IMG/VR virus record: IMGVR_UViG_3300048836_000129
Span: 1-53,935 of that record
Direction: 5' to 3' (one strand)
Length of the DNA: 53,935 nucleotides
Source: a virus
The notes under the pieces were generated by a model. It was not told the DNA's origin. It saw nothing but the letters and a program-made list of their open reading frames with translations, and did no database searches. Below are positions 1-53,935 of this stretch, in pieces; the first letter of the stretch is position 1; the number at the start of each line of letters is the position of its first letter. The position numbers were made by a program, and so were the translations under genes.

Positions 1-1
1 C

Positions 2-415
2 CTTTTGTGCTTTTCTCAGAGGGCAATTGATAACTGGCATGATAAAGGTGGGTTTCAAATCCCAAATGATGAAGAAGGGTCACGGCATCATGATTTAACT
101 GACGCTTTCGCTCTTTTTTCTCCTTTTCCTTTGCCGGTTGTCTTGCCGAATTACTCTGAAACAGCTATGGAGTTGCGAAATACGACAGGTGGTGTTAAAA
201 TCTCCTTGACTTCGGACGCAATTACAATCACGAATAGTACAACGGTTGTAACGGTCGCAAACAACGGAACGGTAACAGTTACGGGGGATATCACAGCGAC
301 TGGAAATATGGCCGATATGGTTGGGACAATGGCAGATATAAGAACAGCTTATAATTCACACACCCATAGCGAAACAGGGTCAACCACAAGCGTCCCCACG
401 CCGTTGATGGAATAA
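2..415 (+). CDS. Baseplate spike / gpV-like puncturing protein, 5' truncated
   Basis: The reading frame is already open at the window edge, so the N-terminus is missing. The residues seen end in a beta-strand-rich stretch with repeated Thr/Val/Ile and then a tail containing YNSHTHSETG and PTPLME. That ending (NSHTH...PTP) is typical of phage spike or baseplate assembly V / Gp138-like proteins, which form the trimeric needle at the tail tip. The gp25-like and J-like genes follow immediately, which fits a baseplate order. Family assignment rests on this C-terminal signature and on context; the OB-fold domain lies outside the window. Confidence 0.7.
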   Translation, partial: LLCFSQRAIDNWHDKGGFQIPNDEEGSRHHDLTDAFALFSPFPLPVVLPNYSETAMELRNTTGGVKISLTSDAITITNSTTVVTVANNGTVTVTGDITATGNMADMVGTMADIRTAYNSHTHSETGSTTSVPTPLME

Positions 416-417
416 AT

Positions 418-792
418 ATGGCGTTTACATGGAAAGTCACAAATGATGATTTGACCATAAAAGATGGTAAATTCGAAATTGTTTCCAAAAAGGACGAGGT
501 CGCCCAGAGGCTTAAAACCGCACTGCTCCATGAATATGATGAATATTTTTTAAATTATACCAATGGCGTCCCCTGGTATCAATCAATTTTAGGGTCAAGG
601 AATACAAAAAACGCTGAATTGATTTTTAGAAAAATAGCCCTTGATGTCCCTGGGGTTATATCTGTTATCGGGTTAAATACGAATACATCGAATGGGCGAA
701 CAACCGTTGCGCTTACAGCAGAAGTTCAAGACGGTGATTATATCACGTCTACCGTAACAACGAATATATCGGGCCAATTAATAGGGGAATAG
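418..792 (+). CDS. Baseplate wedge protein, gp25/GpW-like
   Basis: A 124-residue protein that starts 2 nt after the spike gene. Its middle (DEVAQRLKTALLHEYDEYFLN, then GVPWYQSILG) matches the layout of the gp25-like / DUF2634 baseplate family: a helix that packs many wedge subunits, then a GxPW-type turn. In T4 and P2 the homologues sit in the baseplate wedge and help attach the sheath. Position between spike and J-like genes is the canonical order. Function is inferred from family and synteny. Confidence 0.82.
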   Translation: MAFTWKVTNDDLTIKDGKFEIVSKKDEVAQRLKTALLHEYDEYFLNYTNGVPWYQSILGSRNTKNAELIFRKIALDVPGVISVIGLNTNTSNGRTTVALTAEVQDGDYITSTVTTNISGQLIGE

Positions 793-2013
793 ATGGCTGA
801 TTATGGAATAACAGATAGCGGGTTTGTTCTCAAAAGATTGGCCGATATTCTTCAAGACATGGCCGATTCTCTTTCAACAGTTACCGATCCTGTTAGCGGA
901 GAATATTTAACTCCAGACCTTTCAGACGAAAACGATCCCATTGTAAATATCATCAATGCTTTTTCCGATTCGCTTTCCACGATATGGGAAAATCTCCAGA
1001 TTGCAAACAACCAATTCGACCCAGATAAGGCGACAGGCGCGGCATTAACGGGGCTGGTACAGCTAAATGGGCTCGAAAGAACAGCCGGAACTTATGGAAC
1101 TGTAGCGGTTACGATGACCGGGACTCCCGGCCTTGCAATTGCCGCAGGGAAACAAATTTCGAACCTTGCCGGAACGATTGTTTTCGAACTTCCTGGATTT
1201 ACATTTGATGGTTCAGGGAATGCTACTGAAATCGCAACGAGAACAGAATATGGAACCGAAACCGCCGGGGCTGGTGAAGTTGTTTCAATCCTAACACCTG
1301 TTTCGGGTTGGGATACCGTAACAAATGCTCTTGCATCTGTGGCCGGATCTCTTGAAGAAACAGACACAGAACTAAGGGCAAGACGTGCGGTGAGTACGGC
1401 ACTTCCGTCATCTTCCCTTGTTGAAAGTATGCACTCTGGATTATCGGCACTTGATGGGGTGACATTCGTATCGGCTTATATCAATTCAGACATGACAACC
1501 GACTCACGGGGGATAGCCGCGAAACAATACGGCATTGTTATCCAGGGTGGTGATGATGACGAAATAGCCGAAACAATTTTCAATCGTTCGTCAATGTACA
1601 GTTACTATGGGTCCACCACGGTCACAATCTATGATAATCTTGGTCTTTCTCACGATATAAAATTCTCCAGGCCCACGGAAGTTCCTGTGTATGTCGAAAT
1701 AGAGATTGAGATAATAAATCTTAGTATTTGGCCCACAGATGGACCGGATCAAATCAAAGAAGCCATTCTTCTTTATACTTCATCTGGTGCCGCAGGCCTT
1801 GGAATATCGAGTCTTTATGATCAAGACGGTTACACCCCGGGCCAAACAGTTTATGCGAATGAATTGTATATCCCCATAAACACAGTGCAAGGCATGAAGG
1901 TAAATAGCGTTTTTGTCGGCCTTTCAGTTTCTCCCACGGGGAATACAGCGACGATAGATTGGGATGAAATAGCAAGTTTTGACGCTGATAATATCTTGAT
2001 CACGGTGGCTTAA
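793..2013 (+). CDS. Baseplate J-like protein
   Basis: A 406-residue protein starting directly after the gp25-like stop codon. The N-terminal half carries the J-like pattern: helix 1-90, then a beta-rich region with GTYGTVAVTMTGTPGLAIAAG, and a following segment with ETDTELRARR, a signature of Baseplate_J proteins (residues about 190-200). The C-terminal part has the usual VPVYVEIEIEI strands. It is a wedge component that links the central hub to the fibres. The start ATG and stop overlap neighbouring genes, so the baseplate genes are probably co-translated. Confidence 0.9.
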   Translation: MADYGITDSGFVLKRLADILQDMADSLSTVTDPVSGEYLTPDLSDENDPIVNIINAFSDSLSTIWENLQIANNQFDPDKATGAALTGLVQLNGLERTAGTYGTVAVTMTGTPGLAIAAGKQISNLAGTIVFELPGFTFDGSGNATEIATRTEYGTETAGAGEVVSILTPVSGWDTVTNALASVAGSLEETDTELRARRAVSTALPSSSLVESMHSGLSALDGVTFVSAYINSDMTTDSRGIAAKQYGIVIQGGDDDEIAETIFNRSSMYSYYGSTTVTIYDNLGLSHDIKFSRPTEVPVYVEIEIEIINLSIWPTDGPDQIKEAILLYTSSGAAGLGISSLYDQDGYTPGQTVYANELYIPINTVQGMKVNSVFVGLSVSPTGNTATIDWDEIASFDADNILITVA

Positions 2014-2696
2014 TGAATGAAATCCAGATAACCACTGAAGATTTAGCCACACGAGCCCACGGAACCATTCTAAACCAGTGGAAAGACAAGACTGTTTTCG
2101 TTGATCTCATAAATAAACTTGCTACAGAATTTCAGTTTTTACTTGATACAATACACGATGTTATAAAGAAAAGAACATTGTATAGTTCTGAAGGATGGAT
2201 TGTAGATGTTCTCGGGAAAATTGTAGGCCAGAAACGCGAACTTATCGACGCCGGAGCTTATACGTGGTTTGCTTTTGATACCCCTGGAAAAGGTTTTGAT
2301 CAGGCTCCGATGTGGGTTTCAACGGCACCTTTAACCGGGAATTATCTTGCTGGAGACGTTGACTATAAACGATTGATAGAAGGGAAAATATACCGTAACC
2401 ATATTAAATATGGATCTATTCCTGAAATACAAGAGTTTATAAGGAAATCTTTTGGTATCGAATCATCCGTTGAACTTGTTGATATAATGACAGTTCGTAT
2501 ATGGGTAGAGGAATCAACCGATGATAACACAATAAATTTTATTGGACGATATACAACAAATGGGATTGACTCAGATAGACGGTATTTTATTCCATTGCCC
2601 GCAGGTTACCAAATCTCTGAAGTTGTAAGATATCATGAATCGGTTACATTTGGTGGGGATTCCACTCTTTTTGATGGCAGTTCGGTTTACTGGTAG
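2013..2696 (+). CDS. Tail protein, DUF2612 / gpI-like
   Basis: A 227-residue protein whose ATG overlaps the J-gene stop (TAATG). It has the DUF2612 pattern: an N-terminal helix (LINKLATEFQFLLDTIHD), LGKIVGQKRE, then a YKRLIEGKIYRNHIKYGS segment followed by a short beta region. DUF2612 proteins occupy the place of P2 gpI at the end of baseplate operons and are thought to connect J to fibres. The last residues (GGDSTLFDGSSVYW) are a short adaptor-like tail. Confidence 0.78.
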   Translation: MNEIQITTEDLATRAHGTILNQWKDKTVFVDLINKLATEFQFLLDTIHDVIKKRTLYSSEGWIVDVLGKIVGQKRELIDAGAYTWFAFDTPGKGFDQAPMWVSTAPLTGNYLAGDVDYKRLIEGKIYRNHIKYGSIPEIQEFIRKSFGIESSVELVDIMTVRIWVEESTDDNTINFIGRYTTNGIDSDRRYFIPLPAGYQISEVVRYHESVTFGGDSTLFDGSSVYW

Positions 2697-2707
2697 GAGA
2701 AAAAATC

Positions 2708-3544
2708 ATGTCTGACAGGTCTGAAATAATTGGTGGAATTTGGGCGGAAGGTGCATCTAATGCCCCGTCGTCCCCCGTAGAGGGCGAAACTTATGCCAAA
2801 AGTAATATGTCGGAATCCGACATTATTAATGCTTATGGATACAAATCAACTCCCGACGTAGCAAAATTCAACGAGATTTTACGCAGAATAACAACGATTT
2901 TAACCTTACTTGAATCCAATGGGGTTCTGCCATGGTGTCCAAATACTACATATGAACAAGGCGGCCTTTGCATTGGATATAACGGCTTTACATACAGATC
3001 TCTTCTTGGCGCGAACACAAATAACAATCCTGTAACAACAGGGAGCCCTTGGTGGGACATGATTACCTTGCTACAGGCATCCGAGTCCTTGGCAGGGAAA
3101 GCAAGACTCGCCACATTATCGGAAGTTTTGACCGGCACCGGGACAAACACAATAGTTACACCTGTGAATCTTGATCAAAAAATAGACCAAGAGATCTCAG
3201 CCATAAACGAATCTTGGCAAACAATGACACTTTCAAATAGTTGGGTTGCCGATTATGCGCGGTATCGAAAAATAAACAATGGGACTTCGGTACAAATCCA
3301 GATCCAGGGGCTTGACGGTGCATCTGCCACATCGTCCGTTTTTTTTACATTCCCGTCAGGGTATCGACCTATTTATGGTGCAAGCCTTTTACATTTGCAT
3401 CCTATTCCAGGATCAATAACGGCTGGAAACGACATAACAAAATGGTATGACTTTTACATAACGAAATCAGATGGGACAATTCGCGGCCTCAATGCGGCTT
3501 CATCGGGCTATGAATTTAATATTGATTTTATATTTAACATTTAA
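2708..3544 (+). CDS. Tail-fibre-like protein
   Basis: A 278-residue protein preceded by a good ribosome site (taggagaaa). The N-terminus has a Pro/Ser linker, then helices; residues about 76-115 (PWCPNTTYEQGGLCI ... NNPVTTGSPWW) resemble the carbohydrate-binding-like turns often seen at fibre N-termini. A segment like KARLATLSEVLTGTGTNTIVTPVNL is a common fibre shaft motif in phages. The C-terminus is beta-rich. It probably attaches a fibre to the baseplate. Exact receptor and family are unknown. Confidence 0.65.
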   Translation: MSDRSEIIGGIWAEGASNAPSSPVEGETYAKSNMSESDIINAYGYKSTPDVAKFNEILRRITTILTLLESNGVLPWCPNTTYEQGGLCIGYNGFTYRSLLGANTNNNPVTTGSPWWDMITLLQASESLAGKARLATLSEVLTGTGTNTIVTPVNLDQKIDQEISAINESWQTMTLSNSWVADYARYRKINNGTSVQIQIQGLDGASATSSVFFTFPSGYRPIYGASLLHLHPIPGSITAGNDITKWYDFYITKSDGTIRGLNAASSGYEFNIDFIFNI

Positions 3545-3553
3545 GGGACATCC

Positions 3554-5971
3554 ATGAGAAAATTAGCCCTTTTAATCTTGTTAGTATTGATTCCGTCAAT
3601 CTGCTTTTCTGGAACGGCAAATACTGTTCGAACAGATGCTCAAACAACAGACCAAGTTCCTGTATATCGCCCATCTCTCGGCGGATCTCTTGGCTCTTCA
3701 AACCCAAATGCTTATTTTAGGCTCTCTCTTGGCGATATCATTGAGGATCTTGTTGGGGAAATTGGCGGGTCTATAAATACATGGCTATCCGGATCTGGCG
3801 CACCTTCGGACGCGACAGGAAATGATGGCGATTATTACCTTGATACGGTGTCAAGTGCATACTATGGGCCGAAAACATCCGGTTCTTGGACGGGGACGGG
3901 CCCTATATCTCTTATTGGGCCAACTGGTGCCACAGGCCCCCAAGGCCCGAAGGGTGACACCGGGGACACCGGCCCTCAGGGGTTGAAGGGTGACACCGGG
4001 GACACCGGCCCACAGGGTCCGAAGGGCGATACCGGGGACACCGGCCCGGCTGGTGCGGATGGAATCGGAGTTCCAGCCGGAGGCACAACGGGGCAAATTT
4101 TATCCAAAAAAACCGAAACGGACTATGATACCCAATGGGTCAATCCGACAGGAACCGCTGACGCTGTTTCATTTACACCGGATGGAAACATTGAGGCTAC
4201 AACAGTACAAGGAGCAATAGCAGAACTCGATGGAGAAAAACAAGCGAATATAGGTTATACGCCTGAAAACACATCAAACAAAGCTACTGATCTAACAACG
4301 CCGGATAATACTAAATATGCTACAACACTCGCAATTTCAACGGCTCTCGGATTAAAAGAAGATGCTGACTCCGATATAACAAAGGCGAACGAATCTGAAA
4401 CAATAACCGGGACATGGGCTTTCCCAGATTCGGCATACAATGTGTCAACATGGGATGGAGTCAATACGGCTGTCACAAAAAACTCATTCCGTGATTATAT
4501 GTTCAACTTTGATTCAGACGGAGATGGTCTTTTTACAGATGAGTCATGGTTTCCCACTGTTTTTGATCCAGCCTCCCCAGGGACAATAGGCGGAACAACT
4601 CCTGGCATCGGGTATTTCACTACTTTAAGCGCTTCCGAATATACATCAAGCGCGGCAGATGGCGACCGTGGAATAATCCTTCCAGAGAATACATCAAAAA
4701 CACCGGGCACTGGCCTTGTGGAAATATACAACGAAGCCGGTCAATTAAAATATTCAGAAAATGGCGTTGAAAAAGATTTCCTTGAAATCGACGACTCTTC
4801 ATCGGCTTTAACAACCACCTATTCATCATCGAAAATTCAAGAGCTTATATCTGGGGTTTCTGGAGCCGCTGGCTATGTCTCGCCGCCGACCTATTCAGAT
4901 GATCCGGGAACAGATGGTCAATATTCGTGGGATGAAAGTTTTTTTTATGCTCACAAAAACGGATCATGGGATAAATTTGCGGTTACTTGGGCTGGCATGA
5001 GTCCAGCACCGACGGTTCCGACACTAACAAGTCTAACAATTCCATCAAGTGGTGATACAGCAACCGCCGTATTTTCAGAGGCTGTTTCATTTGGGGCTGG
5101 CGGATCTGGCGGCTGGACGCTCAACAATCCATCAAACGCGATGACCTACGCAAGTGGGTCAGGAACAGACACGATTGTTTTCAATCTTGCATCGACAATC
5201 TTGTCAACAGACACGCCGACTGTTTCATACACCCAGCCGACAAACGGCTTTGAATCTTCGGACGATGGGGTTGATCTTGCCTCTATACCGAGTGCGAGTG
5301 TTACGAACAACAGCACACAGACTGGCGTGGATTATTCAGATATTCTTCTTTACTGGGGTGCTGAAAATTCGTCAACCGCTGATAAGCCTGCCGGACTTAC
5401 AGCAACGACATCAACTCTTACATACCAAACAAGCCCAAAACTGGCCGGGTCGTATAGTGCAAAATACACGTCGTCGGCGTATGACCGTGTGCAATGGACT
5501 AACACATCAGATGCAATTTTTGACCGTGATGGGGGACGAGTTGGTTTATGGATTACAACAGGATCGACAATAACGGATGATGCCACGTATTTTGAAGCTG
5601 CCTATGATGCAACTAACTATGTCCGGCTTCGGAACCGTGGAAATTCTGGATTAGAAGTTTTGTGGAAAGGGGATGGCGTTACGTACCAAGCATATTTTAC
5701 GGCTGGAATATCCCCCTCCACCTCATATTACGTTGAGTTTTCATATGGGGTAACAGGAGTAAGAATAATGATTAATGGAGTGTCACAATCTCTTTCTGAA
5801 ATCGGACAATATACTGCCATGACGGGCGCTACTGAGAATGGCACCGTATCGGTTGGGGCGGCAGTATCTCTACCTTCATCCCCAGAGGGCGGCAGCTATG
5901 ACCAAATCATTATTTCTAACGACCCAGATAGAGATATATACGCAATTCGGGCCGAAACAAACATGGAGTAA
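3554..5971 (+). CDS. Large tail fibre with Sec signal peptide, collagen-like repeats and LamG-like C-terminus
   Basis: An 805-residue protein. It opens with a textbook signal peptide: MRK, a run of Leu/Ile, then PSICFS, which is odd for a cytoplasm-assembled virion protein. Residues about 122-172 are Gly-x-y collagen-like repeats. The middle is a fibre shaft with a TTVQGAIAELD-type element. From about residue 590 the sequence resembles concanavalin/LamG-like lectin modules (YWGAEN..., then RVGLWI...). Start ATG follows aagggac. It may be a receptor-binding fibre or a protein exported to the host surface; the signal peptide does not decide between these. Confidence 0.75.
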   Translation: MRKLALLILLVLIPSICFSGTANTVRTDAQTTDQVPVYRPSLGGSLGSSNPNAYFRLSLGDIIEDLVGEIGGSINTWLSGSGAPSDATGNDGDYYLDTVSSAYYGPKTSGSWTGTGPISLIGPTGATGPQGPKGDTGDTGPQGLKGDTGDTGPQGPKGDTGDTGPAGADGIGVPAGGTTGQILSKKTETDYDTQWVNPTGTADAVSFTPDGNIEATTVQGAIAELDGEKQANIGYTPENTSNKATDLTTPDNTKYATTLAISTALGLKEDADSDITKANESETITGTWAFPDSAYNVSTWDGVNTAVTKNSFRDYMFNFDSDGDGLFTDESWFPTVFDPASPGTIGGTTPGIGYFTTLSASEYTSSAADGDRGIILPENTSKTPGTGLVEIYNEAGQLKYSENGVEKDFLEIDDSSSALTTTYSSSKIQELISGVSGAAGYVSPPTYSDDPGTDGQYSWDESFFYAHKNGSWDKFAVTWAGMSPAPTVPTLTSLTIPSSGDTATAVFSEAVSFGAGGSGGWTLNNPSNAMTYASGSGTDTIVFNLASTILSTDTPTVSYTQPTNGFESSDDGVDLASIPSASVTNNSTQTGVDYSDILLYWGAENSSTADKPAGLTATTSTLTYQTSPKLAGSYSAKYTSSAYDRVQWTNTSDAIFDRDGGRVGLWITTGSTITDDATYFEAAYDATNYVRLRNRGNSGLEVLWKGDGVTYQAYFTAGISPSTSYYVEFSYGVTGVRIMINGVSQSLSEIGQYTAMTGATENGTVSVGAAVSLPSSPEGGSYDQIIISNDPDRDIYAIRAETNME
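3935..4042 (+). repeat. Three tandem 36-bp collagen-like repeats
   Basis: Three consecutive 36-bp units encode the 12-residue block GPQGxKGDTGDT, with only a few base differences between units. Partial Gly-x-y triplets flank them. Collagen-like repeats of this kind form triple-helical fibre segments, and tandem DNA repeats let the shaft change length by slippage. Confidence 0.9.
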
Positions 5972-5974
5972 AAC

Positions 5975-7360
5975 ATGATAAAAAAAATACTCATCTTGAT
6001 ACTACTTGCCCCTTCGGTTTGTTTTGGCGCTATATCTGAAGTGTCCATTGTTGGCGGTAGTTTCACAATAAGCGGATCAGATTTTGGGAGCAATTCAGAG
6101 GGCGAATGGCTTGGAGACAACATAGAGGATGGTGTTGAAGGTGAACCTTTTACGAAAACATCATGGAACAATTATTACAATAACAAGGCTACTTATTCGG
6201 ACACTGATAAACATAGTGGATCTAAATCAATTTTATTTGATTTTTATGATAATGTATACGCGCGTGCCCTTGTTTTTGATTACGGGGCAACGGAAGTAAC
6301 TGAATCCTACATGACAGCGTGGGTAAAAATACAAAAGAATGATGATGCTCACACATTTCAATGGAAAAATTGGAAAATTAAAGACACTCCGGGTTACGAT
6401 TTTCAGACAACTATATACGGAGAGAATTGGCACTATGACACAACGGGTTGGGGCAACACAAGCGTTATGGTTATGCGAAATACTATAACGGACCAATCTT
6501 CAAAACGTACTGTTGTTAAAGATGGTTTTCTCTTAAATGAGTGGCAAAGATTGGAGGCTTATTATAAAAAAAGCAGCGCACTCGGTGTTAATGATGGGGT
6601 TTTTGAATGGCGGCGCGTAGGCCGTGCCAGTGGAGAGGTTATTGTTTCAAACTATAATATCATAACACATGACTCAACAAACGAAAACCAATTGTATAGA
6701 TATATTTTTCTTGGGCATTATTATGGGAATCTTTTGAATAGCGACAGCTCTCCTTATGCTGGCATAAGGGACGCAGAGATATATTATGATGACATCTATA
6801 TTAGCAGATCAAGATCACGTATAGAAATCGGCAACCACGCCGTATTCGCGAACTGCACTCACCGCGAAATACAACCAGCCATTACATGGTCTGATACCGG
6901 CATAACCGGGACATTCAACCAGGGAAGTTTTAATAACGGCGACACGGTTTATTTCTTCGTGGTTGATGAGGACGGTATTCCGTCTGATGGTTATCCAGTG
7001 ACGATTGGTGGAGATCCGTCAATCGCGAATCCGATTGTCGAAATACTCACAGAATCGGGCCAGACCACAGCGGCATCAGTTTTCATAATAACGGGAACCG
7101 CAACAGCCGATACAGGCCAAACGATTTCAGGTGTGACATGCTCTGGCCAGACGGTAACGCCCAATGATGGAACATGGGACGAACAGGTTGAGTCGTTTAC
7201 TTGTCTTGCGAATCTTTCTCTCGGGGAAAACGTTCTGATTTTTATAGGATCAGATGGGACAAGAACAGGAAGCGATTCAATAACAATCACAAGAACCATC
7301 CCCGGAGAATATACAACCCGAGGCGCTGGTTTTTCAATAAAAGGTTGCACTTTAAAATAA
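5975..7360 (+). CDS. Secreted or fibre protein with signal peptide, lectin-like and Ig-like domains
   Basis: A 461-residue protein, 3 nt after the collagen-like fibre. It begins MIKKILILILLAPSVCFG, again a Sec signal peptide. Residues about 40-290 look like a jelly-roll, concanavalin-like domain (many Trp/Tyr and paired strands, with YYDDIYISRSRSRIEIG near the end). The C-terminal 150 residues are Ig-like or big-like beta repeats (PIVEILTESGQTT..., GENVLIFIGSDG). No catalytic motif was recognised. Tandem location suggests it acts with the upstream fibre. Confidence 0.6.
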   Translation: MIKKILILILLAPSVCFGAISEVSIVGGSFTISGSDFGSNSEGEWLGDNIEDGVEGEPFTKTSWNNYYNNKATYSDTDKHSGSKSILFDFYDNVYARALVFDYGATEVTESYMTAWVKIQKNDDAHTFQWKNWKIKDTPGYDFQTTIYGENWHYDTTGWGNTSVMVMRNTITDQSSKRTVVKDGFLLNEWQRLEAYYKKSSALGVNDGVFEWRRVGRASGEVIVSNYNIITHDSTNENQLYRYIFLGHYYGNLLNSDSSPYAGIRDAEIYYDDIYISRSRSRIEIGNHAVFANCTHREIQPAITWSDTGITGTFNQGSFNNGDTVYFFVVDEDGIPSDGYPVTIGGDPSIANPIVEILTESGQTTAASVFIITGTATADTGQTISGVTCSGQTVTPNDGTWDEQVESFTCLANLSLGENVLIFIGSDGTRTGSDSITITRTIPGEYTTRGAGFSIKGCTLK

Positions 7361-7370
7361 GGAGTAAAAA

Positions 7371-9119
7371 ATGGCCGTTGAGCTTGACACAGACGGGAAT
7401 AAAGCAATTGACATAAACCTTGGTGGCACAAATGCAAAAACAGCGAGTGAAGCTCTTTCTAATCTCGGAGGCCAGCCGTATGATGCTGATTTGGATATTC
7501 TTTCAAGCGGGACATTTAGTCAAAAAAGGGCATTAATTGAGGCATTTGCAAAGCCAGTTCTCGGAGTCGATGCCCTTAGAACCACAATGGCTGATTTTGA
7601 TGGCGATGCAAGATATCTAACATATCATACATCAATTGGAGATGGCGGCCATGGAATGGTTGTATGGGACTCAACATCGACAGCAGCAGACGATAACGGT
7701 GTTACGATAGCCGTAACGGGTGTTGCAACTGGAAGATGGGTTAGGCAGTTAAACGGTTTTGTAACGCCGGAAATGTTTGGTTGTGACGGTATTGACGACC
7801 ATGTTCAGATACAGGCGGCTGTTAACACTAAAATGAATGTTATCGGTGGCGGGCCAACAAAGACTTACAACATAGGCGAAAAAATAATATTACCTCCGTT
7901 GGATAATACAACTCTGTATCGAAAGCAGCAAATCATCGACTTTAGAGGCGCAACGATGTATGCCGCTTCTGAGATTGATGCATGTTTTGAGCTCACATCC
8001 GGCCCATGGCCGTTAAACAACACCAGGAAACGAATCCTCAATGTCATATTTCGCGGCTTTATCAACGACTGCATCTTGTTGACAGGTAATCATCACTGGG
8101 GTCACGAGTTCGCCTTTTTATCCACTGTTGGTGGACCTGGCGTTGGGGCTTTCAATTCGGTCGTGCACATTCAAAATACATTGATGGGGTCTGGCGCAAA
8201 TCCGGGCCTTATCAGCATTCACGATATCTGGGGGCTTTCTTCAACAACACTTTCCGTTATCAAGATGAGTAGTGACAACCCTGTCCAGATTGATGATCTA
8301 ACTGTAAAGCGCGTTTATGTGGGCGATATACCTATTGTGGACGGGACCAAAACCGTATTGATTTATGCACACGTCGAAGACTGCTATGGTCAAAGCCACG
8401 GCGTTAATCTTGCCAATGACGGCAGTTATATGACTAAATCTACCATTGAGGGTATTTATATTGAAGCGAAGAACGCCGATACTTATGGCTTTAATGGTAT
8501 AGGGATCAATAATGTCTTCGATAGAATTAATATGTACGTCCCAGATCATACAATTCAGACAGGATGTCAGGCTGTTAGGCTTTTATCCGGAACACTCGGA
8601 AAAAGCAACGACAATAGCATAGGACCGGTATCACTCATATCGTCGGCCTTGGGCGTAGCTCCGTATGCGACAGTGCCATACCCTATTGTTTATATTCAAG
8701 CCGGCTATAGGAATAAGATAAAAGGTATCAATCCGGACTATCTTGTAAACGCTGTGGAATACGGGAGCACGGACTATTCCGCTTTTACGGGAACCGTTAG
8801 TATTGATAGCCCGAAAAACGTGAATAAAAGCGCAACATACAATTTAACACTAAACGATAACGGATTCACTTTTACAAATGACTCGGCAACGGCCAATGTC
8901 CTACTATACCTCCCGTCGGCGCAGGTTGGGCTTAAGTACACTTTTTATAGAACGAATGCAACATACACCATACGAGTGCTAAACTCATTTGGGCATACCA
9001 TTAACGGGATCGGAACGTCCATCACGTTATCCGCGCAGTACGATTGTATTACTCTTGAGTGTATAAAAACGGGTCAATGGACTATAACGGCGCAGAATAA
9101 CGCGCCTACAACCCCATGA
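7371..9119 (+). CDS. Tailspike-like beta-helix protein
   Basis: A 582-residue protein with a strong ribosome site (aaggagtaa). The N-terminal 60 residues are a fibre-attachment-like stretch. Around residues 135-160 the pattern VTPEMFGCDGIDDHVQIQAAV is the start of a pectate-lyase-3-like right-handed beta-helix, as in many depolymerase tailspikes. Repeated short strands follow to about residue 470, and a small beta C-terminal cap closes the protein. It may degrade host polysaccharide, but catalytic residues cannot be placed by eye. Unlike its two upstream neighbours it has no signal peptide. Confidence 0.72.
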   Translation: MAVELDTDGNKAIDINLGGTNAKTASEALSNLGGQPYDADLDILSSGTFSQKRALIEAFAKPVLGVDALRTTMADFDGDARYLTYHTSIGDGGHGMVVWDSTSTAADDNGVTIAVTGVATGRWVRQLNGFVTPEMFGCDGIDDHVQIQAAVNTKMNVIGGGPTKTYNIGEKIILPPLDNTTLYRKQQIIDFRGATMYAASEIDACFELTSGPWPLNNTRKRILNVIFRGFINDCILLTGNHHWGHEFAFLSTVGGPGVGAFNSVVHIQNTLMGSGANPGLISIHDIWGLSSTTLSVIKMSSDNPVQIDDLTVKRVYVGDIPIVDGTKTVLIYAHVEDCYGQSHGVNLANDGSYMTKSTIEGIYIEAKNADTYGFNGIGINNVFDRINMYVPDHTIQTGCQAVRLLSGTLGKSNDNSIGPVSLISSALGVAPYATVPYPIVYIQAGYRNKIKGINPDYLVNAVEYGSTDYSAFTGTVSIDSPKNVNKSATYNLTLNDNGFTFTNDSATANVLLYLPSAQVGLKYTFYRTNATYTIRVLNSFGHTINGIGTSITLSAQYDCITLECIKTGQWTITAQNNAPTTP

Positions 9120-9130
9120 GGCTTCACATA

Positions 9131-9214
9131 ATGAAACCATTCGATAACATTTGCCATGCGTGTTTGACTGCGAGTATGTGTTTCATGCCGCATATTTTTG
9201 AGCTTGCAAAATGA
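9131..9214 (+). CDS. Very small hypothetical protein (27 aa)
   Basis: A short frame beginning MKPFDNICHACLTASMC lies between the tailspike and phospholipase-like genes. It has a GAGG ribosome site 9 nt upstream, and its TGA overlaps the next ATG (ATGA), the coupling style used across this genome. It has four Cys/His-type residues near the N-terminus. No homology is recognised, and it could be chance. Confidence 0.35.
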   Translation: MKPFDNICHACLTASMCFMPHIFELAK

Positions 9215-9597
9215 ATATTTCAAAATTAATAAAAGAATCGTCAGAAAAATACAATCTTGAATTAAACAATGGATTGTATTTTTTTGATGACGCAACTCTT
9301 GGAATGATCATAAATTCCTGCGGGCCGAAGGGAATCGGGGATAAAATTGTACCAGATTCAATTCTTGGAGTTCGAATCACAGTGGCTTGTCAGATCCATG
9401 ATTTTGATTATTTCGTCGGTCAGACGTTCGAAGATAAGAAGAACGCTGACCGACGATTTCTTGAGAATATGAGAAAGATCATTGAGTATGAGTCAAAGTT
9501 CTGGCCCTTGAAATATATCCGGTTAAAAATAGCAAAGGGATATTACGATGCCGTTAAATACGCTGGATATGAAGCATTTCAAGACAAGTCACTTTGA
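9211..9597 (+). CDS. Phospholipase A2-like phage protein
   Basis: A 128-residue protein. The segment CGPKGIGDKIVPDS (about residues 35-48) followed by ACQIHDFDYFVGQT (about 60-73) matches the phage PLA2-like family, where the His-Asp pair in C-x2-H-D-x2-Y is the catalytic dyad of secreted phospholipases A2. The helix after it (KKNADRRFLENM) and the C-terminal YYDAVKYAGYEAF are also family hallmarks. It lies right after the fibres, so it may act on host membranes at entry or exit. Enzyme activity is inferred, not shown. Confidence 0.72.
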   Translation: MNISKLIKESSEKYNLELNNGLYFFDDATLGMIINSCGPKGIGDKIVPDSILGVRITVACQIHDFDYFVGQTFEDKKNADRRFLENMRKIIEYESKFWPLKYIRLKIAKGYYDAVKYAGYEAFQDKSL

Positions 9598-9777
9598 TTT
9601 ATTGGGGTCAAGTTCCATCTCAAGATTGTCAATAAAATCACTGAATTTATCCTCTTTTTCATAACCTTCACAATGATGAACGGTGCATGTCGCCCGGCTT
9701 TTGCATGATCTGCAAATTTCGGGAAATGCACCAACACTTTCTTGTGCCATATCAAGTGGCATGTATCCTGTTGTCAT
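9589..9777 (-). CDS. Small hypothetical protein with Cys cluster
   Basis: A 62-residue protein whose ATG overlaps the stop of the gene upstream of it on the minus strand. It contains C-x2-C (CRSCKS) followed by C-x4-HHC, which looks like a small metal-binding knuckle. The C-terminus is acidic. Function is unknown. It is the last gene of a four-gene minus-strand cassette and its end overlaps the end of the phospholipase-like gene by 9 nt. Confidence 0.55.
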   Translation of the reverse strand: MTTGYMPLDMAQESVGAFPEICRSCKSRATCTVHHCEGYEKEDKFSDFIDNLEMELDPNKSK

Positions 9778-10067
9778 TTTTCAATCTCCTGTTCTTGGCA
9801 TTCTTCTATGTAATACAGATCATTTTTAAAAACAACAAAATCCAACTCTTCCAATGGGTAAATATCACACCAGTCATCATATTTACCACCAATCCAAATA
9901 TCAGTTCCAAACCAATTTAATATAATTAAATACATATCATCATAGAACACACAATGACATTTTTTCAAAAAATCATGAATGACACCGCCTTCGATTTTTA
10001 TTTCATTCGATTTTAGAACGGATATAAAAGTTTCTACTGTTAGGCTGTATGGCTTGCAATCATCCAT
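9774..10067 (-). CDS. Hypothetical protein
   Basis: A 97-residue protein starting MDDCKPYSL. I chose this ATG because it has a strong GGAGGG site and overlaps the upstream stop codon (TAATG); a longer frame from 10082 would bury that ribosome site. The sequence is acidic and aromatic-rich with no recognised motif. It is co-transcribed with its neighbours. Confidence 0.6.
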   Translation of the reverse strand: MDDCKPYSLTVETFISVLKSNEIKIEGGVIHDFLKKCHCVFYDDMYLIILNWFGTDIWIGGKYDDWCDIYPLEELDFVVFKNDLYYIEECQEQEIEK

Positions 10068-10246
10068 TATTTTTCCCTCCATGCTATAACGTTTTCAAGA
10101 CCTATTAAATCCCAGCCTTTTTTGACTGTGTATTTCCGTGAAACTTTGTGATGGCCCGGGACATCAATGATGTATACGAGACATCCGTATAGACCGTCTA
10201 TTCCAGGTTCATCATAACCGGGTTTAAATTCTTTTGGTAAGTTCAT
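10067..10246 (-). CDS. Small hypothetical protein (59 aa)
   Basis: A 59-residue protein beginning MNLPKEFKPGYDEPG and ending KKGWDLIGLENVIAWREK. Its ATG overlaps the stop of the zinc-finger-like gene and its stop overlaps the next ATG, so it fits tightly in the cassette. No family was recognised. Confidence 0.6.
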   Translation of the reverse strand: MNLPKEFKPGYDEPGIDGLYGCLVYIIDVPGHHKVSRKYTVKKGWDLIGLENVIAWREK

Positions 10247-10461
10247 TTTGGTTCACGCGATTTTGAAAGCCTTTCGGCCATTTCACGTTTTTGATCATCT
10301 GAAAGAACTCGTTTTACCCTAAACGGATTCTTTCCAAATCTGTAATCATAAAGAGGGCATGAGTTTTCACCTCCGCATGATTCAACATCTTTCCAAGACC
10401 CTACACATTGAACGCAATGTTTCCTGATGCTTTTTAACGGGCTCACATATTCTTTTTCCAT
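10243..10461 (-). CDS. Small zinc-finger-like phage protein
   Basis: A 72-residue protein with HCVQCVGSW ... CGGENSCPLYDYRFGKNPF. This Cys4 arrangement followed by CPLYxYRFGxNP is common in small proteins of unknown function across tailed phages, probably binding zinc. It is the first gene of the minus-strand cassette, with an aggaggg-type ribosome site, and is served by the promoter at 10486-10513. Confidence 0.75.
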   Translation of the reverse strand: MEKEYVSPLKSIRKHCVQCVGSWKDVESCGGENSCPLYDYRFGKNPFRVKRVLSDDQKREMAERLSKSREPK

Positions 10462-10485
10462 AATCCCTCCTTTTTATTTCAAATC

Positions 10486-10513
10486 AATTTATCACACAGG
10501 GCGAAAAAGTCAA
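10486..10513 (-). promoter_or_regulatory. Promoter for the 9.6-10.5 kb minus cassette
   Basis: On the minus strand it reads TTGACT, a 16-nt spacer, then TAAATT, with TGA just before the -10 (extended -10). It lies about 25 nt upstream of the zinc-finger-like gene and shares its layout with six other promoters in this window. Confidence 0.65.
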
Positions 10514-10548
10514 CACAATAATTTTTTCACAAAACAAACTTTTTGTGA

Positions 10549-10576
10549 TTGACATTTAAAACCGTTTTGATATTGT
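10549..10576 (+). promoter_or_regulatory. Promoter for the rightward early region
   Basis: A perfect TTGACA, a 16-nt spacer ending in TGA, and TATTGT stand 22 nt before the first gene of the rightward early block. It is divergent from the promoter at 10486-10513, with about 35 nt between the two -35 boxes, so both may share control. Confidence 0.68.
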
Positions 10577-10597
10577 ACTTTTTAAAGGAGATCCGAC

Positions 10598-10858
10598 ATG
10601 GACAAAAACGCTCAGATTAAAAAACGGTTTATTAAATTCTTAAAAGACAATGGAATTTTTTATCTTTATAGATTTAATACCATGAAATGGCATGGGAAGA
10701 AAATAAAAACCATGCCTGAAAGATTATTTTATTTTTTCCCGTGGTCTACGGCTGAAATGTTCGGATATTTCAATTCCATCGAGAGTTATGATTTCTGGGA
10801 AAAACAACATGAAAAATGGATCGAAATTTTAAAGGAGGAATTTGACTATGCACGATAA
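10598..10858 (+). CDS. Hypothetical protein, paralogue of the gene at 22792
   Basis: An 86-residue protein, first gene of the early block, with ribosome site aaaggag. Its layout RFIKFLKDNGIFYLYRF ... YDFWEKQHEKWIEILKEEF aligns along its whole length with the C-terminal part of the protein at 22792-23169 (RFKKFLKDHGVYNMY ... WEFWVDLCFEWDKVLKKEY). The domain is therefore duplicated in this genome. Function is unknown. Confidence 0.68.
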   Translation: MDKNAQIKKRFIKFLKDNGIFYLYRFNTMKWHGKKIKTMPERLFYFFPWSTAEMFGYFNSIESYDFWEKQHEKWIEILKEEFDYAR

Positions 10859-11489
10859 TATGAAAATATGGGAGAATCTAAAACAAGTCCCCCCTACATG
10901 CGCCAAACAAATTCAAGCAGGGCGACTGAAAGGTATGACCGATATAAAACCACAATGGCGAATCCAGGCCATGACAAACCAATTTGGGCCATGTGGCGTT
11001 GGTTGGAAATATACTATTGATAAACAATGGATAGAGCAAGGTTCAGACGGGAACGTGTTCGCTTTTGTTAACATTTCGTTGTATTTTAAGCATGATTCAA
11101 AATGGAGTGACGCCATACCAGGGACGGGTGGATCAATGCTTATAGTCAAAGAAAAAAATGGTCTACATAACAACGATGAATCATACAAGATGGCCCTTAC
11201 AGATGCTCTGTCTGTTGCCATGAAATCTATAGGAGTGGCCGCCGATATATATTTAGGCGCATTCGATGGATCAAAATACAATAACACATCTGATCTTACA
11301 AACGACCCCATAGAAAAAATAAGTTTAAAACAAGTCTCTGAATTGACAGATCTTATTCTTGAATCTGCATCGAATGAATCTAAATTTTTGGGATATATGG
11401 GGGTTGAAAATATTGAAGATATAACAACTAATAACTACGAAAAAGGCAAAAAAGCGCTTTTAGCCAAAATAGAAGGGATGAAGAAATGA
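10848..11489 (+). CDS. Rad52-like single-strand annealing protein (DUF1071/ERF-like)
   Basis: A 213-residue protein. The ATG at 10848 is preferred because an AAAGGAGG site lies 9 nt upstream; a TTG 6 nt earlier is too close to it. The N-terminal half carries IKPQWRIQAMTNQFGP and a later ESYKMALTDALSVAMKSIGV, which matches phage annealing proteins of the Rad52-like / DUF1071 group. These coat single-stranded DNA and anneal it during phage recombination. The next gene is a YqaJ exonuclease overlapping by 4 nt, the standard two-component recombinase pair, which strengthens the call. The C-terminal 60 residues are a charged helix-rich tail. Confidence 0.75.
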   Translation: MHDNMKIWENLKQVPPTCAKQIQAGRLKGMTDIKPQWRIQAMTNQFGPCGVGWKYTIDKQWIEQGSDGNVFAFVNISLYFKHDSKWSDAIPGTGGSMLIVKEKNGLHNNDESYKMALTDALSVAMKSIGVAADIYLGAFDGSKYNNTSDLTNDPIEKISLKQVSELTDLILESASNESKFLGYMGVENIEDITTNNYEKGKKALLAKIEGMKK

Positions 11490-12091
11490 TCATCATCCGA
11501 GACATCGAACAGGGAAAGCCAGAATGGGACCAACTCCGTCTTGGAATCCCCACAGCTTCAAAGTTTGGAGATATCATCACGGCAGATGGCAAGCATTCAA
11601 AAAGCCGTCAAGCTTATCTTTATCGCCTTGCAGGTGAGCGTATCACAGGTCAGGTTTACAAGGGATGGCATGGGGACGTTTTCGACCGTGGTCATGAGAT
11701 GGAACAGGAGATTAGAGAAACATACGAATTTATAAAAGATTGCAACGTTGAAACCGTGGCTTTTATTTATAAAGACGAAATAAGAAGATTCGGAGTTTCT
11801 CCAGATGGAATTATGATCGATCTTAAAGGTGGTTTCGAGGCAAAGTCAGCCGCACCGAATGTTCAGGCTGAAAGACTTCATAAAGGCTGGACAGGCGCGG
11901 AACACCACAGGCAAGTTATGGGCTGTCTGCTTGCTACTGGATTTGAATGGTGGGATCTTGTTTCATATTGCCCCGGCATGAAACCGGTAATCAAAAGATT
12001 CTACCGTGATGAAAAGTTTCTTGAAATCCTTGAAAATGAAATCAATATATTTTGCGATGAACTTGACGAGATCGTAAGGGCCATATCATGA
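11486..12091 (+). CDS. YqaJ-like exonuclease (lambda Exo type)
   Basis: A 201-residue protein beginning MIIIRDIEQGKPEWDQLRLG, then TASKFGDII, the opening of YqaJ viral recombinase nucleases. The PD-(D/E)xK core is visible: GVSPDGIMI (about residues 102-110) and GFEAKSA (about 114-120), then a helix EHHRQVMGCLLATG that carries the conserved Gln. It resects double-stranded DNA 5' to 3' to feed the upstream annealing protein. Length is usual for the family and no active-site residue looks missing. Confidence 0.9.
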   Translation: MIIIRDIEQGKPEWDQLRLGIPTASKFGDIITADGKHSKSRQAYLYRLAGERITGQVYKGWHGDVFDRGHEMEQEIRETYEFIKDCNVETVAFIYKDEIRRFGVSPDGIMIDLKGGFEAKSAAPNVQAERLHKGWTGAEHHRQVMGCLLATGFEWWDLVSYCPGMKPVIKRFYRDEKFLEILENEINIFCDELDEIVRAIS

Positions 12092-12321
12092 AAAAACTTG
12101 ATTATAAAATGACCGGTGATGTTCTGAACGGGATGACCCTTGAAGCAGCAGCAGATAAACACGGATACGCCTCAAAACAATCGGCACAATATACTTTCCG
12201 TTTGACCGTTGTCAAATTTTTTCTTCCATCTGAAAGGTCTGAAATTGATAAAAACAACCATGATTTGAGATGGTTAAGAAAAAGGTATAAACAGACACAA
12301 AATGAATATTTCAAACTTTAA
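12088..12321 (+). CDS. Small helix-turn-helix-like protein
   Basis: A 77-residue basic protein, ATGA-coupled to the exonuclease. The stretch DVLNGMTLEAAADKHGYASKQ looks like a helix-turn-helix of the kind found in small phage regulators or transposase-like DNA binders. The C-terminus is Lys/Arg-rich (WLRKRYKQTQ). No firm family. Confidence 0.55.
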   Translation: MKKLDYKMTGDVLNGMTLEAAADKHGYASKQSAQYTFRLTVVKFFLPSERSEIDKNNHDLRWLRKRYKQTQNEYFKL

Positions 12322-12331
12322 GGAGAAGAAA

Positions 12332-12697
12332 ATGAAAACTATGAATTATGAATTAAAAAAAACAAAAAATGGATACATGTATAGTGGTTCTCTCAATCTT
12401 GAAGGCTGCATCGGCTTGACATCTTTGCCTGAGAATCTTTCCGTGGGTGATTCTATCGATCTTGAGGGTTGTACCGGATTGACCAATTATCCGGCTGTCC
12501 ATAACTGCGGCAATGAAAACAGAACAATCTATATTAAGAAACAAAATCCTAAATTAATACATATAGGATGTTTTGTGGGGACCAAAAAAGAGGCAATCAA
12601 CGCTGTAAAGCTAAAATACGGTCACGATTCAAATGATTATGTGGCCAAAATAAAAAAATGTTTCAAAATTGCAGAGTCAAAATGGGGAGGTAAATAA
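12332..12697 (+). CDS. Short leucine-rich-repeat-like protein
   Basis: A 121-residue protein; the ATG at 12332 has AAGGAG 7 nt upstream, better than the upstream in-frame start. Residues about 20-52 hold two related units (LEGCIGLTSLPENL and LEGCTGLTNYPAV), like the GC-x-LTSLP repeats of short phage and bacterial leucine-rich proteins. The C-terminal half (KEAINAVKLKYGHD, KIKKCFKIAESKWG) is helical. The role is unknown; such repeats usually bind proteins. Confidence 0.62.
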   Translation: MKTMNYELKKTKNGYMYSGSLNLEGCIGLTSLPENLSVGDSIDLEGCTGLTNYPAVHNCGNENRTIYIKKQNPKLIHIGCFVGTKKEAINAVKLKYGHDSNDYVAKIKKCFKIAESKWGGK

Positions 12698-12700
12698 AAA

Positions 12701-13357
12701 ATGGAAACAATCGGAATGTTCAAGCTGAATAAGATAAAAGAAACAAATCTAAAAATCGCGTCAAGGATCGGCGTTTCAGATCCTATGATTAGTTATTATA
12801 AGAAGGGAATTAAACGCCCGACGAAAGACAGAATTATTTCCAAGTTCGAAACGATTTACAATATAAAACCCGAGGACTGGGTTGTTTTAAGAGACGAGAA
12901 AAAACCAGCTCCATCATCAAATCCGGAATTGCGAGAAAATGCTATCAAAAATAAAGAAAATAGAAAGAATGAAACCGTAAAAATATCTATTCCTCATTTT
13001 CTTGACCAGTTTTCAATCCTTGAAGGTTGCCAGTGCCCGGTTTGCCATTTTTATAATTATGATCCTGGTCGAGATGTTTGTAAATTAATGGTCCGGGATA
13101 TCACGGGTATTGATTGCCGGAACGAAAAAGTCGTTTTCATCAAAAAAGAGATCTGGGCAGAGTGCAATCATTCGAATACGATACCGGGTTGCGTTGTTCG
13201 CCACAAAACAAGTCATTTAAAATCGAATGTTATTCATGTCATGCCTCAAGATACCGGAGAATATAAATATGATGTAATCGTGAAGCGAGTTGACAACGGA
13301 GCTATACAGAAATGGAACATGATGAATCTTGAAGTTTTGGAGGAGTTAAATATATGA
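12701..13357 (+). CDS. XRE-like DNA-binding protein
   Basis: A 218-residue protein with GGAGG about 10 nt upstream. Residues 10-55 (KETNLKIASRIGVSDPMISYYKKGIKRPT) form an XRE/Cro-type helix-turn-helix. The remainder has CQCPVCHF and further Cys/His residues (CKLMVRDITGIDC, ECNHSN) that could bind metal. It may be a transcriptional regulator of the early region. Target sites were not identified. Confidence 0.65.
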   Translation: METIGMFKLNKIKETNLKIASRIGVSDPMISYYKKGIKRPTKDRIISKFETIYNIKPEDWVVLRDEKKPAPSSNPELRENAIKNKENRKNETVKISIPHFLDQFSILEGCQCPVCHFYNYDPGRDVCKLMVRDITGIDCRNEKVVFIKKEIWAECNHSNTIPGCVVRHKTSHLKSNVIHVMPQDTGEYKYDVIVKRVDNGAIQKWNMMNLEVLEELNI

Positions 13358-13569
13358 ACATAATAAATTATGTCTTATCAATTGCTTGCGGATTGATTAT
13401 TGGGGTTACATGTATATTGGCCGCCCACATGTTAACAGATACTATCCCGGTTGTTTATTGGTCCACATCAAAAGACGAATGCGTGAAAGTTTATGACGGA
13501 TATCAAATAATCGAATGCAGTGAGTTCGATTTTTATGATGCAAAATATGAAAGGATTTGGGTCAAATGA
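13354..13569 (+). CDS. Small membrane protein
   Basis: A 71-residue protein with one N-terminal transmembrane helix (YVLSIACGLIIGVTCILAA, about residues 5-23) and a soluble C-terminal part containing two Cys. It is ATGA-coupled to the XRE-like gene. Function unknown. Confidence 0.58.
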   Translation: MNIINYVLSIACGLIIGVTCILAAHMLTDTIPVVYWSTSKDECVKVYDGYQIIECSEFDFYDAKYERIWVK

Positions 13570-13766
13570 ATAATTGCAAAAAATGCGCTGTCTTTGTGTA
13601 TGAACACAAGGAACGTGGCGACATAAAAGCCGTAAGCCTTAATGATGCCCAAAAATATGATTCCAGTCCAGAATGGTGGCTTATAGGTTCAATTCATGCA
13701 CCGGCCTACATCGAGCATACTTTGAAAGAAAACCACGATCTAATCGCCAAAATGAAGGGTGAATAA
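13566..13766 (+). CDS. Small hypothetical protein
   Basis: A 66-residue protein beginning MNNCKKCAVFVYEH. The start at 13566 overlaps the previous stop (ATGA), so I prefer it to a start three codons upstream. It has one C-x2-C pair. No family recognised. Confidence 0.55.
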   Translation: MNNCKKCAVFVYEHKERGDIKAVSLNDAQKYDSSPEWWLIGSIHAPAYIEHTLKENHDLIAKMKGE

Positions 13767-14173
13767 TGCCTACACCAAGATCAATTATCAAGGAAATGCA
13801 AATCAAAAAAGCCCGTGAAATGATGGAAGATGAAAACATTTGCAGTAATGACCTTTTGGCTTGCATTATGATCGCGGATGGGATATCAACAAGAAGGATG
13901 GCTGAAATGATAGACGTAACACCTACAGCCATTGTTTTTTGGTGTGATAAATCACAGAAGCCACGGCTTGAGAACAGGAAAAAATTATTCGATCTGTTCG
14001 GTATATCCATGACAAAATGGAAAAGCCGAACGAAAGGACGGTTCAAAATGACCTGTGATAAATGCAAAAAAGAAATGATCATTATAGACTGGAAAGATGG
14101 GAAAACCCAGTCTGAAACGATTTATGAATGCCCTGAATGTAAACACAAAGTCAGGGAATTTAAGAAAAAATAG
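13766..14173 (+). CDS. Helix-turn-helix protein with C-terminal zinc ribbon
   Basis: A 135-residue protein. Residues about 30-75 (DGISTRRMAEMIDVTPTAIVFW) form a helix-turn-helix, and the C-terminus (MTCDKCKKEMII ... YECPECKHK) is a two-knuckle zinc ribbon. It could regulate transcription. Its TAG stop touches the first base of the structured RNA element at 14173-14277. Confidence 0.65.
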   Translation: MPTPRSIIKEMQIKKAREMMEDENICSNDLLACIMIADGISTRRMAEMIDVTPTAIVFWCDKSQKPRLENRKKLFDLFGISMTKWKSRTKGRFKMTCDKCKKEMIIIDWKDGKTQSETIYECPECKHKVREFKKK

Positions 14174-14277
14174 GGCAGACTCCTGCAACGGAGCCGACTG
14201 ATGCTAAGTTCCTGAACTACGTTACAATCAGTCAACATGTCATCCCCGTTTTTCCCAAACAATTCTTGGTTCTGCCC
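14173..14277. ncRNA. Candidate structured RNA element
   Basis: About 105 nt of non-coding DNA closed by a 7-bp helix, GGGCAGA (14173-14179) with TCTGCCC (14271-14277). Inside are a hairpin CTCC/GGAG (14180-14193) and a longer arm GACTGAT/ATCAGTC (14196-14202 with 14227-14233) that holds a smaller AGTT/AACT hairpin. A further possible stem CCAA/TTGG lies near the 3' end. Read on the minus strand the closing helix is followed by TATTTTTT, so it could end a minus-strand RNA as a terminator; on the plus strand there is no U-run. It does not fold as a tRNA. Family and strand are unresolved. Confidence 0.5.
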
Positions 14278-14304
14278 GTAACACATATGCGCCAGGATGA
14301 GAGA

Positions 14305-14313
14305 TGATATAAT
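14305..14313 (+). promoter_or_regulatory. Extended -10 promoter for the radical SAM gene
   Basis: TGA followed directly by TATAAT is a perfect extended -10 (TGnTATAAT), 29 nt before the start codon. No good -35 box is visible, which extended -10 promoters can do without. Confidence 0.5.
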
Positions 14314-14329
14314 TTTAAAAAAATTATAT
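14307..14329 (+). repeat. Perfect AT-rich hairpin upstream of the radical SAM start
   Basis: A 10-bp perfect inverted repeat, ATATAATTTT and its complement, flanks a 3-nt AAA loop. It overlaps the -10 box and ends one base before the GGAG ribosome site (14331-14334). It could affect promoter opening or start-site access. Confidence 0.6.
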
Positions 14330-14341
14330 AGGAGAAGTAAA

Positions 14342-15349
14342 ATGAAAATTTATAACATTCCCACAGGGAAAATCGCAATAATGGATGGAGAAAAAGGAAA
14401 ACTTGAATTTCTTTCAATTGGTGATTATGGCGCAATAAATAATGTGAAAGCTGATTTTCTCGGATTAACAAAAGAAATTGATGGTGTTCCGAATGGAAAA
14501 ATAATGCCGCTTGAAGAAAAATGGGTTGTTACAATTTCTTCTCAATACTCATGTGCATCGAATTGTAAATTCTGTGATGTGCCAAAAGTTAACAATGGCC
14601 GCGCTATTAATGCGACATACAATGATTTGAAAAATCAAGTTGTCAATGCTTTGAAATTTTATCCAGAAGTTCAAGCAACAAAAAGATTGAATGTTCATGT
14701 TGCAAGAATGGGAGAACCTACTTGGAATAAAAATGTAATAACTTTTGGAAAAGATTTGTTGAAAATCGTAAGACCCTATATCAATAGATCGCACGTGCAT
14801 CCTGTTATATCAACTATGTTGCCAAAGAAAAATAAAAAACTCATGGAATTTTTAAATGAGTGGACAATTGAAATTAAAAATGAAAAATTTCGCGGTGCCG
14901 CCGGGCTTCAATTTTCTATCAATTCAACCAATGATGATCAAAGAAATGATATGTTTAATGGATCTTCATTGTCTCTTAATGAGATTTCAGAAATTGGTAA
15001 AAACTTAATTGATCCAATTGGCAGGAAATATGCTTTGAATTTTGCGCTTGCGGATGATTATGAAATTGATGCCAAAAAACTTAAATCTCTTTTCAATCCG
15101 AATAAATTTATGGTTAAAATTACTCCTTTGCATAAAACAAAATCATGTGATGAAAATAAAATCACGACTACAGGAGGATATGAATATTTCACACCTTATA
15201 AAAAAGTCGAAGAAGATTTGAAAAATGAAGGATTTGAGGTTCTTGTTTTTGTTCCTTCATATGACGAAGACCTCGGAAGAATTACGTGCGGAAATGCTAT
15301 TCTATCTGGAACAAAACCAGAAGTTGAACATAGTGTGGAATATATTTGA
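14342..15349 (+). CDS. Radical SAM enzyme, RlmN/Cfr-like
   Basis: A 335-residue protein with a good GGAG ribosome site before ATG 14342. The radical SAM cluster motif is visible as CASNCKFCDVP (C-x3-C-x2-C). Further on, HVARMGEPTWN matches the GMGEPxxN signature of RlmN/Cfr adenine methyltransferases, and near the C-terminus GRITCGNA holds a Cys in the place of their catalytic methyl-carrying Cys. Those enzymes methylate 23S rRNA A2503 (and some tRNAs). Here the N-terminal domain is short. Target RNA is unknown; it might modify host ribosomes or tRNA. Codon use looks more AT-rich than its neighbours, consistent with transfer. Confidence 0.72.
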   Translation: MKIYNIPTGKIAIMDGEKGKLEFLSIGDYGAINNVKADFLGLTKEIDGVPNGKIMPLEEKWVVTISSQYSCASNCKFCDVPKVNNGRAINATYNDLKNQVVNALKFYPEVQATKRLNVHVARMGEPTWNKNVITFGKDLLKIVRPYINRSHVHPVISTMLPKKNKKLMEFLNEWTIEIKNEKFRGAAGLQFSINSTNDDQRNDMFNGSSLSLNEISEIGKNLIDPIGRKYALNFALADDYEIDAKKLKSLFNPNKFMVKITPLHKTKSCDENKITTTGGYEYFTPYKKVEEDLKNEGFEVLVFVPSYDEDLGRITCGNAILSGTKPEVEHSVEYI

Positions 15350-15351
15350 TT

Positions 15352-15768
15352 ATGAAAAAACACATAAGATATTGCAACCCAAAACAAGGCCGGTTTAATT
15401 GGGAAAAAAGCCTAAATGACCTTCCAGAAAAACTTTCAAAATACGGAAGGGTAAAAGTAACTTTTGAAAAATATATTCCGATGAAAAGCCTTGACCAGCT
15501 TGGTTATTATCATGCCGGGATTCTCCCATTCCTTGAAAAAACACTTTTCAATGAAACAGGAATGGTGAAAGACGAATGGCACGAAGCATTAAAGGAAAAA
15601 TTGGGCTTGAAAAAAATATCGAAATGTGGCACGTTTCAAATCACTGTTTCTCATAAAGACTACACCGAAAAAGACATGTCCGACTACATAAACAGAGTGA
15701 TCGGATTTGCAAAAGATTTTTTTGGAGTAATCATCCCACCACCAATAACCATGGAGGAATATTTATGA
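15352..15768 (+). CDS. NinB-like recombination protein
   Basis: A 138-residue protein; the frame begins with MKKHIRYCNP at 15352, 2 nt after the radical SAM stop. The motif SLDQLGYYHAGILPFLEK resembles the DQNxYYHG pattern of NinB-like and related phage proteins, and the end (YINRVIGFAKDFFGVIIPPP) fits the same group. NinB helps the lambda recombination system by binding DNA. Assignment is by motif; confidence is moderate. Confidence 0.6.
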   Translation: MKKHIRYCNPKQGRFNWEKSLNDLPEKLSKYGRVKVTFEKYIPMKSLDQLGYYHAGILPFLEKTLFNETGMVKDEWHEALKEKLGLKKISKCGTFQITVSHKDYTEKDMSDYINRVIGFAKDFFGVIIPPPITMEEYL

Positions 15769-15974
15769 TCTCGCTTGGAAAAGTTTTTGAACCTGTCGGA
15801 TATCCGCCAATGTGCAAATGCGGAAGATATGTTAGGCCGGAATTTTTAAACGAAACATCAAAACCGGCATATTGCCCAAATGTCCACCAAACAATCGGAA
15901 TTTTTTACAAGCCGTCGAAACCCGCCAAAGATGGCTTGTGTGATGTTTGCCATGATCTGAAATCAAGGAGGTAG
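15765..15974 (+). CDS. Small zinc-binding-like protein
   Basis: A 69-residue protein, ATGA-coupled. It has CKCGRYV, then YCPNVH and CDVCHDL, five Cys plus His that suggest metal binding. No known family. It precedes the helicase by 2 nt. Confidence 0.58.
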   Translation: MISLGKVFEPVGYPPMCKCGRYVRPEFLNETSKPAYCPNVHQTIGIFYKPSKPAKDGLCDVCHDLKSRR

Positions 15975-15976
15975 TT

Positions 15977-17350
15977 TTGGACTATCATGATTTTTTATTT
16001 AAAAAAAGGATAGTGCATAATCCTTCTGGTTTTGAGGTTGATACTTTTAATCCACTATTGATGGATTGGCAAATGGCATGTGTTCGATGGTCTTTATTTA
16101 AGGGGAAATCAGCATTGTTTGAAGGTACTGGACTTGGCAAAACAATACAATCTCTTGAATGGGCGTTTCATGTCAACAGGCATACAAATAAACCAGTCTT
16201 GATACTGGCACCTCTTGCTGTTTCAAAACAAACGAAAAGAGAGGGCGAGAAATTCGGATATGATGTAAATGTATGCAAAGATTCAAATGATCTTAAAAAT
16301 GGAATAAATGTAACAAACTATGAAAAAATAAAAAATTTCAATATTTCAGATATCGGTGGAATTATTCTGGATGAATCAGGGATACTCAAGGATTTCGCAG
16401 GCAAAACAAGAAATTATCTTATTGAGGTTTTTTCAAAAACCCCATATAAATTATGCGCCACGGCCACACCTTCGCCTAATGATTATACAGAACTTGGTGG
16501 AACATCGCATTTTTTGAACATTATGACTCGGTCTGAAATGCTTTCAATGTTTTTTGTGAATGATACAAAAGATACGGGTAATTGGAGATTGATGGGCCAT
16601 GTTAAAGATCATAGGTTCTGGGAGTTTGTTTCATCATGGGCGTTGATGATTTCGTCTCCATATGATATAGGATTCGATGGTTCAATGTATGATTTGCCAG
16701 ATCTCATATATCATAATCATGTAATCCCATATTCCGGTGAAAATTCATCTCTTTTTGTCGAACCAGCAAAAACAATGCTCGAAAGGAATCATGCAAGAAA
16801 AGAGTCTCTAAAAGAAAGATGTGTTCGTGCCGCTGAAGTCGTAAATTCATCAACTGATAATCATATAGTATGGTGCAATTTAAACGACGAAAGTTCCGAG
16901 CTTAAAAGACTCATAAAAGATTGCGTTGAGGTCAAGGGATCTGACTCAGAAATCCACAAAGAACAATCCATGCTTGATTTTCAAGACAACAAGATAAAAG
17001 TCCTTATCACAAAACCGTCTATTTGTGGCCATGGTATGAATTGGCAGAATTGTAACAATATGTCATTTGTTGGACTGTCTGATTCATTTGAGGAGATGTA
17101 TCAAGCAGTTAGAAGATGCTGGCGTTTCGGTCAAAAAAAACAAGTGCATGTAAATATCATAACAGGAGAAAGAGAGGGGCTTGTCGTAGAAAATATCAAA
17201 AGGAAAGAAAGGGATATGGAAATAATGAAGTCCGGTATGATTTCCCATATGAAAGAAATAATGAGAAAAGATATACTGAAGACGACAAGAAATGAAACCA
17301 AATATGAAACAAAAACAAAAATGAATATTCCATCATTTATAAGGGGATAG
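15977..17350 (+). CDS. SNF2/SF2-type DNA helicase
   Basis: A 457-residue protein starting at TTG with GGAGG 5 nt before it, since no in-frame ATG fits the ribosome site. Motif I is GTGLGKT (about residues 50-57), motif II is LDESG (a DEAH-like variant lacking the usual Glu-His), motif III is ATATPSPND, and motif VI is QAVRRCWRFGQKK. This is the SNF2-like layout seen in phage helicases located next to DNA methylases. It likely remodels or translocates on DNA. It forms one transcriptional unit with the intein-containing methylase, 2 nt away. Confidence 0.85.
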   Translation: MDYHDFLFKKRIVHNPSGFEVDTFNPLLMDWQMACVRWSLFKGKSALFEGTGLGKTIQSLEWAFHVNRHTNKPVLILAPLAVSKQTKREGEKFGYDVNVCKDSNDLKNGINVTNYEKIKNFNISDIGGIILDESGILKDFAGKTRNYLIEVFSKTPYKLCATATPSPNDYTELGGTSHFLNIMTRSEMLSMFFVNDTKDTGNWRLMGHVKDHRFWEFVSSWALMISSPYDIGFDGSMYDLPDLIYHNHVIPYSGENSSLFVEPAKTMLERNHARKESLKERCVRAAEVVNSSTDNHIVWCNLNDESSELKRLIKDCVEVKGSDSEIHKEQSMLDFQDNKIKVLITKPSICGHGMNWQNCNNMSFVGLSDSFEEMYQAVRRCWRFGQKKQVHVNIITGEREGLVVENIKRKERDMEIMKSGMISHMKEIMRKDILKTTRNETKYETKTKMNIPSFIRG

Positions 17351-17352
17351 CA

Positions 17353-19272
17353 ATGGAAATAATCGATCAAACAATTACAGACAACTTTGCAATGTATCAC
17401 GGAGATTGCGTTGAGGTTATAAAGGGAATACCAGACAATTCAATCCATTATTCAATTTTCTCGCCCCCGTTCGCGTCGTTGTTCACATATTCAAATTCTG
17501 ATAGAGATATGGGAAATTGCAAAACTGATGAAGAATTTAATACCCACTTTTCATTTCTTGTAAACGATCTATACCGTGTTATCATGAATGGACGTCTTGT
17601 TTCTGTGCATTGTATGAATATTCCAAGTATGAAAGAAAGAGACGGAGTGATTGGGCTAAAAGATTTCAGGGGTGATATAATCCGGTTGTTTCAAAAGGCT
17701 GGTTTTATATATCACTCAGAAGTTTGTATTTGGAAAGACCCCTTGATTGAAGCCACGAGAACAAAATCTCTTGGTCTTATGCACAAACAAATCCAGAAAG
17801 ACAGCTCCATGTGTCGCCAAGGTCTCCCAGACTATATTTGCACGTTCAGAAAGCCCGGAGAAAATCCTGAAAGGATTGGACATCCTAATGGGTTCGAATC
17901 ATTCCATGGAGAAAATGAACCTACAGAAAAAGGGATAAAATACAGTCACAATGTTTGGCGACGATATGCTGATCCCATCTGGCTTGACATTGACCAAACA
18001 AAAACTTTGAATTATAGAATGGCAAGAGACAAGGAAGATGAGAGGCATATTTGTCTTTCTGAAGGTTCCCTTGTTTTATCAAACGAAGGTTTTAAATCTA
18101 TCGAATCCATAAACATCGGGGATCTTGTACTAACACACAATGGGGACTGGAAACCCGTTATAGCCAAGGAGTACACTGGATTCAAAGAGGTTGTAAGGAC
18201 TAAAGCCACTGGCGTACCTAATCTTATAACAACTCCTACACATAAAATATGGTCAAGATCTTTGCAATATAAATATCATCCAACAAAGAAGTTTAATGAC
18301 CCCGAATGGAAAGACGCTAAAGATCTTGAAAAGTGCTATGTGAATCAAAAACTTCCACCTGTAATAAGTGAAGAAATTTTGACGGATAGAGAATGGTGGG
18401 TAGTGGGTCGGTTTCTTGCGGATGGCCATGTCGGAACACGAAATGATTTTTTCATAAGTGTTGGGAACCACAAATATCAGGAGTTTGAAGACAATGTTGG
18501 GATTGATTTTTTTGGGAATAAACATATCATAGGCAATTCAACTCAATTCAGATTAAAAAAAGTTTCAAACAATTTGAAAACAATCCTTGAAAAATGCGGA
18601 AAACTTGCCCACGAGAAACATGTCCCTATTGAGGGCATTTGTTTGAATGAAAGACAATCGGAATTTTTGTTGTCAGGTTATTTATCAGGCGATGGCCATG
18701 TAGATAAACATGGAAAAACACATGCTACTTCTGTCTCAAGGGCTCTTTTGCTTGGAATGTCCATTGTTATTCAAAGATGCAAAAACAAGATTGTATCTAT
18801 TTACCCAGGAAGAAAACCCGGGTATAAAATCATTGAAGGAAGAAAAGTCTATAAAAGACAAGAATGGATAATGCTTATTCCTAAGGATAATGCACATCAT
18901 TCATTCGGGAAAATTGTTGAAGATGGGGCATGGAAAAGAGTGTCAAAAATTCAAGATGCTGGTTTTTCTCATGTGTGGAATATTAGAGTTCTTGATGATG
19001 AATCTTACACGGCTGAGGGGTGTATTGTTAAAAATTGTCCCCTACAACTACAAACAATAGCCCGTTGCGTTGAATTATGGACAAACAAAGGCGATACCGT
19101 TTTAAGCCCCTTTGGTGGAATAGGGTCTGAAGGTTATCAGTCTCTTTTAATGGGAAGAAAATATATAGGTATTGAACTTAAAGAATCATATTATAAACAC
19201 GCCGTGAAACATCTCATGCAAGTCGAAAACAGACCAAAACAACTTGATTTATTTGGAGAGGAAATCATATGA
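17353..19272 (+). CDS. DNA methylase interrupted by a LAGLIDADG intein
   Basis: A 639-residue precursor. The extein is 311 residues, with a catalytic FSPPFASLF motif near residue 36 (N4/N6 amino-methyltransferase type), and the conserved HICPLQLQTIARCVELWT and VLSPFGGIGSEGY (SAM-binding) once the intein is removed. The intein (residues 234-561) is inserted at the Cys of HIC-PLQ, a highly conserved site. The mature enzyme should methylate DNA, perhaps to protect phage DNA from restriction, or to work with the helicase upstream. Confidence 0.88.
   Translation: MEIIDQTITDNFAMYHGDCVEVIKGIPDNSIHYSIFSPPFASLFTYSNSDRDMGNCKTDEEFNTHFSFLVNDLYRVIMNGRLVSVHCMNIPSMKERDGVIGLKDFRGDIIRLFQKAGFIYHSEVCIWKDPLIEATRTKSLGLMHKQIQKDSSMCRQGLPDYICTFRKPGENPERIGHPNGFESFHGENEPTEKGIKYSHNVWRRYADPIWLDIDQTKTLNYRMARDKEDERHICLSEGSLVLSNEGFKSIESINIGDLVLTHNGDWKPVIAKEYTGFKEVVRTKATGVPNLITTPTHKIWSRSLQYKYHPTKKFNDPEWKDAKDLEKCYVNQKLPPVISEEILTDREWWVVGRFLADGHVGTRNDFFISVGNHKYQEFEDNVGIDFFGNKHIIGNSTQFRLKKVSNNLKTILEKCGKLAHEKHVPIEGICLNERQSEFLLSGYLSGDGHVDKHGKTHATSVSRALLLGMSIVIQRCKNKIVSIYPGRKPGYKIIEGRKVYKRQEWIMLIPKDNAHHSFGKIVEDGAWKRVSKIQDAGFSHVWNIRVLDDESYTAEGCIVKNCPLQLQTIARCVELWTNKGDTVLSPFGGIGSEGYQSLLMGRKYIGIELKESYYKHAVKHLMQVENRPKQLDLFGEEII
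18052..19035 (+). mobile_element. Intein with LAGLIDADG homing endonuclease domain
   Basis: A 328-residue in-frame insertion. It starts with Cys1 (CLSEGSLVLSNEGF), the usual Hint N-block A, and ends GCIVKN before the +1 Cys. Block B appears as TTPTHKIW. Two endonuclease motifs are visible, VVGRFLADGHV and LLSGYLSGDGHV. The penultimate residue is Lys, not the usual His; some inteins splice without it. The element is a mobile selfish gene and should be spliced out of the protein. Confidence 0.88.
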
Positions 19273-19634
19273 ACATTTACCTTGCAAGCCCATACAGCCA
19301 TGATTCACGCACGATACGCGAAACACGATTCCAGAGCATCTGCCATGTCGCAGGTGTTCTAATGGAATGCGGATATACCGTATTTTCACCGATAGCCCAT
19401 AGCCATACGATTTCAAACTATATCGGGAATCCGACTGAAACAGATTTTTATTTGAAACAAGATGTGACATTCCTTGAAAAATGGGCAGATGAAATGTGGA
19501 TCATCGAGCTTGACGGCTGGGAAGAATCAAAGGGAATCAAGAAGGAGATTGACTTTTGCGTCAAACATGATATACCAATTAAAAGGTATGGGTTTGACGA
19601 AATAATGTTCTTAAAATCAAAGACAATGAGGTGA
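19269..19634 (+). CDS. DUF1937 / nucleoside 2-deoxyribosyltransferase-like protein
   Basis: A 121-residue protein overlapping the methylase end by 4 nt. The start MNIYLASPYSHDSRTIRE and the later VFSPIAHSHTI and MWIIELDGWEESKGIKKE match DUF1937, a small group related to nucleoside deoxyribosyltransferases. These could process modified bases or nucleotides. Its place directly after a methylase suggests a role in DNA modification or nucleotide supply, which is inference. Confidence 0.72.
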   Translation: MNIYLASPYSHDSRTIRETRFQSICHVAGVLMECGYTVFSPIAHSHTISNYIGNPTETDFYLKQDVTFLEKWADEMWIIELDGWEESKGIKKEIDFCVKHDIPIKRYGFDEIMFLKSKTMR

Positions 19635-19638
19635 AAAA

Positions 19639-19860
19639 ATGAACAGAAAAATAAAAAAGCTTGAATGGGAAAACCATTTGTTCAGTGTTGAAACTGCAAA
19701 TGGGCATTTCGGCAAATATTATATCTATAAAAATCCGCTGAACAGGCATTTCAGAGTTGAATTTAACAAACACTTTCTTTCAGAACATGCGGATCTTGAA
19801 TCAGCAAAAACCATCGCCCAGAATGATTTCGAGCGGCGAGTTATGGAGTGTTTCGAATGA
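19639..19860 (+). CDS. Small hypothetical protein
   Basis: A 73-residue protein with gaggtg ribosome site. It has a beta-strand start (KIKKLEWENHLFSVE), GHFGKYYIYKNP, and a helical C-terminus. No family was recognised. The next gene overlaps it by ATGA. Confidence 0.55.
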   Translation: MNRKIKKLEWENHLFSVETANGHFGKYYIYKNPLNRHFRVEFNKHFLSEHADLESAKTIAQNDFERRVMECFE

Positions 19861-20108
19861 ATAAAAAATTAACAAATATAATGAAAGATAAGTGGTGTTT
19901 TTTATATCCAAAAAGAGACACAATGGAAGTAGACTTTATGCTTGGCTTTGAATCAGCTTGTGAATATTTAATCCCATTACTAAGAAAAGCGTCAATAGTC
20001 GTCCACGCTCATGCAGAAACCACACATTTGTTCGATGGTTTAAAGGGCCGGACACCAGATAATGAATGGGATATTCTTTCAAAAAAAATTTTTGAGGTGA
20101 TTGAATGA
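19857..20108 (+). CDS. Small hypothetical protein
   Basis: An 83-residue protein from MNKKLTNIMKDKWC. The ATG at 19857 overlaps the previous stop codon, so the upstream in-frame start is less likely. It is mainly helical with no motif I can name. Confidence 0.55.
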   Translation: MNKKLTNIMKDKWCFLYPKRDTMEVDFMLGFESACEYLIPLLRKASIVVHAHAETTHLFDGLKGRTPDNEWDILSKKIFEVIE

Positions 20109-20485
20109 CCGACGATGATCATGATTTTACAACAATGAAAAGCCATAAGATCCGCAAAGATGCATACAACAAGGATTTTATGGAAATACCATTGCCGAAA
20201 ATAAGGTGTAAGCGGCACCATTGGAAAAGTGGATGGGTTTGTGAAAATTGCGGAATGAAACGTGCTGACTACGAGCATTGCCGTAGTTTGGATAGGGCGA
20301 AGTATTACATCGTGAACTATGGAGAAAACGAAACTCGCAAGTTTGGACACTTGCACCACGCAAGAGAATTTGCTTTTGCGTACTGGCACGATGGTCATGA
20401 AGATTTTAAGGCGTACAACATTGTGCGTGTGTCGAACATGGGAAGGAAAATTATTCACCAACAAACAGGAGATAAACTGAAATGA
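20105..20485 (+). CDS. Hypothetical protein with Cys pair
   Basis: A 126-residue protein, ATGA-coupled. It contains WVCENCGMKR (C-x2-C), and RCKRHHW before it could complete a metal site. The rest is mixed with an aromatic stretch (EFAFAYWHDGHEDF). Function unknown. Confidence 0.58.
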   Translation: MTDDDHDFTTMKSHKIRKDAYNKDFMEIPLPKIRCKRHHWKSGWVCENCGMKRADYEHCRSLDRAKYYIVNYGENETRKFGHLHHAREFAFAYWHDGHEDFKAYNIVRVSNMGRKIIHQQTGDKLK

Positions 20486-20742
20486 ACGAGACAGTATTAC
20501 AATACGCCGAAGAGCTGCTGAAAAGATACAATGGGACGCCTGATGAATGGGAGCATTTGCAGGCCATAAAAGCCAGGCTTATATCCGCATCTCCTGAAAT
20601 GCTTAAAGACGCATACAACAAGGGATTCCATGAAGGATATTCTCAGGGATTCGATGATGGATATCTTCACAATACAAGGCCACTTTCTATTTTACTTGTC
20701 TTTATTTCTTTTGCCCTTGCATTTGTTTCAATACTAAAATAA
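20482..20742 (+). CDS. Small protein with C-terminal transmembrane segment
   Basis: An 86-residue protein, ATGA-coupled to the gene before it. Residues about 1-60 are helical (with GFHEGYSQGFDDGY, a Gly/Tyr heptad-like stretch) and residues about 67-84 (LSILLVFISFALAFVSIL) form a hydrophobic C-terminal anchor. It would be tail-anchored in the membrane. Confidence 0.58.
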   Translation: MNETVLQYAEELLKRYNGTPDEWEHLQAIKARLISASPEMLKDAYNKGFHEGYSQGFDDGYLHNTRPLSILLVFISFALAFVSILK

Positions 20743-20753
20743 AGGAATTATAA

Positions 20754-21449
20754 ATGAAGATTGTAAAACCATCTGTTGAATTATTTCCGATAACTAATGG
20801 CCATGAGAAAAAAGATTTAAATAAAGAGTGGCGATCCAAGGAATGTTCTGTTGATGGTTGTAATAGAAAAGTTCATGTTAAAAAGTATATTCTATGCCAA
20901 AAACATTATGACCAAATGCGCCATAATGGCAAAACAACACGGCTAACAAATACAGATCTAAATGAGTTTATATTTGAAGACGGTGTATGTAAGATTATTA
21001 TCAGGGATAGAAGCCAAAATGAAATTTGTAACGCAATTATAGACACATGCGATTATGACCGAGTTAAAGAGTATAAATGGTCACTGTCAAAAAAATATGT
21101 CTACAACAAAAAAATGGGATGGTTACATAGATTTATTTTAAGAAAAGATTGCAACATTGACCACATAAACAGAAACGGACTTGACAACAGAAAATGTAAT
21201 TTGAGACCAACAAATGTGTCATTAAATGCGGCGAACTCTAAATTGAACTCAAGAAACAATAGCGGCTACAAGGGTGTGTCATGGTTTAAAAACGCAAAAT
21301 TATGGAGGGCATATATAACAGTAAATGGTAAATTCATAAGTCTTGGCTATTATAAAAAACAAAAAGAAGCGGCAATGGCATACGATAAAGCAGCATTAAT
21401 ATATTTTGGAAATCATGCGGCGACGAATAAGGAGCTTGGATTGTTATGA
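20754..21449 (+). CDS. HNH homing endonuclease with AP2 domain
   Basis: A 231-residue protein preceded by aaaggaa. The N-terminal part has a Cys-rich knuckle (CSVDGCNRKV, CQKHY). The core HRFILRKDCNIDHINRNGLDNRKCNLR is an HNH endonuclease, and SGYKGVSWFKNAKLWRAYI...GYYKKQKEAAMAYDKAA is an AP2 DNA-binding domain. This pair is the standard plan of freestanding phage homing endonucleases. Its location beside ThyX is typical, as such genes often insert near thymidylate synthase genes. Confidence 0.88.
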   Translation: MKIVKPSVELFPITNGHEKKDLNKEWRSKECSVDGCNRKVHVKKYILCQKHYDQMRHNGKTTRLTNTDLNEFIFEDGVCKIIIRDRSQNEICNAIIDTCDYDRVKEYKWSLSKKYVYNKKMGWLHRFILRKDCNIDHINRNGLDNRKCNLRPTNVSLNAANSKLNSRNNSGYKGVSWFKNAKLWRAYITVNGKFISLGYYKKQKEAAMAYDKAALIYFGNHAATNKELGLL

Positions 21450-22036
21450 AGATATTGAGTCAATCTGTAAAACTTGAAAGCGTGACCGAAAACCCAGAAC
21501 GTCTCATTGAAAAACACGGCCGGATTTGTTGGGGGTCATATGATAAAATGACGGAAAATTCAGCTCATGAATTCATATCAAAACTGATCCGTCTTGGTCA
21601 CCATTCTGTCATCGAACACGCCAATGCATCATTTAAAATTGTAGCTGATAGGGCAATATGTATGGAAATTGTAAGGCACAGAATTGCTTCATTTAGCATG
21701 TCATCAACAAGATATATACGATACAAAGACGATGTCCCATTTATTGAGCCTCCAGATTTAAACGAAGAACAACGGAGAGAATGGATAGAAGCGTGTGTTT
21801 TTTCTGAAAAAAAATATAAAAAGCTTTTATCAACTGGATGTTCACCACAAATAGCAAGATCTGTTTTGCCAAATTGCACAGCCGCAGAGCTTGCTATGAC
21901 GGCCAATTTTCGGGAATTTCTCCATTTTGTAAATCTCAGAAGTTCAAAAGCGGCACATCCTCAGATCCGGCCTATTGCCATTGAAATCAATAACATCCTG
22001 GCCGACCATGCCCCTTCAATCTTTGAAAAAATGTAA
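21446..22036 (+). CDS. thyX: Flavin-dependent thymidylate synthase
   Basis: A 196-residue protein whose start overlaps the HNH gene end by 4 nt. The ThyX signature RHRIASFSMSSTR (about residues 77-89, consensus RHRxxSxxxxSxR) is intact, and SVIEHANASF and AAHPQIRPIA are also family features. It converts dUMP to dTMP with FAD and methylene-tetrahydrofolate, supplying thymidine for phage DNA. Length is near the short end of the family. Confidence 0.93.
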   Translation: MKILSQSVKLESVTENPERLIEKHGRICWGSYDKMTENSAHEFISKLIRLGHHSVIEHANASFKIVADRAICMEIVRHRIASFSMSSTRYIRYKDDVPFIEPPDLNEEQRREWIEACVFSEKKYKKLLSTGCSPQIARSVLPNCTAAELAMTANFREFLHFVNLRSSKAAHPQIRPIAIEINNILADHAPSIFEKM

Positions 22037-22042
22037 TACATC

Positions 22043-22062
22043 GTGGCCCCTAACCGGGCCAC
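22043..22062 (+). promoter_or_regulatory. Hairpin with CTAACC loop before a small regulator gene
   Basis: A 7-bp perfect stem GTGGCCC/GGGCCAC closes the loop CTAACC, followed by a run of seven A and a GGA ribosome site. The same loop and A-run recur at 31583-31604 on the other strand. There is no U-run after it, so it is not an ordinary terminator; it may be a protein-binding translational operator. Confidence 0.55.
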
Positions 22063-22078
22063 AAAAAAAGGATTTTTT

Positions 22079-22501
22079 ATGGAAACACTACATTCTACAT
22101 CTGGCCCGTCCGATGAAAGGTGCATTGAGTTTGACAACAAAATGACGGGAAAATACGATAAAGAACCATTTCAAAAACTCGGATACAATTCAATCCATAT
22201 GTGCCTACGTGATAAGATCATGAACGGAGAAAACATCAAGGAAATATCAGATTCAACGGGATTGATCGCGGATACCATAAAAAACGCAGCGGTGCGAATG
22301 TATATGCGGATCAAGCCCATTAAGCGAGGTACCGTAAGCATAAATCAAATGCCATGGGGCAAACAAGACAGGCGTGGTCCTGGGCCATATCCAGAACACC
22401 CTTGTTCTGTTCCGTCATGCAAAAACATGACGACTCATAGATTCCTATGTTCCGATTGTTTTTTCAAAAACGGAGAACTTGAAGAAACGGATTATTTATG
22501 A
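22079..22501 (+). CDS. Helix-turn-helix/zinc-ribbon protein
   Basis: A 140-residue protein. The ATG at 22079 follows aaaaggatttttt and is preferred to an upstream GTG that lies inside the hairpin stem. The N-terminal half has IMNGENIKEISDSTGLIADTIKNA, a helix-turn-helix, and the C-terminus has CSVPSCKNMTTHRFLCSDC, a Cys4 ribbon. It shares this plan with the protein at 27807, so the two may be related. Confidence 0.62.
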   Translation: METLHSTSGPSDERCIEFDNKMTGKYDKEPFQKLGYNSIHMCLRDKIMNGENIKEISDSTGLIADTIKNAAVRMYMRIKPIKRGTVSINQMPWGKQDRRGPGPYPEHPCSVPSCKNMTTHRFLCSDCFFKNGELEETDYL

Positions 22502-22764
22502 AGAAAGTAAAACGTCTTTCAAGATCAATCCTGTTGAAATTATTTGAAAAAGTTCATGAACGGGATAACTACACATGTCAGATTTGTGGTAAAGAAAAAT
22601 ACGGTCTTGATTACCCACACCATGTCTTATTTAAAAGCCGTGGAGGATCAGACACAAACGAAAATTTAATAACTCTTTGCATGGAATGTCATCGGAAAGT
22701 ACACGATGAAAAAATCAATATAAAGGGAGAATATCCAAATTTTGAAATAATTCATAAATCATGA
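22498..22764 (+). CDS. HNH endonuclease
   Basis: An 88-residue protein, ATGA-coupled. CQICGK, YPHHVLFKSRGGSDTNENLITLCMECHRKVH is a complete HNH signature with two zinc-binding Cys pairs and the catalytic His. It cuts DNA. In phages such compact HNH genes may assist packaging or act as homing nucleases; its early location argues against the packaging role. Confidence 0.88.
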   Translation: MKKVKRLSRSILLKLFEKVHERDNYTCQICGKEKYGLDYPHHVLFKSRGGSDTNENLITLCMECHRKVHDEKINIKGEYPNFEIIHKS

Positions 22765-22791
22765 CATTTGTCAAAAAAAGAAAGGTGAAAA

Positions 22792-23169
22792 ATGAAAATT
22801 ATAGAACAATTCGAACAACTTCCAAAATGTTGCCAGACATGCAAAAGTATTTTGAGAACCGTTAGAATCCCGGTTTACCATTGCGCGTTAAAACAACATT
22901 TCCCCACGAAAAAGCACTCATGCAAACGTGAAAAAATGAGGATTGTTCCAAGATTTAAAAAATTCCTAAAGGACCATGGGGTTTATAACATGTATGTAAT
23001 GAACTGCGATCCTGTTTTTAATGGGAATAGTACTAAAATTAAAGATCCATCGCTTTATCTTGCAAAAGCTTTCCTGTTCAGAAACACGTCTCAAGGATGG
23101 GAATTCTGGGTTGACCTTTGTTTTGAATGGGACAAGGTTTTGAAAAAAGAATACAATATTTTGGCGTAA
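22792..23169 (+). CDS. Hypothetical protein with Cys-rich N-terminus; paralogue of 10598
   Basis: A 125-residue protein with ribosome site aaaggtg. Residues about 10-45 (CCQTCKSILRT ... HCALKQHFPTKKHSCK) look like a zinc module. The C-terminal 80 residues parallel the protein at 10598-10858 (RFKKFLKDHGVYNMY; WEFWVDLCFEWDKV). It appears to be a fusion of a zinc module to the duplicated domain. Confidence 0.65.
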   Translation: MKIIEQFEQLPKCCQTCKSILRTVRIPVYHCALKQHFPTKKHSCKREKMRIVPRFKKFLKDHGVYNMYVMNCDPVFNGNSTKIKDPSLYLAKAFLFRNTSQGWEFWVDLCFEWDKVLKKEYNILA

Positions 23170-23170
23170 C

Positions 23171-23199
23171 TTGACAGATGTTTCATGGCGTTGTATTAT
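23171..23199 (+). promoter_or_regulatory. Promoter for XRE regulator
   Basis: TTGACA, a 17-nt spacer and TATTAT, near consensus, lie 33 nt before the XRE-like gene. The dyad at 23195-23209 overlaps the -10. Confidence 0.7.
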
Positions 23200-23209
23200 T
23201 TGTGATAAT
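23195..23209. promoter_or_regulatory. Operator-like dyad over the -10 box
   Basis: ATTAT-ttgtg-ATAAT is a perfect 5-bp dyad with a 5-nt centre, sitting on the -10 and start region of the promoter for the XRE-like gene. This is a usual place for autorepression by a small XRE protein. The binding protein is inferred. Confidence 0.45.
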
Positions 23210-23231
23210 GATAACAAGGAGAATGACAAGG

Positions 23232-23405
23232 ATGAATGATTTTATTAAAAATTTGAGAATTTTTAGGGCTGGGAAAAAAATGTCACAGACAGATGTAGCG
23301 ATAGCTTGTAAGGTTTCGCTTACAACTTACCAGCTATGGGAGCGAGGCGTAACAGAACCAAAGCCTGAAAACATGGAAAAACTCATAAAACTATTTAAGG
23401 GGTAA
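23232..23405 (+). CDS. Small XRE-family repressor-like protein
   Basis: A 57-residue protein, MNDFIKNLRIFRAGKKMSQ then TDVAIACKVSLTTYQLWERG, a clear XRE/Cro helix-turn-helix. The start at 23232 is chosen because an AAGGAG site lies 10 nt before it. It follows a strong promoter with a dyad, so self-regulation is plausible. Confidence 0.78.
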   Translation: MNDFIKNLRIFRAGKKMSQTDVAIACKVSLTTYQLWERGVTEPKPENMEKLIKLFKG

Positions 23406-23408
23406 TGA

Positions 23409-24017
23409 ATGAAAGATATAGAGATAAGCGAGGGAAAACTTGAAGATATGGTTTTTGAGATTCTTAAAAATCCAGATAAATATCCTGATAAATTTAATTT
23501 TCTTGAACATTCTGACATTGTTTTTAGACAATTAAATTTAAGCAATTATGGGATACCTGATATTGTAACAATATCTTATGATATTTATTTTGGATACAAT
23601 GTAAATGTTTATGAATTAAAAAAAGATGTTGTTGGAATAGATACTCTGATTCAAGCTCTTAGATATAAACAAGGAATAAGATCTCTACTATATGAATTTC
23701 AAGAAGAAAATTTGCCTATAAATATTTTTTTAATAGGTTCAAGATTCGATTCATCTAATGGATTATTCCAGCAAATATCAAAAGCTACAACCTCGGATAA
23801 TGAATGTGTAAGAGTTGCAGAATATGATATCGGAATAAACGGAATTCTTTTCACGGAAAAAAAAACAGAACCATTAAAAATAACAACGAATTTTAATTTA
23901 AATAAAATAAAGTCATGTATTAGTTATGATGAGCATGAAACACAATATTTTTGGTATAAAAAAATTGATTCATGCCCAGACGAGATTTCAAGTATACTCA
24001 AAAAAATATTTGAATAA
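23409..24017 (+). CDS. PD-(D/E)xK-like nuclease
   Basis: A 202-residue protein, 3 nt after the XRE gene. GIPDIVTISYD and NVYELKKDVVG (about residues 48-80) fit the PD...ExK core of restriction-like nucleases, and a helix (DTLIQALRYKQGI) follows as in archaeal Holliday resolvase or NucS-like folds. The rest is not recognised. It may cut DNA in recombination or host-defence conflict. Catalytic residues are inferred from the motif only. Confidence 0.62.
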   Translation: MKDIEISEGKLEDMVFEILKNPDKYPDKFNFLEHSDIVFRQLNLSNYGIPDIVTISYDIYFGYNVNVYELKKDVVGIDTLIQALRYKQGIRSLLYEFQEENLPINIFLIGSRFDSSNGLFQQISKATTSDNECVRVAEYDIGINGILFTEKKTEPLKITTNFNLNKIKSCISYDEHETQYFWYKKIDSCPDEISSILKKIFE

Positions 24018-24028
24018 CTGGAAAAATT

Positions 24029-24805
24029 ATGGACCGTGGATATATCGCTATATGGCGAAAAATACAGGATCATGCATTCTATAAGGAAAAAAGACAATAT
24101 TCAAAATTTGAAGCATGGGTTGACATGTTAATGGAGGCCCAACATTGTGAGACAGAAAAAGATGTTGTTATAAAAATGCGAGTTTTTAAAAGCGGTTATG
24201 GTGAAAGCCTAAAAAGCATTCGAACATGGGGATCACGTTGGGGTTGGGGCGAGGCAAAGGTCAAAAGATTTTTTGATTTACTTGCAAAAATGAATCAAAT
24301 CCGTTATAAAAACGAAACAGTTACAACACGCATAACTATATTGAATTATTCATCATATGATCCAAAGCGTAACAGTTATGAAACACGACCGAAACGGGAC
24401 CGAAACGGGACCGAAACGGGACCGAAGACAGACAAGAATGGAAAGAAAGAAAAGAATGGAAAGAATGATATATTATCTGATTCTCACGAATCAGACCAAA
24501 ATGTGAAGGGGGATTATCCAGAATCATTTTTGAAATTTTGGGAAGCATATCCGAAAAGGGAGGGTATAGGAGCAGCATATAAAGCATATCAAAAAATAAA
24601 AGCGCCACGCCCAACATTAAAAACTATTCTTGATTCAATTGAAATACATAAAAAAACAAACAAATGGCAGAATAAACAATATATCCCGCTTGCTTCAACT
24701 TTTTTAAATCAGCGCAGATGGGAAGATGAATTTAGTGACGATGATTTTTCAATACCAAGGAATAAAGAAACACAAAACAAACTAAAATTCAACTTTAAGG
24801 GATAG
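24029..24805 (+). CDS. Replication initiator-like protein
   Basis: A 258-residue protein. The N-terminal half (MDRGYIAIWRKIQDHAFYKE ... SIRTWGSRWGWGEAKVKRFFDLL) is a winged-helix domain like phage replication initiators of the lambda O / DnaD group. The middle is a low-complexity Arg/Asn/Thr/Lys segment that is encoded by the origin-like DNA repeats. The C-terminal half (FLKFWEAYPKREGIGAAYKAYQKIK ... RRWEDEF) is a domain frequent at the end of phage initiators, thought to contact the helicase or loader. DnaB-like helicase follows two genes later. Confidence 0.78.
   Translation: MDRGYIAIWRKIQDHAFYKEKRQYSKFEAWVDMLMEAQHCETEKDVVIKMRVFKSGYGESLKSIRTWGSRWGWGEAKVKRFFDLLAKMNQIRYKNETVTTRITILNYSSYDPKRNSYETRPKRDRNGTETGPKTDKNGKKEKNGKNDILSDSHESDQNVKGDYPESFLKFWEAYPKREGIGAAYKAYQKIKAPRPTLKTILDSIEIHKKTNKWQNKQYIPLASTFLNQRRWEDEFSDDDFSIPRNKETQNKLKFNFKG
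24387..24495 (+). other. Putative replication origin inside the initiator gene
   Basis: Three perfect, directly repeated 11-bp units, GACCGAAACGG, plus a partial fourth span 24387-24426. A purine-rich tract follows (24433-24467), then a short AT-rich stretch and a perfect 8-bp inverted repeat TCTGATTC/GAATCAGA (24476-24495). Iterons, A-rich tract and palindrome in this order inside the initiator gene match the lambda O origin plan. The initiator would bind the iterons and the AT-rich part would melt. Inferred from architecture; replication start was not measured. Confidence 0.6.
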
Positions 24806-24810
24806 ATTCC

Positions 24811-25068
24811 ATGGAAGAAAAAACCTTTGAATCATGTATTACCGATCTTTTTGAAACATATGGCCTGAAAGAACTTTCTGAAAAGCGTTTGGATCAATAC
24901 TGGAAGCATCTTAAAGATTTCAAAGATGACGAATTCGTCGATATCTGCGAACGAATCATCCTTTCAGAGCGTTATTTCCCGGCCATCTGTGTTTTTTTCG
25001 AGACACAGCGTAAAATCAAAGAAGAAACAAGCTATCCAATTCTTGAACCGGCTCCGAGGGACTTCTAA
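24811..25068 (+). CDS. Helicase-loader-like small protein
   Basis: An 85-residue, largely helical acidic protein with site aaggga before the start. ITDLFETYGLKELSEKRLDQYWKHL and ERYFPAICVFFETQRK resemble the short helicase loader/inhibitor proteins that precede DnaB-like genes in several phages. The position, between the initiator and the DnaB-like helicase, supports a loader role. I do not have a firm family. Confidence 0.5.
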   Translation: MEEKTFESCITDLFETYGLKELSEKRLDQYWKHLKDFKDDEFVDICERIILSERYFPAICVFFETQRKIKEETSYPILEPAPRDF

Positions 25069-26315
25069 TGTCAACCGAAAAATTGTTCAATGTCGATGTT
25101 GAAGAATCTGTTTTATCGTCGTATCTATATGAAAACGAATCGTTTTTCAATTTCCAGGCAAAGGAAAAATATTTCACAGGTCACAGGATTCACATTTTCA
25201 ACGCCATTCTTGATCTTTTAAAAAACGGGTTTCAAGCCGATCTCGTGACGGTTGCTTCAAAATTGAATGGAATCGTAAAGGCATCATACATTTCAGATGT
25301 GACCGAAAGACCCGTTTCATTAAACCTTGATTATCACATAGGGGTCTTGAAGAATTGCTCTATGTTGCGAGATCTTCATCAAGCCTATACCCAAGGCAGG
25401 GCCATGTGTGAAAATGGTCTGGAATCTTCTGAAATCATGCAAAACGTCATGGGCATGATTGATATCAATGAGGAAGATTCATATCAGGAATCAATGTCCG
25501 AAATTGCGCTTGCAGTCTCCAGCGATTTGGAGCAATCTGGAAAGGATAAAACATTTCCCGGGTTAAAGACAGGATTGAAAAACCTTGATTGGTCAATAGG
25601 TGGGCTTAGAAAACAGGAACTTATAATTGTGGCGGCACGTCCGGGTCATGGAAAGACGGTTTTTGCAATGAACACGGCGCGCAATCTTGGGTTTGGGAAA
25701 AAGAGCGGGTTGATTTTTTCCCTTGAAATGCCGAAAAAAAAGCTTGTTCAACGTATGATTTGTGATATAGGTGATATCGAATCAAATATAATCATGCGCC
25801 ATGACATAGGGCCGGAGCATTGGACTTTTATCAATGAATCTCTGGAAAAGATATCAGAGTTTCCGATTGAAATAAATGACAGATCAAATCACACGATTGA
25901 CACAATCTACATGGCGTCAAAAAAATCAAAGATGGTCAACGATATAAAGTTCATAATTATCGACTACTTACAACTTATAAGGGGGTGGAACAAAGACGGG
26001 CAAGGACCAAAAGCTGAGATAACGAGACAGCTCAAAATGATGGCTAAAGAGCTTGATATTCCTGTGATTGTTCTTTGCCAGCTAAACCGTGAAATTGAAA
26101 AACGTGAAAAGAAGATCCCGAGGATGTCTGATCTCAGAGACGCCGGATCAATCGAACAAGACGCTGACGTGATTCTTTTCACCCACGTAGAACATGACAT
26201 GGGTTTGGCAAAGATTTTCATCGGAAAAAACCGGGAAGGAAAGACCGGAGAGGTTGACGGTATTAGATGGGAAGGCCAGTATTTCAGGTTTTCACAGCAA
26301 AATACAGGATGGTAA
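25068..26315 (+). CDS. Replicative DnaB-like helicase
   Basis: A 415-residue protein; its start overlaps the preceding stop (TAATG). The DnaB N-terminal helical domain occupies about residues 1-110. The RecA-like core has the Walker A RPGHGKT (191-197) and Walker B IIIDYLQLI (about 296-304), and the C-terminal MSDLRDAGSIEQDADVIL and GKNREGKTG are DnaB hallmarks. It unwinds DNA at the replication fork. The order initiator, small loader-like protein, helicase is the standard lambda-like replication module. Confidence 0.92.
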   Translation: MSTEKLFNVDVEESVLSSYLYENESFFNFQAKEKYFTGHRIHIFNAILDLLKNGFQADLVTVASKLNGIVKASYISDVTERPVSLNLDYHIGVLKNCSMLRDLHQAYTQGRAMCENGLESSEIMQNVMGMIDINEEDSYQESMSEIALAVSSDLEQSGKDKTFPGLKTGLKNLDWSIGGLRKQELIIVAARPGHGKTVFAMNTARNLGFGKKSGLIFSLEMPKKKLVQRMICDIGDIESNIIMRHDIGPEHWTFINESLEKISEFPIEINDRSNHTIDTIYMASKKSKMVNDIKFIIIDYLQLIRGWNKDGQGPKAEITRQLKMMAKELDIPVIVLCQLNREIEKREKKIPRMSDLRDAGSIEQDADVILFTHVEHDMGLAKIFIGKNREGKTGEVDGIRWEGQYFRFSQQNTGW

Positions 26316-26323
26316 AATAACCA

Positions 26324-26351
26324 TTGACTTTATCATCAAGTGTGATAGAAC
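26324..26351 (+). promoter_or_regulatory. Promoter behind the helicase gene
   Basis: TTGACT, a 16-nt spacer ending in TGA, then TAGAAC. It lies 29 nt before a GGAGG-led start codon. It shares the TTGACTTT ... GTGTGATA pattern with the promoter at 10486-10513. Confidence 0.65.
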
Positions 26352-26380
26352 GTAGTGAAATAAATTAATCGGAGGATTTT

Positions 26381-26464
26381 ATGGCAAAGTCAGATTGGAA
26401 AGCCCAGGTCAAAGGTGAAAAATGTTCCCAAGAATTTGAAATTAGCGTTGTAAGAGGTTGTTGA
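26381..26464 (+). CDS. Short open frame ending in an in-frame TGA
   Basis: A 27-residue frame (MAKSDWKAQVKGEK...) with an excellent GGAGG site 5 nt before its ATG. It ends at TGA 26462-26464, but the frame continues open downstream to 26893, in the same phase. It is either a real short peptide, the 5' half of a gene broken by a nonsense change, or a gene read through TGA. Seven nucleotides after the TGA is a 10-bp hairpin. Confidence 0.45.
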   Translation: MAKSDWKAQVKGEKCSQEFEISVVRGC

Positions 26465-26470
26465 AAAGGT

Positions 26471-26504
26471 TTGACGTTAATATCAAGCCAAATTTTAACG
26501 TCAA
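26471..26504 (+). repeat. Perfect hairpin just after an in-frame TGA
   Basis: TTGACGTTAA (26471-26480) pairs perfectly with TTAACGTCAA (26495-26504), leaving a 14-nt loop. The stem starts 7 nt after the TGA. The position recalls recoding hairpins, but no selenocysteine signal is recognised in the loop. Confidence 0.6.
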
Positions 26505-26587
26505 CGTTATTTGAGTCTCACGGATTAACAACAAAAAATGTTGTGGCTCATGAAGCGTGGTTTTGTGAGACACAAGAAGGACAAGCC

Positions 26588-26893
26588 ATGATCGAATTTA
26601 AAACGAATTACACGGAAAAATTCATAAACATAACACCTGATAACAACTTCAATTATCAACTTGCAAACCAATATGGCCCATGGGTAGCGACCGTTAGCAA
26701 CAAATCCGATATGGATTTGTTGCTAACGTCGCCAAAAATGGCCGAATACATGATGGAACGGGCCGAATATCTCAACGAAATAACATCAAGCCCCGATGAC
26801 AGCCAATTCAACGATGCGACGAAACGCAACAAGGCCGAATTGAAACGCATCCTCGGAATCCTCAAGGAAGCCGGGGTGGAGGTTGTGGAATGA
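26588..26893 (+). CDS. Hypothetical protein
   Basis: A 101-residue protein if translation starts at ATG 26588, which has an agaagga site before it; the same frame extends upstream to the TGA at 26462. It has a beta-rich N-terminus (IEFKTNYTEKFINITPDNN) and a helical, acidic end (ATKRNKAELKRILGILKEAGVEVVE). It is interrupted on the DNA level by a 16-bp hairpin at 26692-26728. No family was recognised. Confidence 0.55.
   Translation: MIEFKTNYTEKFINITPDNNFNYQLANQYGPWVATVSNKSDMDLLLTSPKMAEYMMERAEYLNEITSSPDDSQFNDATKRNKAELKRILGILKEAGVEVVE
26692..26728. repeat. 16-bp perfect inverted repeat inside a coding region
   Basis: The arms CGTTAGCAACAAATCC and its exact reverse complement flank a 5-nt loop (gatat), and the stem lies within an open frame. 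Such a long perfect stem in coding DNA is rare by chance. It may be a regulatory RNA structure, a protein-binding site or the remnant of a mobile hairpin. No terminal U-run is present. Confidence 0.7.
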
Positions 26894-27249
26894 AACGAAG
26901 AAAGCCTGTGGTTGGTGAAGAATTGTGGCTTGTCAAAAAAACATATTGCCATAATGAAACACCAAGATCATTCCCTTGCAAGGTTGTTTCTGTAGGTAAA
27001 AAATATTTCAAGGTATCAACAGAGTCCCGATATCATGAAGATAGCCAATTTCACATTGATTCATGGATTGAAAATAATAAATCGAACTACCACGATGTCA
27101 TATATGAATCAAAACAAGAGTATGATGATATTATTGAATATCAAAATTTAAGTCATGATATCCGAGACTATTTTGGTTCATATGGTAAGATTTCTTTGAC
27201 TCTTGAAGATCTTCGTAAAATAAAAGAAATTATTTGGGGTGAACGATGA
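26890..27249 (+). CDS. Hypothetical protein
   Basis: A 119-residue protein, ATGA-coupled. The start (KRRKPVVGEELWLVKKTYCHNE ... CKVVSVGKKYFKV) is a small SH3-like beta part seen in various phage early proteins, and the C-terminus (LTLEDLRKIKEI) is helical. The role is unknown. Confidence 0.55.
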   Translation: MKRRKPVVGEELWLVKKTYCHNETPRSFPCKVVSVGKKYFKVSTESRYHEDSQFHIDSWIENNKSNYHDVIYESKQEYDDIIEYQNLSHDIRDYFGSYGKISLTLEDLRKIKEIIWGER

Positions 27250-27662
27250 GAGAAATTCTATTCAGAGGGAAAACACCCGGTGGATGGTGGGTTTATGGCG
27301 ATCACATCAAGGATCGAATTCAGACCGATGGAAAACCGAATGAATATATCATCATAAGGTTTTTCAATGTTTTCGAAGGAGAGAATTTTGAAGATTATGA
27401 ATTCATAATCCCGGAAACCATCGGCCAATACACCGGCCTGAAAGACAAGAACGGAAAGATGATTTTTGAGGGTGATGTTGTATGCGGTATCAACGGATCA
27501 TTTAATGGATGCCCATGTGAATGGGGTCCATTCCCTATTGAATACGATGAATCTGAGGCAAAGTTTAGAGTTCCGTTGTGGGGGACACATGAAAATAATG
27601 ACAGAACTCATTGGTTTGAAATCATCGGAAACATCCACGACAATCCTGAATTATTAAAATAA
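27246..27662 (+). CDS. YopX-like protein
   Basis: A 138-residue protein, ATGA-coupled to the gene before it. MREILFRGKTPGGWWVYGDHI, IGQYTGLKDKNGKMIFEGDVV and HWFEIIGNIHDNPELL are the standard marks of the YopX family of phage early proteins, of unknown biochemical role. All three blocks are in the usual order. Confidence 0.88.
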   Translation: MREILFRGKTPGGWWVYGDHIKDRIQTDGKPNEYIIIRFFNVFEGENFEDYEFIIPETIGQYTGLKDKNGKMIFEGDVVCGINGSFNGCPCEWGPFPIEYDESEAKFRVPLWGTHENNDRTHWFEIIGNIHDNPELLK

Positions 27663-27665
27663 TTA

Positions 27666-27694
27666 TTGACCGAAACACCAATATCTTGTATAGG
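27666..27694 (+). promoter_or_regulatory. Promoter with operator-like dyad
   Basis: TTGACC, a 17-nt spacer and TATAGG. Its -10 overlaps ATAGGTATAA (27690-27699), whose exact inverted copy lies at 27751-27760. This pair could be a repressor site with DNA looping, or an RNA stem in the leader. Confidence 0.5.
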
Positions 27695-27806
27695 TATAAC
27701 ATGAAAAAACAATCCGTTGTATATAAATGCAATCCAGAACATACGACTGATTATACCTATCTAAAAAACGCCCTGTTCTCATGGATATGGCTATACAGGA
27801 TACCTG

Positions 27807-28223
27807 ATGGAATTAGATTTCGAAGCGATGGACAGCGCCCTAAAGGGGAATGTTGTAGCCCCTGACGGATATTCTTATATTTCGGAGTTTGTTTTTGAGC
27901 AAACGATGAACGGGAAGAATATCCCAGAGATTCACAGGATGATTCCGCATAGATCAATCGAGTCAATTCGTGGAATCGTTAACAAGTGCGGATTCCAAAA
28001 AAAGAAAAATCCTTCGAGAAAAAAGAAGTCAATCGCGGACTGTATCAGATCACGGGGAGATGTTGAAATACCAAAAGGGTATAAGGCTTGTTCGAATTGT
28101 GGAAATCCTTTTAAACGAACTCCACAAAGCTGGATGTTATGTGATACATGTAAGAAAATACCTGACAGCGATTATGAAAGATATTCACCAAATCACAGAG
28201 AATTGTTTGATGTGGAGATATGA
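27807..28223 (+). CDS. Helix-turn-helix/zinc-ribbon protein, paralogue-like to 22079
   Basis: A 138-residue protein with aggat 8 nt before its ATG. FEQTMNGKNIPEIHRMIPHRSIESI resembles a helix-turn-helix, and the C-terminal half has CSNCGNPFKRTPQSWMLCDTC, a Cys4 ribbon. The order of elements is the same as in the protein at 22079-22501, so it may be a regulator of the same type. Function is not known. Confidence 0.62.
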   Translation: MELDFEAMDSALKGNVVAPDGYSYISEFVFEQTMNGKNIPEIHRMIPHRSIESIRGIVNKCGFQKKKNPSRKKKSIADCIRSRGDVEIPKGYKACSNCGNPFKRTPQSWMLCDTCKKIPDSDYERYSPNHRELFDVEI

Positions 28224-28447
28224 TGGAAATAAAAGATTTGATAGAATGGCTTGAAACACAAAATGGCGCATCATTGATATCTGACGATAATGGACATTGG
28301 GCTTGTGTTTTCGATGGATTTCAAAACATTCCAATGGATGATGGCCCGTGCGATATTCAAACAACATTTTTTATAAAAAAAGAAGAATGGAAAAATACAA
28401 TTAAAGAAGCTATTGAATGGGCGAAAAACTATGAATCACGCGAATAA
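28220..28447 (+). CDS. Small hypothetical protein
   Basis: A 75-residue protein, ATGATG start with GGAG 5 to 8 nt upstream; either ATG may be used. IEWLETQNGASLISDDNGHWACVFDG and EWKNTIKEAIEWA suggest a small alpha/beta fold. It is coupled to the previous stop codon. No family recognised. Confidence 0.58.
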   Translation: MMEIKDLIEWLETQNGASLISDDNGHWACVFDGFQNIPMDDGPCDIQTTFFIKKEEWKNTIKEAIEWAKNYESRE

Positions 28448-28886
28448 AATTTTTACTGTTTCGCTTGCAATTTGCGGCGGCATGGCCCTTGTTATGCAAA
28501 AAACAGACAAGAAAAATGAAACATTTCAAAATGACGTAAAGGATCTTTACGATTATTCCATGGATTGCGCCGTGAAATTGAGGGGAAAATTCTCAAAAGG
28601 CCAGTTGCCAGAGATAACTGAAAAAATAAATCTTCTTATGGATCAAGGCCTTGAACAGATTGAAAACCATCAAGCTTATGTTTCTTTCATGGCACTCGTT
28701 TTTTCAGAGATTTCACGGCACACCAACAAAGGATCTGATAGAAATATACAGTGTGAAAACATCATAGAAAGACTGAACAAAATTTACGGCTATTATGATC
28801 TTGATGGGAAAGTTCATCCTGAACACGATCATAAGGCCATGGAATTAATGGAACTTTTTCAAGAATGTTTCGGGGAGATTGGATAA
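28431..28886 (+). CDS. Membrane-anchored helical protein
   Basis: A 151-residue protein; MNHANKIFTVSLAICGG is a likely N-terminal membrane segment or signal, followed by long helices (DVKDLYDYSMDCAVKLRG, EITEKINLLMDQGLEQIE). It overlaps the gene before it by 17 nt. No good ribosome site is visible, which suggests coupling. The role is unknown. Confidence 0.58.
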   Translation: MNHANKIFTVSLAICGGMALVMQKTDKKNETFQNDVKDLYDYSMDCAVKLRGKFSKGQLPEITEKINLLMDQGLEQIENHQAYVSFMALVFSEISRHTNKGSDRNIQCENIIERLNKIYGYYDLDGKVHPEHDHKAMELMELFQECFGEIG

Positions 28887-29306
28887 ATGGTAAACAAAGT
28901 TACATTGATTGGGTCATTGGGAAAAGATCCCGAAGTAAATCATACTCCTTCCGGTACTTCAATTTGTAGTTTTTCGCTTGCCACATCTGAAAAATGGAAA
29001 GACAAAAACACCAGAGAACAAAAAGAAAAAACCGAATGGCACCGCATCAAAGCTTTCGGAATGATCGGCGACTTATGCGGAAAGTACCTGAAAAAGGGCT
29101 CAAAGGTTTTCATTGAGGGGAAAATCTCCTATTCATCATATGAAAAAGACGGTCGAACGATTTACCAGACTGATATTATCGCCAATGAAGTAAAATTTCT
29201 TGATTCAAAGCCGAAAGAACGTGACTATGGGAACAAGCCACAAGGCCCGAACAGGGAAAACTATGATGGTTATCAGCCGCCCCCTGACGATGATATCCCA
29301 TTTTGA
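28887..29306 (+). CDS. ssb: Single-stranded DNA-binding protein
   Basis: A 139-residue SSB. MVNKVTLIGSLGKDPEVNHT starts the OB fold, WHRIKAFGMIGDLCGKYLKKGSKVFIEG follows in the usual order, and the acidic C-terminal tip DDDIPF is the protein-interaction tail. It coats single-stranded DNA in replication and recombination. Length is short for a bacterial SSB, normal for phage. Confidence 0.93.
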   Translation: MVNKVTLIGSLGKDPEVNHTPSGTSICSFSLATSEKWKDKNTREQKEKTEWHRIKAFGMIGDLCGKYLKKGSKVFIEGKISYSSYEKDGRTIYQTDIIANEVKFLDSKPKERDYGNKPQGPNRENYDGYQPPPDDDIPF

Positions 29307-29308
29307 TC

Positions 29309-29752
29309 ATGAGCAAACACAACAACAAAATCACAGAAATTGACGGAATAAAATTCAAGTCCGATCTTGAGGCAAGATATTATCTCTTGTTGAAAGACAG
29401 GCTTGAAAAGAGTGAGATATTCGACCTTGTATTGCAACCAAAATTCGAATTGATACCTGGATATATCCAGAACGGGAAAAAGATAAGGCCGGGTCATTAT
29501 GTAGCTGATTTTCAGTTTGTTGAAAAAAGACGAGAAAACGGTCAGACGCATGGTGTTTTGGTGGTTGTCGATACAAAAGGGTTTTTTGATTCTTTGGGAA
29601 AGTGGAAAATAAAACATTTCCAATACTTAAACCCGAGAATCGAATTCAGATTAATTTCATATTCAAAAAAAGATGGGGGATGGATAGATTATTATGACAT
29701 GCAAATGCTCCGAAAAAAAAGAAAAAAAACAAAACCGCGCGGCAATAAATGA
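29309..29752 (+). CDS. DUF1064 / Holliday-junction-resolvase-like nuclease
   Basis: A 147-residue protein starting MSKHNNKITEIDGIKFKS. DGIKFKSDLEARYYLLLK, VLQPKFELIP, HYVADFQFVEK and LVVVDTKGFFD are the ordered DUF1064 blocks, with a D...DxK catalytic pattern of PD-(D/E)xK nucleases. Family members are proposed to resolve branched DNA. The gene sits between SSB and MazG-like genes, fitting a replication/recombination role. Confidence 0.82.
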   Translation: MSKHNNKITEIDGIKFKSDLEARYYLLLKDRLEKSEIFDLVLQPKFELIPGYIQNGKKIRPGHYVADFQFVEKRRENGQTHGVLVVVDTKGFFDSLGKWKIKHFQYLNPRIEFRLISYSKKDGGWIDYYDMQMLRKKRKKTKPRGNK

Positions 29753-29960
29753 ACCAAGCCCAAAAGGTGTTGGTAAATTCGTACTTCCATCTGTCATCGA
29801 AGATTTGAACGCAAGATCTGAAATGGGTGAGCGGAAATATGGAACAAAACTCAGAATAAACAATGGACGCGATTCTTTGATGGACGCATATCAAGAAGCT
29901 CTTGACCTTGTCGTGTATTTAAAACAGGCTATTATGGAAAGAGAGGATAATTTAAAATGA
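29694..29960 (+). CDS. dNTP-pyrophosphohydrolase-like small protein
   Basis: An 88-residue protein that overlaps the previous gene by 59 nt. ARSEMGERKYGTKLRINNGRDSLMDAYQEALDLVVYLKQAI resembles short phage proteins related to MazG-like nucleotide hydrolases, with an Asp/Glu-rich helix pair. It directly precedes a second MazG-like gene, so the two may act together on nucleotide pools. Confidence 0.62.
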   Translation: MTCKCSEKKEKKQNRAAINEPSPKGVGKFVLPSVIEDLNARSEMGERKYGTKLRINNGRDSLMDAYQEALDLVVYLKQAIMEREDNLK

Positions 29961-30382
29961 ATAATGTACCGACCCCAGAAGAAATTCACGAACTTTCAAA
30001 GTCAAAGGGATGGTGGGAGAGTTCAAGGTCAGAAATTGAACTTGATGCCCTTGCCCATTCCGAGCTTTCCGAGGCCCTTGAAGAATTTCGGAACCAGAAA
30101 GAAGGATGGGAAGATAGATTGTATGTTGAACTTGCTGATTTTTATATAAGGACAATGGATCAAATCGTAGCAAGCTCTGAAAACCTTATTCGAAACGAAT
30201 ATGATGGTACAATACCGCAAAGAATTGGGATACTCCATGACAGCATATCTTTTGAGAGCCCAGACAAAAGAATTTCTAAACTGCTTGAATTGTTTGATCA
30301 TAAAAAACTATATGAAGCAATAGCAAAAAAACACGAGTACAACAAAACACGCCCATATAAACACGGGGGGAAGGCCTGTTAA
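29957..30382 (+). CDS. MazG-like NTP pyrophosphohydrolase
   Basis: A 141-residue protein, ATGA-coupled. AHSELSEALEEFR, VELADFYIRTMDQI and KHEYNKTRPYKHGGKAC are the hallmark segments of MazG-like pyrophosphatases in phages, with the four acidic metal ligands in EE...D. Such enzymes hydrolyse (d)NTPs or alarmones and may shape host metabolism during infection. Confidence 0.85.
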   Translation: MNNVPTPEEIHELSKSKGWWESSRSEIELDALAHSELSEALEEFRNQKEGWEDRLYVELADFYIRTMDQIVASSENLIRNEYDGTIPQRIGILHDSISFESPDKRISKLLELFDHKKLYEAIAKKHEYNKTRPYKHGGKAC

Positions 30383-30383
30383 C

Positions 30384-30560
30384 ATGATGTGCTATAGAGA
30401 TCGGACCTTTTGCAGTTTTTATGTTGATTGCGCTGTAAAAGACTGCGACCGTGCTTTGACTCCAGAAATTGAAGATAGGGCGCAAAAGATCGGAATGCTA
30501 ATATGCGAATTTGCAGAACAACCTAAATGTTTCAAGGCGAAAAAAGATGAAATGCCCTAA
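30384..30560 (+). CDS. Small Cys-rich phage protein (58 aa)
   Basis: A 58-residue protein. MMCYRDRTFCSFYVDCAVK...CDRAL and CEFAEQPKCF form a four- to six-Cys pattern common in small phage proteins of unknown role, probably metal binding. It lies one base after the MazG-like stop codon. Confidence 0.68.
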   Translation: MMCYRDRTFCSFYVDCAVKDCDRALTPEIEDRAQKIGMLICEFAEQPKCFKAKKDEMP

Positions 30561-30738
30561 GTGTGGATCTGAAATGCACTTTTTTTATGGCAATATGTGG
30601 GATTATGACATGTGGCGTTGTATGAAATATGATCCCACAAAACAATTAGGAAAACGGCATTGTGATGGTTGTATTGAATTGGATCAAACAACCATCATAA
30701 ACGCAGATGGATCGACAGAGGTTATAAAATATGAATAA
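30547..30738 (+). CDS. Small zinc-ribbon protein
   Basis: A 63-residue protein starting MKCPKCGSEMHFFYG; the ATG overlaps the end of the previous gene. CPKCG and CDGC make a zinc ribbon. The role is unknown. Confidence 0.62.
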   Translation: MKCPKCGSEMHFFYGNMWDYDMWRCMKYDPTKQLGKRHCDGCIELDQTTIINADGSTEVIKYE

Positions 30739-31222
30739 TAAAAAACAAGTTGTTGAAACGATAAAAAAAACACTGGACGAACTGACGTTCGTGTCTGGAA
30801 TCCATTTCAACGGCGAAAATGCCGTAAAACTCATGATTATGACATCTGCTCATGAATCGTTATTATTCGAACATAAAATTCAAATAGGCGGTGGCCCTGC
30901 CCGAGGAATATTCCAGATGGAGCCGCCAACATATTACGACACATGGAAAAATGTGATCAATATCAGGCCGAAACTTAAGAACGCCCTGAAAAAGATGAAT
31001 ATCCAGATGAACAGCGCGAGTCTTATGGATGATCGACACGCCACAATTATTGGAAGAATCCAATACTACCGTTTTTCGGAGGCGATTCCAGATGCAAATG
31101 ATCTGTGGAGTCTTGCCGCATACGCCAAAAAATATTGGAATACACAAAAAGGAAAGGCCACGGTAAATGATTATTACGTGGCCTATAAAAACTTGATGAA
31201 TATTATCAAGCATGATGGTTAA
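30731..31222 (+). CDS. Muralytic enzyme (transglycosylase/muramidase-like endolysin)
   Basis: A 163-residue protein with gaggtt before the ATG. SAHESLLFEHKIQIGGGPARGIFQMEP (about residues 40-66) matches the catalytic Glu plus GGGPxxGxxQMEP pattern of phage lysozyme-like transglycosylases. It would cleave peptidoglycan at lysis. No signal peptide or membrane segment was seen, so it would need a holin. Convergent minus-strand genes follow 20 nt later. Confidence 0.75.
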   Translation: MNNKKQVVETIKKTLDELTFVSGIHFNGENAVKLMIMTSAHESLLFEHKIQIGGGPARGIFQMEPPTYYDTWKNVINIRPKLKNALKKMNIQMNSASLMDDRHATIIGRIQYYRFSEAIPDANDLWSLAAYAKKYWNTQKGKATVNDYYVAYKNLMNIIKHDG

Positions 31223-31242
31223 AGATAACATACGAAGAAGTT

Positions 31243-31560
31243 TTATATTTCCCAACATGCAAGCGCATAATTATCCCTGAAATCATGCCTGATAAACCAA
31301 AACGAACTTACCATATTGCGACCTCTTGTAACTCTATCAAGAGGCCAGCCCATAGATTTACATGCTGACATAGCTTCTTTTTTATAGCAATATGTTAATG
31401 CCATCGAAGGGTTCTTGAAATATGTTTTTCCTCTTTTTGTATAGAAGGAAACAAGCTGCCTAATCACATTTCCTTTTTCATCGAGATATACAGCCATTCC
31501 CTGCTCTTCAAATTCTCGCAACATATTCACATCCTTCCCGCCAAAGCGGATTAAGCCCAT
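31243..31560 (-). CDS. Hypothetical protein
   Basis: A 105-residue basic protein, MGLIRFGGKDVNMLREFEEQG then KGNVIRQLVSFYTKRGKTYFKN. It lies behind the hairpin with the CTAACC loop and an AAAAAAAGG segment 10 nt before the start. No family was recognised. Confidence 0.58.
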   Translation of the reverse strand: MGLIRFGGKDVNMLREFEEQGMAVYLDEKGNVIRQLVSFYTKRGKTYFKNPSMALTYCYKKEAMSACKSMGWPLDRVTRGRNMVSSFWFIRHDFRDNYALACWEI

Positions 31561-31582
31561 GATCTCTGAACCTTTTTTTGTT

Positions 31583-31604
31583 CCCCTATCGGTTAGGATA
31601 GGGG
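31583..31604 (-). promoter_or_regulatory. Hairpin with CTAACC loop (second copy)
   Basis: On the minus strand CCCCTATC and GATAGGGG pair perfectly around loop CTAACC, and the sequence AACAAAAAAAGG follows before the start of the gene at 31560. Loop and A-rich tail repeat the hairpin at 22043-22062, although the stems differ, which points to a conserved loop recognised by a protein or RNA. Confidence 0.6.
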
Positions 31605-31618
31605 ATTGGTTTATATGC

Positions 31619-31804
31619 TTAAACCGTCAAAAATTTAGACCAATCTGATCTTATTTCTGGCTGGTCAATCACTTCATGGGCGATAAGTGCGCCAGATGCT
31701 TTGTCAGTGTAAATGCGTATAGCTGTTCCATTGATTTTAACAGTTCCTACGTTTGCAATACCTGATGGCGCAAGTACGTGCGCACATTCTTCTTTTGTTT
31801 CCAT
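31619..31804 (-). CDS. Small hypothetical protein, possibly a -1 frameshift product
   Basis: A 61-residue frame starting METKEECAHVLAPSG, with no ribosome site of its own. A strong AAAGGAG site and ATG (31833) lie upstream in another frame that stops after 28 codons. Between them, A AAA AAG at 31813-31807 lies in phase as a classic -1 slippery heptamer, and a -1 shift there leads exactly into this frame. The longer product would begin MITKNDIKK. Function unknown. Confidence 0.55.
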   Translation of the reverse strand: METKEECAHVLAPSGIANVGTVKINGTAIRIYTDKASGALIAHEVIDQPEIRSDWSKFLTV

Positions 31805-31881
31805 GGCTTTTTTATGTCATTTTTTGTTATCATATTCGTTCTCCTTTGTTGTTTTTGTTAATTCCCTCACTCTTTGATTAC

Positions 31882-31909
31882 ATCTTACCACTTTCAGTTT
31901 TAATGTCAA
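31882..31909 (-). promoter_or_regulatory. Promoter for the 31.2-31.8 kb minus genes
   Basis: TTGACA, a 16-nt spacer ending in TGG, then TAAGAT on the minus strand. The extended -10 and spacer length match other promoters in the window. It lies about 50 nt upstream of the AAAGGAG-led start at 31833. Confidence 0.65.
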
Positions 31910-31928
31910 GTATTATTTTATGTTTTTA

Positions 31929-32396
31929 TCATAAAATAATTGATTCATAAATTTGACGATGGTCGATGTGGTTCAGAATCTCAATTCCATACATGCCCTT
32001 GATTTTCTTGATGTTTTCCACTGGAGTTATCAAGACCTTGGAGTCAAGATAGTCAATAAAATCATTTTTTGAAAAACCAAAAGACTTGATATTTTTTAAA
32101 ACATCTTTGAAATCTGTGTTCTGGATCATAAGTCCGGATATTTTATCCAGATTCCCAAAATCCAAAACCGGCCCCAGGTGTATTTCGAAACAGTCGTCCT
32201 TTTCGATGATTTCGGTAATCTGACATGTCATCCATTGCGACTTTGTATTCCGGCCATTAACGATCCTGGCCGTGGAATATTTCCGGAACGCCAGACGAGA
32301 ATACCAGTATGGAGATTTGTCGCGGTATTCAATTGTTTTATCGCCACATAGGATGGCCTCGAAATGGTGTCGGTGGATCGGAATTGTGAGTTGCAT
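31929..32396 (-). CDS. ASCH-domain-like protein
   Basis: A 155-residue protein with an AGGAGG site 8 nt before its ATG. MQLTIPIHRHHFEAILCGDKTIEYRDKS and ARIVNGRNTKSQWMTCQITEI match the ASCH domain, a PUA-like fold implicated in RNA binding or base-derived nucleoside processing. The C-terminal half (from about residue 85) is a separate helical tail. It is the last gene of a minus-strand run. Confidence 0.68.
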   Translation of the reverse strand: MQLTIPIHRHHFEAILCGDKTIEYRDKSPYWYSRLAFRKYSTARIVNGRNTKSQWMTCQITEIIEKDDCFEIHLGPVLDFGNLDKISGLMIQNTDFKDVLKNIKSFGFSKNDFIDYLDSKVLITPVENIKKIKGMYGIEILNHIDHRQIYESIIL

Positions 32397-32597
32397 TTAT
32401 GATATCCTCCTAACACAATAAACCTTCTCGGCGGTTTCAGTTTTCGGCCATACCATGATGGCCTGTTCCGATGTGAATTTTTTCCCCTTGATCCCGGCGA
32501 TGTATGCCGAAATCTTTTTAGGATCAATCCCCCGGTAAAACACCTCGCCCATTACAGGCAAGGCCGAAAGCTCTTGGCGATCAATTTTTGTTTTCAT
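32397..32597 (-). CDS. Small hypothetical protein
   Basis: A 66-residue protein, MKTKIDRQELSALPVMGEVFYRGID..., lying between a 28-aa frame and the ASCH gene and adjacent to both. It has basic segments (KKFTSEQAIMVWPK) but no named motif. Confidence 0.52.
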   Translation of the reverse strand: MKTKIDRQELSALPVMGEVFYRGIDPKKISAYIAGIKGKKFTSEQAIMVWPKTETAEKVYCVRRIS

Positions 32598-32680
32598 GGT
32601 ATCCTCAGAAAGATGTTATTTCTTTGTATTTCAATTCCAACAATATCTTTTTTATCATATATTTCAAATACCTTTATCAT
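32594..32680 (-). CDS. Very small protein (28 aa)
   Basis: A 28-residue frame, MIKVFEIYDKKDIVGIEIQ..., with GAGG 6 nt before the ATG. Its TGA overlaps the next ATG (ATGA), the coupling style of this genome. It fills the only gap in the minus-strand run. Function unknown. Confidence 0.42.
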   Translation of the reverse strand: MIKVFEIYDKKDIVGIEIQRNNIFLRIP

Positions 32681-32687
32681 TTAAGCC

Positions 32688-33017
32688 TCACATGAATAGA
32701 TCGCAAATTTTCATCATATTATATTTTTTTATTCCAGTTTTCCAGGAATAATAAGGGGAAGTGATATAATTGGCGCATGGAACATTAAGATCACCAAATA
32801 TTGAAAAAGGGCATTTTTTGCAATCACCTTTGTAAAAAATACATGCAAAACATATATTTTCATATCTTGCTATCGCTGTAATATTTGATTGATATTTTTC
32901 ATTATATCCATTTTCAATCATATCGTTCCAATGCTCAACAACAAGGTCTTTCATTTGTTCTTCTGTCAGCGTTTCAATATCGTAGTTTTCTTTTATCCAA
33001 TCAAGCTTTGTTTTCAT
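32688..33017 (-). CDS. Small Cys-rich hypothetical protein
   Basis: A 109-residue protein. NICFACIFYKGDCKKCPF contains four Cys in a metal-like C-x2-C ... C-x2-C arrangement. The N-terminus is acidic and helical. The role is unknown. Confidence 0.55.
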   Translation of the reverse strand: MKTKLDWIKENYDIETLTEEQMKDLVVEHWNDMIENGYNEKYQSNITAIARYENICFACIFYKGDCKKCPFSIFGDLNVPCANYITSPYYSWKTGIKKYNMMKICDLFM

Positions 33018-33035
33018 TTTTTATTTCCCATTTAA

Positions 33036-33275
33036 TTATTCGTGGTCAAGTGATTGAATTGTATGAAGCTGTGTCCACCTTATATTTTCCATATTCATGA
33101 GATCTTTAATAATATTAAGATCAGATTCTCTTTCAACATCAAAATGATAATACACTGGAGAAAGCCAATCTCTTGATTCAATCCAGTTATAAACGTAATC
33201 ATTTTTTATTGCCGAATGAACATCTACCAGTTTATAAATATCGTGGTTATGAATTTGAAATTTTCCTTTTGTCAT
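33036..33275 (-). CDS. Hypothetical protein
   Basis: A 79-residue protein whose ATG overlaps the stop of the gene upstream. It has an aromatic, His-rich centre (YNWIESRDWLSPVYYHFD). No family recognised. Confidence 0.52.
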   Translation of the reverse strand: MTKGKFQIHNHDIYKLVDVHSAIKNDYVYNWIESRDWLSPVYYHFDVERESDLNIIKDLMNMENIRWTQLHTIQSLDHE

Positions 33276-33553
33276 TTTCTTTCTCCTTTCAATTGTAACT
33301 CAGCCCTTTCCCTTGCCACAGCATAAAGAGGATGGCACCCAAACAATACAACTTTCCCGCAATCAAAATAGTCTTCCAAGGTATTTGTTTCGTTTTCATA
33401 TTCCTTGAATATTTTTCCAAGATTTCGATCATAAGCCTTGGCGTATATTGTGACGCATTTTCGACCGTCAATTCTATTATCAAGAGAATATAAAACCCTT
33501 GCTTTTATTTTGGTTTCTGTATCCGTTACATTGTGCTTATTGAATTTTATCAT
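33272..33553 (-). CDS. Hypothetical protein
   Basis: A 93-residue protein, first of a minus-strand run, with an AGGAG site before the ATG. KARVLYSLDNRIDGRKCVTIYAKAYDRNLGKIF is beta-rich, followed by an acidic stretch. No family recognised. It is driven by the promoter at 33589-33616. Confidence 0.58.
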   Translation of the reverse strand: MIKFNKHNVTDTETKIKARVLYSLDNRIDGRKCVTIYAKAYDRNLGKIFKEYENETNTLEDYFDCGKVVLFGCHPLYAVARERAELQLKGERK

Positions 33554-33588
33554 TTTCAGCTCCTATTATTGTTCGTTCATTTGCCTCC

Positions 33589-33616
33589 ATATTACCACAA
33601 CCGTTTCCCATGTCAA
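33589..33616 (-). promoter_or_regulatory. Promoter for the 31.9-33.6 kb minus run
   Basis: TTGACA, a 16-nt spacer ending in TGG, and TAATAT on the minus strand, 36 nt before the first gene. It is close to consensus and belongs to the shared promoter set. Confidence 0.7.
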
Positions 33617-33650
33617 CCATTTTATTCAAAAAACATAAAAATAATTTATC

Positions 33651-33679
33651 TTGAATAAAAACACATGTAAGGCTATAAA
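33651..33679 (+). promoter_or_regulatory. Promoter for the 33.7 kb rightward block
   Basis: TTGAATAAA, a spacer with ACATG, then TATAAA (17 nt between boxes). The same TTGAATAAA ... ACATG ... TATA layout recurs at 43707-43735 before the head genes, so it may mark a second promoter class used later in infection. Confidence 0.5.
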
Positions 33680-33699
33680 ATAACTAATAATAATCAAAA

Positions 33700-34041
33700 A
33701 TGCCTTTGGGGGGATATGTGGAAAAATGGCTTATTGTAATTGGCGGGGTTTTCGGTACTGGAATAGTCGTTTATATCGTCCAGAGGTGGATTCAAGGGCT
33801 CGAAAAGAGTTTTCAAGATGGCCTTTTGCTCTTGAGCCAAAAACTTGATTTATCAATTCAATTAGTTAGGGAAACAATCCACCCTCTCCAGAAACTCGCC
33901 GAAAAAACAGCCTTTGAACTCGATACGGAAAAAGAAAAACGTATTATGTGCGTCCTGAATAATAAAGACATATATGCACTTAAAACAGAGCATCAGGCCC
34001 TTGAAAAAGAAGTCAATAAAATAAGGACTATGATAAAATGA
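33700..34041 (+). CDS. Membrane protein, holin- or spanin-like
   Basis: A 113-residue protein. Residues about 8-27 (WLIVIGGVFGTGIVVYIV) form one transmembrane helix and the rest is a coiled-coil-like helix (LEKSFQDGLLLLSQKL, EHQALEKEVNKI). A GTG at 33718 with a G-rich site is an alternative start. Location next to the Pal-like lipoprotein and behind a late-style promoter suggests lysis, but it lacks a defining motif. Confidence 0.55.
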   Translation: MPLGGYVEKWLIVIGGVFGTGIVVYIVQRWIQGLEKSFQDGLLLLSQKLDLSIQLVRETIHPLQKLAEKTAFELDTEKEKRIMCVLNNKDIYALKTEHQALEKEVNKIRTMIK

Positions 34042-34124
34042 CCGCGTTTGCTTGCATTTTTATTTTTTGTGTGATAGCCTTAGCCATATGGGAACTTGAT
34101 CATCATGACGATGATACGATTTGA
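34038..34124 (+). CDS. Very small membrane protein (28 aa)
   Basis: A 28-residue frame, MTAFACIFIFCVIALAIWE then acidic/His residues, coupled by ATGA. It is almost all one hydrophobic segment, as in small lysis or spanin partners. It may be real given the tight packing. Confidence 0.45.
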   Translation: MTAFACIFIFCVIALAIWELDHHDDDTI

Positions 34125-34290
34125 AAATGAATCTATAAAAAAAGCCGTTGACCATATCTCTAAAACAATCTCCGCATGGTCCGATGGTGATTATATCCCG
34201 GATGATTTCATATTGGGTGAAATCGAAAACGCCATGGATAGTTTAAAAATGGAGATTAAATCTTATGATGATGAAGTACATGACCCATGA
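34105..34290 (+). CDS. Small hypothetical protein
   Basis: A 61-residue acidic protein; starts possible at 34105 or 34111. SIKKAVDHISKTISAWSDG and ENAMDSLKMEIKS are helical. It overlaps both neighbours. Function unknown. Confidence 0.48.
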   Translation: MTMIRFENESIKKAVDHISKTISAWSDGDYIPDDFILGEIENAMDSLKMEIKSYDDEVHDP

Positions 34291-34558
34291 CGGAGAGGTC
34301 GGCGGATATTTTGATATTGCCGAAATCGTATTATGGAAAAGAGGTGCAACAGATCCTCATATCATGATTGATAAAAATGGAGATATTAAAAAGCTTCCAA
34401 AAAGAACAAAGCCAGTGAGAAAAAAGGCAAAAGAACCACACAGATATAAAGCCAACAACAAAATGGCCAAACCGGACCCGATTTCAAGATGGTTTTTCGC
34501 CGTCACAGAAAACTATATCAATTCACTCCACAAACTCATAACATGGGATTATCAATGA
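34265..34558 (+). CDS. Small hypothetical protein
   Basis: A 97-residue basic protein with MMMKYMTHDGEVGGYFDI and a Lys/Arg-rich centre (KRTKPVRKKAKEPHRYK). It overlaps the gene before it by 26 nt and the lipoprotein gene by 4 nt. The role is unknown. Confidence 0.55.
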   Translation: MMMKYMTHDGEVGGYFDIAEIVLWKRGATDPHIMIDKNGDIKKLPKRTKPVRKKAKEPHRYKANNKMAKPDPISRWFFAVTENYINSLHKLITWDYQ

Positions 34559-35088
34559 AAAAGATCATCGTATTTATCGCAATTATCGGACTTTCAGCTT
34601 GCTCGAAAAAGAACATTGAAACATCTGCCCAAGTATCAATGATCGACGGGAAACCAGCCGTGACCATCACAGTACAGCCCAAAAGCGAAACAAAACCCCA
34701 GATATCAATCACTGAAGATGATGTACGCCGGGCACTGGAAACAAATGAACCTCCTGTTCCGGTTGAATTTGATATTTTTTTCGATTTCGATAGCGCCAGC
34801 CTGAAACCCGAATCAATGGATATGCTTGAATCAATTTCCACCATGCTGAAATTCTATTCAGGGCTTGAATTGATTATTGAGGGGCATACCGACGAACGAG
34901 GAACGGAAGAATATAACATCGCCCTTGGTGATAAACGTGCGGCGTGCGTCAAAAAATACCTTGAAAAACTTGGAGTCAATACCGATAAATATCAGGTTGT
35001 TAGCTATGGAGAAGAAAAACCGTTCGCCGATGGAAATACAGAGGAATCATACAAATTAAACAGACGAGTTCACGCTCATTCAAAATGA
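34555..35088 (+). CDS. Pal/OmpA-like outer-membrane lipoprotein
   Basis: A 177-residue protein. MKKIIVFIAIIGLSAC is a lipoprotein signal with lipobox LSAC (Cys16). The C-terminal half has FDFDSASLKPESMDML, GHTDERGTEEYN and ALGDKRAACVKKYL, the peptidoglycan-binding OmpA/Pal domain. It should be lipidated, sorted to the outer membrane and bind peptidoglycan. A phage copy of a Pal-like protein is unusual; it could disturb the cell envelope at lysis or change the surface of the infected cell. ATGA start overlaps the gene before it. Confidence 0.82.
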   Translation: MKKIIVFIAIIGLSACSKKNIETSAQVSMIDGKPAVTITVQPKSETKPQISITEDDVRRALETNEPPVPVEFDIFFDFDSASLKPESMDMLESISTMLKFYSGLELIIEGHTDERGTEEYNIALGDKRAACVKKYLEKLGVNTDKYQVVSYGEEKPFADGNTEESYKLNRRVHAHSK

Positions 35089-35093
35089 ATAAC

Positions 35094-35148
35094 ACCCGGC
35101 AACACTATGATTGGATAATATGCGTTCGCAGGTTGTCGGGTTATTTTT
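35094..35148 (+). terminator. Rho-independent terminator behind the Pal-like gene
   Basis: ACCCGGCAAC (35094-35103) pairs with GTTGTCGGGT (35132-35141) with one G-U pair; the 28-nt loop contains a smaller TGCG/CGCA hairpin. TATTTTT follows. Confidence 0.6.
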
Positions 35149-35163
35149 AACGGTAGGTGTTTT

Positions 35164-35595
35164 ATGAAGACCAAAGAACCAAAAAAGAAAATGGGAAGGC
35201 CACCGAAGGAAATCAGCAAAAGCATATTCGAGGAACTATGCAAAATCCAATGCACCGAAGAAGAGATAGCCGGTGTGTTTAGTTGTTCGGTAGATACCAT
35301 ATACCGATTCTGCAAAAAAACGTATGATAACAAAAGTTTTGCGGATGTTTTTAAACAGTTTTCATCCCATGGAAAGTCTGCCATACGTAGGCAGCAGTTT
35401 CACATCATGAACAACGGAAACGCAGCTATGGCCATATGGTTAGGGAAACAATATTTGGGTCAAAAGGAGCAACCGGAGATTACGTTATATGATGGTGGAG
35501 AGGCATTGACCCCAGATGAACGGGCACGGCTTACCAGGATGAGGATGCAAACGGAACTTTCCCCGCTTGACAATTTATGCGAAAGTAATAAATGA
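35164..35595 (+). CDS. Terminase small subunit-like protein
   Basis: A 143-residue protein. MGRPPKEISKSIFEELCKIQ and TEEEIAGVFSCSVDTIYRFCKKTY are an AT-hook-like start and helix-turn-helix as in terminase small subunits. The C-terminus (LGKQYLGQKEQPEI) also fits. It would bind the packaging site. The large subunit lies two genes on. Family is inferred. Confidence 0.68.
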   Translation: MKTKEPKKKMGRPPKEISKSIFEELCKIQCTEEEIAGVFSCSVDTIYRFCKKTYDNKSFADVFKQFSSHGKSAIRRQQFHIMNNGNAAMAIWLGKQYLGQKEQPEITLYDGGEALTPDERARLTRMRMQTELSPLDNLCESNK

Positions 35596-35622
35596 CGTTT
35601 TTTTATTGTTCTTTTGAAACCG

Positions 35623-35650
35623 TTGATATTATTTGATAAAAACGTATAGT
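35623..35650 (+). promoter_or_regulatory. Promoter-like site before the packaging genes
   Basis: TTGATA, 16 nt, TATAGT. A second reading is TTGAAA (35614-35619), 17 nt, TAAAAA. One or both may drive genes from 35697. Confidence 0.45.
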
Positions 35651-35696
35651 TGAACTGTGTGCGGTTAACATTGCCCACGGGCGGGATACCTAAAAA

Positions 35697-36311
35697 ATGA
35701 TTGAATCGAATCGGAAAAAAATAGCGGCATTATTTGTCCAGCCCGATGGTTGCTATATAAATATACCTATTATTGATATGTGGCCAGAGTATAGAGACGC
35801 GAGAAAATATTATGGAGACATGCCGGTTATAGCGCATCCGCCCTGCCAGTTATGGGGTAAAATGGCAAAAATAAACTATAAAAGATGGGGTGGAGATCAT
35901 AACAAGCCCGGAAATGATGGTGGGTGTTTTAAATTCGCTCTTGACACAGTTAATAGAGTCGGTGGCGTCATAGAACATCCTGCCCAGACATACGCATGGA
36001 ATGAATATGGATTGTCAAAACCTGAAAAAAATAAATGGGTTAAAAGCGGCATAGGATGGGTTTGCGAAGTATGGCAGTCTGCATATGGCCATAAAGCAAA
36101 TAAAGCGACATGGCTTTATTATGTTGGAAAATCAAAACCATTTGATATTATATGGGACCGTCCGAAAGGATCACATCAGATAGGGCATTATGATCAGCGC
36201 GGGAAAAGTTCAAATAAGCCCACTCTAAACAAAAAAGAAAGCAACGCAACCCCGATAAAATTCAGAGACGAACTCATAAAACTTGCTTTGTATTCTTGTG
36301 ATGTCCTATGA
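35697..36311 (+). CDS. Conserved phage protein of the HPPC family
   Basis: A 204-residue protein. AALFVQPDGCYINIPIIDMW, YRDARKYYGDMPVIAHPPCQLWG and GGVIEHPAQTYAWN match a conserved phage protein. The HPPC motif resembles the catalytic loop of cytosine methyltransferases, but the SAM-binding part is not evident. It precedes the terminase. The biochemical role is uncertain. Confidence 0.6.
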   Translation: MIESNRKKIAALFVQPDGCYINIPIIDMWPEYRDARKYYGDMPVIAHPPCQLWGKMAKINYKRWGGDHNKPGNDGGCFKFALDTVNRVGGVIEHPAQTYAWNEYGLSKPEKNKWVKSGIGWVCEVWQSAYGHKANKATWLYYVGKSKPFDIIWDRPKGSHQIGHYDQRGKSSNKPTLNKKESNATPIKFRDELIKLALYSCDVL

Positions 36312-36490
36312 CGAAAGAACAAGCCGAGTTTGTCAGAGAGTTGAGGGTTGACCGTGGATGTTCTTGGCGCAGGCTTCATGAATTATATTGTGAAAGATAT
36401 GACAAGGAAAACATGTGGCCGGGCAACCAGATAGAGGGCCGTGATTTGTGTGTTGAGGCTTCTGTTATTCTTGAAGTTGAAATTGAATAA
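36308..36490 (+). CDS. Small hypothetical DNA-binding-like protein
   Basis: A 60-residue protein, ATGA-coupled. EQAEFVRELRVDRGCSWRRLHELY resembles a short helix-turn-helix. It ends just before the minus-strand terminator. The role is unknown. Confidence 0.58.
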   Translation: MTKEQAEFVRELRVDRGCSWRRLHELYCERYDKENMWPGNQIEGRDLCVEASVILEVEIE

Positions 36491-36550
36491 AAAAAGCCCT
36501 GATCAAGAGGCTTTCCGCATTGGTTGCGGCGCGTCGAATGACCAGGGCTT
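36487..36550 (-). terminator. Rho-independent terminator of the minus-strand RNA
   Basis: On the minus strand AAGCCCTG and CAGGGCTT pair around a structured interior (36515-36529 forms an inner CCGCA/TGCGG hairpin), and the stem is followed by TTTTTTT and ATTC. No T-run lies on the other side, so it acts on the minus strand only. Confidence 0.72.
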
Positions 36551-36717
36551 GCCATATTGCCAGCGCTGACAACATGGGGGGGCATGAAGCCCATGGCGTA
36601 ACACGACTATAAAATGCCGTGACATTGGTCATGGAACAATTAAAACGGCGCTTGTTTTGCCAGGCGGGCACAAACGCCAAAGCCAATATTTCAAAAGCTT
36701 AAATCACATAAACCATA
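36488..36717 (-). ncRNA. Candidate minus-strand non-coding RNA beside the large terminase gene
   Basis: The 270-nt gap between a small gene and the large terminase has no good reading frame. On the minus strand it has a promoter (36725-36753) and a strong terminator (36487-36550), giving an RNA of about 230 nt. Inside are several stems: GGCG/CGCC with TTGT/ACAA and GCC/GGC (36647-36678), CATGGG/CCCATG, and TGAC/GTCA. The RNA lies between terminase genes, so it may act in packaging control or as an antisense regulator. No known family was recognised. Confidence 0.6.
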
Positions 36718-36724
36718 CAGATTT

Positions 36725-36753
36725 AATATAAAGTTTTTAAAAAAATAAGTCAA
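36725..36753 (-). promoter_or_regulatory. Promoter for the minus-strand RNA
   Basis: TTGACT (36753-36748 on the minus strand), a 17-nt spacer, and TATATT. It points away from the terminase gene. It lacks the extended -10 of the other promoters. Confidence 0.58.
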
Positions 36754-36761
36754 CATAAAAA

Positions 36762-38255
36762 ATGATCAATCTAATAGATTTCTGGAGAATACAGCGAAAA
36801 CAAACCGGGCAACAGACGATCATCCGGCCGTGCCATATGTTCAAGGCAAAGGCGCTGACGGATCTGGTTCTCGGAAAGTTGCCAACTCCGAATCTAATGA
36901 TCCTTGAGCCCCCACGAATCGGCAAGACGGATCTTGGGGTAAAAGCCTTTGTACCGTGGTCCTGGAGCTACTTTCCGGATTCGGAATATATCATTGGGGG
37001 ATATGGCGCTGACCTTCCGACAGAAAGCGCCGTCCACATCCGGAATACATTATCATCGCCATGGTATAAAAGCATGGTGGGTTCAGATTGGGGCTGTAAT
37101 GTAGCATTGAGGGGCGCTAAAGCTTCAGGCCGATCTGATTATTTTAAGACTCTTGAAGGTGGCGTATTAAAAGCTGTTGGTCGCGGTGGTAGTGCCACAG
37201 GATTTGGTATCGGTAAACTTCGTCCTGAATTCGGAGGTTGCGGAATAGCCGATGACTTGCTAAAGGCGCAAGAGTCAACAAGCGCACCCCTTAGAAAAGC
37301 GGCGAACGTTTTTCTAATGAGCGCTTTGATGACACGAAGGAATCGTCTTGATGATCCTTCCACGCCCATTGTATTAATCATGCAGAGGCTTCACCCAGAT
37401 GATCCAGCGGGCCACCTCCTTAAAACAGAACGACACAGATGGACCATTGTACAGATCCCGGCGCACAATGAAAAAGGTCAAAGCATTTGGGAAGAGCGTA
37501 TAAGCTCAAAAGAACTCCAATACATGAAGGAATACGCGCCTGACGTTTATCATGCCCAATACATGCAGGAACCTATCGCAGACGGATACAACATTTTCAA
37601 AGCCGAATGGTGGGGATTGTGGGATGACCGGAAGGCAGTTGAGAAAAAGATAACCTGGAAATTCATAACCGGTGACACGGCGTTTAAAGCCAAAGATTCA
37701 TCGGACTATTCTGTTTTCCAGTGCTGGGGTGCTGAAAACACCCGTGGTTTGTATCTCATGGATCAGATCCGGGGCAAATGGGAATTCCCTGAGCTTGTCA
37801 AGAGAATCAAGGAATTCAAGAATAAGCATACAAGAAACGAAATGGGCATAACCCCGGCCACCGAACTATGGATCGAAGATAAGGCCAGCGGAACGTCCCT
37901 TGTTCAAACATTGAGAGCTGAAGGAATACCATGTAACGCATGGGGCGACAAAGAAAGCGATGGCGTTTCAGGCGATAAAGCGGCCCGTGCAAAACAAACC
38001 ACATTGACATTGCAGCAAGGACGTGAGTTTGTACCTGACCCACGGATGCCGGGTTATGAATGGGTTGACATATTCGTCGGTGAACATGTCGCTTTCACGT
38101 CGGACGATTCACACGCATATGACGATCAGGTAGATACCCGGTCGATGGCAAACCTTATATGGCAAAAACGAGGCGGCGGCGTTGGTCCGCTTCCAACATG
38201 GAACAATTTAAGGAAATACGCGAATGGCCAGGAAAAAATCTACCGTCTCGAATAG
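36762..38255 (+). CDS. terL: Terminase large subunit
   Basis: A 497-residue protein. Walker A is [10 protein letters not shown] (about 48-57). [30 protein letters not shown] is a characteristic ATPase-domain block. The nuclease domain starts at [19 protein letters not shown] (about 301-319), and [10 protein letters not shown] (about 454-463) gives a further Asp. It packages DNA into proheads. No ribosome site is visible before the ATG. The portal gene overlaps its end by 32 nt. Confidence 0.92.
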
Positions 38256-41226
38256 GATTCAAAACGCTTCTTTTACATCTTACTCAGGGGGGCAACTCGG
38301 AGACGGCGACCGTGGTTCTTATCACATGTTGCCGAATTATACTGGCAACCCCTATGACTCCAATGATTACATTTTCAGATGGCGTCAATACTGCCACCTC
38401 TATGAAATCTCATGGGAAGCCAGAAAGATCATCCGCATTCCGATTGAAGACGCCATGCGGAAGGACTGGGAAGTCAAAGGTATTGAAGAGGCAAACGCTA
38501 ACCAGATCAAAACGCGCCTTGACCAGCTTGGTTTTAAGCTTTCTTTAATGCGCGCCATGATCCTTGAGCGTCTTCTTGGTGGATGCCTTCAGTTTTTCGG
38601 AATTGAAGATAACCGAGACGAACCGGAACGTGAATATTTACCACGGAATGGATACCGGACCAGATTCATAAATACCGTGCCCATTTCGAGGATTGCCCGT
38701 GTTGATTGGGGAACCGATCCCCTGAAAGCTGACTACATGAGACCGGAAAAATTCCTTGTGAACGGCGTCCAGGTCCACACGTCCAGATGTTTGGTCTGGG
38801 ACGGCGAACCGCTGTTTGATCCTTATGATTTCGCATTGACCAATTTTAGATCAAACATTTCAGGCTTCGGCCCTTCAAAGCTTGCGCCTATCTGGGATGA
38901 TATCGTAAGAGCTACAGGAATCAGGCAAGCGGCTTTCCAGATGGCCCAGATGAACAACTCCATAATCGCAGCTCTTGAAGGATACCAGGATTTAAGGGGG
39001 ACTGTCCCTGGTCAGAACAAGCTATCTGATATAAAGAAGCTTGTTAATGAGCTGTCAGTTTATAAAGCGGCAATCCTTGACAAGGGGAAAGTCGATGTGA
39101 CAACCCTGGCTGCTTCATTTGGATCGGTCCCGGAAATGATGATCACATCACTCCAGATCCTTTCAGCGGCTTCCGATATCCCGGCGACACGATTTATAGG
39201 TCAGGCACCTGGAGGATTAAACGCCACGGGCGAATCAGACCTTGAGAATTATTACAACGTCATTGACGCAATCCAAAAACAGAGAATGGAACCGAGGCTT
39301 AGAAAAACGTATGACATTATCGGATGGCAGATGTTCCCAAATTCATGGGCCGAAGACCGTAAAAAACTTGAGTTTGAATTTCCCCCATTGTGGAACCTCA
39401 GCGAACTGGAAGAGGCTGACAGAACATCGAAAATCATTGACAACATGGCGAAGCTTCTTGAAAACAGGCTTATCACAGAAGAAAAGGCCATTGAAGAACT
39501 GACGAAAAAGAACGTTGTCGGAGTTACGCTTGATGATATGGATATGTCGTCCTTGAAAGATACCGGCCTTTTTGATGAACAACCAAACCCGAAAGAATCA
39601 ATCGAAAAATTAAAACAATTTCCTGTGAAAAATTCAAATCCTGAATCATTATTGATAGTTGCGGCAGGTGGAAAGCCCGAAGATTTTGACGCACGTCAAT
39701 TTAAAATGGGAATGGAAGTCGAAAGGGAACACAAAGACGTCACGCATGGTGATGAAATTCAAACGGCGAAAATAGTTCTTGCACACCTACGAGAAAAGCC
39801 CGATTATTATACAAGACTTCAGAAAGTTGAAAATTCTGAAAAATGGATAACTGTTAAACCTAATGGGCCAGATGCAAAAGGTTCTCATGTTCAATTAGAT
39901 GATGACGGGAAAGTGACGGCCGGCCTTGGTGGTGGTTTTAATGGAAAACATATCTCGGAAATAAATAGTGCGTCAAAAAAAGAAACCATTCCAAAAGATA
40001 AATATTCAGATCCACAACAATATGAATCTGACCCAGAACTATCTCAAGCTGTAAAAGATGCGGCGCAGGCTGGTTTTGAGAAATATGGTGCCGGGAAAAT
40101 GAGCCGTGGAGATTTCAAACAAAAAGTAAGGAGTGGAGAAATCCCCGAAGCTGTCAAAGAGTATCATGGAAAAATTGTTGAAAGTCAAAGAATAAAAAAA
40201 GAAGGGTACGAAGCCGCAAAAAATATCAATATGCCTGATGGATATTCAATAAGTGAAAGAAATAAAGACGAAATAGCTATCCACGGAAAATATGATGAAC
40301 AACTCCATAAAAGAATTAAAAGGGCTGGAGGATATTGGGCGCAAATATCTGAATCTGGGCCTGAAAAAGGATGGGTTATAGCCAAAGAAAAAGGGAAAGA
40401 TCTCGAAAAGGCTGTCAGCAATGCTAAAAAAGCAAATGAAAAAATAAAAACAGACGAACAAGAAAAGAAAAAAGCTGAATCTGAAAAGAAGCAAAGAGAT
40501 GAAAAGGAAAAGAAAGAAAGGTTTTCCAAAGAATCTGAAGACAATAAAAAGAAAGAGGCCGAAAAGAGAAAAGAATTTGAGCGGACTCACGAATTAAAAA
40601 TGATTCCAACAGGAAAAACAATTAGAAGAAAAATAACAGACGATGATCCTTCTATTTATGGGCATGAACTACTTGGCCATGAGGGTGAAATGTGGGATTT
40701 TCCTGAAATGAAAAAAGAATGGGTCAAGAAAAATTCTATCCAAAACAAAATCGACCTTGACCCATTACCAGAGCCATCACAAAAACAAATCGAATCTGGA
40801 AACTACAAAAAACACCATCTGAAGTTGTATGGATTCGATATTTCGATTGAGAATCCGAAGGGTTCAAGGCGCTCAGGGATAGATCTTAATGGTGAAGCAT
40901 GGTCCGTTAAAATGCCAGCTCACTACGGCTATATAAAGCAGTCAGAAGGAGCCGATGGAGACCATTTAGATGTTTATATAGGCCCAAATGAAAACAGCCA
41001 AAAGGTTTTTGTGATTGACCAAACCGACCTATCGGGAAACTTTGACGAACACAAATGCTTTTTAGGTTGCAACAACAAGGAACAGGCCGAAAAGCTTTAT
41101 CTGAAAGGCTTTAGCGATGGAAAAGGGAATCTAAGGCTTGGAAGGATGATTGAAACGGATATAGACGGTTTCAAAGAATGGCTTTCAAACGGAGACCAGA
41201 AAAAAAGATTTGCTGAGTATTTTTGA
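38224..41226 (+). CDS. Portal protein fused to DUF5661 and InPase-like polyvalent domains
   Basis: A 1000-residue protein. Residues 1 to about 460 are a DUF1073-type portal ([48 protein letters not shown]). Residues about 490-545 ([20 protein letters not shown]) resemble DUF5661. Residues about 735-790 are a Lys/Glu-rich linker. Residues about 864-1000 ([38 protein letters not shown]) match the InPase-like domain of phage polyvalent proteins, thought to enter the host with DNA. A portal with such an extension is unusual. Check whether a frameshift or cleavage separates them; I saw no break in the frame. Confidence 0.82.
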
Positions 41227-41236
41227 AACAAAAAGA

Positions 41237-41269
41237 CCCGTGCATTTTTGATAATGCACGGGGCTTTTA
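41237..41269. terminator. Bidirectional terminator between portal and minus cassette
   Basis: CCCGTGCATT and AATGCACGGG form a perfect 10-bp stem with a TTTGAT loop. GCTTTT follows on the plus strand and TCTTTTTGTTT on the minus strand, so it can stop both convergent units. The following 134 nt to 41403 hold no gene. Confidence 0.82.
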
Positions 41270-41403
41270 CAGGAAAGAATCACGTTTCGCCTTATGAATC
41301 ACCGTCTCTAATATTATTCATGGCATGTATGTTGCGCTATATGGTTAAATTTCAGCCGAATTATATACCGGGAGCATTTATGATTTCACGGTGAATCGGC
41401 ATC

Positions 41404-41595
41404 TTATACAGTGTCGCCCATTTCTTCTTCACTCCAGACATTGATTGAGAAGTCGCGGCGGAGCATGAAAATAGTTGCCGATAGACGCCTATCGTCTACC
41501 GGGTTGAAAAGAACGTCATGCCCATTTTTAATAAGCGAAGACACGACATTCTTAATCCTCCAATCCCTGTTCCCACCTTGATAAATCATCCTCAT
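41404..41595 (-). CDS. Small hypothetical protein
   Basis: A 63-residue protein from MRMIYQGGNRDWRI. It overlaps the Cys-rich gene upstream by 44 nt. It contains IKNVVSSLIKNGHDVLF and Arg-rich segments. Start uncertain (41595 or 41589). Confidence 0.5.
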   Translation of the reverse strand: MRMIYQGGNRDWRIKNVVSSLIKNGHDVLFNPVDDRRLSATIFMLRRDFSINVWSEEEMGDTV

Positions 41596-41959
41596 CCCAC
41601 CACGCCTGAATGATGTCACAGGCACGGCCACAGGCAACGGGTGTCAGCTTTGACAGACAGCTTTCGGAGATTGCGGCGCAAACGGCGTCAACGTGTTCTG
41701 AAAAAAGCTCCCAGATCCGTTCGTAATAGTATCCTGAAGTAAAAAACTCTTCCCTCATACTGATACAATCCGCACAGGTCTTAAATTCGTCGAAAGATCC
41801 ATCCCAGAACCCGGATGTTTTTTCGTATTTCTCGCCCTTGGAAATAATCCGCTTACACTCGCAACACTTGTGTTCCTTGATTGCCTTTATGGTTTTTGTC
41901 TTGAAAAAAGACGGCCCATCCTCGTCAATATCAACGTCAACTTCACATGAGCATTCCAT
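41552..41959 (-). CDS. Cys-rich zinc-binding-like protein
   Basis: A 135-residue protein with a strong GGAGGTG site. MECSCEVDVDIDEDGPS, then HKCCECKRII and CADCISMRE give several C-x2-C pairs, suggesting zinc binding. The first dozen residues are repeated in the small gene at 42010-42126, so a partial duplication took place. Confidence 0.6.
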   Translation of the reverse strand: MECSCEVDVDIDEDGPSFFKTKTIKAIKEHKCCECKRIISKGEKYEKTSGFWDGSFDEFKTCADCISMREEFFTSGYYYERIWELFSEHVDAVCAAISESCLSKLTPVACGRACDIIQAWWDEDDLSRWEQGLED

Positions 41960-42009
41960 TATGCACCTCCATTTACCTCAAGAAATTTTTCAATCTATGA
42001 TTCAGTGTT

Positions 42010-42126
42010 TTAGTCGTTCATCCCTGAATATCTTGGACCAATGACAGCGGCTTCAATAGAGAACATGGCCTTTGAACGAGCGCCCGCATCGTCGATTCCA
42101 ACATCAATTTCGCATGAGCATTCCAT
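42010..42126 (-). CDS. Short truncated paralogue (38 aa)
   Basis: A 38-residue frame starting MECSCEIDVGIDDAG, nearly the same as the start of the protein at 41959, including the DNA around the start codon. The zinc-binding part is gone and the rest is different. It is probably a decayed or shortened duplicate; it has a GGTGAGGTG site. Confidence 0.5.
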   Translation of the reverse strand: MECSCEIDVGIDDAGARSKAMFSIEAAVIGPRYSGMND

Positions 42127-42180
42127 TATTCACCTCACCTAAAAATAGAAAGAGCAAGCATGGCTACACCCCCGTGGTTT

Positions 42181-42342
42181 TTAATCCTCTTCACATTCGG
42201 ATTTTAGTTCATAATCTTTGATTTCTCTTAAATACTCTTTTTTTTCCGTTAAATCATACCACCATCGGTTGAGTTTATAATCAAGATATTCAAACAAGCC
42301 ATCTATAGGGGTTTTTTGAGTTTTCATACTTGATTCATTCAT
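42181..42342 (-). CDS. Small acidic protein
   Basis: A 53-residue protein starting MNESSMKTQK at 42342. This start is near the stop of the gene upstream, whereas the longer frame to 42432 would overlap it by almost 100 nt. KLNRWWYDLTEKKEYLREIKDYEL is helical. The role is unknown. Confidence 0.5.
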   Translation of the reverse strand: MNESSMKTQKTPIDGLFEYLDYKLNRWWYDLTEKKEYLREIKDYELKSECEED

Positions 42343-42547
42343 CTTCGAATTCGGCTTTGTACGCCGCCTCAACATCCGAGAACTTGATTTGGCCCTGGAT
42401 ATAATCGCACAGCGCCTCACTCGCGCAACCATCGACCGAAAGAACCATGAAATCGCACATGAACGGCTTCGGTTCTCCGATGGTCGGATCTGCCGGTGCG
42501 ATTTCGACTTCTATATCTATCTTCATTCCATTGAAATTGTAAATCAC
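42335..42547 (-). CDS. Small hypothetical protein
   Basis: A 70-residue protein starting at GTG with an ideal GGAGG 5 nt before it. IDIEVEIAPADP and FMVLSVDGCASEAL are beta-rich. No family recognised. Confidence 0.55.
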   Translation of the reverse strand: MIYNFNGMKIDIEVEIAPADPTIGEPKPFMCDFMVLSVDGCASEALCDYIQGQIKFSDVEAAYKAEFEDE

Positions 42548-42568
42548 GTTATCCTCCTTTTTTTGGCA

Positions 42569-42811
42569 TTAAAAATCCCGATAAGTCAGCTCTTCATCCG
42601 TTTCAGGGTAGTAGTCGATGAAAAGCTGAGCGATTTCGATGGCGTCTTGTCGAGTGCCTCTACCTTTAGAAAATTCACGAAACGGGCCATTTTTAATACA
42701 GAATTGTTTATATTCGATCTCAAAAGGGCATTCTCGGCATGATCTAATATGCGCTTCGCACGCGAAACATGATCCGAATGGCATATATTTGTTAATTAAA
42801 AAATACAACAT
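42569..42811 (-). CDS. Small Cys-rich protein
   Basis: An 80-residue protein. CFACEAHIRSCRECPFEI has four Cys in a metal-binding-like arrangement, similar to the layout in the protein at 32688. It overlaps the end of a 43-residue gene upstream. The role is unknown. Confidence 0.55.
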   Translation of the reverse strand: MLYFLINKYMPFGSCFACEAHIRSCRECPFEIEYKQFCIKNGPFREFSKGRGTRQDAIEIAQLFIDYYPETDEELTYRDF

Positions 42812-42927
42812 TTCACATTAGTTCCGCATATTTTATCGCCCATCTTTTCAGCAATTTCATTCCACGTCTCGATACATGCGTCATAGTGCCAAGCCTTTGA
42901 CATTTCTTTTCCGTTTATTTTGATCAT
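42796..42927 (-). CDS. Small hypothetical protein (43 aa)
   Basis: A 43-residue protein, MIKINGKEMSKAWHYDACIE..., with a GGGGGAAAA site and an ATG that overlaps the stop of the upstream gene. It is short but well packed. Function unknown. Confidence 0.5.
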   Translation of the reverse strand: MIKINGKEMSKAWHYDACIETWNEIAEKMGDKICGTNVKCCIF

Positions 42928-43130
42928 TTTTCCCCCAACTCTCGGATGTCGTTGATGTACTGCAAAACCAAGTCTTGATTGGCCAAAATAAAATATGATA
43001 AATCTTCGCAGAAGTCTGACGACATAGATTTAGAAGCCTTGCGAACAAATTCATATGAAATTGCGGCTTTTTTTGTATCGAAAACCCGACCGTCTTCAGT
43101 CTCCCATCTTGTTACCTTTATTTCTCTCAT
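42924..43130 (-). CDS. Small hypothetical protein
   Basis: A 68-residue protein with an AAGGAG site. WETEDGRVFDTKKAAISYE is a short segment seen in many small phage proteins where the query is a gene-product DNA tag; the rest is helical. It is the first gene of the 41.4-43.1 kb minus run. Confidence 0.58.
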   Translation of the reverse strand: MREIKVTRWETEDGRVFDTKKAAISYEFVRKASKSMSSDFCEDLSYFILANQDLVLQYINDIRELGEK

Positions 43131-43163
43131 GTCCTTCTCCTTTATTAAAATTAAAGATGTTTC

Positions 43164-43191
43164 AACTTATCAAAACATGGCAAAAAGTCAA
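43164..43191 (-). promoter_or_regulatory. Promoter for the 41.4-43.1 kb minus run
   Basis: TTGACT, a 16-nt spacer ending in TGA, then TAAGTT on the minus strand, 34 nt before the first gene. It shares TTGACTTTT with the promoters at 10486 and 43650. Confidence 0.68.
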
Positions 43192-43613
43192 GGGAATATA
43201 AAATTAAAAATGCGGTCAAAAAACTTCATGCTTTGAATTTTTTTGAATATCATTTTATAATTGTTATTTTCTTGTTTTATTTCAATCAATTCATCTTTCA
43301 GATGTTTGATTTCGAAAATATAACGATCAATTTTCTGTTTGAGATCATCTATTTCCAAACATTTATCTTCAATTATTTCAAGTGGTAGATTTAGATACCT
43401 TTCAACATTTGGTAACCATGCAATAGAATATTTTTTTATTTCACCACCTATATTGATTGAAAACATCCTGCCACTTACCTCTGTCACTTTAATAGGGTCA
43501 GATTTAAAATAACCCGGATCATACATTCTCATTTCTTCGGTCTGGAAATATTGAAACCTGTCGCCCCTGAACCGCTCTATTTCAATTGATTTCACCACTA
43601 TCATTTCTTCCAT
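43188..43613 (-). CDS. Coiled-coil hypothetical protein
   Basis: A 141-residue protein starting MEEMIVVKSIEIERFRGD; an upstream GTG would add three residues. The first half is beta-rich, the second half is a coiled coil (DDLKQKIDRYIFEIKHLKDEL). The last codons overlap the -35 of the next promoter. The role is unknown. Confidence 0.55.
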   Translation of the reverse strand: MEEMIVVKSIEIERFRGDRFQYFQTEEMRMYDPGYFKSDPIKVTEVSGRMFSINIGGEIKKYSIAWLPNVERYLNLPLEIIEDKCLEIDDLKQKIDRYIFEIKHLKDELIEIKQENNNYKMIFKKIQSMKFFDRIFNFIFP

Positions 43614-43649
43614 GTTTTTCACCCATTATTTTTATGATTAATATTTAAA

Positions 43650-43677
43650 ACCATATCAAATGGCATGGAAAAGTCAA
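43650..43677 (-). promoter_or_regulatory. Promoter for the coiled-coil gene
   Basis: TTGACT, a 16-nt spacer ending in TGA, then TATGGT on the minus strand, 37 nt before the start. It belongs to the shared promoter set. Confidence 0.62.
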
Positions 43678-43706
43678 CAAAAATAATCACCAATAAAAAT
43701 AAACCC

Positions 43707-43735
43707 TTGAATAAACATACATGCCGGATTATATA
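43707..43735 (+). promoter_or_regulatory. Promoter for the head-gene block
   Basis: TTGAATAAAC, ACATG and TATATA/TATAAT lie just before the MuF gene. It resembles the site at 33651-33679, including the ACATG in the spacer. Confidence 0.5.
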
Positions 43736-43767
43736 ATGAAATATAAAATCAATAAAACCGGTGGTAT

Positions 43768-44682
43768 ATGGCTATTATTATTGATCGAAAACAGATCGAA
43801 AAACTTGAGCGAACAAAAAAGGCAAAAAAGGCGAAGGTCCAAAAGCCACCGGCCAAAGCTGAACGCAATTTCCAGAAGGAGATTGAAGCGAGACTCGCCG
43901 CTATTATAGGGCCGATCATTGAAGATTTGAAAACAATGATTGAACGGAAGGCTTCTCCTTCTGAAATAGCCATATATCTTGAAGACGCTCTGCGAAATGC
44001 TGAAATCCATGTCAATCATTCTGTAAACGGTATCATTGATATATGGAAAAGCGAAATGGACGAACTGACAAGGGAACAGTTCACGAGATCGCTCACGCAG
44101 ACTCTTGGCGTTGATATTACAGCAGTTCTTGACGAACCGAGGATAAAAGAAGCTCTCGAGATTGGTGGGCGAGAGGCCGCTAATCTCATTGTGAATATGC
44201 CCGGCGAATTTATTGATGGTGTGGCCAAGGCTGTGGCCGATAATTTCCGGGGCACACCACTGCCGGAAGGAAGAACGCTCTTTGAACAAATCATGCACCT
44301 TGGAGATGTTTCGAAATCAAGGGCGAAACTCATAGCCCGTGACCAAACGACCAAAATGCAGGGTCTTTTAAACAAGGAGCGACAACAAGAAATAGGCGTC
44401 ACGATGTATATTTGGCGCACCATGAAAGACAGGAGAGTGGTAGGGAACCCGGCTGGATTCTATCCCAAAGGAACACGCCTACATAGAAAACACTATCTCA
44501 TGGAAGGCAAGCATTGCCGGTGGGATGATGCAACGGTTTATTCTGACGATGAAGGCAAGACCTGGAAGAAAAGGACGCCGGACATGCCCCATGTTCACCC
44601 AGGGGTTGATATCCAATGTCGGTGTATAGCCGAAGCCGTCATTGATATAGACCAAATCATAAAATACGCGAACGCCGCATAG
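43768..44682 (+). CDS. MuF-like head morphogenesis protein
   Basis: A 304-residue protein. The N-terminus is basic and coiled (KLERTKKAKKAKVQKPP); LFEQIMHLGDVSKSRAKLIARDQTTKMQG and the end HPGVDIQCRCIAEAV (CRC motif) match the Mu gpF / gp30 family of minor head proteins. Such proteins sit at the portal vertex. It lies next to the protease/scaffold genes, as expected. Confidence 0.87.
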   Translation: MAIIIDRKQIEKLERTKKAKKAKVQKPPAKAERNFQKEIEARLAAIIGPIIEDLKTMIERKASPSEIAIYLEDALRNAEIHVNHSVNGIIDIWKSEMDELTREQFTRSLTQTLGVDITAVLDEPRIKEALEIGGREAANLIVNMPGEFIDGVAKAVADNFRGTPLPEGRTLFEQIMHLGDVSKSRAKLIARDQTTKMQGLLNKERQQEIGVTMYIWRTMKDRRVVGNPAGFYPKGTRLHRKHYLMEGKHCRWDDATVYSDDEGKTWKKRTPDMPHVHPGVDIQCRCIAEAVIDIDQIIKYANAA

Positions 44683-44690
44683 GATGCAAA

Positions 44691-44849
44691 ATGCCTGAAG
44701 GTTCAAAAGAGAAATCGGCAAAAATCGCACAAGCGCAAACAGGAGAATCTTTGAAAACTGGCGAACCGATCAAAAATGAGAGCTACGAAAACGGCAGAAT
44801 GCGCGCAATGAATGAAATCGACGAGAAAATGAACTCATGCAGAAAATAA
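44691..44849 (+). CDS. Small hypothetical protein (52 aa)
   Basis: A 52-residue acidic/basic protein, MPEGSKEKSAKIAQAQTGE..., with AGGA 6 nt before the ATG. Its end overlaps the protease start by 13 nt. Function unknown; might be a small head component. Confidence 0.5.
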   Translation: MPEGSKEKSAKIAQAQTGESLKTGEPIKNESYENGRMRAMNEIDEKMNSCRK

Positions 44850-46027
44850 CGAACAAATATTCCTTTGCATCTGAAGACAGACCCAGGTGGGAAAAGACAC
44901 CAGATGGTTTTCTAAGGTGTAAGGCCCGTGTCTTGGCGTCAAGGATCATGCCCTATGCACGGCATGAACTTGAAGGCATTCCAGACGATTTCATTGGCGA
45001 CCATGTGAACATGTATGTTGCTCCTGATTCAATGGCATGTCCCGATGCAATCAGGAGTCTTGAGGGTTGCCAGATCACAATTGGGGACCATCAATGGTTG
45101 ACGCCTGATACTGTCAACGGATTTTCAAAAGGGTCTGTTGCTGGAACTCCGATTGTGGATGGCCCCTATTTAATTTGCGATTTGCTTGTAACAAACGAGG
45201 ACGCAATAAAGTCAATCGAAACAGGTGAACTCCCGGAGATTTCGGCAGGTTATACCGCTGAAGCAATCTACGAGCCCGGGGAAATTGACGGTCAAACCTT
45301 TGACGCACGTCAAACGTCATTAAGATTTAATCACATTGCCGTGATCCCCCGTGGGCATGGCAGGGCTGGCGAAGATATTCGAATCATAAACAAAAAGAAA
45401 GGACAAAAAGACATGTCAGAAACAAAAGATCCGGTTATCGCGCCGGTCAGGGTCATGTTGAAAAACACCGGCAGATACGTGAACACCGATGAAGAAGGCG
45501 CAAAGGCCATCGCTGATGAAGGCGAAAAGCAGGAAAAAAGCCTTGAAAAAACCATGAACGAGCTTGAGGGGAAGAACGGCGAACTTGAAACCCTCCAGGC
45601 CGAGATTGATGAACTCAAGGGCGCTCTTGCCGCTTACAAGGAAAAACTTGATGAACTTCTTTCTGAAGAAGCCGTTGAGGAAAAGGCCTTTGAGATGATC
45701 GCCGAACAGGAAGACGCTGAGGAAATCATTCAGAATAGCGACATGGAAGAGGACGAAGACAAAAAGAAAGAGTTCATGAACTCAATCAAACGTCTTCATG
45801 GCGCGAAACTCCATAAAGCCGTCCTTGGCAAGGTCGGAATCAAAATTGAAAACATGAGTGATGCCGAAATTAAAGGCGCTTTCAAGGCCCATGTTCAGAT
45901 TTGCAAGATCACAAACAAAAAACCCGTTGTTTCCGGGACGAAAATCATGAACGCTGTTTCCCATACGGATGGTTCAAGAACCGTTCAGGCAAGAACGCCC
46001 CATGAAATGCTCGGATTCAAAAAATAA
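44837..46027 (+). CDS. DUF2213 prohead protease with scaffold domain
   Basis: A 396-residue protein. Residues about 1-185 form a DUF2213 protease: GELPEISAGYTAE (Ser) and FNHIAVIPRGHGRAG (His) are the likely catalytic parts. The C-terminal half is Glu/Lys-rich and helical (LEGKNGELETLQAEIDELKG), a scaffold. A methionine at 45413 with an AAAGGA site could give a separate scaffold, as in lambda. The protease would cut the scaffold during head maturation. Confidence 0.82.
   Translation: MQKITNKYSFASEDRPRWEKTPDGFLRCKARVLASRIMPYARHELEGIPDDFIGDHVNMYVAPDSMACPDAIRSLEGCQITIGDHQWLTPDTVNGFSKGSVAGTPIVDGPYLICDLLVTNEDAIKSIETGELPEISAGYTAEAIYEPGEIDGQTFDARQTSLRFNHIAVIPRGHGRAGEDIRIINKKKGQKDMSETKDPVIAPVRVMLKNTGRYVNTDEEGAKAIADEGEKQEKSLEKTMNELEGKNGELETLQAEIDELKGALAAYKEKLDELLSEEAVEEKAFEMIAEQEDAEEIIQNSDMEEDEDKKKEFMNSIKRLHGAKLHKAVLGKVGIKIENMSDAEIKGAFKAHVQICKITNKKPVVSGTKIMNAVSHTDGSRTVQARTPHEMLGFKK
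45413..46027 (+). CDS. Possible nested scaffolding protein
   Basis: An in-frame ATG at 45413 is preceded by AAAGGA at 45398-45403, a good ribosome site within the protease gene. Translation would give MSETKDPVIAP... and the helical scaffold only, 204 residues. Nested scaffold genes are known in other phages (lambda Nu3). The start is inferred. Confidence 0.5.
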   Translation: MSETKDPVIAPVRVMLKNTGRYVNTDEEGAKAIADEGEKQEKSLEKTMNELEGKNGELETLQAEIDELKGALAAYKEKLDELLSEEAVEEKAFEMIAEQEDAEEIIQNSDMEEDEDKKKEFMNSIKRLHGAKLHKAVLGKVGIKIENMSDAEIKGAFKAHVQICKITNKKPVVSGTKIMNAVSHTDGSRTVQARTPHEMLGFKK

Positions 46028-46039
46028 GGAGAAAATAAC

Positions 46040-46660
46040 ATGAGTTTTTCTAATGGTTTTCGTGGAACTGTAGGCGGGTCAATCCAGACAACCTACTATG
46101 ATGACATGGGTAAGTCAATCCCTGGTATGCTTATGAGTGCCAGTGATTACAATATGACCGACACCTATTTCATCGGTGAAACGGCTGGTATCGGTGCTGG
46201 TATCGGAGTCCGTCTGACCGATGCAACCGACGCTTTCGGCTTTCAGATTCCATCCCTGGCCGCTAAACTGCCCGAGGGCGACGAGGGTGAAAACGATTTC
46301 GGCGGAGTGATTGTTTTCGATCAGGCCATGCAGTCCGATGAAAACGGCGAAAACGGATGGGCTTATCGCCGTCCTTGCCGTGTTCTTCGTCCTGTTCGTA
46401 CCGGTGGCCGGATTGCAGTTCGCGTTGCCGTTGCGGTAGACCCCACCACAGATACCGTCAACTGGGTAATTGATGCAGATGACGCCGGAACATATGCGCT
46501 CGGCTCATTCGTTCCCACGGCTCTCGGTGGTGGCGCGGCTGGCGTGTCCGTTCTGCTTTCAGCCGCTCGATGGGTGTCTGCTGCTGATGCTGGTGGAATC
46601 GCTGTTATCGAATTTCTCGGTAACTCTTCCGCTGTTTACAATTCTAACAGCTCTCTGTAA
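46040..46660 (+). CDS. Head decoration or minor capsid protein
   Basis: A 206-residue, Gly/Ala-rich beta protein with an aaggag site. GIGAGIGVRLTDATDAFGFQIP and GGRIAVRVAVAVDPTTDTVN recall DUF2190-like decoration proteins. It is placed between the protease and the major capsid gene, the standard decoration position. Confidence 0.65.
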   Translation: MSFSNGFRGTVGGSIQTTYYDDMGKSIPGMLMSASDYNMTDTYFIGETAGIGAGIGVRLTDATDAFGFQIPSLAAKLPEGDEGENDFGGVIVFDQAMQSDENGENGWAYRRPCRVLRPVRTGGRIAVRVAVAVDPTTDTVNWVIDADDAGTYALGSFVPTALGGGAAGVSVLLSAARWVSAADAGGIAVIEFLGNSSAVYNSNSSL

Positions 46661-46678
46661 TGGAAAGGAGTAAATAAA

Positions 46679-47632
46679 ATGAGTTATTCTTATACTCAGG
46701 GCAATGCGGGAACCGTTACAGCGAGCGAGCTTGTTGTTTCGATTTTCGATCAGATCGAGGCGGGTTTTTACGATGTGAAGATCCCCAAAGTCATGTGGAA
46801 AGAGGTTATTCCGGCTGGTTCTGTGAAAACTGACGCGAATCCCGGAGCAATGAACTACGGATACCGTGGCCGCGACAAACGTGGCGTGGGTCAGTTCGTA
46901 ATGGGCGACACTCGGAATATTGCCCGTGTCGGCCAGACTGTTACCCAGGTGCTTGTTCCCATGAATGACGCCGCTGTTGGTGCCGTTGTTCTTGATTCCG
47001 ATGCCGAACGATACCAGTATGGATACCAGTCAAGCCTTTCTCAGGATCTGGCGTCTGTAATGCGTACCGCATCCGAGAAACATGTTGAACGCGATACCAT
47101 GTTCGGGAATGATCTTGTCGGCTATGAAGCTTTCATCGATTATTCAACTGTTACCGTTATCCCTGCAACCGCATGGACCGGAACAGATCCTACGGCATGG
47201 GTGAAAGCCGTACAAGATGCCATCGTTACCCAGTTCAATGCAACCAAAAATGAACATCTTGCCGATACGGTATACATGCCGCCCTCAAAGATGTCCATGC
47301 TGCTGACTGGTATGGTGATCGGAAGCGCCGGGCTTGCAATGACCGGTCTGGAGTTCTTGAAAAACAATAACATGTACACCACGATGACCGGGAAGCCCCT
47401 GAACATTCAGCCTCTCCGGTATCTTGGCGGTGCTGGTACGGCTGGAGCTGACAGGCTGATTCTCCTTGATACCAAAGAGGAAAACATGCTTCTGCCTTTC
47501 CCCAAGCCGTTTCAGCTTGCGACCCCTGTTCCCATTCCTCTGGGCGTAGAAGTCCTTGCAGTGTATAAGTTCGGGTCTTTCAACCTGAGATACCCGAAGG
47601 CAATGTACTACGTTGACGTGGCCGCATCATAA
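46679..47632 (+). CDS. Major capsid protein, DUF2184-like
   Basis: A 317-residue protein. RNIARVGQTVTQVLVPMNDAAVG and SLSQDLASVMRTASEKHVERD, with YMPPSKMSMLLTGM, are DUF2184 features. This family is an HK97-fold capsid. Strong codon regularity and a good aaaggag site fit a highly expressed gene. It makes the head shell. Confidence 0.88.
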   Translation: MSYSYTQGNAGTVTASELVVSIFDQIEAGFYDVKIPKVMWKEVIPAGSVKTDANPGAMNYGYRGRDKRGVGQFVMGDTRNIARVGQTVTQVLVPMNDAAVGAVVLDSDAERYQYGYQSSLSQDLASVMRTASEKHVERDTMFGNDLVGYEAFIDYSTVTVIPATAWTGTDPTAWVKAVQDAIVTQFNATKNEHLADTVYMPPSKMSMLLTGMVIGSAGLAMTGLEFLKNNNMYTTMTGKPLNIQPLRYLGGAGTAGADRLILLDTKEENMLLPFPKPFQLATPVPIPLGVEVLAVYKFGSFNLRYPKAMYYVDVAAS

Positions 47633-47640
47633 CCAATAAC

Positions 47641-47663
47641 TTTTTAGCGAGGAGGGCTAAAAA
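47641..47663 (+). promoter_or_regulatory. Hairpin that holds the ribosome site of the next gene
   Basis: TTTTTAGC and GCTAAAAA pair perfectly around the loop GAGGAGG, which is the Shine-Dalgarno site for the gene at 47663. The last A of the stem is the first base of its ATG. It may lower translation of the genes after the capsid gene. Stability is modest because the stem is AT-rich. Confidence 0.6.
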
Positions 47664-48064
47664 TGGCACGAGTTAAAAAAACAGCGGCGGAGGATAAAAC
47701 CGAAGCCGCTGAACCAAAAGTAATTAAAGTTCAGTCCGCACCAAAAGAAATCAGAGTCGCGAACCACATGCGGAGAGATATTGAATTTCCCATGAGCCGT
47801 GGTTATATTCTGACAGGGCACCTTACTCTTTTTTCAGGCACAGTGAACACTCTTGACCAGGACCAGTGGGACAGGATCAAAAACGATCCAATTGTACTGG
47901 CAATGCTGAAAAGCGGAGCGCTTGACGTTGTAAAATCTAACGCCGATTCCGTACCAGTTTCCAACGAACGCCTTTCAAACCTTGAGATTCCGGACGACCT
48001 GAAATATGATTCCGAAATACAGGGCGATGTAAGCGCAAAAGTGGTGCAGCAGCAGTATGTCTAA
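47663..48064 (+). CDS. Hypothetical structural protein
   Basis: A 133-residue protein with a basic, Ala-rich N-terminus (KKTAAEDKTEAAEPK), then NHMRRDIEFPMSRGYI and DQWDRIKNDPIVLAMLKSG. It sits between the capsid and connector genes. A head-completion role is possible. Confidence 0.58.
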   Translation: MARVKKTAAEDKTEAAEPKVIKVQSAPKEIRVANHMRRDIEFPMSRGYILTGHLTLFSGTVNTLDQDQWDRIKNDPIVLAMLKSGALDVVKSNADSVPVSNERLSNLEIPDDLKYDSEIQGDVSAKVVQQQYV

Positions 48065-48449
48065 TACAGCTCCAACATATAGTGAGTTTGTCGCAAAATA
48101 TCCTATTTTTGCCACGGCTGATCAATCTATTGTTGAATCCCAGATTGATTTGACAACAAGGTTTTTGGATGCCAACGCATGGGGCAATTATTATTCGGAT
48201 GCCGTTGAATACGATGTCGCGCACAATATCACTATAATGGTCCAGATGCAATCAGGCTTAACCGGCGGTCAGCAAGCGGCCGCCGGGCCTATTTCCTCTG
48301 TATCTGCCGCCGGAATGTCAACAAGTTTCGAGTCCGTATCAAAATCAACCGATACAGACTCGGAATCCTGGTACAAAAAAACCGGATACGGTCAGATGTT
48401 TTTACGTTTACGAAGTTCCGTGATGGGTTATGGTACATTGTCCGTATGA
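48057..48449 (+). CDS. DUF4054-like head-tail connector protein
   Basis: A 130-residue protein. PTYSEFVAKYPIFATADQSIVESQIDLTTRFLD then a Gly/Ser-rich stretch (AAAGPISSVSAAGMSTSFE) and LRLRSSVMGYGTLSV are DUF4054 features. It likely closes the head or joins head and tail. The glycan cassette starts 4 nt inside its end. Confidence 0.82.
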   Translation: MSNTAPTYSEFVAKYPIFATADQSIVESQIDLTTRFLDANAWGNYYSDAVEYDVAHNITIMVQMQSGLTGGQQAAAGPISSVSAAGMSTSFESVSKSTDTDSESWYKKTGYGQMFLRLRSSVMGYGTLSV

Positions 48450-49420
48450 AAATATTCATGACAATCCCAGGTTTTGCACCACATGGTGGAATCCGTGTCA
48501 TAATTGAATGGGCTAATAGATTATGCCGAAACAACACGGTTTTCCTGTTTAATAAACGCTGGGAACCCGTAAATTGGATAAACATAGATAAACGTGTCGT
48601 AAAATGTCAATCTGATAAATACCTCAAAGATTCAGATTGTCTCATTATCACATCCCCACACCACATAGATTTAGAAAATCATCCGTTAGCACCTGAAAAG
48701 AAATTCATCTTCATCCAAATGCTTGAGCATTTGTTTCAGCCAAAAAATATTCATTGGGTGAGTCAATGCAAGCGGTTCTATCTTTCAAAAAACCCATTGA
48801 TTTCAATATCTAAATGGAATATTGAGCGTATTCAGAAGATGGGCCGTAAAGGTGAAATTTTCTATATAGGAAACGGAATAAATATAAAAGATTTCCCTAT
48901 ACGGAAAGCAAAAAAAGATAAAAAAACGATCCTTGTTGAAGGATGGGAAGCCACAAACCCTTCAAAAGACTATCATAGAATGGCCCACAAAGCCTGCATG
49001 AAGCTGAAAAAACAAGGGTTCAAAATCATGGCCTATTCTCAAGTTCCACTTAAAACTTATCCTGAATTAGTCGATGAATATTATCACTGCCCGAGTAATG
49101 CAAGGTTGAACCAGCTTTATGAACAAGCCTCGATACTCATAAAAGCTACAAAATACGATGCACGGTCCACGTCTCCTATTGAGGCCATGACGAAAGGAAC
49201 TCCTACAGTGAGGGGAATAATTCAGGGTGATGACGACCTAATCCACCTTGTTAATTCTTACAGGTGCGATTATAATGATTCGCAAATATATGAAGGCGCA
49301 ATAAGGTTATTGACTGATAACGAGTTATATTCAAAGCTTTCAAATAATTGTATTAACTATGTAAAAGAAAATACATGGGAAGCTTGGATGCCCAAAATTG
49401 AGGAGATTTTGAAGGCATGA
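48446..49420 (+). CDS. Glycosyltransferase, GT4-like
   Basis: A 324-residue protein, ATGA-coupled to the connector gene. GGIRVIIEWANRLC near the N-terminus and STSPIEAMTKGTPTVRG (E-x7-type C-terminal motif) are marks of GT-B glycosyltransferases of family 4. It would transfer sugar from a nucleotide sugar. First gene of a six-gene surface-modification cassette. Confidence 0.8.
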   Translation: MKIFMTIPGFAPHGGIRVIIEWANRLCRNNTVFLFNKRWEPVNWINIDKRVVKCQSDKYLKDSDCLIITSPHHIDLENHPLAPEKKFIFIQMLEHLFQPKNIHWVSQCKRFYLSKNPLISISKWNIERIQKMGRKGEIFYIGNGINIKDFPIRKAKKDKKTILVEGWEATNPSKDYHRMAHKACMKLKKQGFKIMAYSQVPLKTYPELVDEYYHCPSNARLNQLYEQASILIKATKYDARSTSPIEAMTKGTPTVRGIIQGDDDLIHLVNSYRCDYNDSQIYEGAIRLLTDNELYSKLSNNCINYVKENTWEAWMPKIEEILKA

Positions 49421-50052
49421 GCAAAACCGTTATTTTATCAGTTGTATATACAGAACCAGAATGGAATCAGACTCTTGAACGTATTGAGTGTTGCCATGAT
49501 TTCGACAAAGTTTTTGTTGATCGTGGCGGTGTAGGGTCTTTGGCGAAAGCCTACAATGACGGATTTAAGCAGATTCCATCAAATACCGACTATGTATGGT
49601 TTGTTTCAAATGTTTTGTTTGATCCTGAGATTTTAAAACGGCTTATCGGGAAAATGGGCGAAACAGGCTTTGCAGCGATTCATCCAAGCTTTGACAATTC
49701 CGATCATCTTTTTTGCAGATCAAACGGAAGCGATGATGTTCTTTCTGTCCCGTTCGTTGAGTTCACGGCTCCGATAGTTCGTTACGATGTCTTTAAAAAT
49801 CATATGCTTGACGAGGATATGCCCTATTGGGGCCATGATCTTGACTGGGGCAATCGTGTCAGGAATGCCGGATACAAGATAGGTGTTGATCATGGATGCA
49901 AGATTGGCCATGAATATATCCGCAATGCTGGATCGGAATGGCCGGACACGATTATCAGGCGAGAACTTAGAAAAAAAACAGATGGGCAAACAACAAGAGC
50001 CCTTGAAAGAAAATATGGGAAAAAATGGCGGGAGCTTTTAAAATGGACGTAA
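49417..50052 (+). CDS. Glycosyltransferase, GT2-like
   Basis: A 211-residue protein, ATGA-coupled. VVYTEPEWNQTLERIECC, VWFVSNVLFDPEIL and MPYWGHDLDWGNRVRNAGYK fit a GT-A fold, family 2 like. It may act after the GT4 enzyme in building a short glycan. Motif DXD is not certain (the best place is VLFD). Confidence 0.68.
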   Translation: MSKTVILSVVYTEPEWNQTLERIECCHDFDKVFVDRGGVGSLAKAYNDGFKQIPSNTDYVWFVSNVLFDPEILKRLIGKMGETGFAAIHPSFDNSDHLFCRSNGSDDVLSVPFVEFTAPIVRYDVFKNHMLDEDMPYWGHDLDWGNRVRNAGYKIGVDHGCKIGHEYIRNAGSEWPDTIIRRELRKKTDGQTTRALERKYGKKWRELLKWT

Positions 50053-50654
50053 AAGAAGTCTGGGCAAAAAACGATTATTACGACATGGCTGAACCATATA
50101 TGGATGCCCAATGGGATGAAATTATCTGGCCTAAGATAAAAGATCTTGATTTTTCAAATGTCATTGACCTTGCCGCCGGTCATGGGCGTAATAGTATGAA
50201 GCTGGCCCCCATTTCCAAAAAACTCACTATCGTTGACATTTGCCCGGAAAATATTGAATTTTGTTCGAACAGATTTAAAGACCTGAACAATATTAATTTT
50301 GCCGTTTGCGATGGCAAGACAATCCCGGTAAAATCAAAGAGCGTTTCCCTTATGTATTGCTTTGATGCAATGGTGCATTTCGATTCGGATACAGTTGAAT
50401 CCTATATAAAAGAGATGTCCAGGGTTTTAAAAAAAGGCGGGAACGCTTTCCTTCACTATTCTAACTGGTCAGGATTCTGCAATGATGACTGGAGATACAA
50501 TCCGCACGCCAGACATTATATGACGCAGGATTTTTTCAAGGCATTATGCCAAAAGTACGGGTTGACCATTCTTTCAACAGAGTTTCTAACATGGGGCGAA
50601 GATCCGGATTATAGATTTGAAGATCTTGACGCCGTTTCCGTCTTGGTGAAATGA
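50043..50654 (+). CDS. SAM-dependent methyltransferase
   Basis: A 203-residue protein with a GGGAG site; the start at 50043 lies inside the previous gene. VIDLAAGHGRNSMKLA is SAM-binding motif I, then LTIVDICPENIEFC and MYCFDAMVHF, and MSRVLKKGGNAFLHYS. It is a class I methyltransferase, probably methylating the sugar made by the cassette. The substrate is inferred. Confidence 0.82.
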   Translation: MDVKEVWAKNDYYDMAEPYMDAQWDEIIWPKIKDLDFSNVIDLAAGHGRNSMKLAPISKKLTIVDICPENIEFCSNRFKDLNNINFAVCDGKTIPVKSKSVSLMYCFDAMVHFDSDTVESYIKEMSRVLKKGGNAFLHYSNWSGFCNDDWRYNPHARHYMTQDFFKALCQKYGLTILSTEFLTWGEDPDYRFEDLDAVSVLVK

Positions 50655-51205
50655 TGCCAGGAATTGTGATCAGAAAAAACAAAGCGGTTTATTGGCCTAT
50701 CCCGAAGAATGCTTGCACGGCTATAAAACTACATCTTTGCAATTATATAGGGATTCCGGCTGGAGAAAATCCCCATGATGCACCGTTCGAATGGACTGAT
50801 GGCGTTATAGATGGATTTGATAATTTCGCAATCGTTCGGAATCCATATATCAGACTGTTTTCATTATGGAAAAATAAATGTATTATTGATGAAAGCCTTG
50901 ATATGAATGTATTTTCACGGTGGACAGATATTTTTTATCATGGAATATCTTTCCATGATTTTGTTCGGGGAATTGTATCAATTCCTGTGATGGAATCGGA
51001 CCCGCATTTCTCACCGCAGGTTATGCAAATGCCCGCTGATTGCGAAACAGTTAGGCTTATGGATATCAAGGCATTCATGAGGGGCATTCTTCCGATTGCA
51101 AACGATAGCGGCGATGATGACTGGAGAGAACATTACACCCCAGAACTCAAAAAAATCGTATCAAACCACTACAGAGAGGATTTCATTCGATTTGGATACG
51201 TGTAA
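50651..51205 (+). CDS. Sulfotransferase family protein
   Basis: A 184-residue protein, ATGA-coupled. VYWPIPKNACTAIKLHL is the 5'-phosphosulfate-binding loop and FAIVRNPYIRLFSLWKNK is the 3'-phosphate loop of PAPS-dependent sulfotransferases (family 2). It would sulfate a carbohydrate. The rest is shorter than usual but contiguous. Confidence 0.78.
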   Translation: MMPGIVIRKNKAVYWPIPKNACTAIKLHLCNYIGIPAGENPHDAPFEWTDGVIDGFDNFAIVRNPYIRLFSLWKNKCIIDESLDMNVFSRWTDIFYHGISFHDFVRGIVSIPVMESDPHFSPQVMQMPADCETVRLMDIKAFMRGILPIANDSGDDDWREHYTPELKKIVSNHYREDFIRFGYV

Positions 51206-51620
51206 AACCATATTGATTGATTGCGATGGCGTTTTAACAAATGGCAATCTGACCATTGACCATAACGGTGAAAAGCTTTTTAAGCAGTTTCATGTCCGAG
51301 ACGTTCGGGCAATCCGGGAGCTTGTGGCAAATGGATATGAGGTTGTAATCATTTCCGCTGACGACTGGCCCGGAATATTTCATTATGCTGAAAAAGTCGG
51401 TGCCGTTGTGCATATCGCCAAAGATAAATCGAACATCCCGTTTGAAAACTTTATAGCCATTGGTGACGACGCATGGGACGTTAAAATGTTGCGTAATGCT
51501 ACAATGGCATTTTGTCCCAACGATGCCGACAGGTCAGTTTTGCGAGTAAACGGAATCTATCGCCTTGAAAAAGATGGTGGTAAGGGCGTAATATCTGAAA
51601 TGATTGGTTACATTCTATGA
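51192..51620 (+). CDS. HAD phosphatase, KdsC-like
   Basis: A 142-residue protein. A TTG at 51192 is the likely start, after GAGGA; the frame is also open upstream. ILIDCDGVLTNGN is HAD motif I (D-x-D), IISADDWPG motif II-like, and IAIGDDAWDVKML motif IV. It resembles KDO-8-phosphate phosphatase (KdsC) and other sugar-acid phosphatases. It may make an activated or unusual sugar for the cassette. Confidence 0.75.
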   Translation: MDTCKTILIDCDGVLTNGNLTIDHNGEKLFKQFHVRDVRAIRELVANGYEVVIISADDWPGIFHYAEKVGAVVHIAKDKSNIPFENFIAIGDDAWDVKMLRNATMAFCPNDADRSVLRVNGIYRLEKDGGKGVISEMIGYIL

Positions 51621-52345
51621 TGGATGTTGTTTACACAATCGGAAATTTCGGGAAGCATGGAGACGGATTTGAACTCAGATATTCCTTGCGTTCTCTTGAA
51701 GAACAAGATTGGGTTAGGAATATCTATATTCTCGGTAATTGTCCTGATTTTTTGAAAAATGTAAAACATATTCCATGCCCTGACCATTACAGAAAAAGCA
51801 AAGATGCCAACATAATCAATAAGGTTTTGATGGCGTGTTCATATGATGTATCCGATGATTTCATCGTGAATAGTGATGACCATTATATTTTAAAGAAAAT
51901 AGATCGTGAAGAACTCGGACCATGGATTGAAAATTCCAATGTGAAAGAACAGGCCCTAAAAAAACGATTTTCATCGACATGGGCATTGCGCCTGATTGAG
52001 ACAGAAAACTGGTGCAAGAAAAACGGATATCATGGTGGCATATTCCAGAGTCATATTCCGTATGTTGTTAATAAAACGAAATATCAGCGCACTATGTGTT
52101 CCGTACCATGGGCACAAGATAACGGTTTGCTGACCCATGTATATCAAATGATCGAATGCCCGGAAGCTGAAATTGAGCCGGAAGGGTTCACGGTACGAAT
52201 CCACGAACAATTGACAAATATCAATACCGTGGATTCAATGCTAAAAAAGGCTACATTTCTGAACCACAATGATCATGGATTGAGCAACGCCTTGAAAGAT
52301 TGGCTTATTCAAAGATTCCCAAAAAAATCAAAGTGGGAAAAATGA
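51617..52345 (+). CDS. Stealth-family-like sugar-phosphotransferase
   Basis: A 242-residue protein, ATGA-coupled. FELRYSLRSLEEQDWVRNIYILGNCP and DDFIVNSDDHYILKK match the first two conserved regions of Stealth proteins, which transfer sugar-phosphates onto polysaccharides. Last gene of the glycan cassette; its stop overlaps the next structural gene. Confidence 0.75.
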   Translation: MMDVVYTIGNFGKHGDGFELRYSLRSLEEQDWVRNIYILGNCPDFLKNVKHIPCPDHYRKSKDANIINKVLMACSYDVSDDFIVNSDDHYILKKIDREELGPWIENSNVKEQALKKRFSSTWALRLIETENWCKKNGYHGGIFQSHIPYVVNKTKYQRTMCSVPWAQDNGLLTHVYQMIECPEAEIEPEGFTVRIHEQLTNINTVDSMLKKATFLNHNDHGLSNALKDWLIQRFPKKSKWEK

Positions 52346-52836
52346 GCGCAAAAGTAAAACGCAAAAATCCCGATGCAATGAAACAACGCCTTGGAGTTTT
52401 ACGCGAAATAGCCACAAACGAGGTTGCGCTCGGATTTCCAAAAGGGAAAGCTCAGGCGTATTCAGGAAATGAACACCCCGGCTTTGAGGAAGAATGCCCA
52501 CAGGAAGTCGCAACCGTGGCGGCTAAAAATGAATACGGCATAGGAGTACCTCGAAGGCCCTTTATGTCGGCGTCACGGAATCAAATAGAATCCGAATGCA
52601 CACCCATAATGAAGGCCATGAGCCGAACAGGTGCAAGCGTGAAAGCGGCCTTGAATCTCATGAAAGCATCGGGAGAAAAGGGAAAATCAGTAATTCAGAA
52701 AAAAATCATTGACTTTTCTACTCCACCAAATAGCCAGAAAACGATAGATCTGAAGGGTGAAAACAATCCCCTTGTATGGACTGGCCACATGGTAAGATCC
52801 ACAACCTATGTTGTAAGAAAAAAAGGTAGATCATGA
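52342..52836 (+). CDS. Tail-completion / HK97 gp10-like protein
   Basis: A 164-residue basic protein starting MSAKVKRKNPDAMKQRLG; the ATG at 52342 overlaps the Stealth stop. GFEEECPQEVATVAAKNEYGIGVPRRPFMSASRNQ matches the PRPF signature of phage tail-completion or neck proteins. It marks the return to structural genes after the glycan cassette. Confidence 0.75.
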   Translation: MSAKVKRKNPDAMKQRLGVLREIATNEVALGFPKGKAQAYSGNEHPGFEEECPQEVATVAAKNEYGIGVPRRPFMSASRNQIESECTPIMKAMSRTGASVKAALNLMKASGEKGKSVIQKKIIDFSTPPNSQKTIDLKGENNPLVWTGHMVRSTTYVVRKKGRS

Positions 52837-53297
52837 GCCTTGTTCAGATGTCATATTTTTCAAGCCTTGCGATAAGCTTTTACGAAATAGACGTTAATGT
52901 TTCGGATTATCAGTATGTTACGCAAGACGGCGAAGATAAAAGGGTTTTGTTCCAAGAGCGAACAATAAAGGCCGCTGTAGATCCTTCAAGATCAAAACAG
53001 ATGGAACGTATCTTTGGTGGATCTATAGGCAACGGGGATATCGGCGTTTACACATTAGATACCCTTTATATTTATGATTCAACAAACATCAATGAATTTG
53101 TCGGAATGAATTTTAATTTCGGGAACGATAATTTATTGTTTGCCGAGAATGAATCAGGAGATATAGGCCCAACTGGTCAGAGCTATGTTTATTATCAGGG
53201 CTTGATTTATAGAGTTTCAGAGGTTGCACAATGGGGACCGCAAATAAACGCCCGTGTTTATCTCTGCAAGCGGCATATGAAACAAGATGGACTGTAA
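52833..53297 (+). CDS. Hypothetical neck/tail protein
   Basis: A 154-residue protein, ATGA-coupled. QYVTQDGEDKRVLFQERTIKAAV and NGDIGVYTLDTLYIYDS are beta-rich and typical of small neck or tail-completion subunits. It follows a gp10-like gene, so a head-tail joining role is likely. Confidence 0.58.
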   Translation: MSLVQMSYFSSLAISFYEIDVNVSDYQYVTQDGEDKRVLFQERTIKAAVDPSRSKQMERIFGGSIGNGDIGVYTLDTLYIYDSTNINEFVGMNFNFGNDNLLFAENESGDIGPTGQSYVYYQGLIYRVSEVAQWGPQINARVYLCKRHMKQDGL

Positions 53298-53309
53298 AGG
53301 ATAAGGCCC

Positions 53310-53429
53310 ATGATTTATACGTATGGCGAAGACGGCGATTATATAATTCCAGGAAGATGGGGCGATGGTCAACAAGAACAAACATGCAATGCAAGTGTTT
53401 TGATTGGTACGAACATGCTTAGGATTTAA
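53310..53429 (+). CDS. Small hypothetical protein (39 aa)
   Basis: A 39-residue frame, MIYTYGEDGDYIIPGRWGDG..., with an AAAGGAT site and three bases before the next ATG. It has no recognised motif, and may be a small structural component. Confidence 0.45.
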   Translation: MIYTYGEDGDYIIPGRWGDGQQEQTCNASVLIGTNMLRI

Positions 53430-53431
53430 TT

Positions 53432-53935
53432 ATGAGCCGTGGGACATCCATACAAGAAATGTATACGACAATAGGGGCTATAATTTTAAGCTCAACAGGC
53501 CGCCCATGGTGGAAGCGTGGAGGGAAACAGGTCAAGTCTAATCAGCCATATTCCACTATATGGTTGAGCCCTTCGCGCCCATTAATGCACCAAGTTGTTG
53601 AGACATTAAATGATTCATCAATGTATCAAATCCCATGGATGCAAGGTATCATTGAATGTCAGGTTGAATTTTTCGGAAGCCGAGACAATGACACTCACAT
53701 GGATGCAGCCGAAAGGTTGAGAACATCGTTTTATCTTGCCGATAGAGAATGGGACTTGCACGAAATAGCAGGTATTTCAGGAGCTATTGAAATCGTCGAC
53801 ATTTCAGGGATGTTTCGTGAAGATATTGAGCCGAGATCTCAGGTAAGATTCAATTTATTCTGCAATCTGTCAACGGTCCGAGCTTTGGAAGGGCATGAAA
53901 TTTCGGATATTGATAATGTTGATGTGACAGTGACG
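53432..53935 (+). CDS. Neck-terminator gp12-like protein, 3' truncated
   Basis: A frame starting MSRGTSIQEMYTTIGAII that stays open to the window end, 168 codons. FGSRDNDTHMDAAERLRTSF and the following beta stretch resemble the LIC_12616/gp12-like neck-terminator family of myoviruses. It follows the gp10-like and neck genes, which fits. The C-terminal part is outside the window. Confidence 0.68.
   Translation, partial: MSRGTSIQEMYTTIGAIILSSTGRPWWKRGGKQVKSNQPYSTIWLSPSRPLMHQVVETLNDSSMYQIPWMQGIIECQVEFFGSRDNDTHMDAAERLRTSFYLADREWDLHEIAGISGAIEIVDISGMFREDIEPRSQVRFNLFCNLSTVRALEGHEISDIDNVDVTVT

Follow-up and report, generated by a model that had tools for sequence, protein, structure and literature searches.

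Why would a phage keep enzymes for building and decorating a sugar in the middle of its head operon? The question is raised by IMG/VR virus record IMGVR_UViG_3300048836_000129, positions 1 to 53,935, which was analyzed as one stretch of 53,935 bases (the window). Six intact open reading frames, here called A to F, lie on the plus strand at 48446-52345, between a DUF4054 adaptor gene on the left (48057..48449, plus strand; PF13262, 4e-14) and a Neck1 or tail completion gene on the right (52342..52836, plus strand, with its start at ATG 52342; phrog_222 “tail completion or Neck1,” 4e-29). The six-gene cassette is real. Its order between head and neck genes and its left neighbor, DUF4054, are as first described from the sequence, and family and fold evidence supports the gene labels. 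The tight ATGA-type overlaps described at the same time are exact at five junctions (DUF4054-A, where the DUF4054 stop overlaps the start of A; A-B; C-D; E-F; and F-Neck1, where the Neck1 start overlaps the stop of F) but not at B-C and D-E, which overlap by 10 and 14 bases. Stop/start overlaps are found at 7/7 junctions from DUF4054 through Neck1 (with the start of E inferred), and because they include both ends, they couple translation of the cassette to that of the late structural genes. A transmembrane stretch was sought in A to F and found in none of the cassette proteins, so both acceptor and donors should be cytosolic.

Gene A (48446..49420, plus strand) encodes a GT4-like glycosyltransferase of 324 amino acids with a D-x7-E motif. 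It matches phrog_2170 at 1e-7 and PF00534 at an E value of 3e-4, the latter below the Pfam cut-off; it is conserved in relatives L002, L007, L008, and L021, in L007 as a fusion with B. Gene B (49417..50052, plus strand, 211 amino acids) matched no family in a Pfam search and is assigned from a structure model, which predicts a GT-A fold (pLDDT 89; best PDB match, E 1.6e-7) with the wall teichoic acid glycosyltransferases TarP, TarS, and RmlT among its nearest folds. The GT2-like label originally given to B holds for the fold, which is modeled confidently, but not for the GT-A DxD motif, whose position is taken by S/T-N in 6/6 aligned members; B is therefore claimed as a GT-A-fold glycosyltransferase and not as a GT2 member. 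Neither A nor B had a match among GenBank phages, and a search of 84,980 bacterial and archaeal genomes with the B profile gave no relative. A capsid profile found none in the same genomes, and hence no host or prophage assignment is made.

The next two genes are optional among relatives. C (50043..50654, plus strand, most likely starting at ATG 50043) encodes an S-adenosylmethionine (SAM) methyltransferase (Methyltransf_25, 2.5e-17) with the class I motif VIDLAAGHGRNS; it is absent from L002 and L007, and another methyltransferase is present instead in L013 and L011. D (50651..51205, plus strand) encodes a PAPS-type sulfotransferase (Sulfotransfer_2, 1.1e-10) with both PAPS motifs, 5'-PSB and 3'-PB (PKNACTAIK and IVRNPYIRL), conserved in three lineages; in L008 and L021, D and E form one fused gene. 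Searched alone in IMG/VR and GenBank phages, D returned nothing. A programmed frameshift at D-E was considered; no recognized slippery site was seen, and none is claimed.

E (51192..51620, plus strand) is a KdsC-type HAD phosphatase, with a HAD match at 1e-7, a KdsC-type family profile match at 1e-16, and the motifs DxDGVLTxG (containing the DxD nucleophile) and GDDxxD. Its start is most likely TTG 51192, in a frame that is open from 51096. A role for E as the PAP-removing partner of the sulfotransferase is disfavored: E occurs without D in L002, L007, L013, and L011 and is thus not simply a sulfotransferase helper. Since no Kdo or sialic acid synthase or CMP-transferase was recognized in the record, the substrate of E is probably another phosphosugar.

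F (51617..52345, plus strand, 242 amino acids) has the predicted fold of a Stealth-family sugar-1-phosphotransferase. Its match to Stealth_CR2 (PF11380; E 2.8e-7, 31.1 bits) lies below the Pfam cut-off of 39.4, and that to Stealth CR4 stands at 0.01. The predicted structure matches the Mycobacterium tuberculosis Stealth enzyme CpsY (E 7e-11) and the GlcNAc-1-phosphotransferase GNPTAB (1.5e-8), and a profile built from seven sequences finds GNPTAB at 5e-10. Its CR2 region and the modeled Stealth/GNPTAB fold place F as a predicted member of the Stealth family, whose enzymes are capsule hexose-1-phosphate transferases (PMC5974469). The evidence for the phosphate-linked sugar of the original prediction is this fold and motif of F.

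Profile searches with B, E, F, and the capsid protein retrieved the relatives. They are uncultivated contractile-tailed phages of one lineage, sharing the head operon at ~40 to 60% protein identity and one fixed slot, between DUF4054 and Neck1, that is either filled (as in the window, L007, L008, and L021) or empty. The cassette is carried by five lineages and has four to six genes: A, B, C, D, E, and F in the window; A, B, E, and F, after DUF4054, in L002; a fused A-B, E, and F in L007; A, B, C, a fused D-E, and F in the L008 and L021 groups; and, in the fragment L013, B, a different methyltransferase, E, and F before Neck1. The stable core is GT4-GT2-KdsC-Stealth, and methyl- and sulfotransferases are optional between B and E. 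A sulfated or methylated sugar, as first proposed, agrees with the presence of C and D in the window but does not define the system among its relatives. Fusions of sulfotransferase and KdsC in two lineages, and of the two glycosyltransferases in one, suggest that A is linked functionally with B and D with E. The same order in the same slot of independent relatives at ~40 to 60% protein identity argues that the cassette is not a product of chance, and the divergence of its genes equals or somewhat exceeds that of the capsid and head-protein genes, which indicates that the association is old. The original prediction depended on homologues keeping to structural operons and on catalytic residues being retained: in the relatives the homologues lie in the same structural operon, and the motifs are kept throughout, except for the DxD of B. 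In the unrelated phage L011, B, a methyltransferase, and E lie upstream of a terminase-like gene.

Comparison with cassette-free relatives, suggested along with the prediction, identified an optional module. Nine relatives (L018, L024, L025, L026, L027, L028, L029, L031, and L032) have no cassette in the slot. Searches of these nine whole records found A or B nowhere and only one trace of Stealth, in L024, where positions 3381-3506 encode its last ~40 residues exactly in the slot; this C-terminal remnant indicates that the cassette was formerly there and was then lost. In L018, the genes on either side of the empty slot likewise overlap stop to start.

A candidate acceptor emerged from ten structural proteins, whose Ser/Thr/Tyr/Asn columns were compared between filled and empty phages. 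Cassette-specific residues of these types occurred as single columns in the capsid protein, the head protein, and DUF4054 and in a C-terminal tail of the head protein; the other structural proteins tested showed no presence/absence difference beyond single columns. The head protein gene (46040..46660, plus strand) directly precedes the major capsid gene. Its product belongs to phrog_563 (virion structural protein) and is encoded where phage Pam3 has its cement protein; searches against solved structures and a Pam3 cement profile gave no significant match, so that the term “decoration” is owed to the PHROG and to synteny, and a search of GenBank phages found none. Near the end of the protein is a conserved I-E-hydrophobic motif. 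All scorable empty phages (8/8) stop just after it, and L024, which has lost the cassette, lacks the tail. In the filled phages (5/5), the protein extends 12 to 13 residues beyond the motif. The five tails, NSSAVYNSNSSL (window, 46622..46657, plus strand), NVVPVLSTDDSSL, TLTATVPVNSSSV, AIVGVTPTDESSF, and TLTATVPGNSSSA, differ in sequence, and each closes with Ser-Ser and one small or hydrophobic residue (Ser-Ser-x), a type found only in cassette-bearing relatives. It is the sole S/T-S-x C terminus among 74 genes in the window, 85 in L008, 80 in L021, and 37 in L007.

A C-terminal acceptor on a structural protein is a mark of phage virion glycosylation of the mycobacteriophage type; here the tail is present in 5/5 filled versus 0/8 scorable empty phages, with weak phylogenetic independence. 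The exact permutation p of 8e-4 is uncorrected for the proteins inspected and for kinship, and the association was picked up after several proteins had been inspected. The backbone of the tree is weak, a single clade of cassette phages is not rejected (AU p 0.25), and a tree-based test of correlated change has only one well-supported independent contrast, so that shared ancestry could explain the match. Two phages whose slot lies outside the sequence seen are predictions of the model rather than counter-examples: in L016, the tail is 11 residues long and lacks Ser-Ser, with no cassette in the visible sequence, and L022 also has a shorter tail. L030 has no tail. The Ser-Ser-x tail of the head protein is the likeliest acceptor.

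We consider it probable that the cassette encodes a late cytosolic pathway to a phosphodiester-containing, sometimes sulfated or methylated virion glycan, with the serine tail as likely acceptor. We infer the enzyme activities, the order of steps, the structure of the glycan, its acceptor, and its purpose as follows. With no gene for sugar-nucleotide synthesis recognized, the donors would be nucleotide sugars and PAPS supplied by the host. A and B would transfer sugars, either one placing the first and the other extending it; where present, C would methylate and D would sulfate the glycan; F would add a sugar-1-phosphate via a phosphodiester; and E would take the phosphate off a sugar-phosphate intermediate. 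The Ser-Ser-x tail of the decoration-like head protein would accept the glycan, in which case each head would bear many copies, and expression with the head genes would fit tails that are loaded during assembly or beforehand. The purpose is most likely to shield the head or to alter its surface binding. The placement of the product on the virion, as originally proposed, is thus favored by the shared structural operon and the matching serine-ended tail, but the glycan and its acceptor are predicted. More tentatively, we suggest a dedicated glyco-tagging, in which the Ser-Ser-x tag, its loading enzymes, and a phosphodiester-linked glycan, which some lineages would sulfate and methylate, are gained and lost together; if true, phage heads would carry an anionic coat resembling a capsule.

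Virion glycosylation might instead be directed at another structural protein (major capsid, DUF4054, neck, or tail), the serine tail being a lineage marker. The cassette adjoins DUF4054 and Neck1 and not the head protein, the capsid protein of L016 is itself Ser ended (...QADSSS), and so weak a tree is compatible with shared ancestry; we nevertheless regard this reading as unlikely, given that the remaining structural proteins tested show single-column differences at most and that the tails have diverged while keeping their terminal Ser-Ser-x. Late modification of a host lipopolysaccharide (LPS), capsule, or teichoic-like polymer, with effects such as less binding to debris or exclusion of other phages, is also unlikely: the cassette has no flippase, polymerase, lipid-linked sugar transferase, or membrane segment, it is placed in and coupled to the late structural operon, and the B profile found no relative in the 84,980 bacterial and archaeal genomes. 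What speaks for this reading is the capsule role of Stealth enzymes (PMC5974469), the resemblance of B to TarP, TarS, and RmlT, and an OmpA-domain protein, which hints at a Gram-negative host bearing a surface of this kind.

PMC10829341 links phage glycosyltransferases and sulfotransferases to base modification, and the cassette might by that token hypermodify phage DNA. We judge this very improbable: the cassette is in the head operon, many relatives manage without it, and no hydroxymethylase or other base-priming enzyme was found among the window genes tested. The scan of ~20 larger nonstructural window proteins, from an incomplete record, for a hydroxymethylase or TET/JBP yielded only ThyX, an ordinary thymidylate synthase. 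A passenger (moron) cassette in a tolerant site, without virion function, would explain why the genes are optional, were lost in L024, and vary internally, but it is barely credible for core proteins that are intact, retain catalytic motifs at ~40 to 60% identity, and have diverged like structural genes, in a slot that is constant and with Stealth genes again near structural genes in unrelated phages.

Many unrelated phages do in fact have Stealth homologues. Within a span of about five genes, their neighbors are a tape measure (L035), head closure (L040), head-tail adaptor (L041), or portal gene (L042, L064, and, weakly, L054); a terminase gene (L045, L049, L055, L057, L058, L060, and, by annotation, Mycobacterium phage Fionnbharth, whose homologue gp6 lies three genes before it); Dit and tape measure genes (L046); a protease gene (L049, L051, L054, L056, L059, L061, and L062); or a capsid gene (L050, L053, and L065), in a tally that leaves out L003, L063, and L066-L068. 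No structural neighbor was recognized within this span in L004-L006, L043/L044, L047, L048, and L052. A glycosyltransferase precedes the homologue in L041, L042, L045, L047, and L048, and a sulfotransferase follows it in L043 and L044. Structural genes occupy much of any phage genome, and these neighborhoods are therefore supporting evidence only. Sulfation or Stealth transfer by phages is indeed rarely described in the searchable literature, as had been claimed, but Stealth genes as such are common in phages.

Sulfotransferase and Stealth genes of phages are generally cataloged as metabolic, with no known use, and to our knowledge glycans on phage particles have been demonstrated in very few phages. 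Both kinds of gene would thereby gain a concrete candidate virion role, and the Ser-Ser-x tail may serve as a simple sequence predictor of further cases. The natural presence/absence series, fixed slot, loss scar, and candidate acceptor tag make the pairing of enzymes and acceptor directly testable. Phage virion glycosylation is already known; what is new here is the link of cassette presence with a serine-ended head-protein tail.

In mycobacteriophages, glycosyltransferases glycosylate the C termini of capsid and tail tube proteins as a shield, according to PMC12619734 and PMC12363180, both citing Freeman 2023. As reported for Che8, Corndog, and Myrna (Freeman et al. 2023), the glycosyltransferases are phage encoded, like A and B, and the glycans on virion-protein C termini resemble the C-terminal head-protein tail described here. 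In contrast to that type, four to six enzymes lie between adaptor and neck genes, including Stealth, KdsC-type, and optional sulfo- and methyltransferase enzymes, and the putative acceptor here is another head protein. Serotype conversion (gtr) clusters are characterized by a membrane flippase and a membrane glycosyltransferase, and A to F are without a transmembrane stretch. Other phage sulfotransferases (phrog_3347; cyanophage and OM43-phage genes), whose function is called unclear in PMC10580990, share the PAPS-dependent family with D, but D overlaps or is fused with a KdsC-type phosphatase and sits in a glycan cassette. E has the motifs and profile of the KdsC/NulO-9-phosphatase HAD family and differs in the lack of recognized Kdo or sialic acid synthase or CMP-transferase genes in its record. 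Sequence motifs and fold are common to F and the Stealth hexose-1-phosphate transferases (capsule polymerases, CpsY, and GNPTAB), from which F differs as a short, 242-amino-acid phage form in a virion-gene context without a capsule locus. By analogy, the system of the window would act like mycobacteriophage virion glycosylation with Stealth chemistry.

In the cassette-bearing relative L002, three genes are absent from the interval between the Stealth and sheath genes (5303-5527): Neck1, the small head gene that follows it, and the tail terminator. They may have been relocated or lost, or their absence may reflect misassembly. In L023, gene A (GT4-like) is divided by a frame break (12198-13180), as comparison with the otherwise near-identical L021 indicates, and may be either a pseudogene or the product of an assembly error. 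In the cassette-free relative L024, an 11-base inverted repeat (GTTGGCGTAGT...ACTACGCCAAC; within 3330-3390) lies immediately ahead of the Stealth remnant and could mark an end of the deletion. The capsid protein of L016 (9023-10048) itself has a serine-rich C terminus (...QADSSS), and a tail-fibre-like gene (11005-12621) is placed after the head genes.

In the window, an N6/N4 DNA methyltransferase gene (17353-19272) is apparently split by an intein-like insert, within which both Hint and LAGLIDADG matches fall. Two family matches are weak: radical SAM for a phrog_24834 protein (14297-15349), and a SAVED domain (35164-35595; E 0.0055, under the cut-off), possibly denoting a relative of a cyclic-oligonucleotide sensor or a chance match.

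Stealth homologues also occur in unrelated phages. In L052, a reverse transcriptase (phrog_1423; 6132-7562) is encoded a few genes ahead of the homologue. In L043 (747-1406) and L044 (2807-3406), which represent another phage type, a phrog_3347 sulfotransferase adjoins or is near the Stealth gene, an independent instance of both chemistries occurring together.
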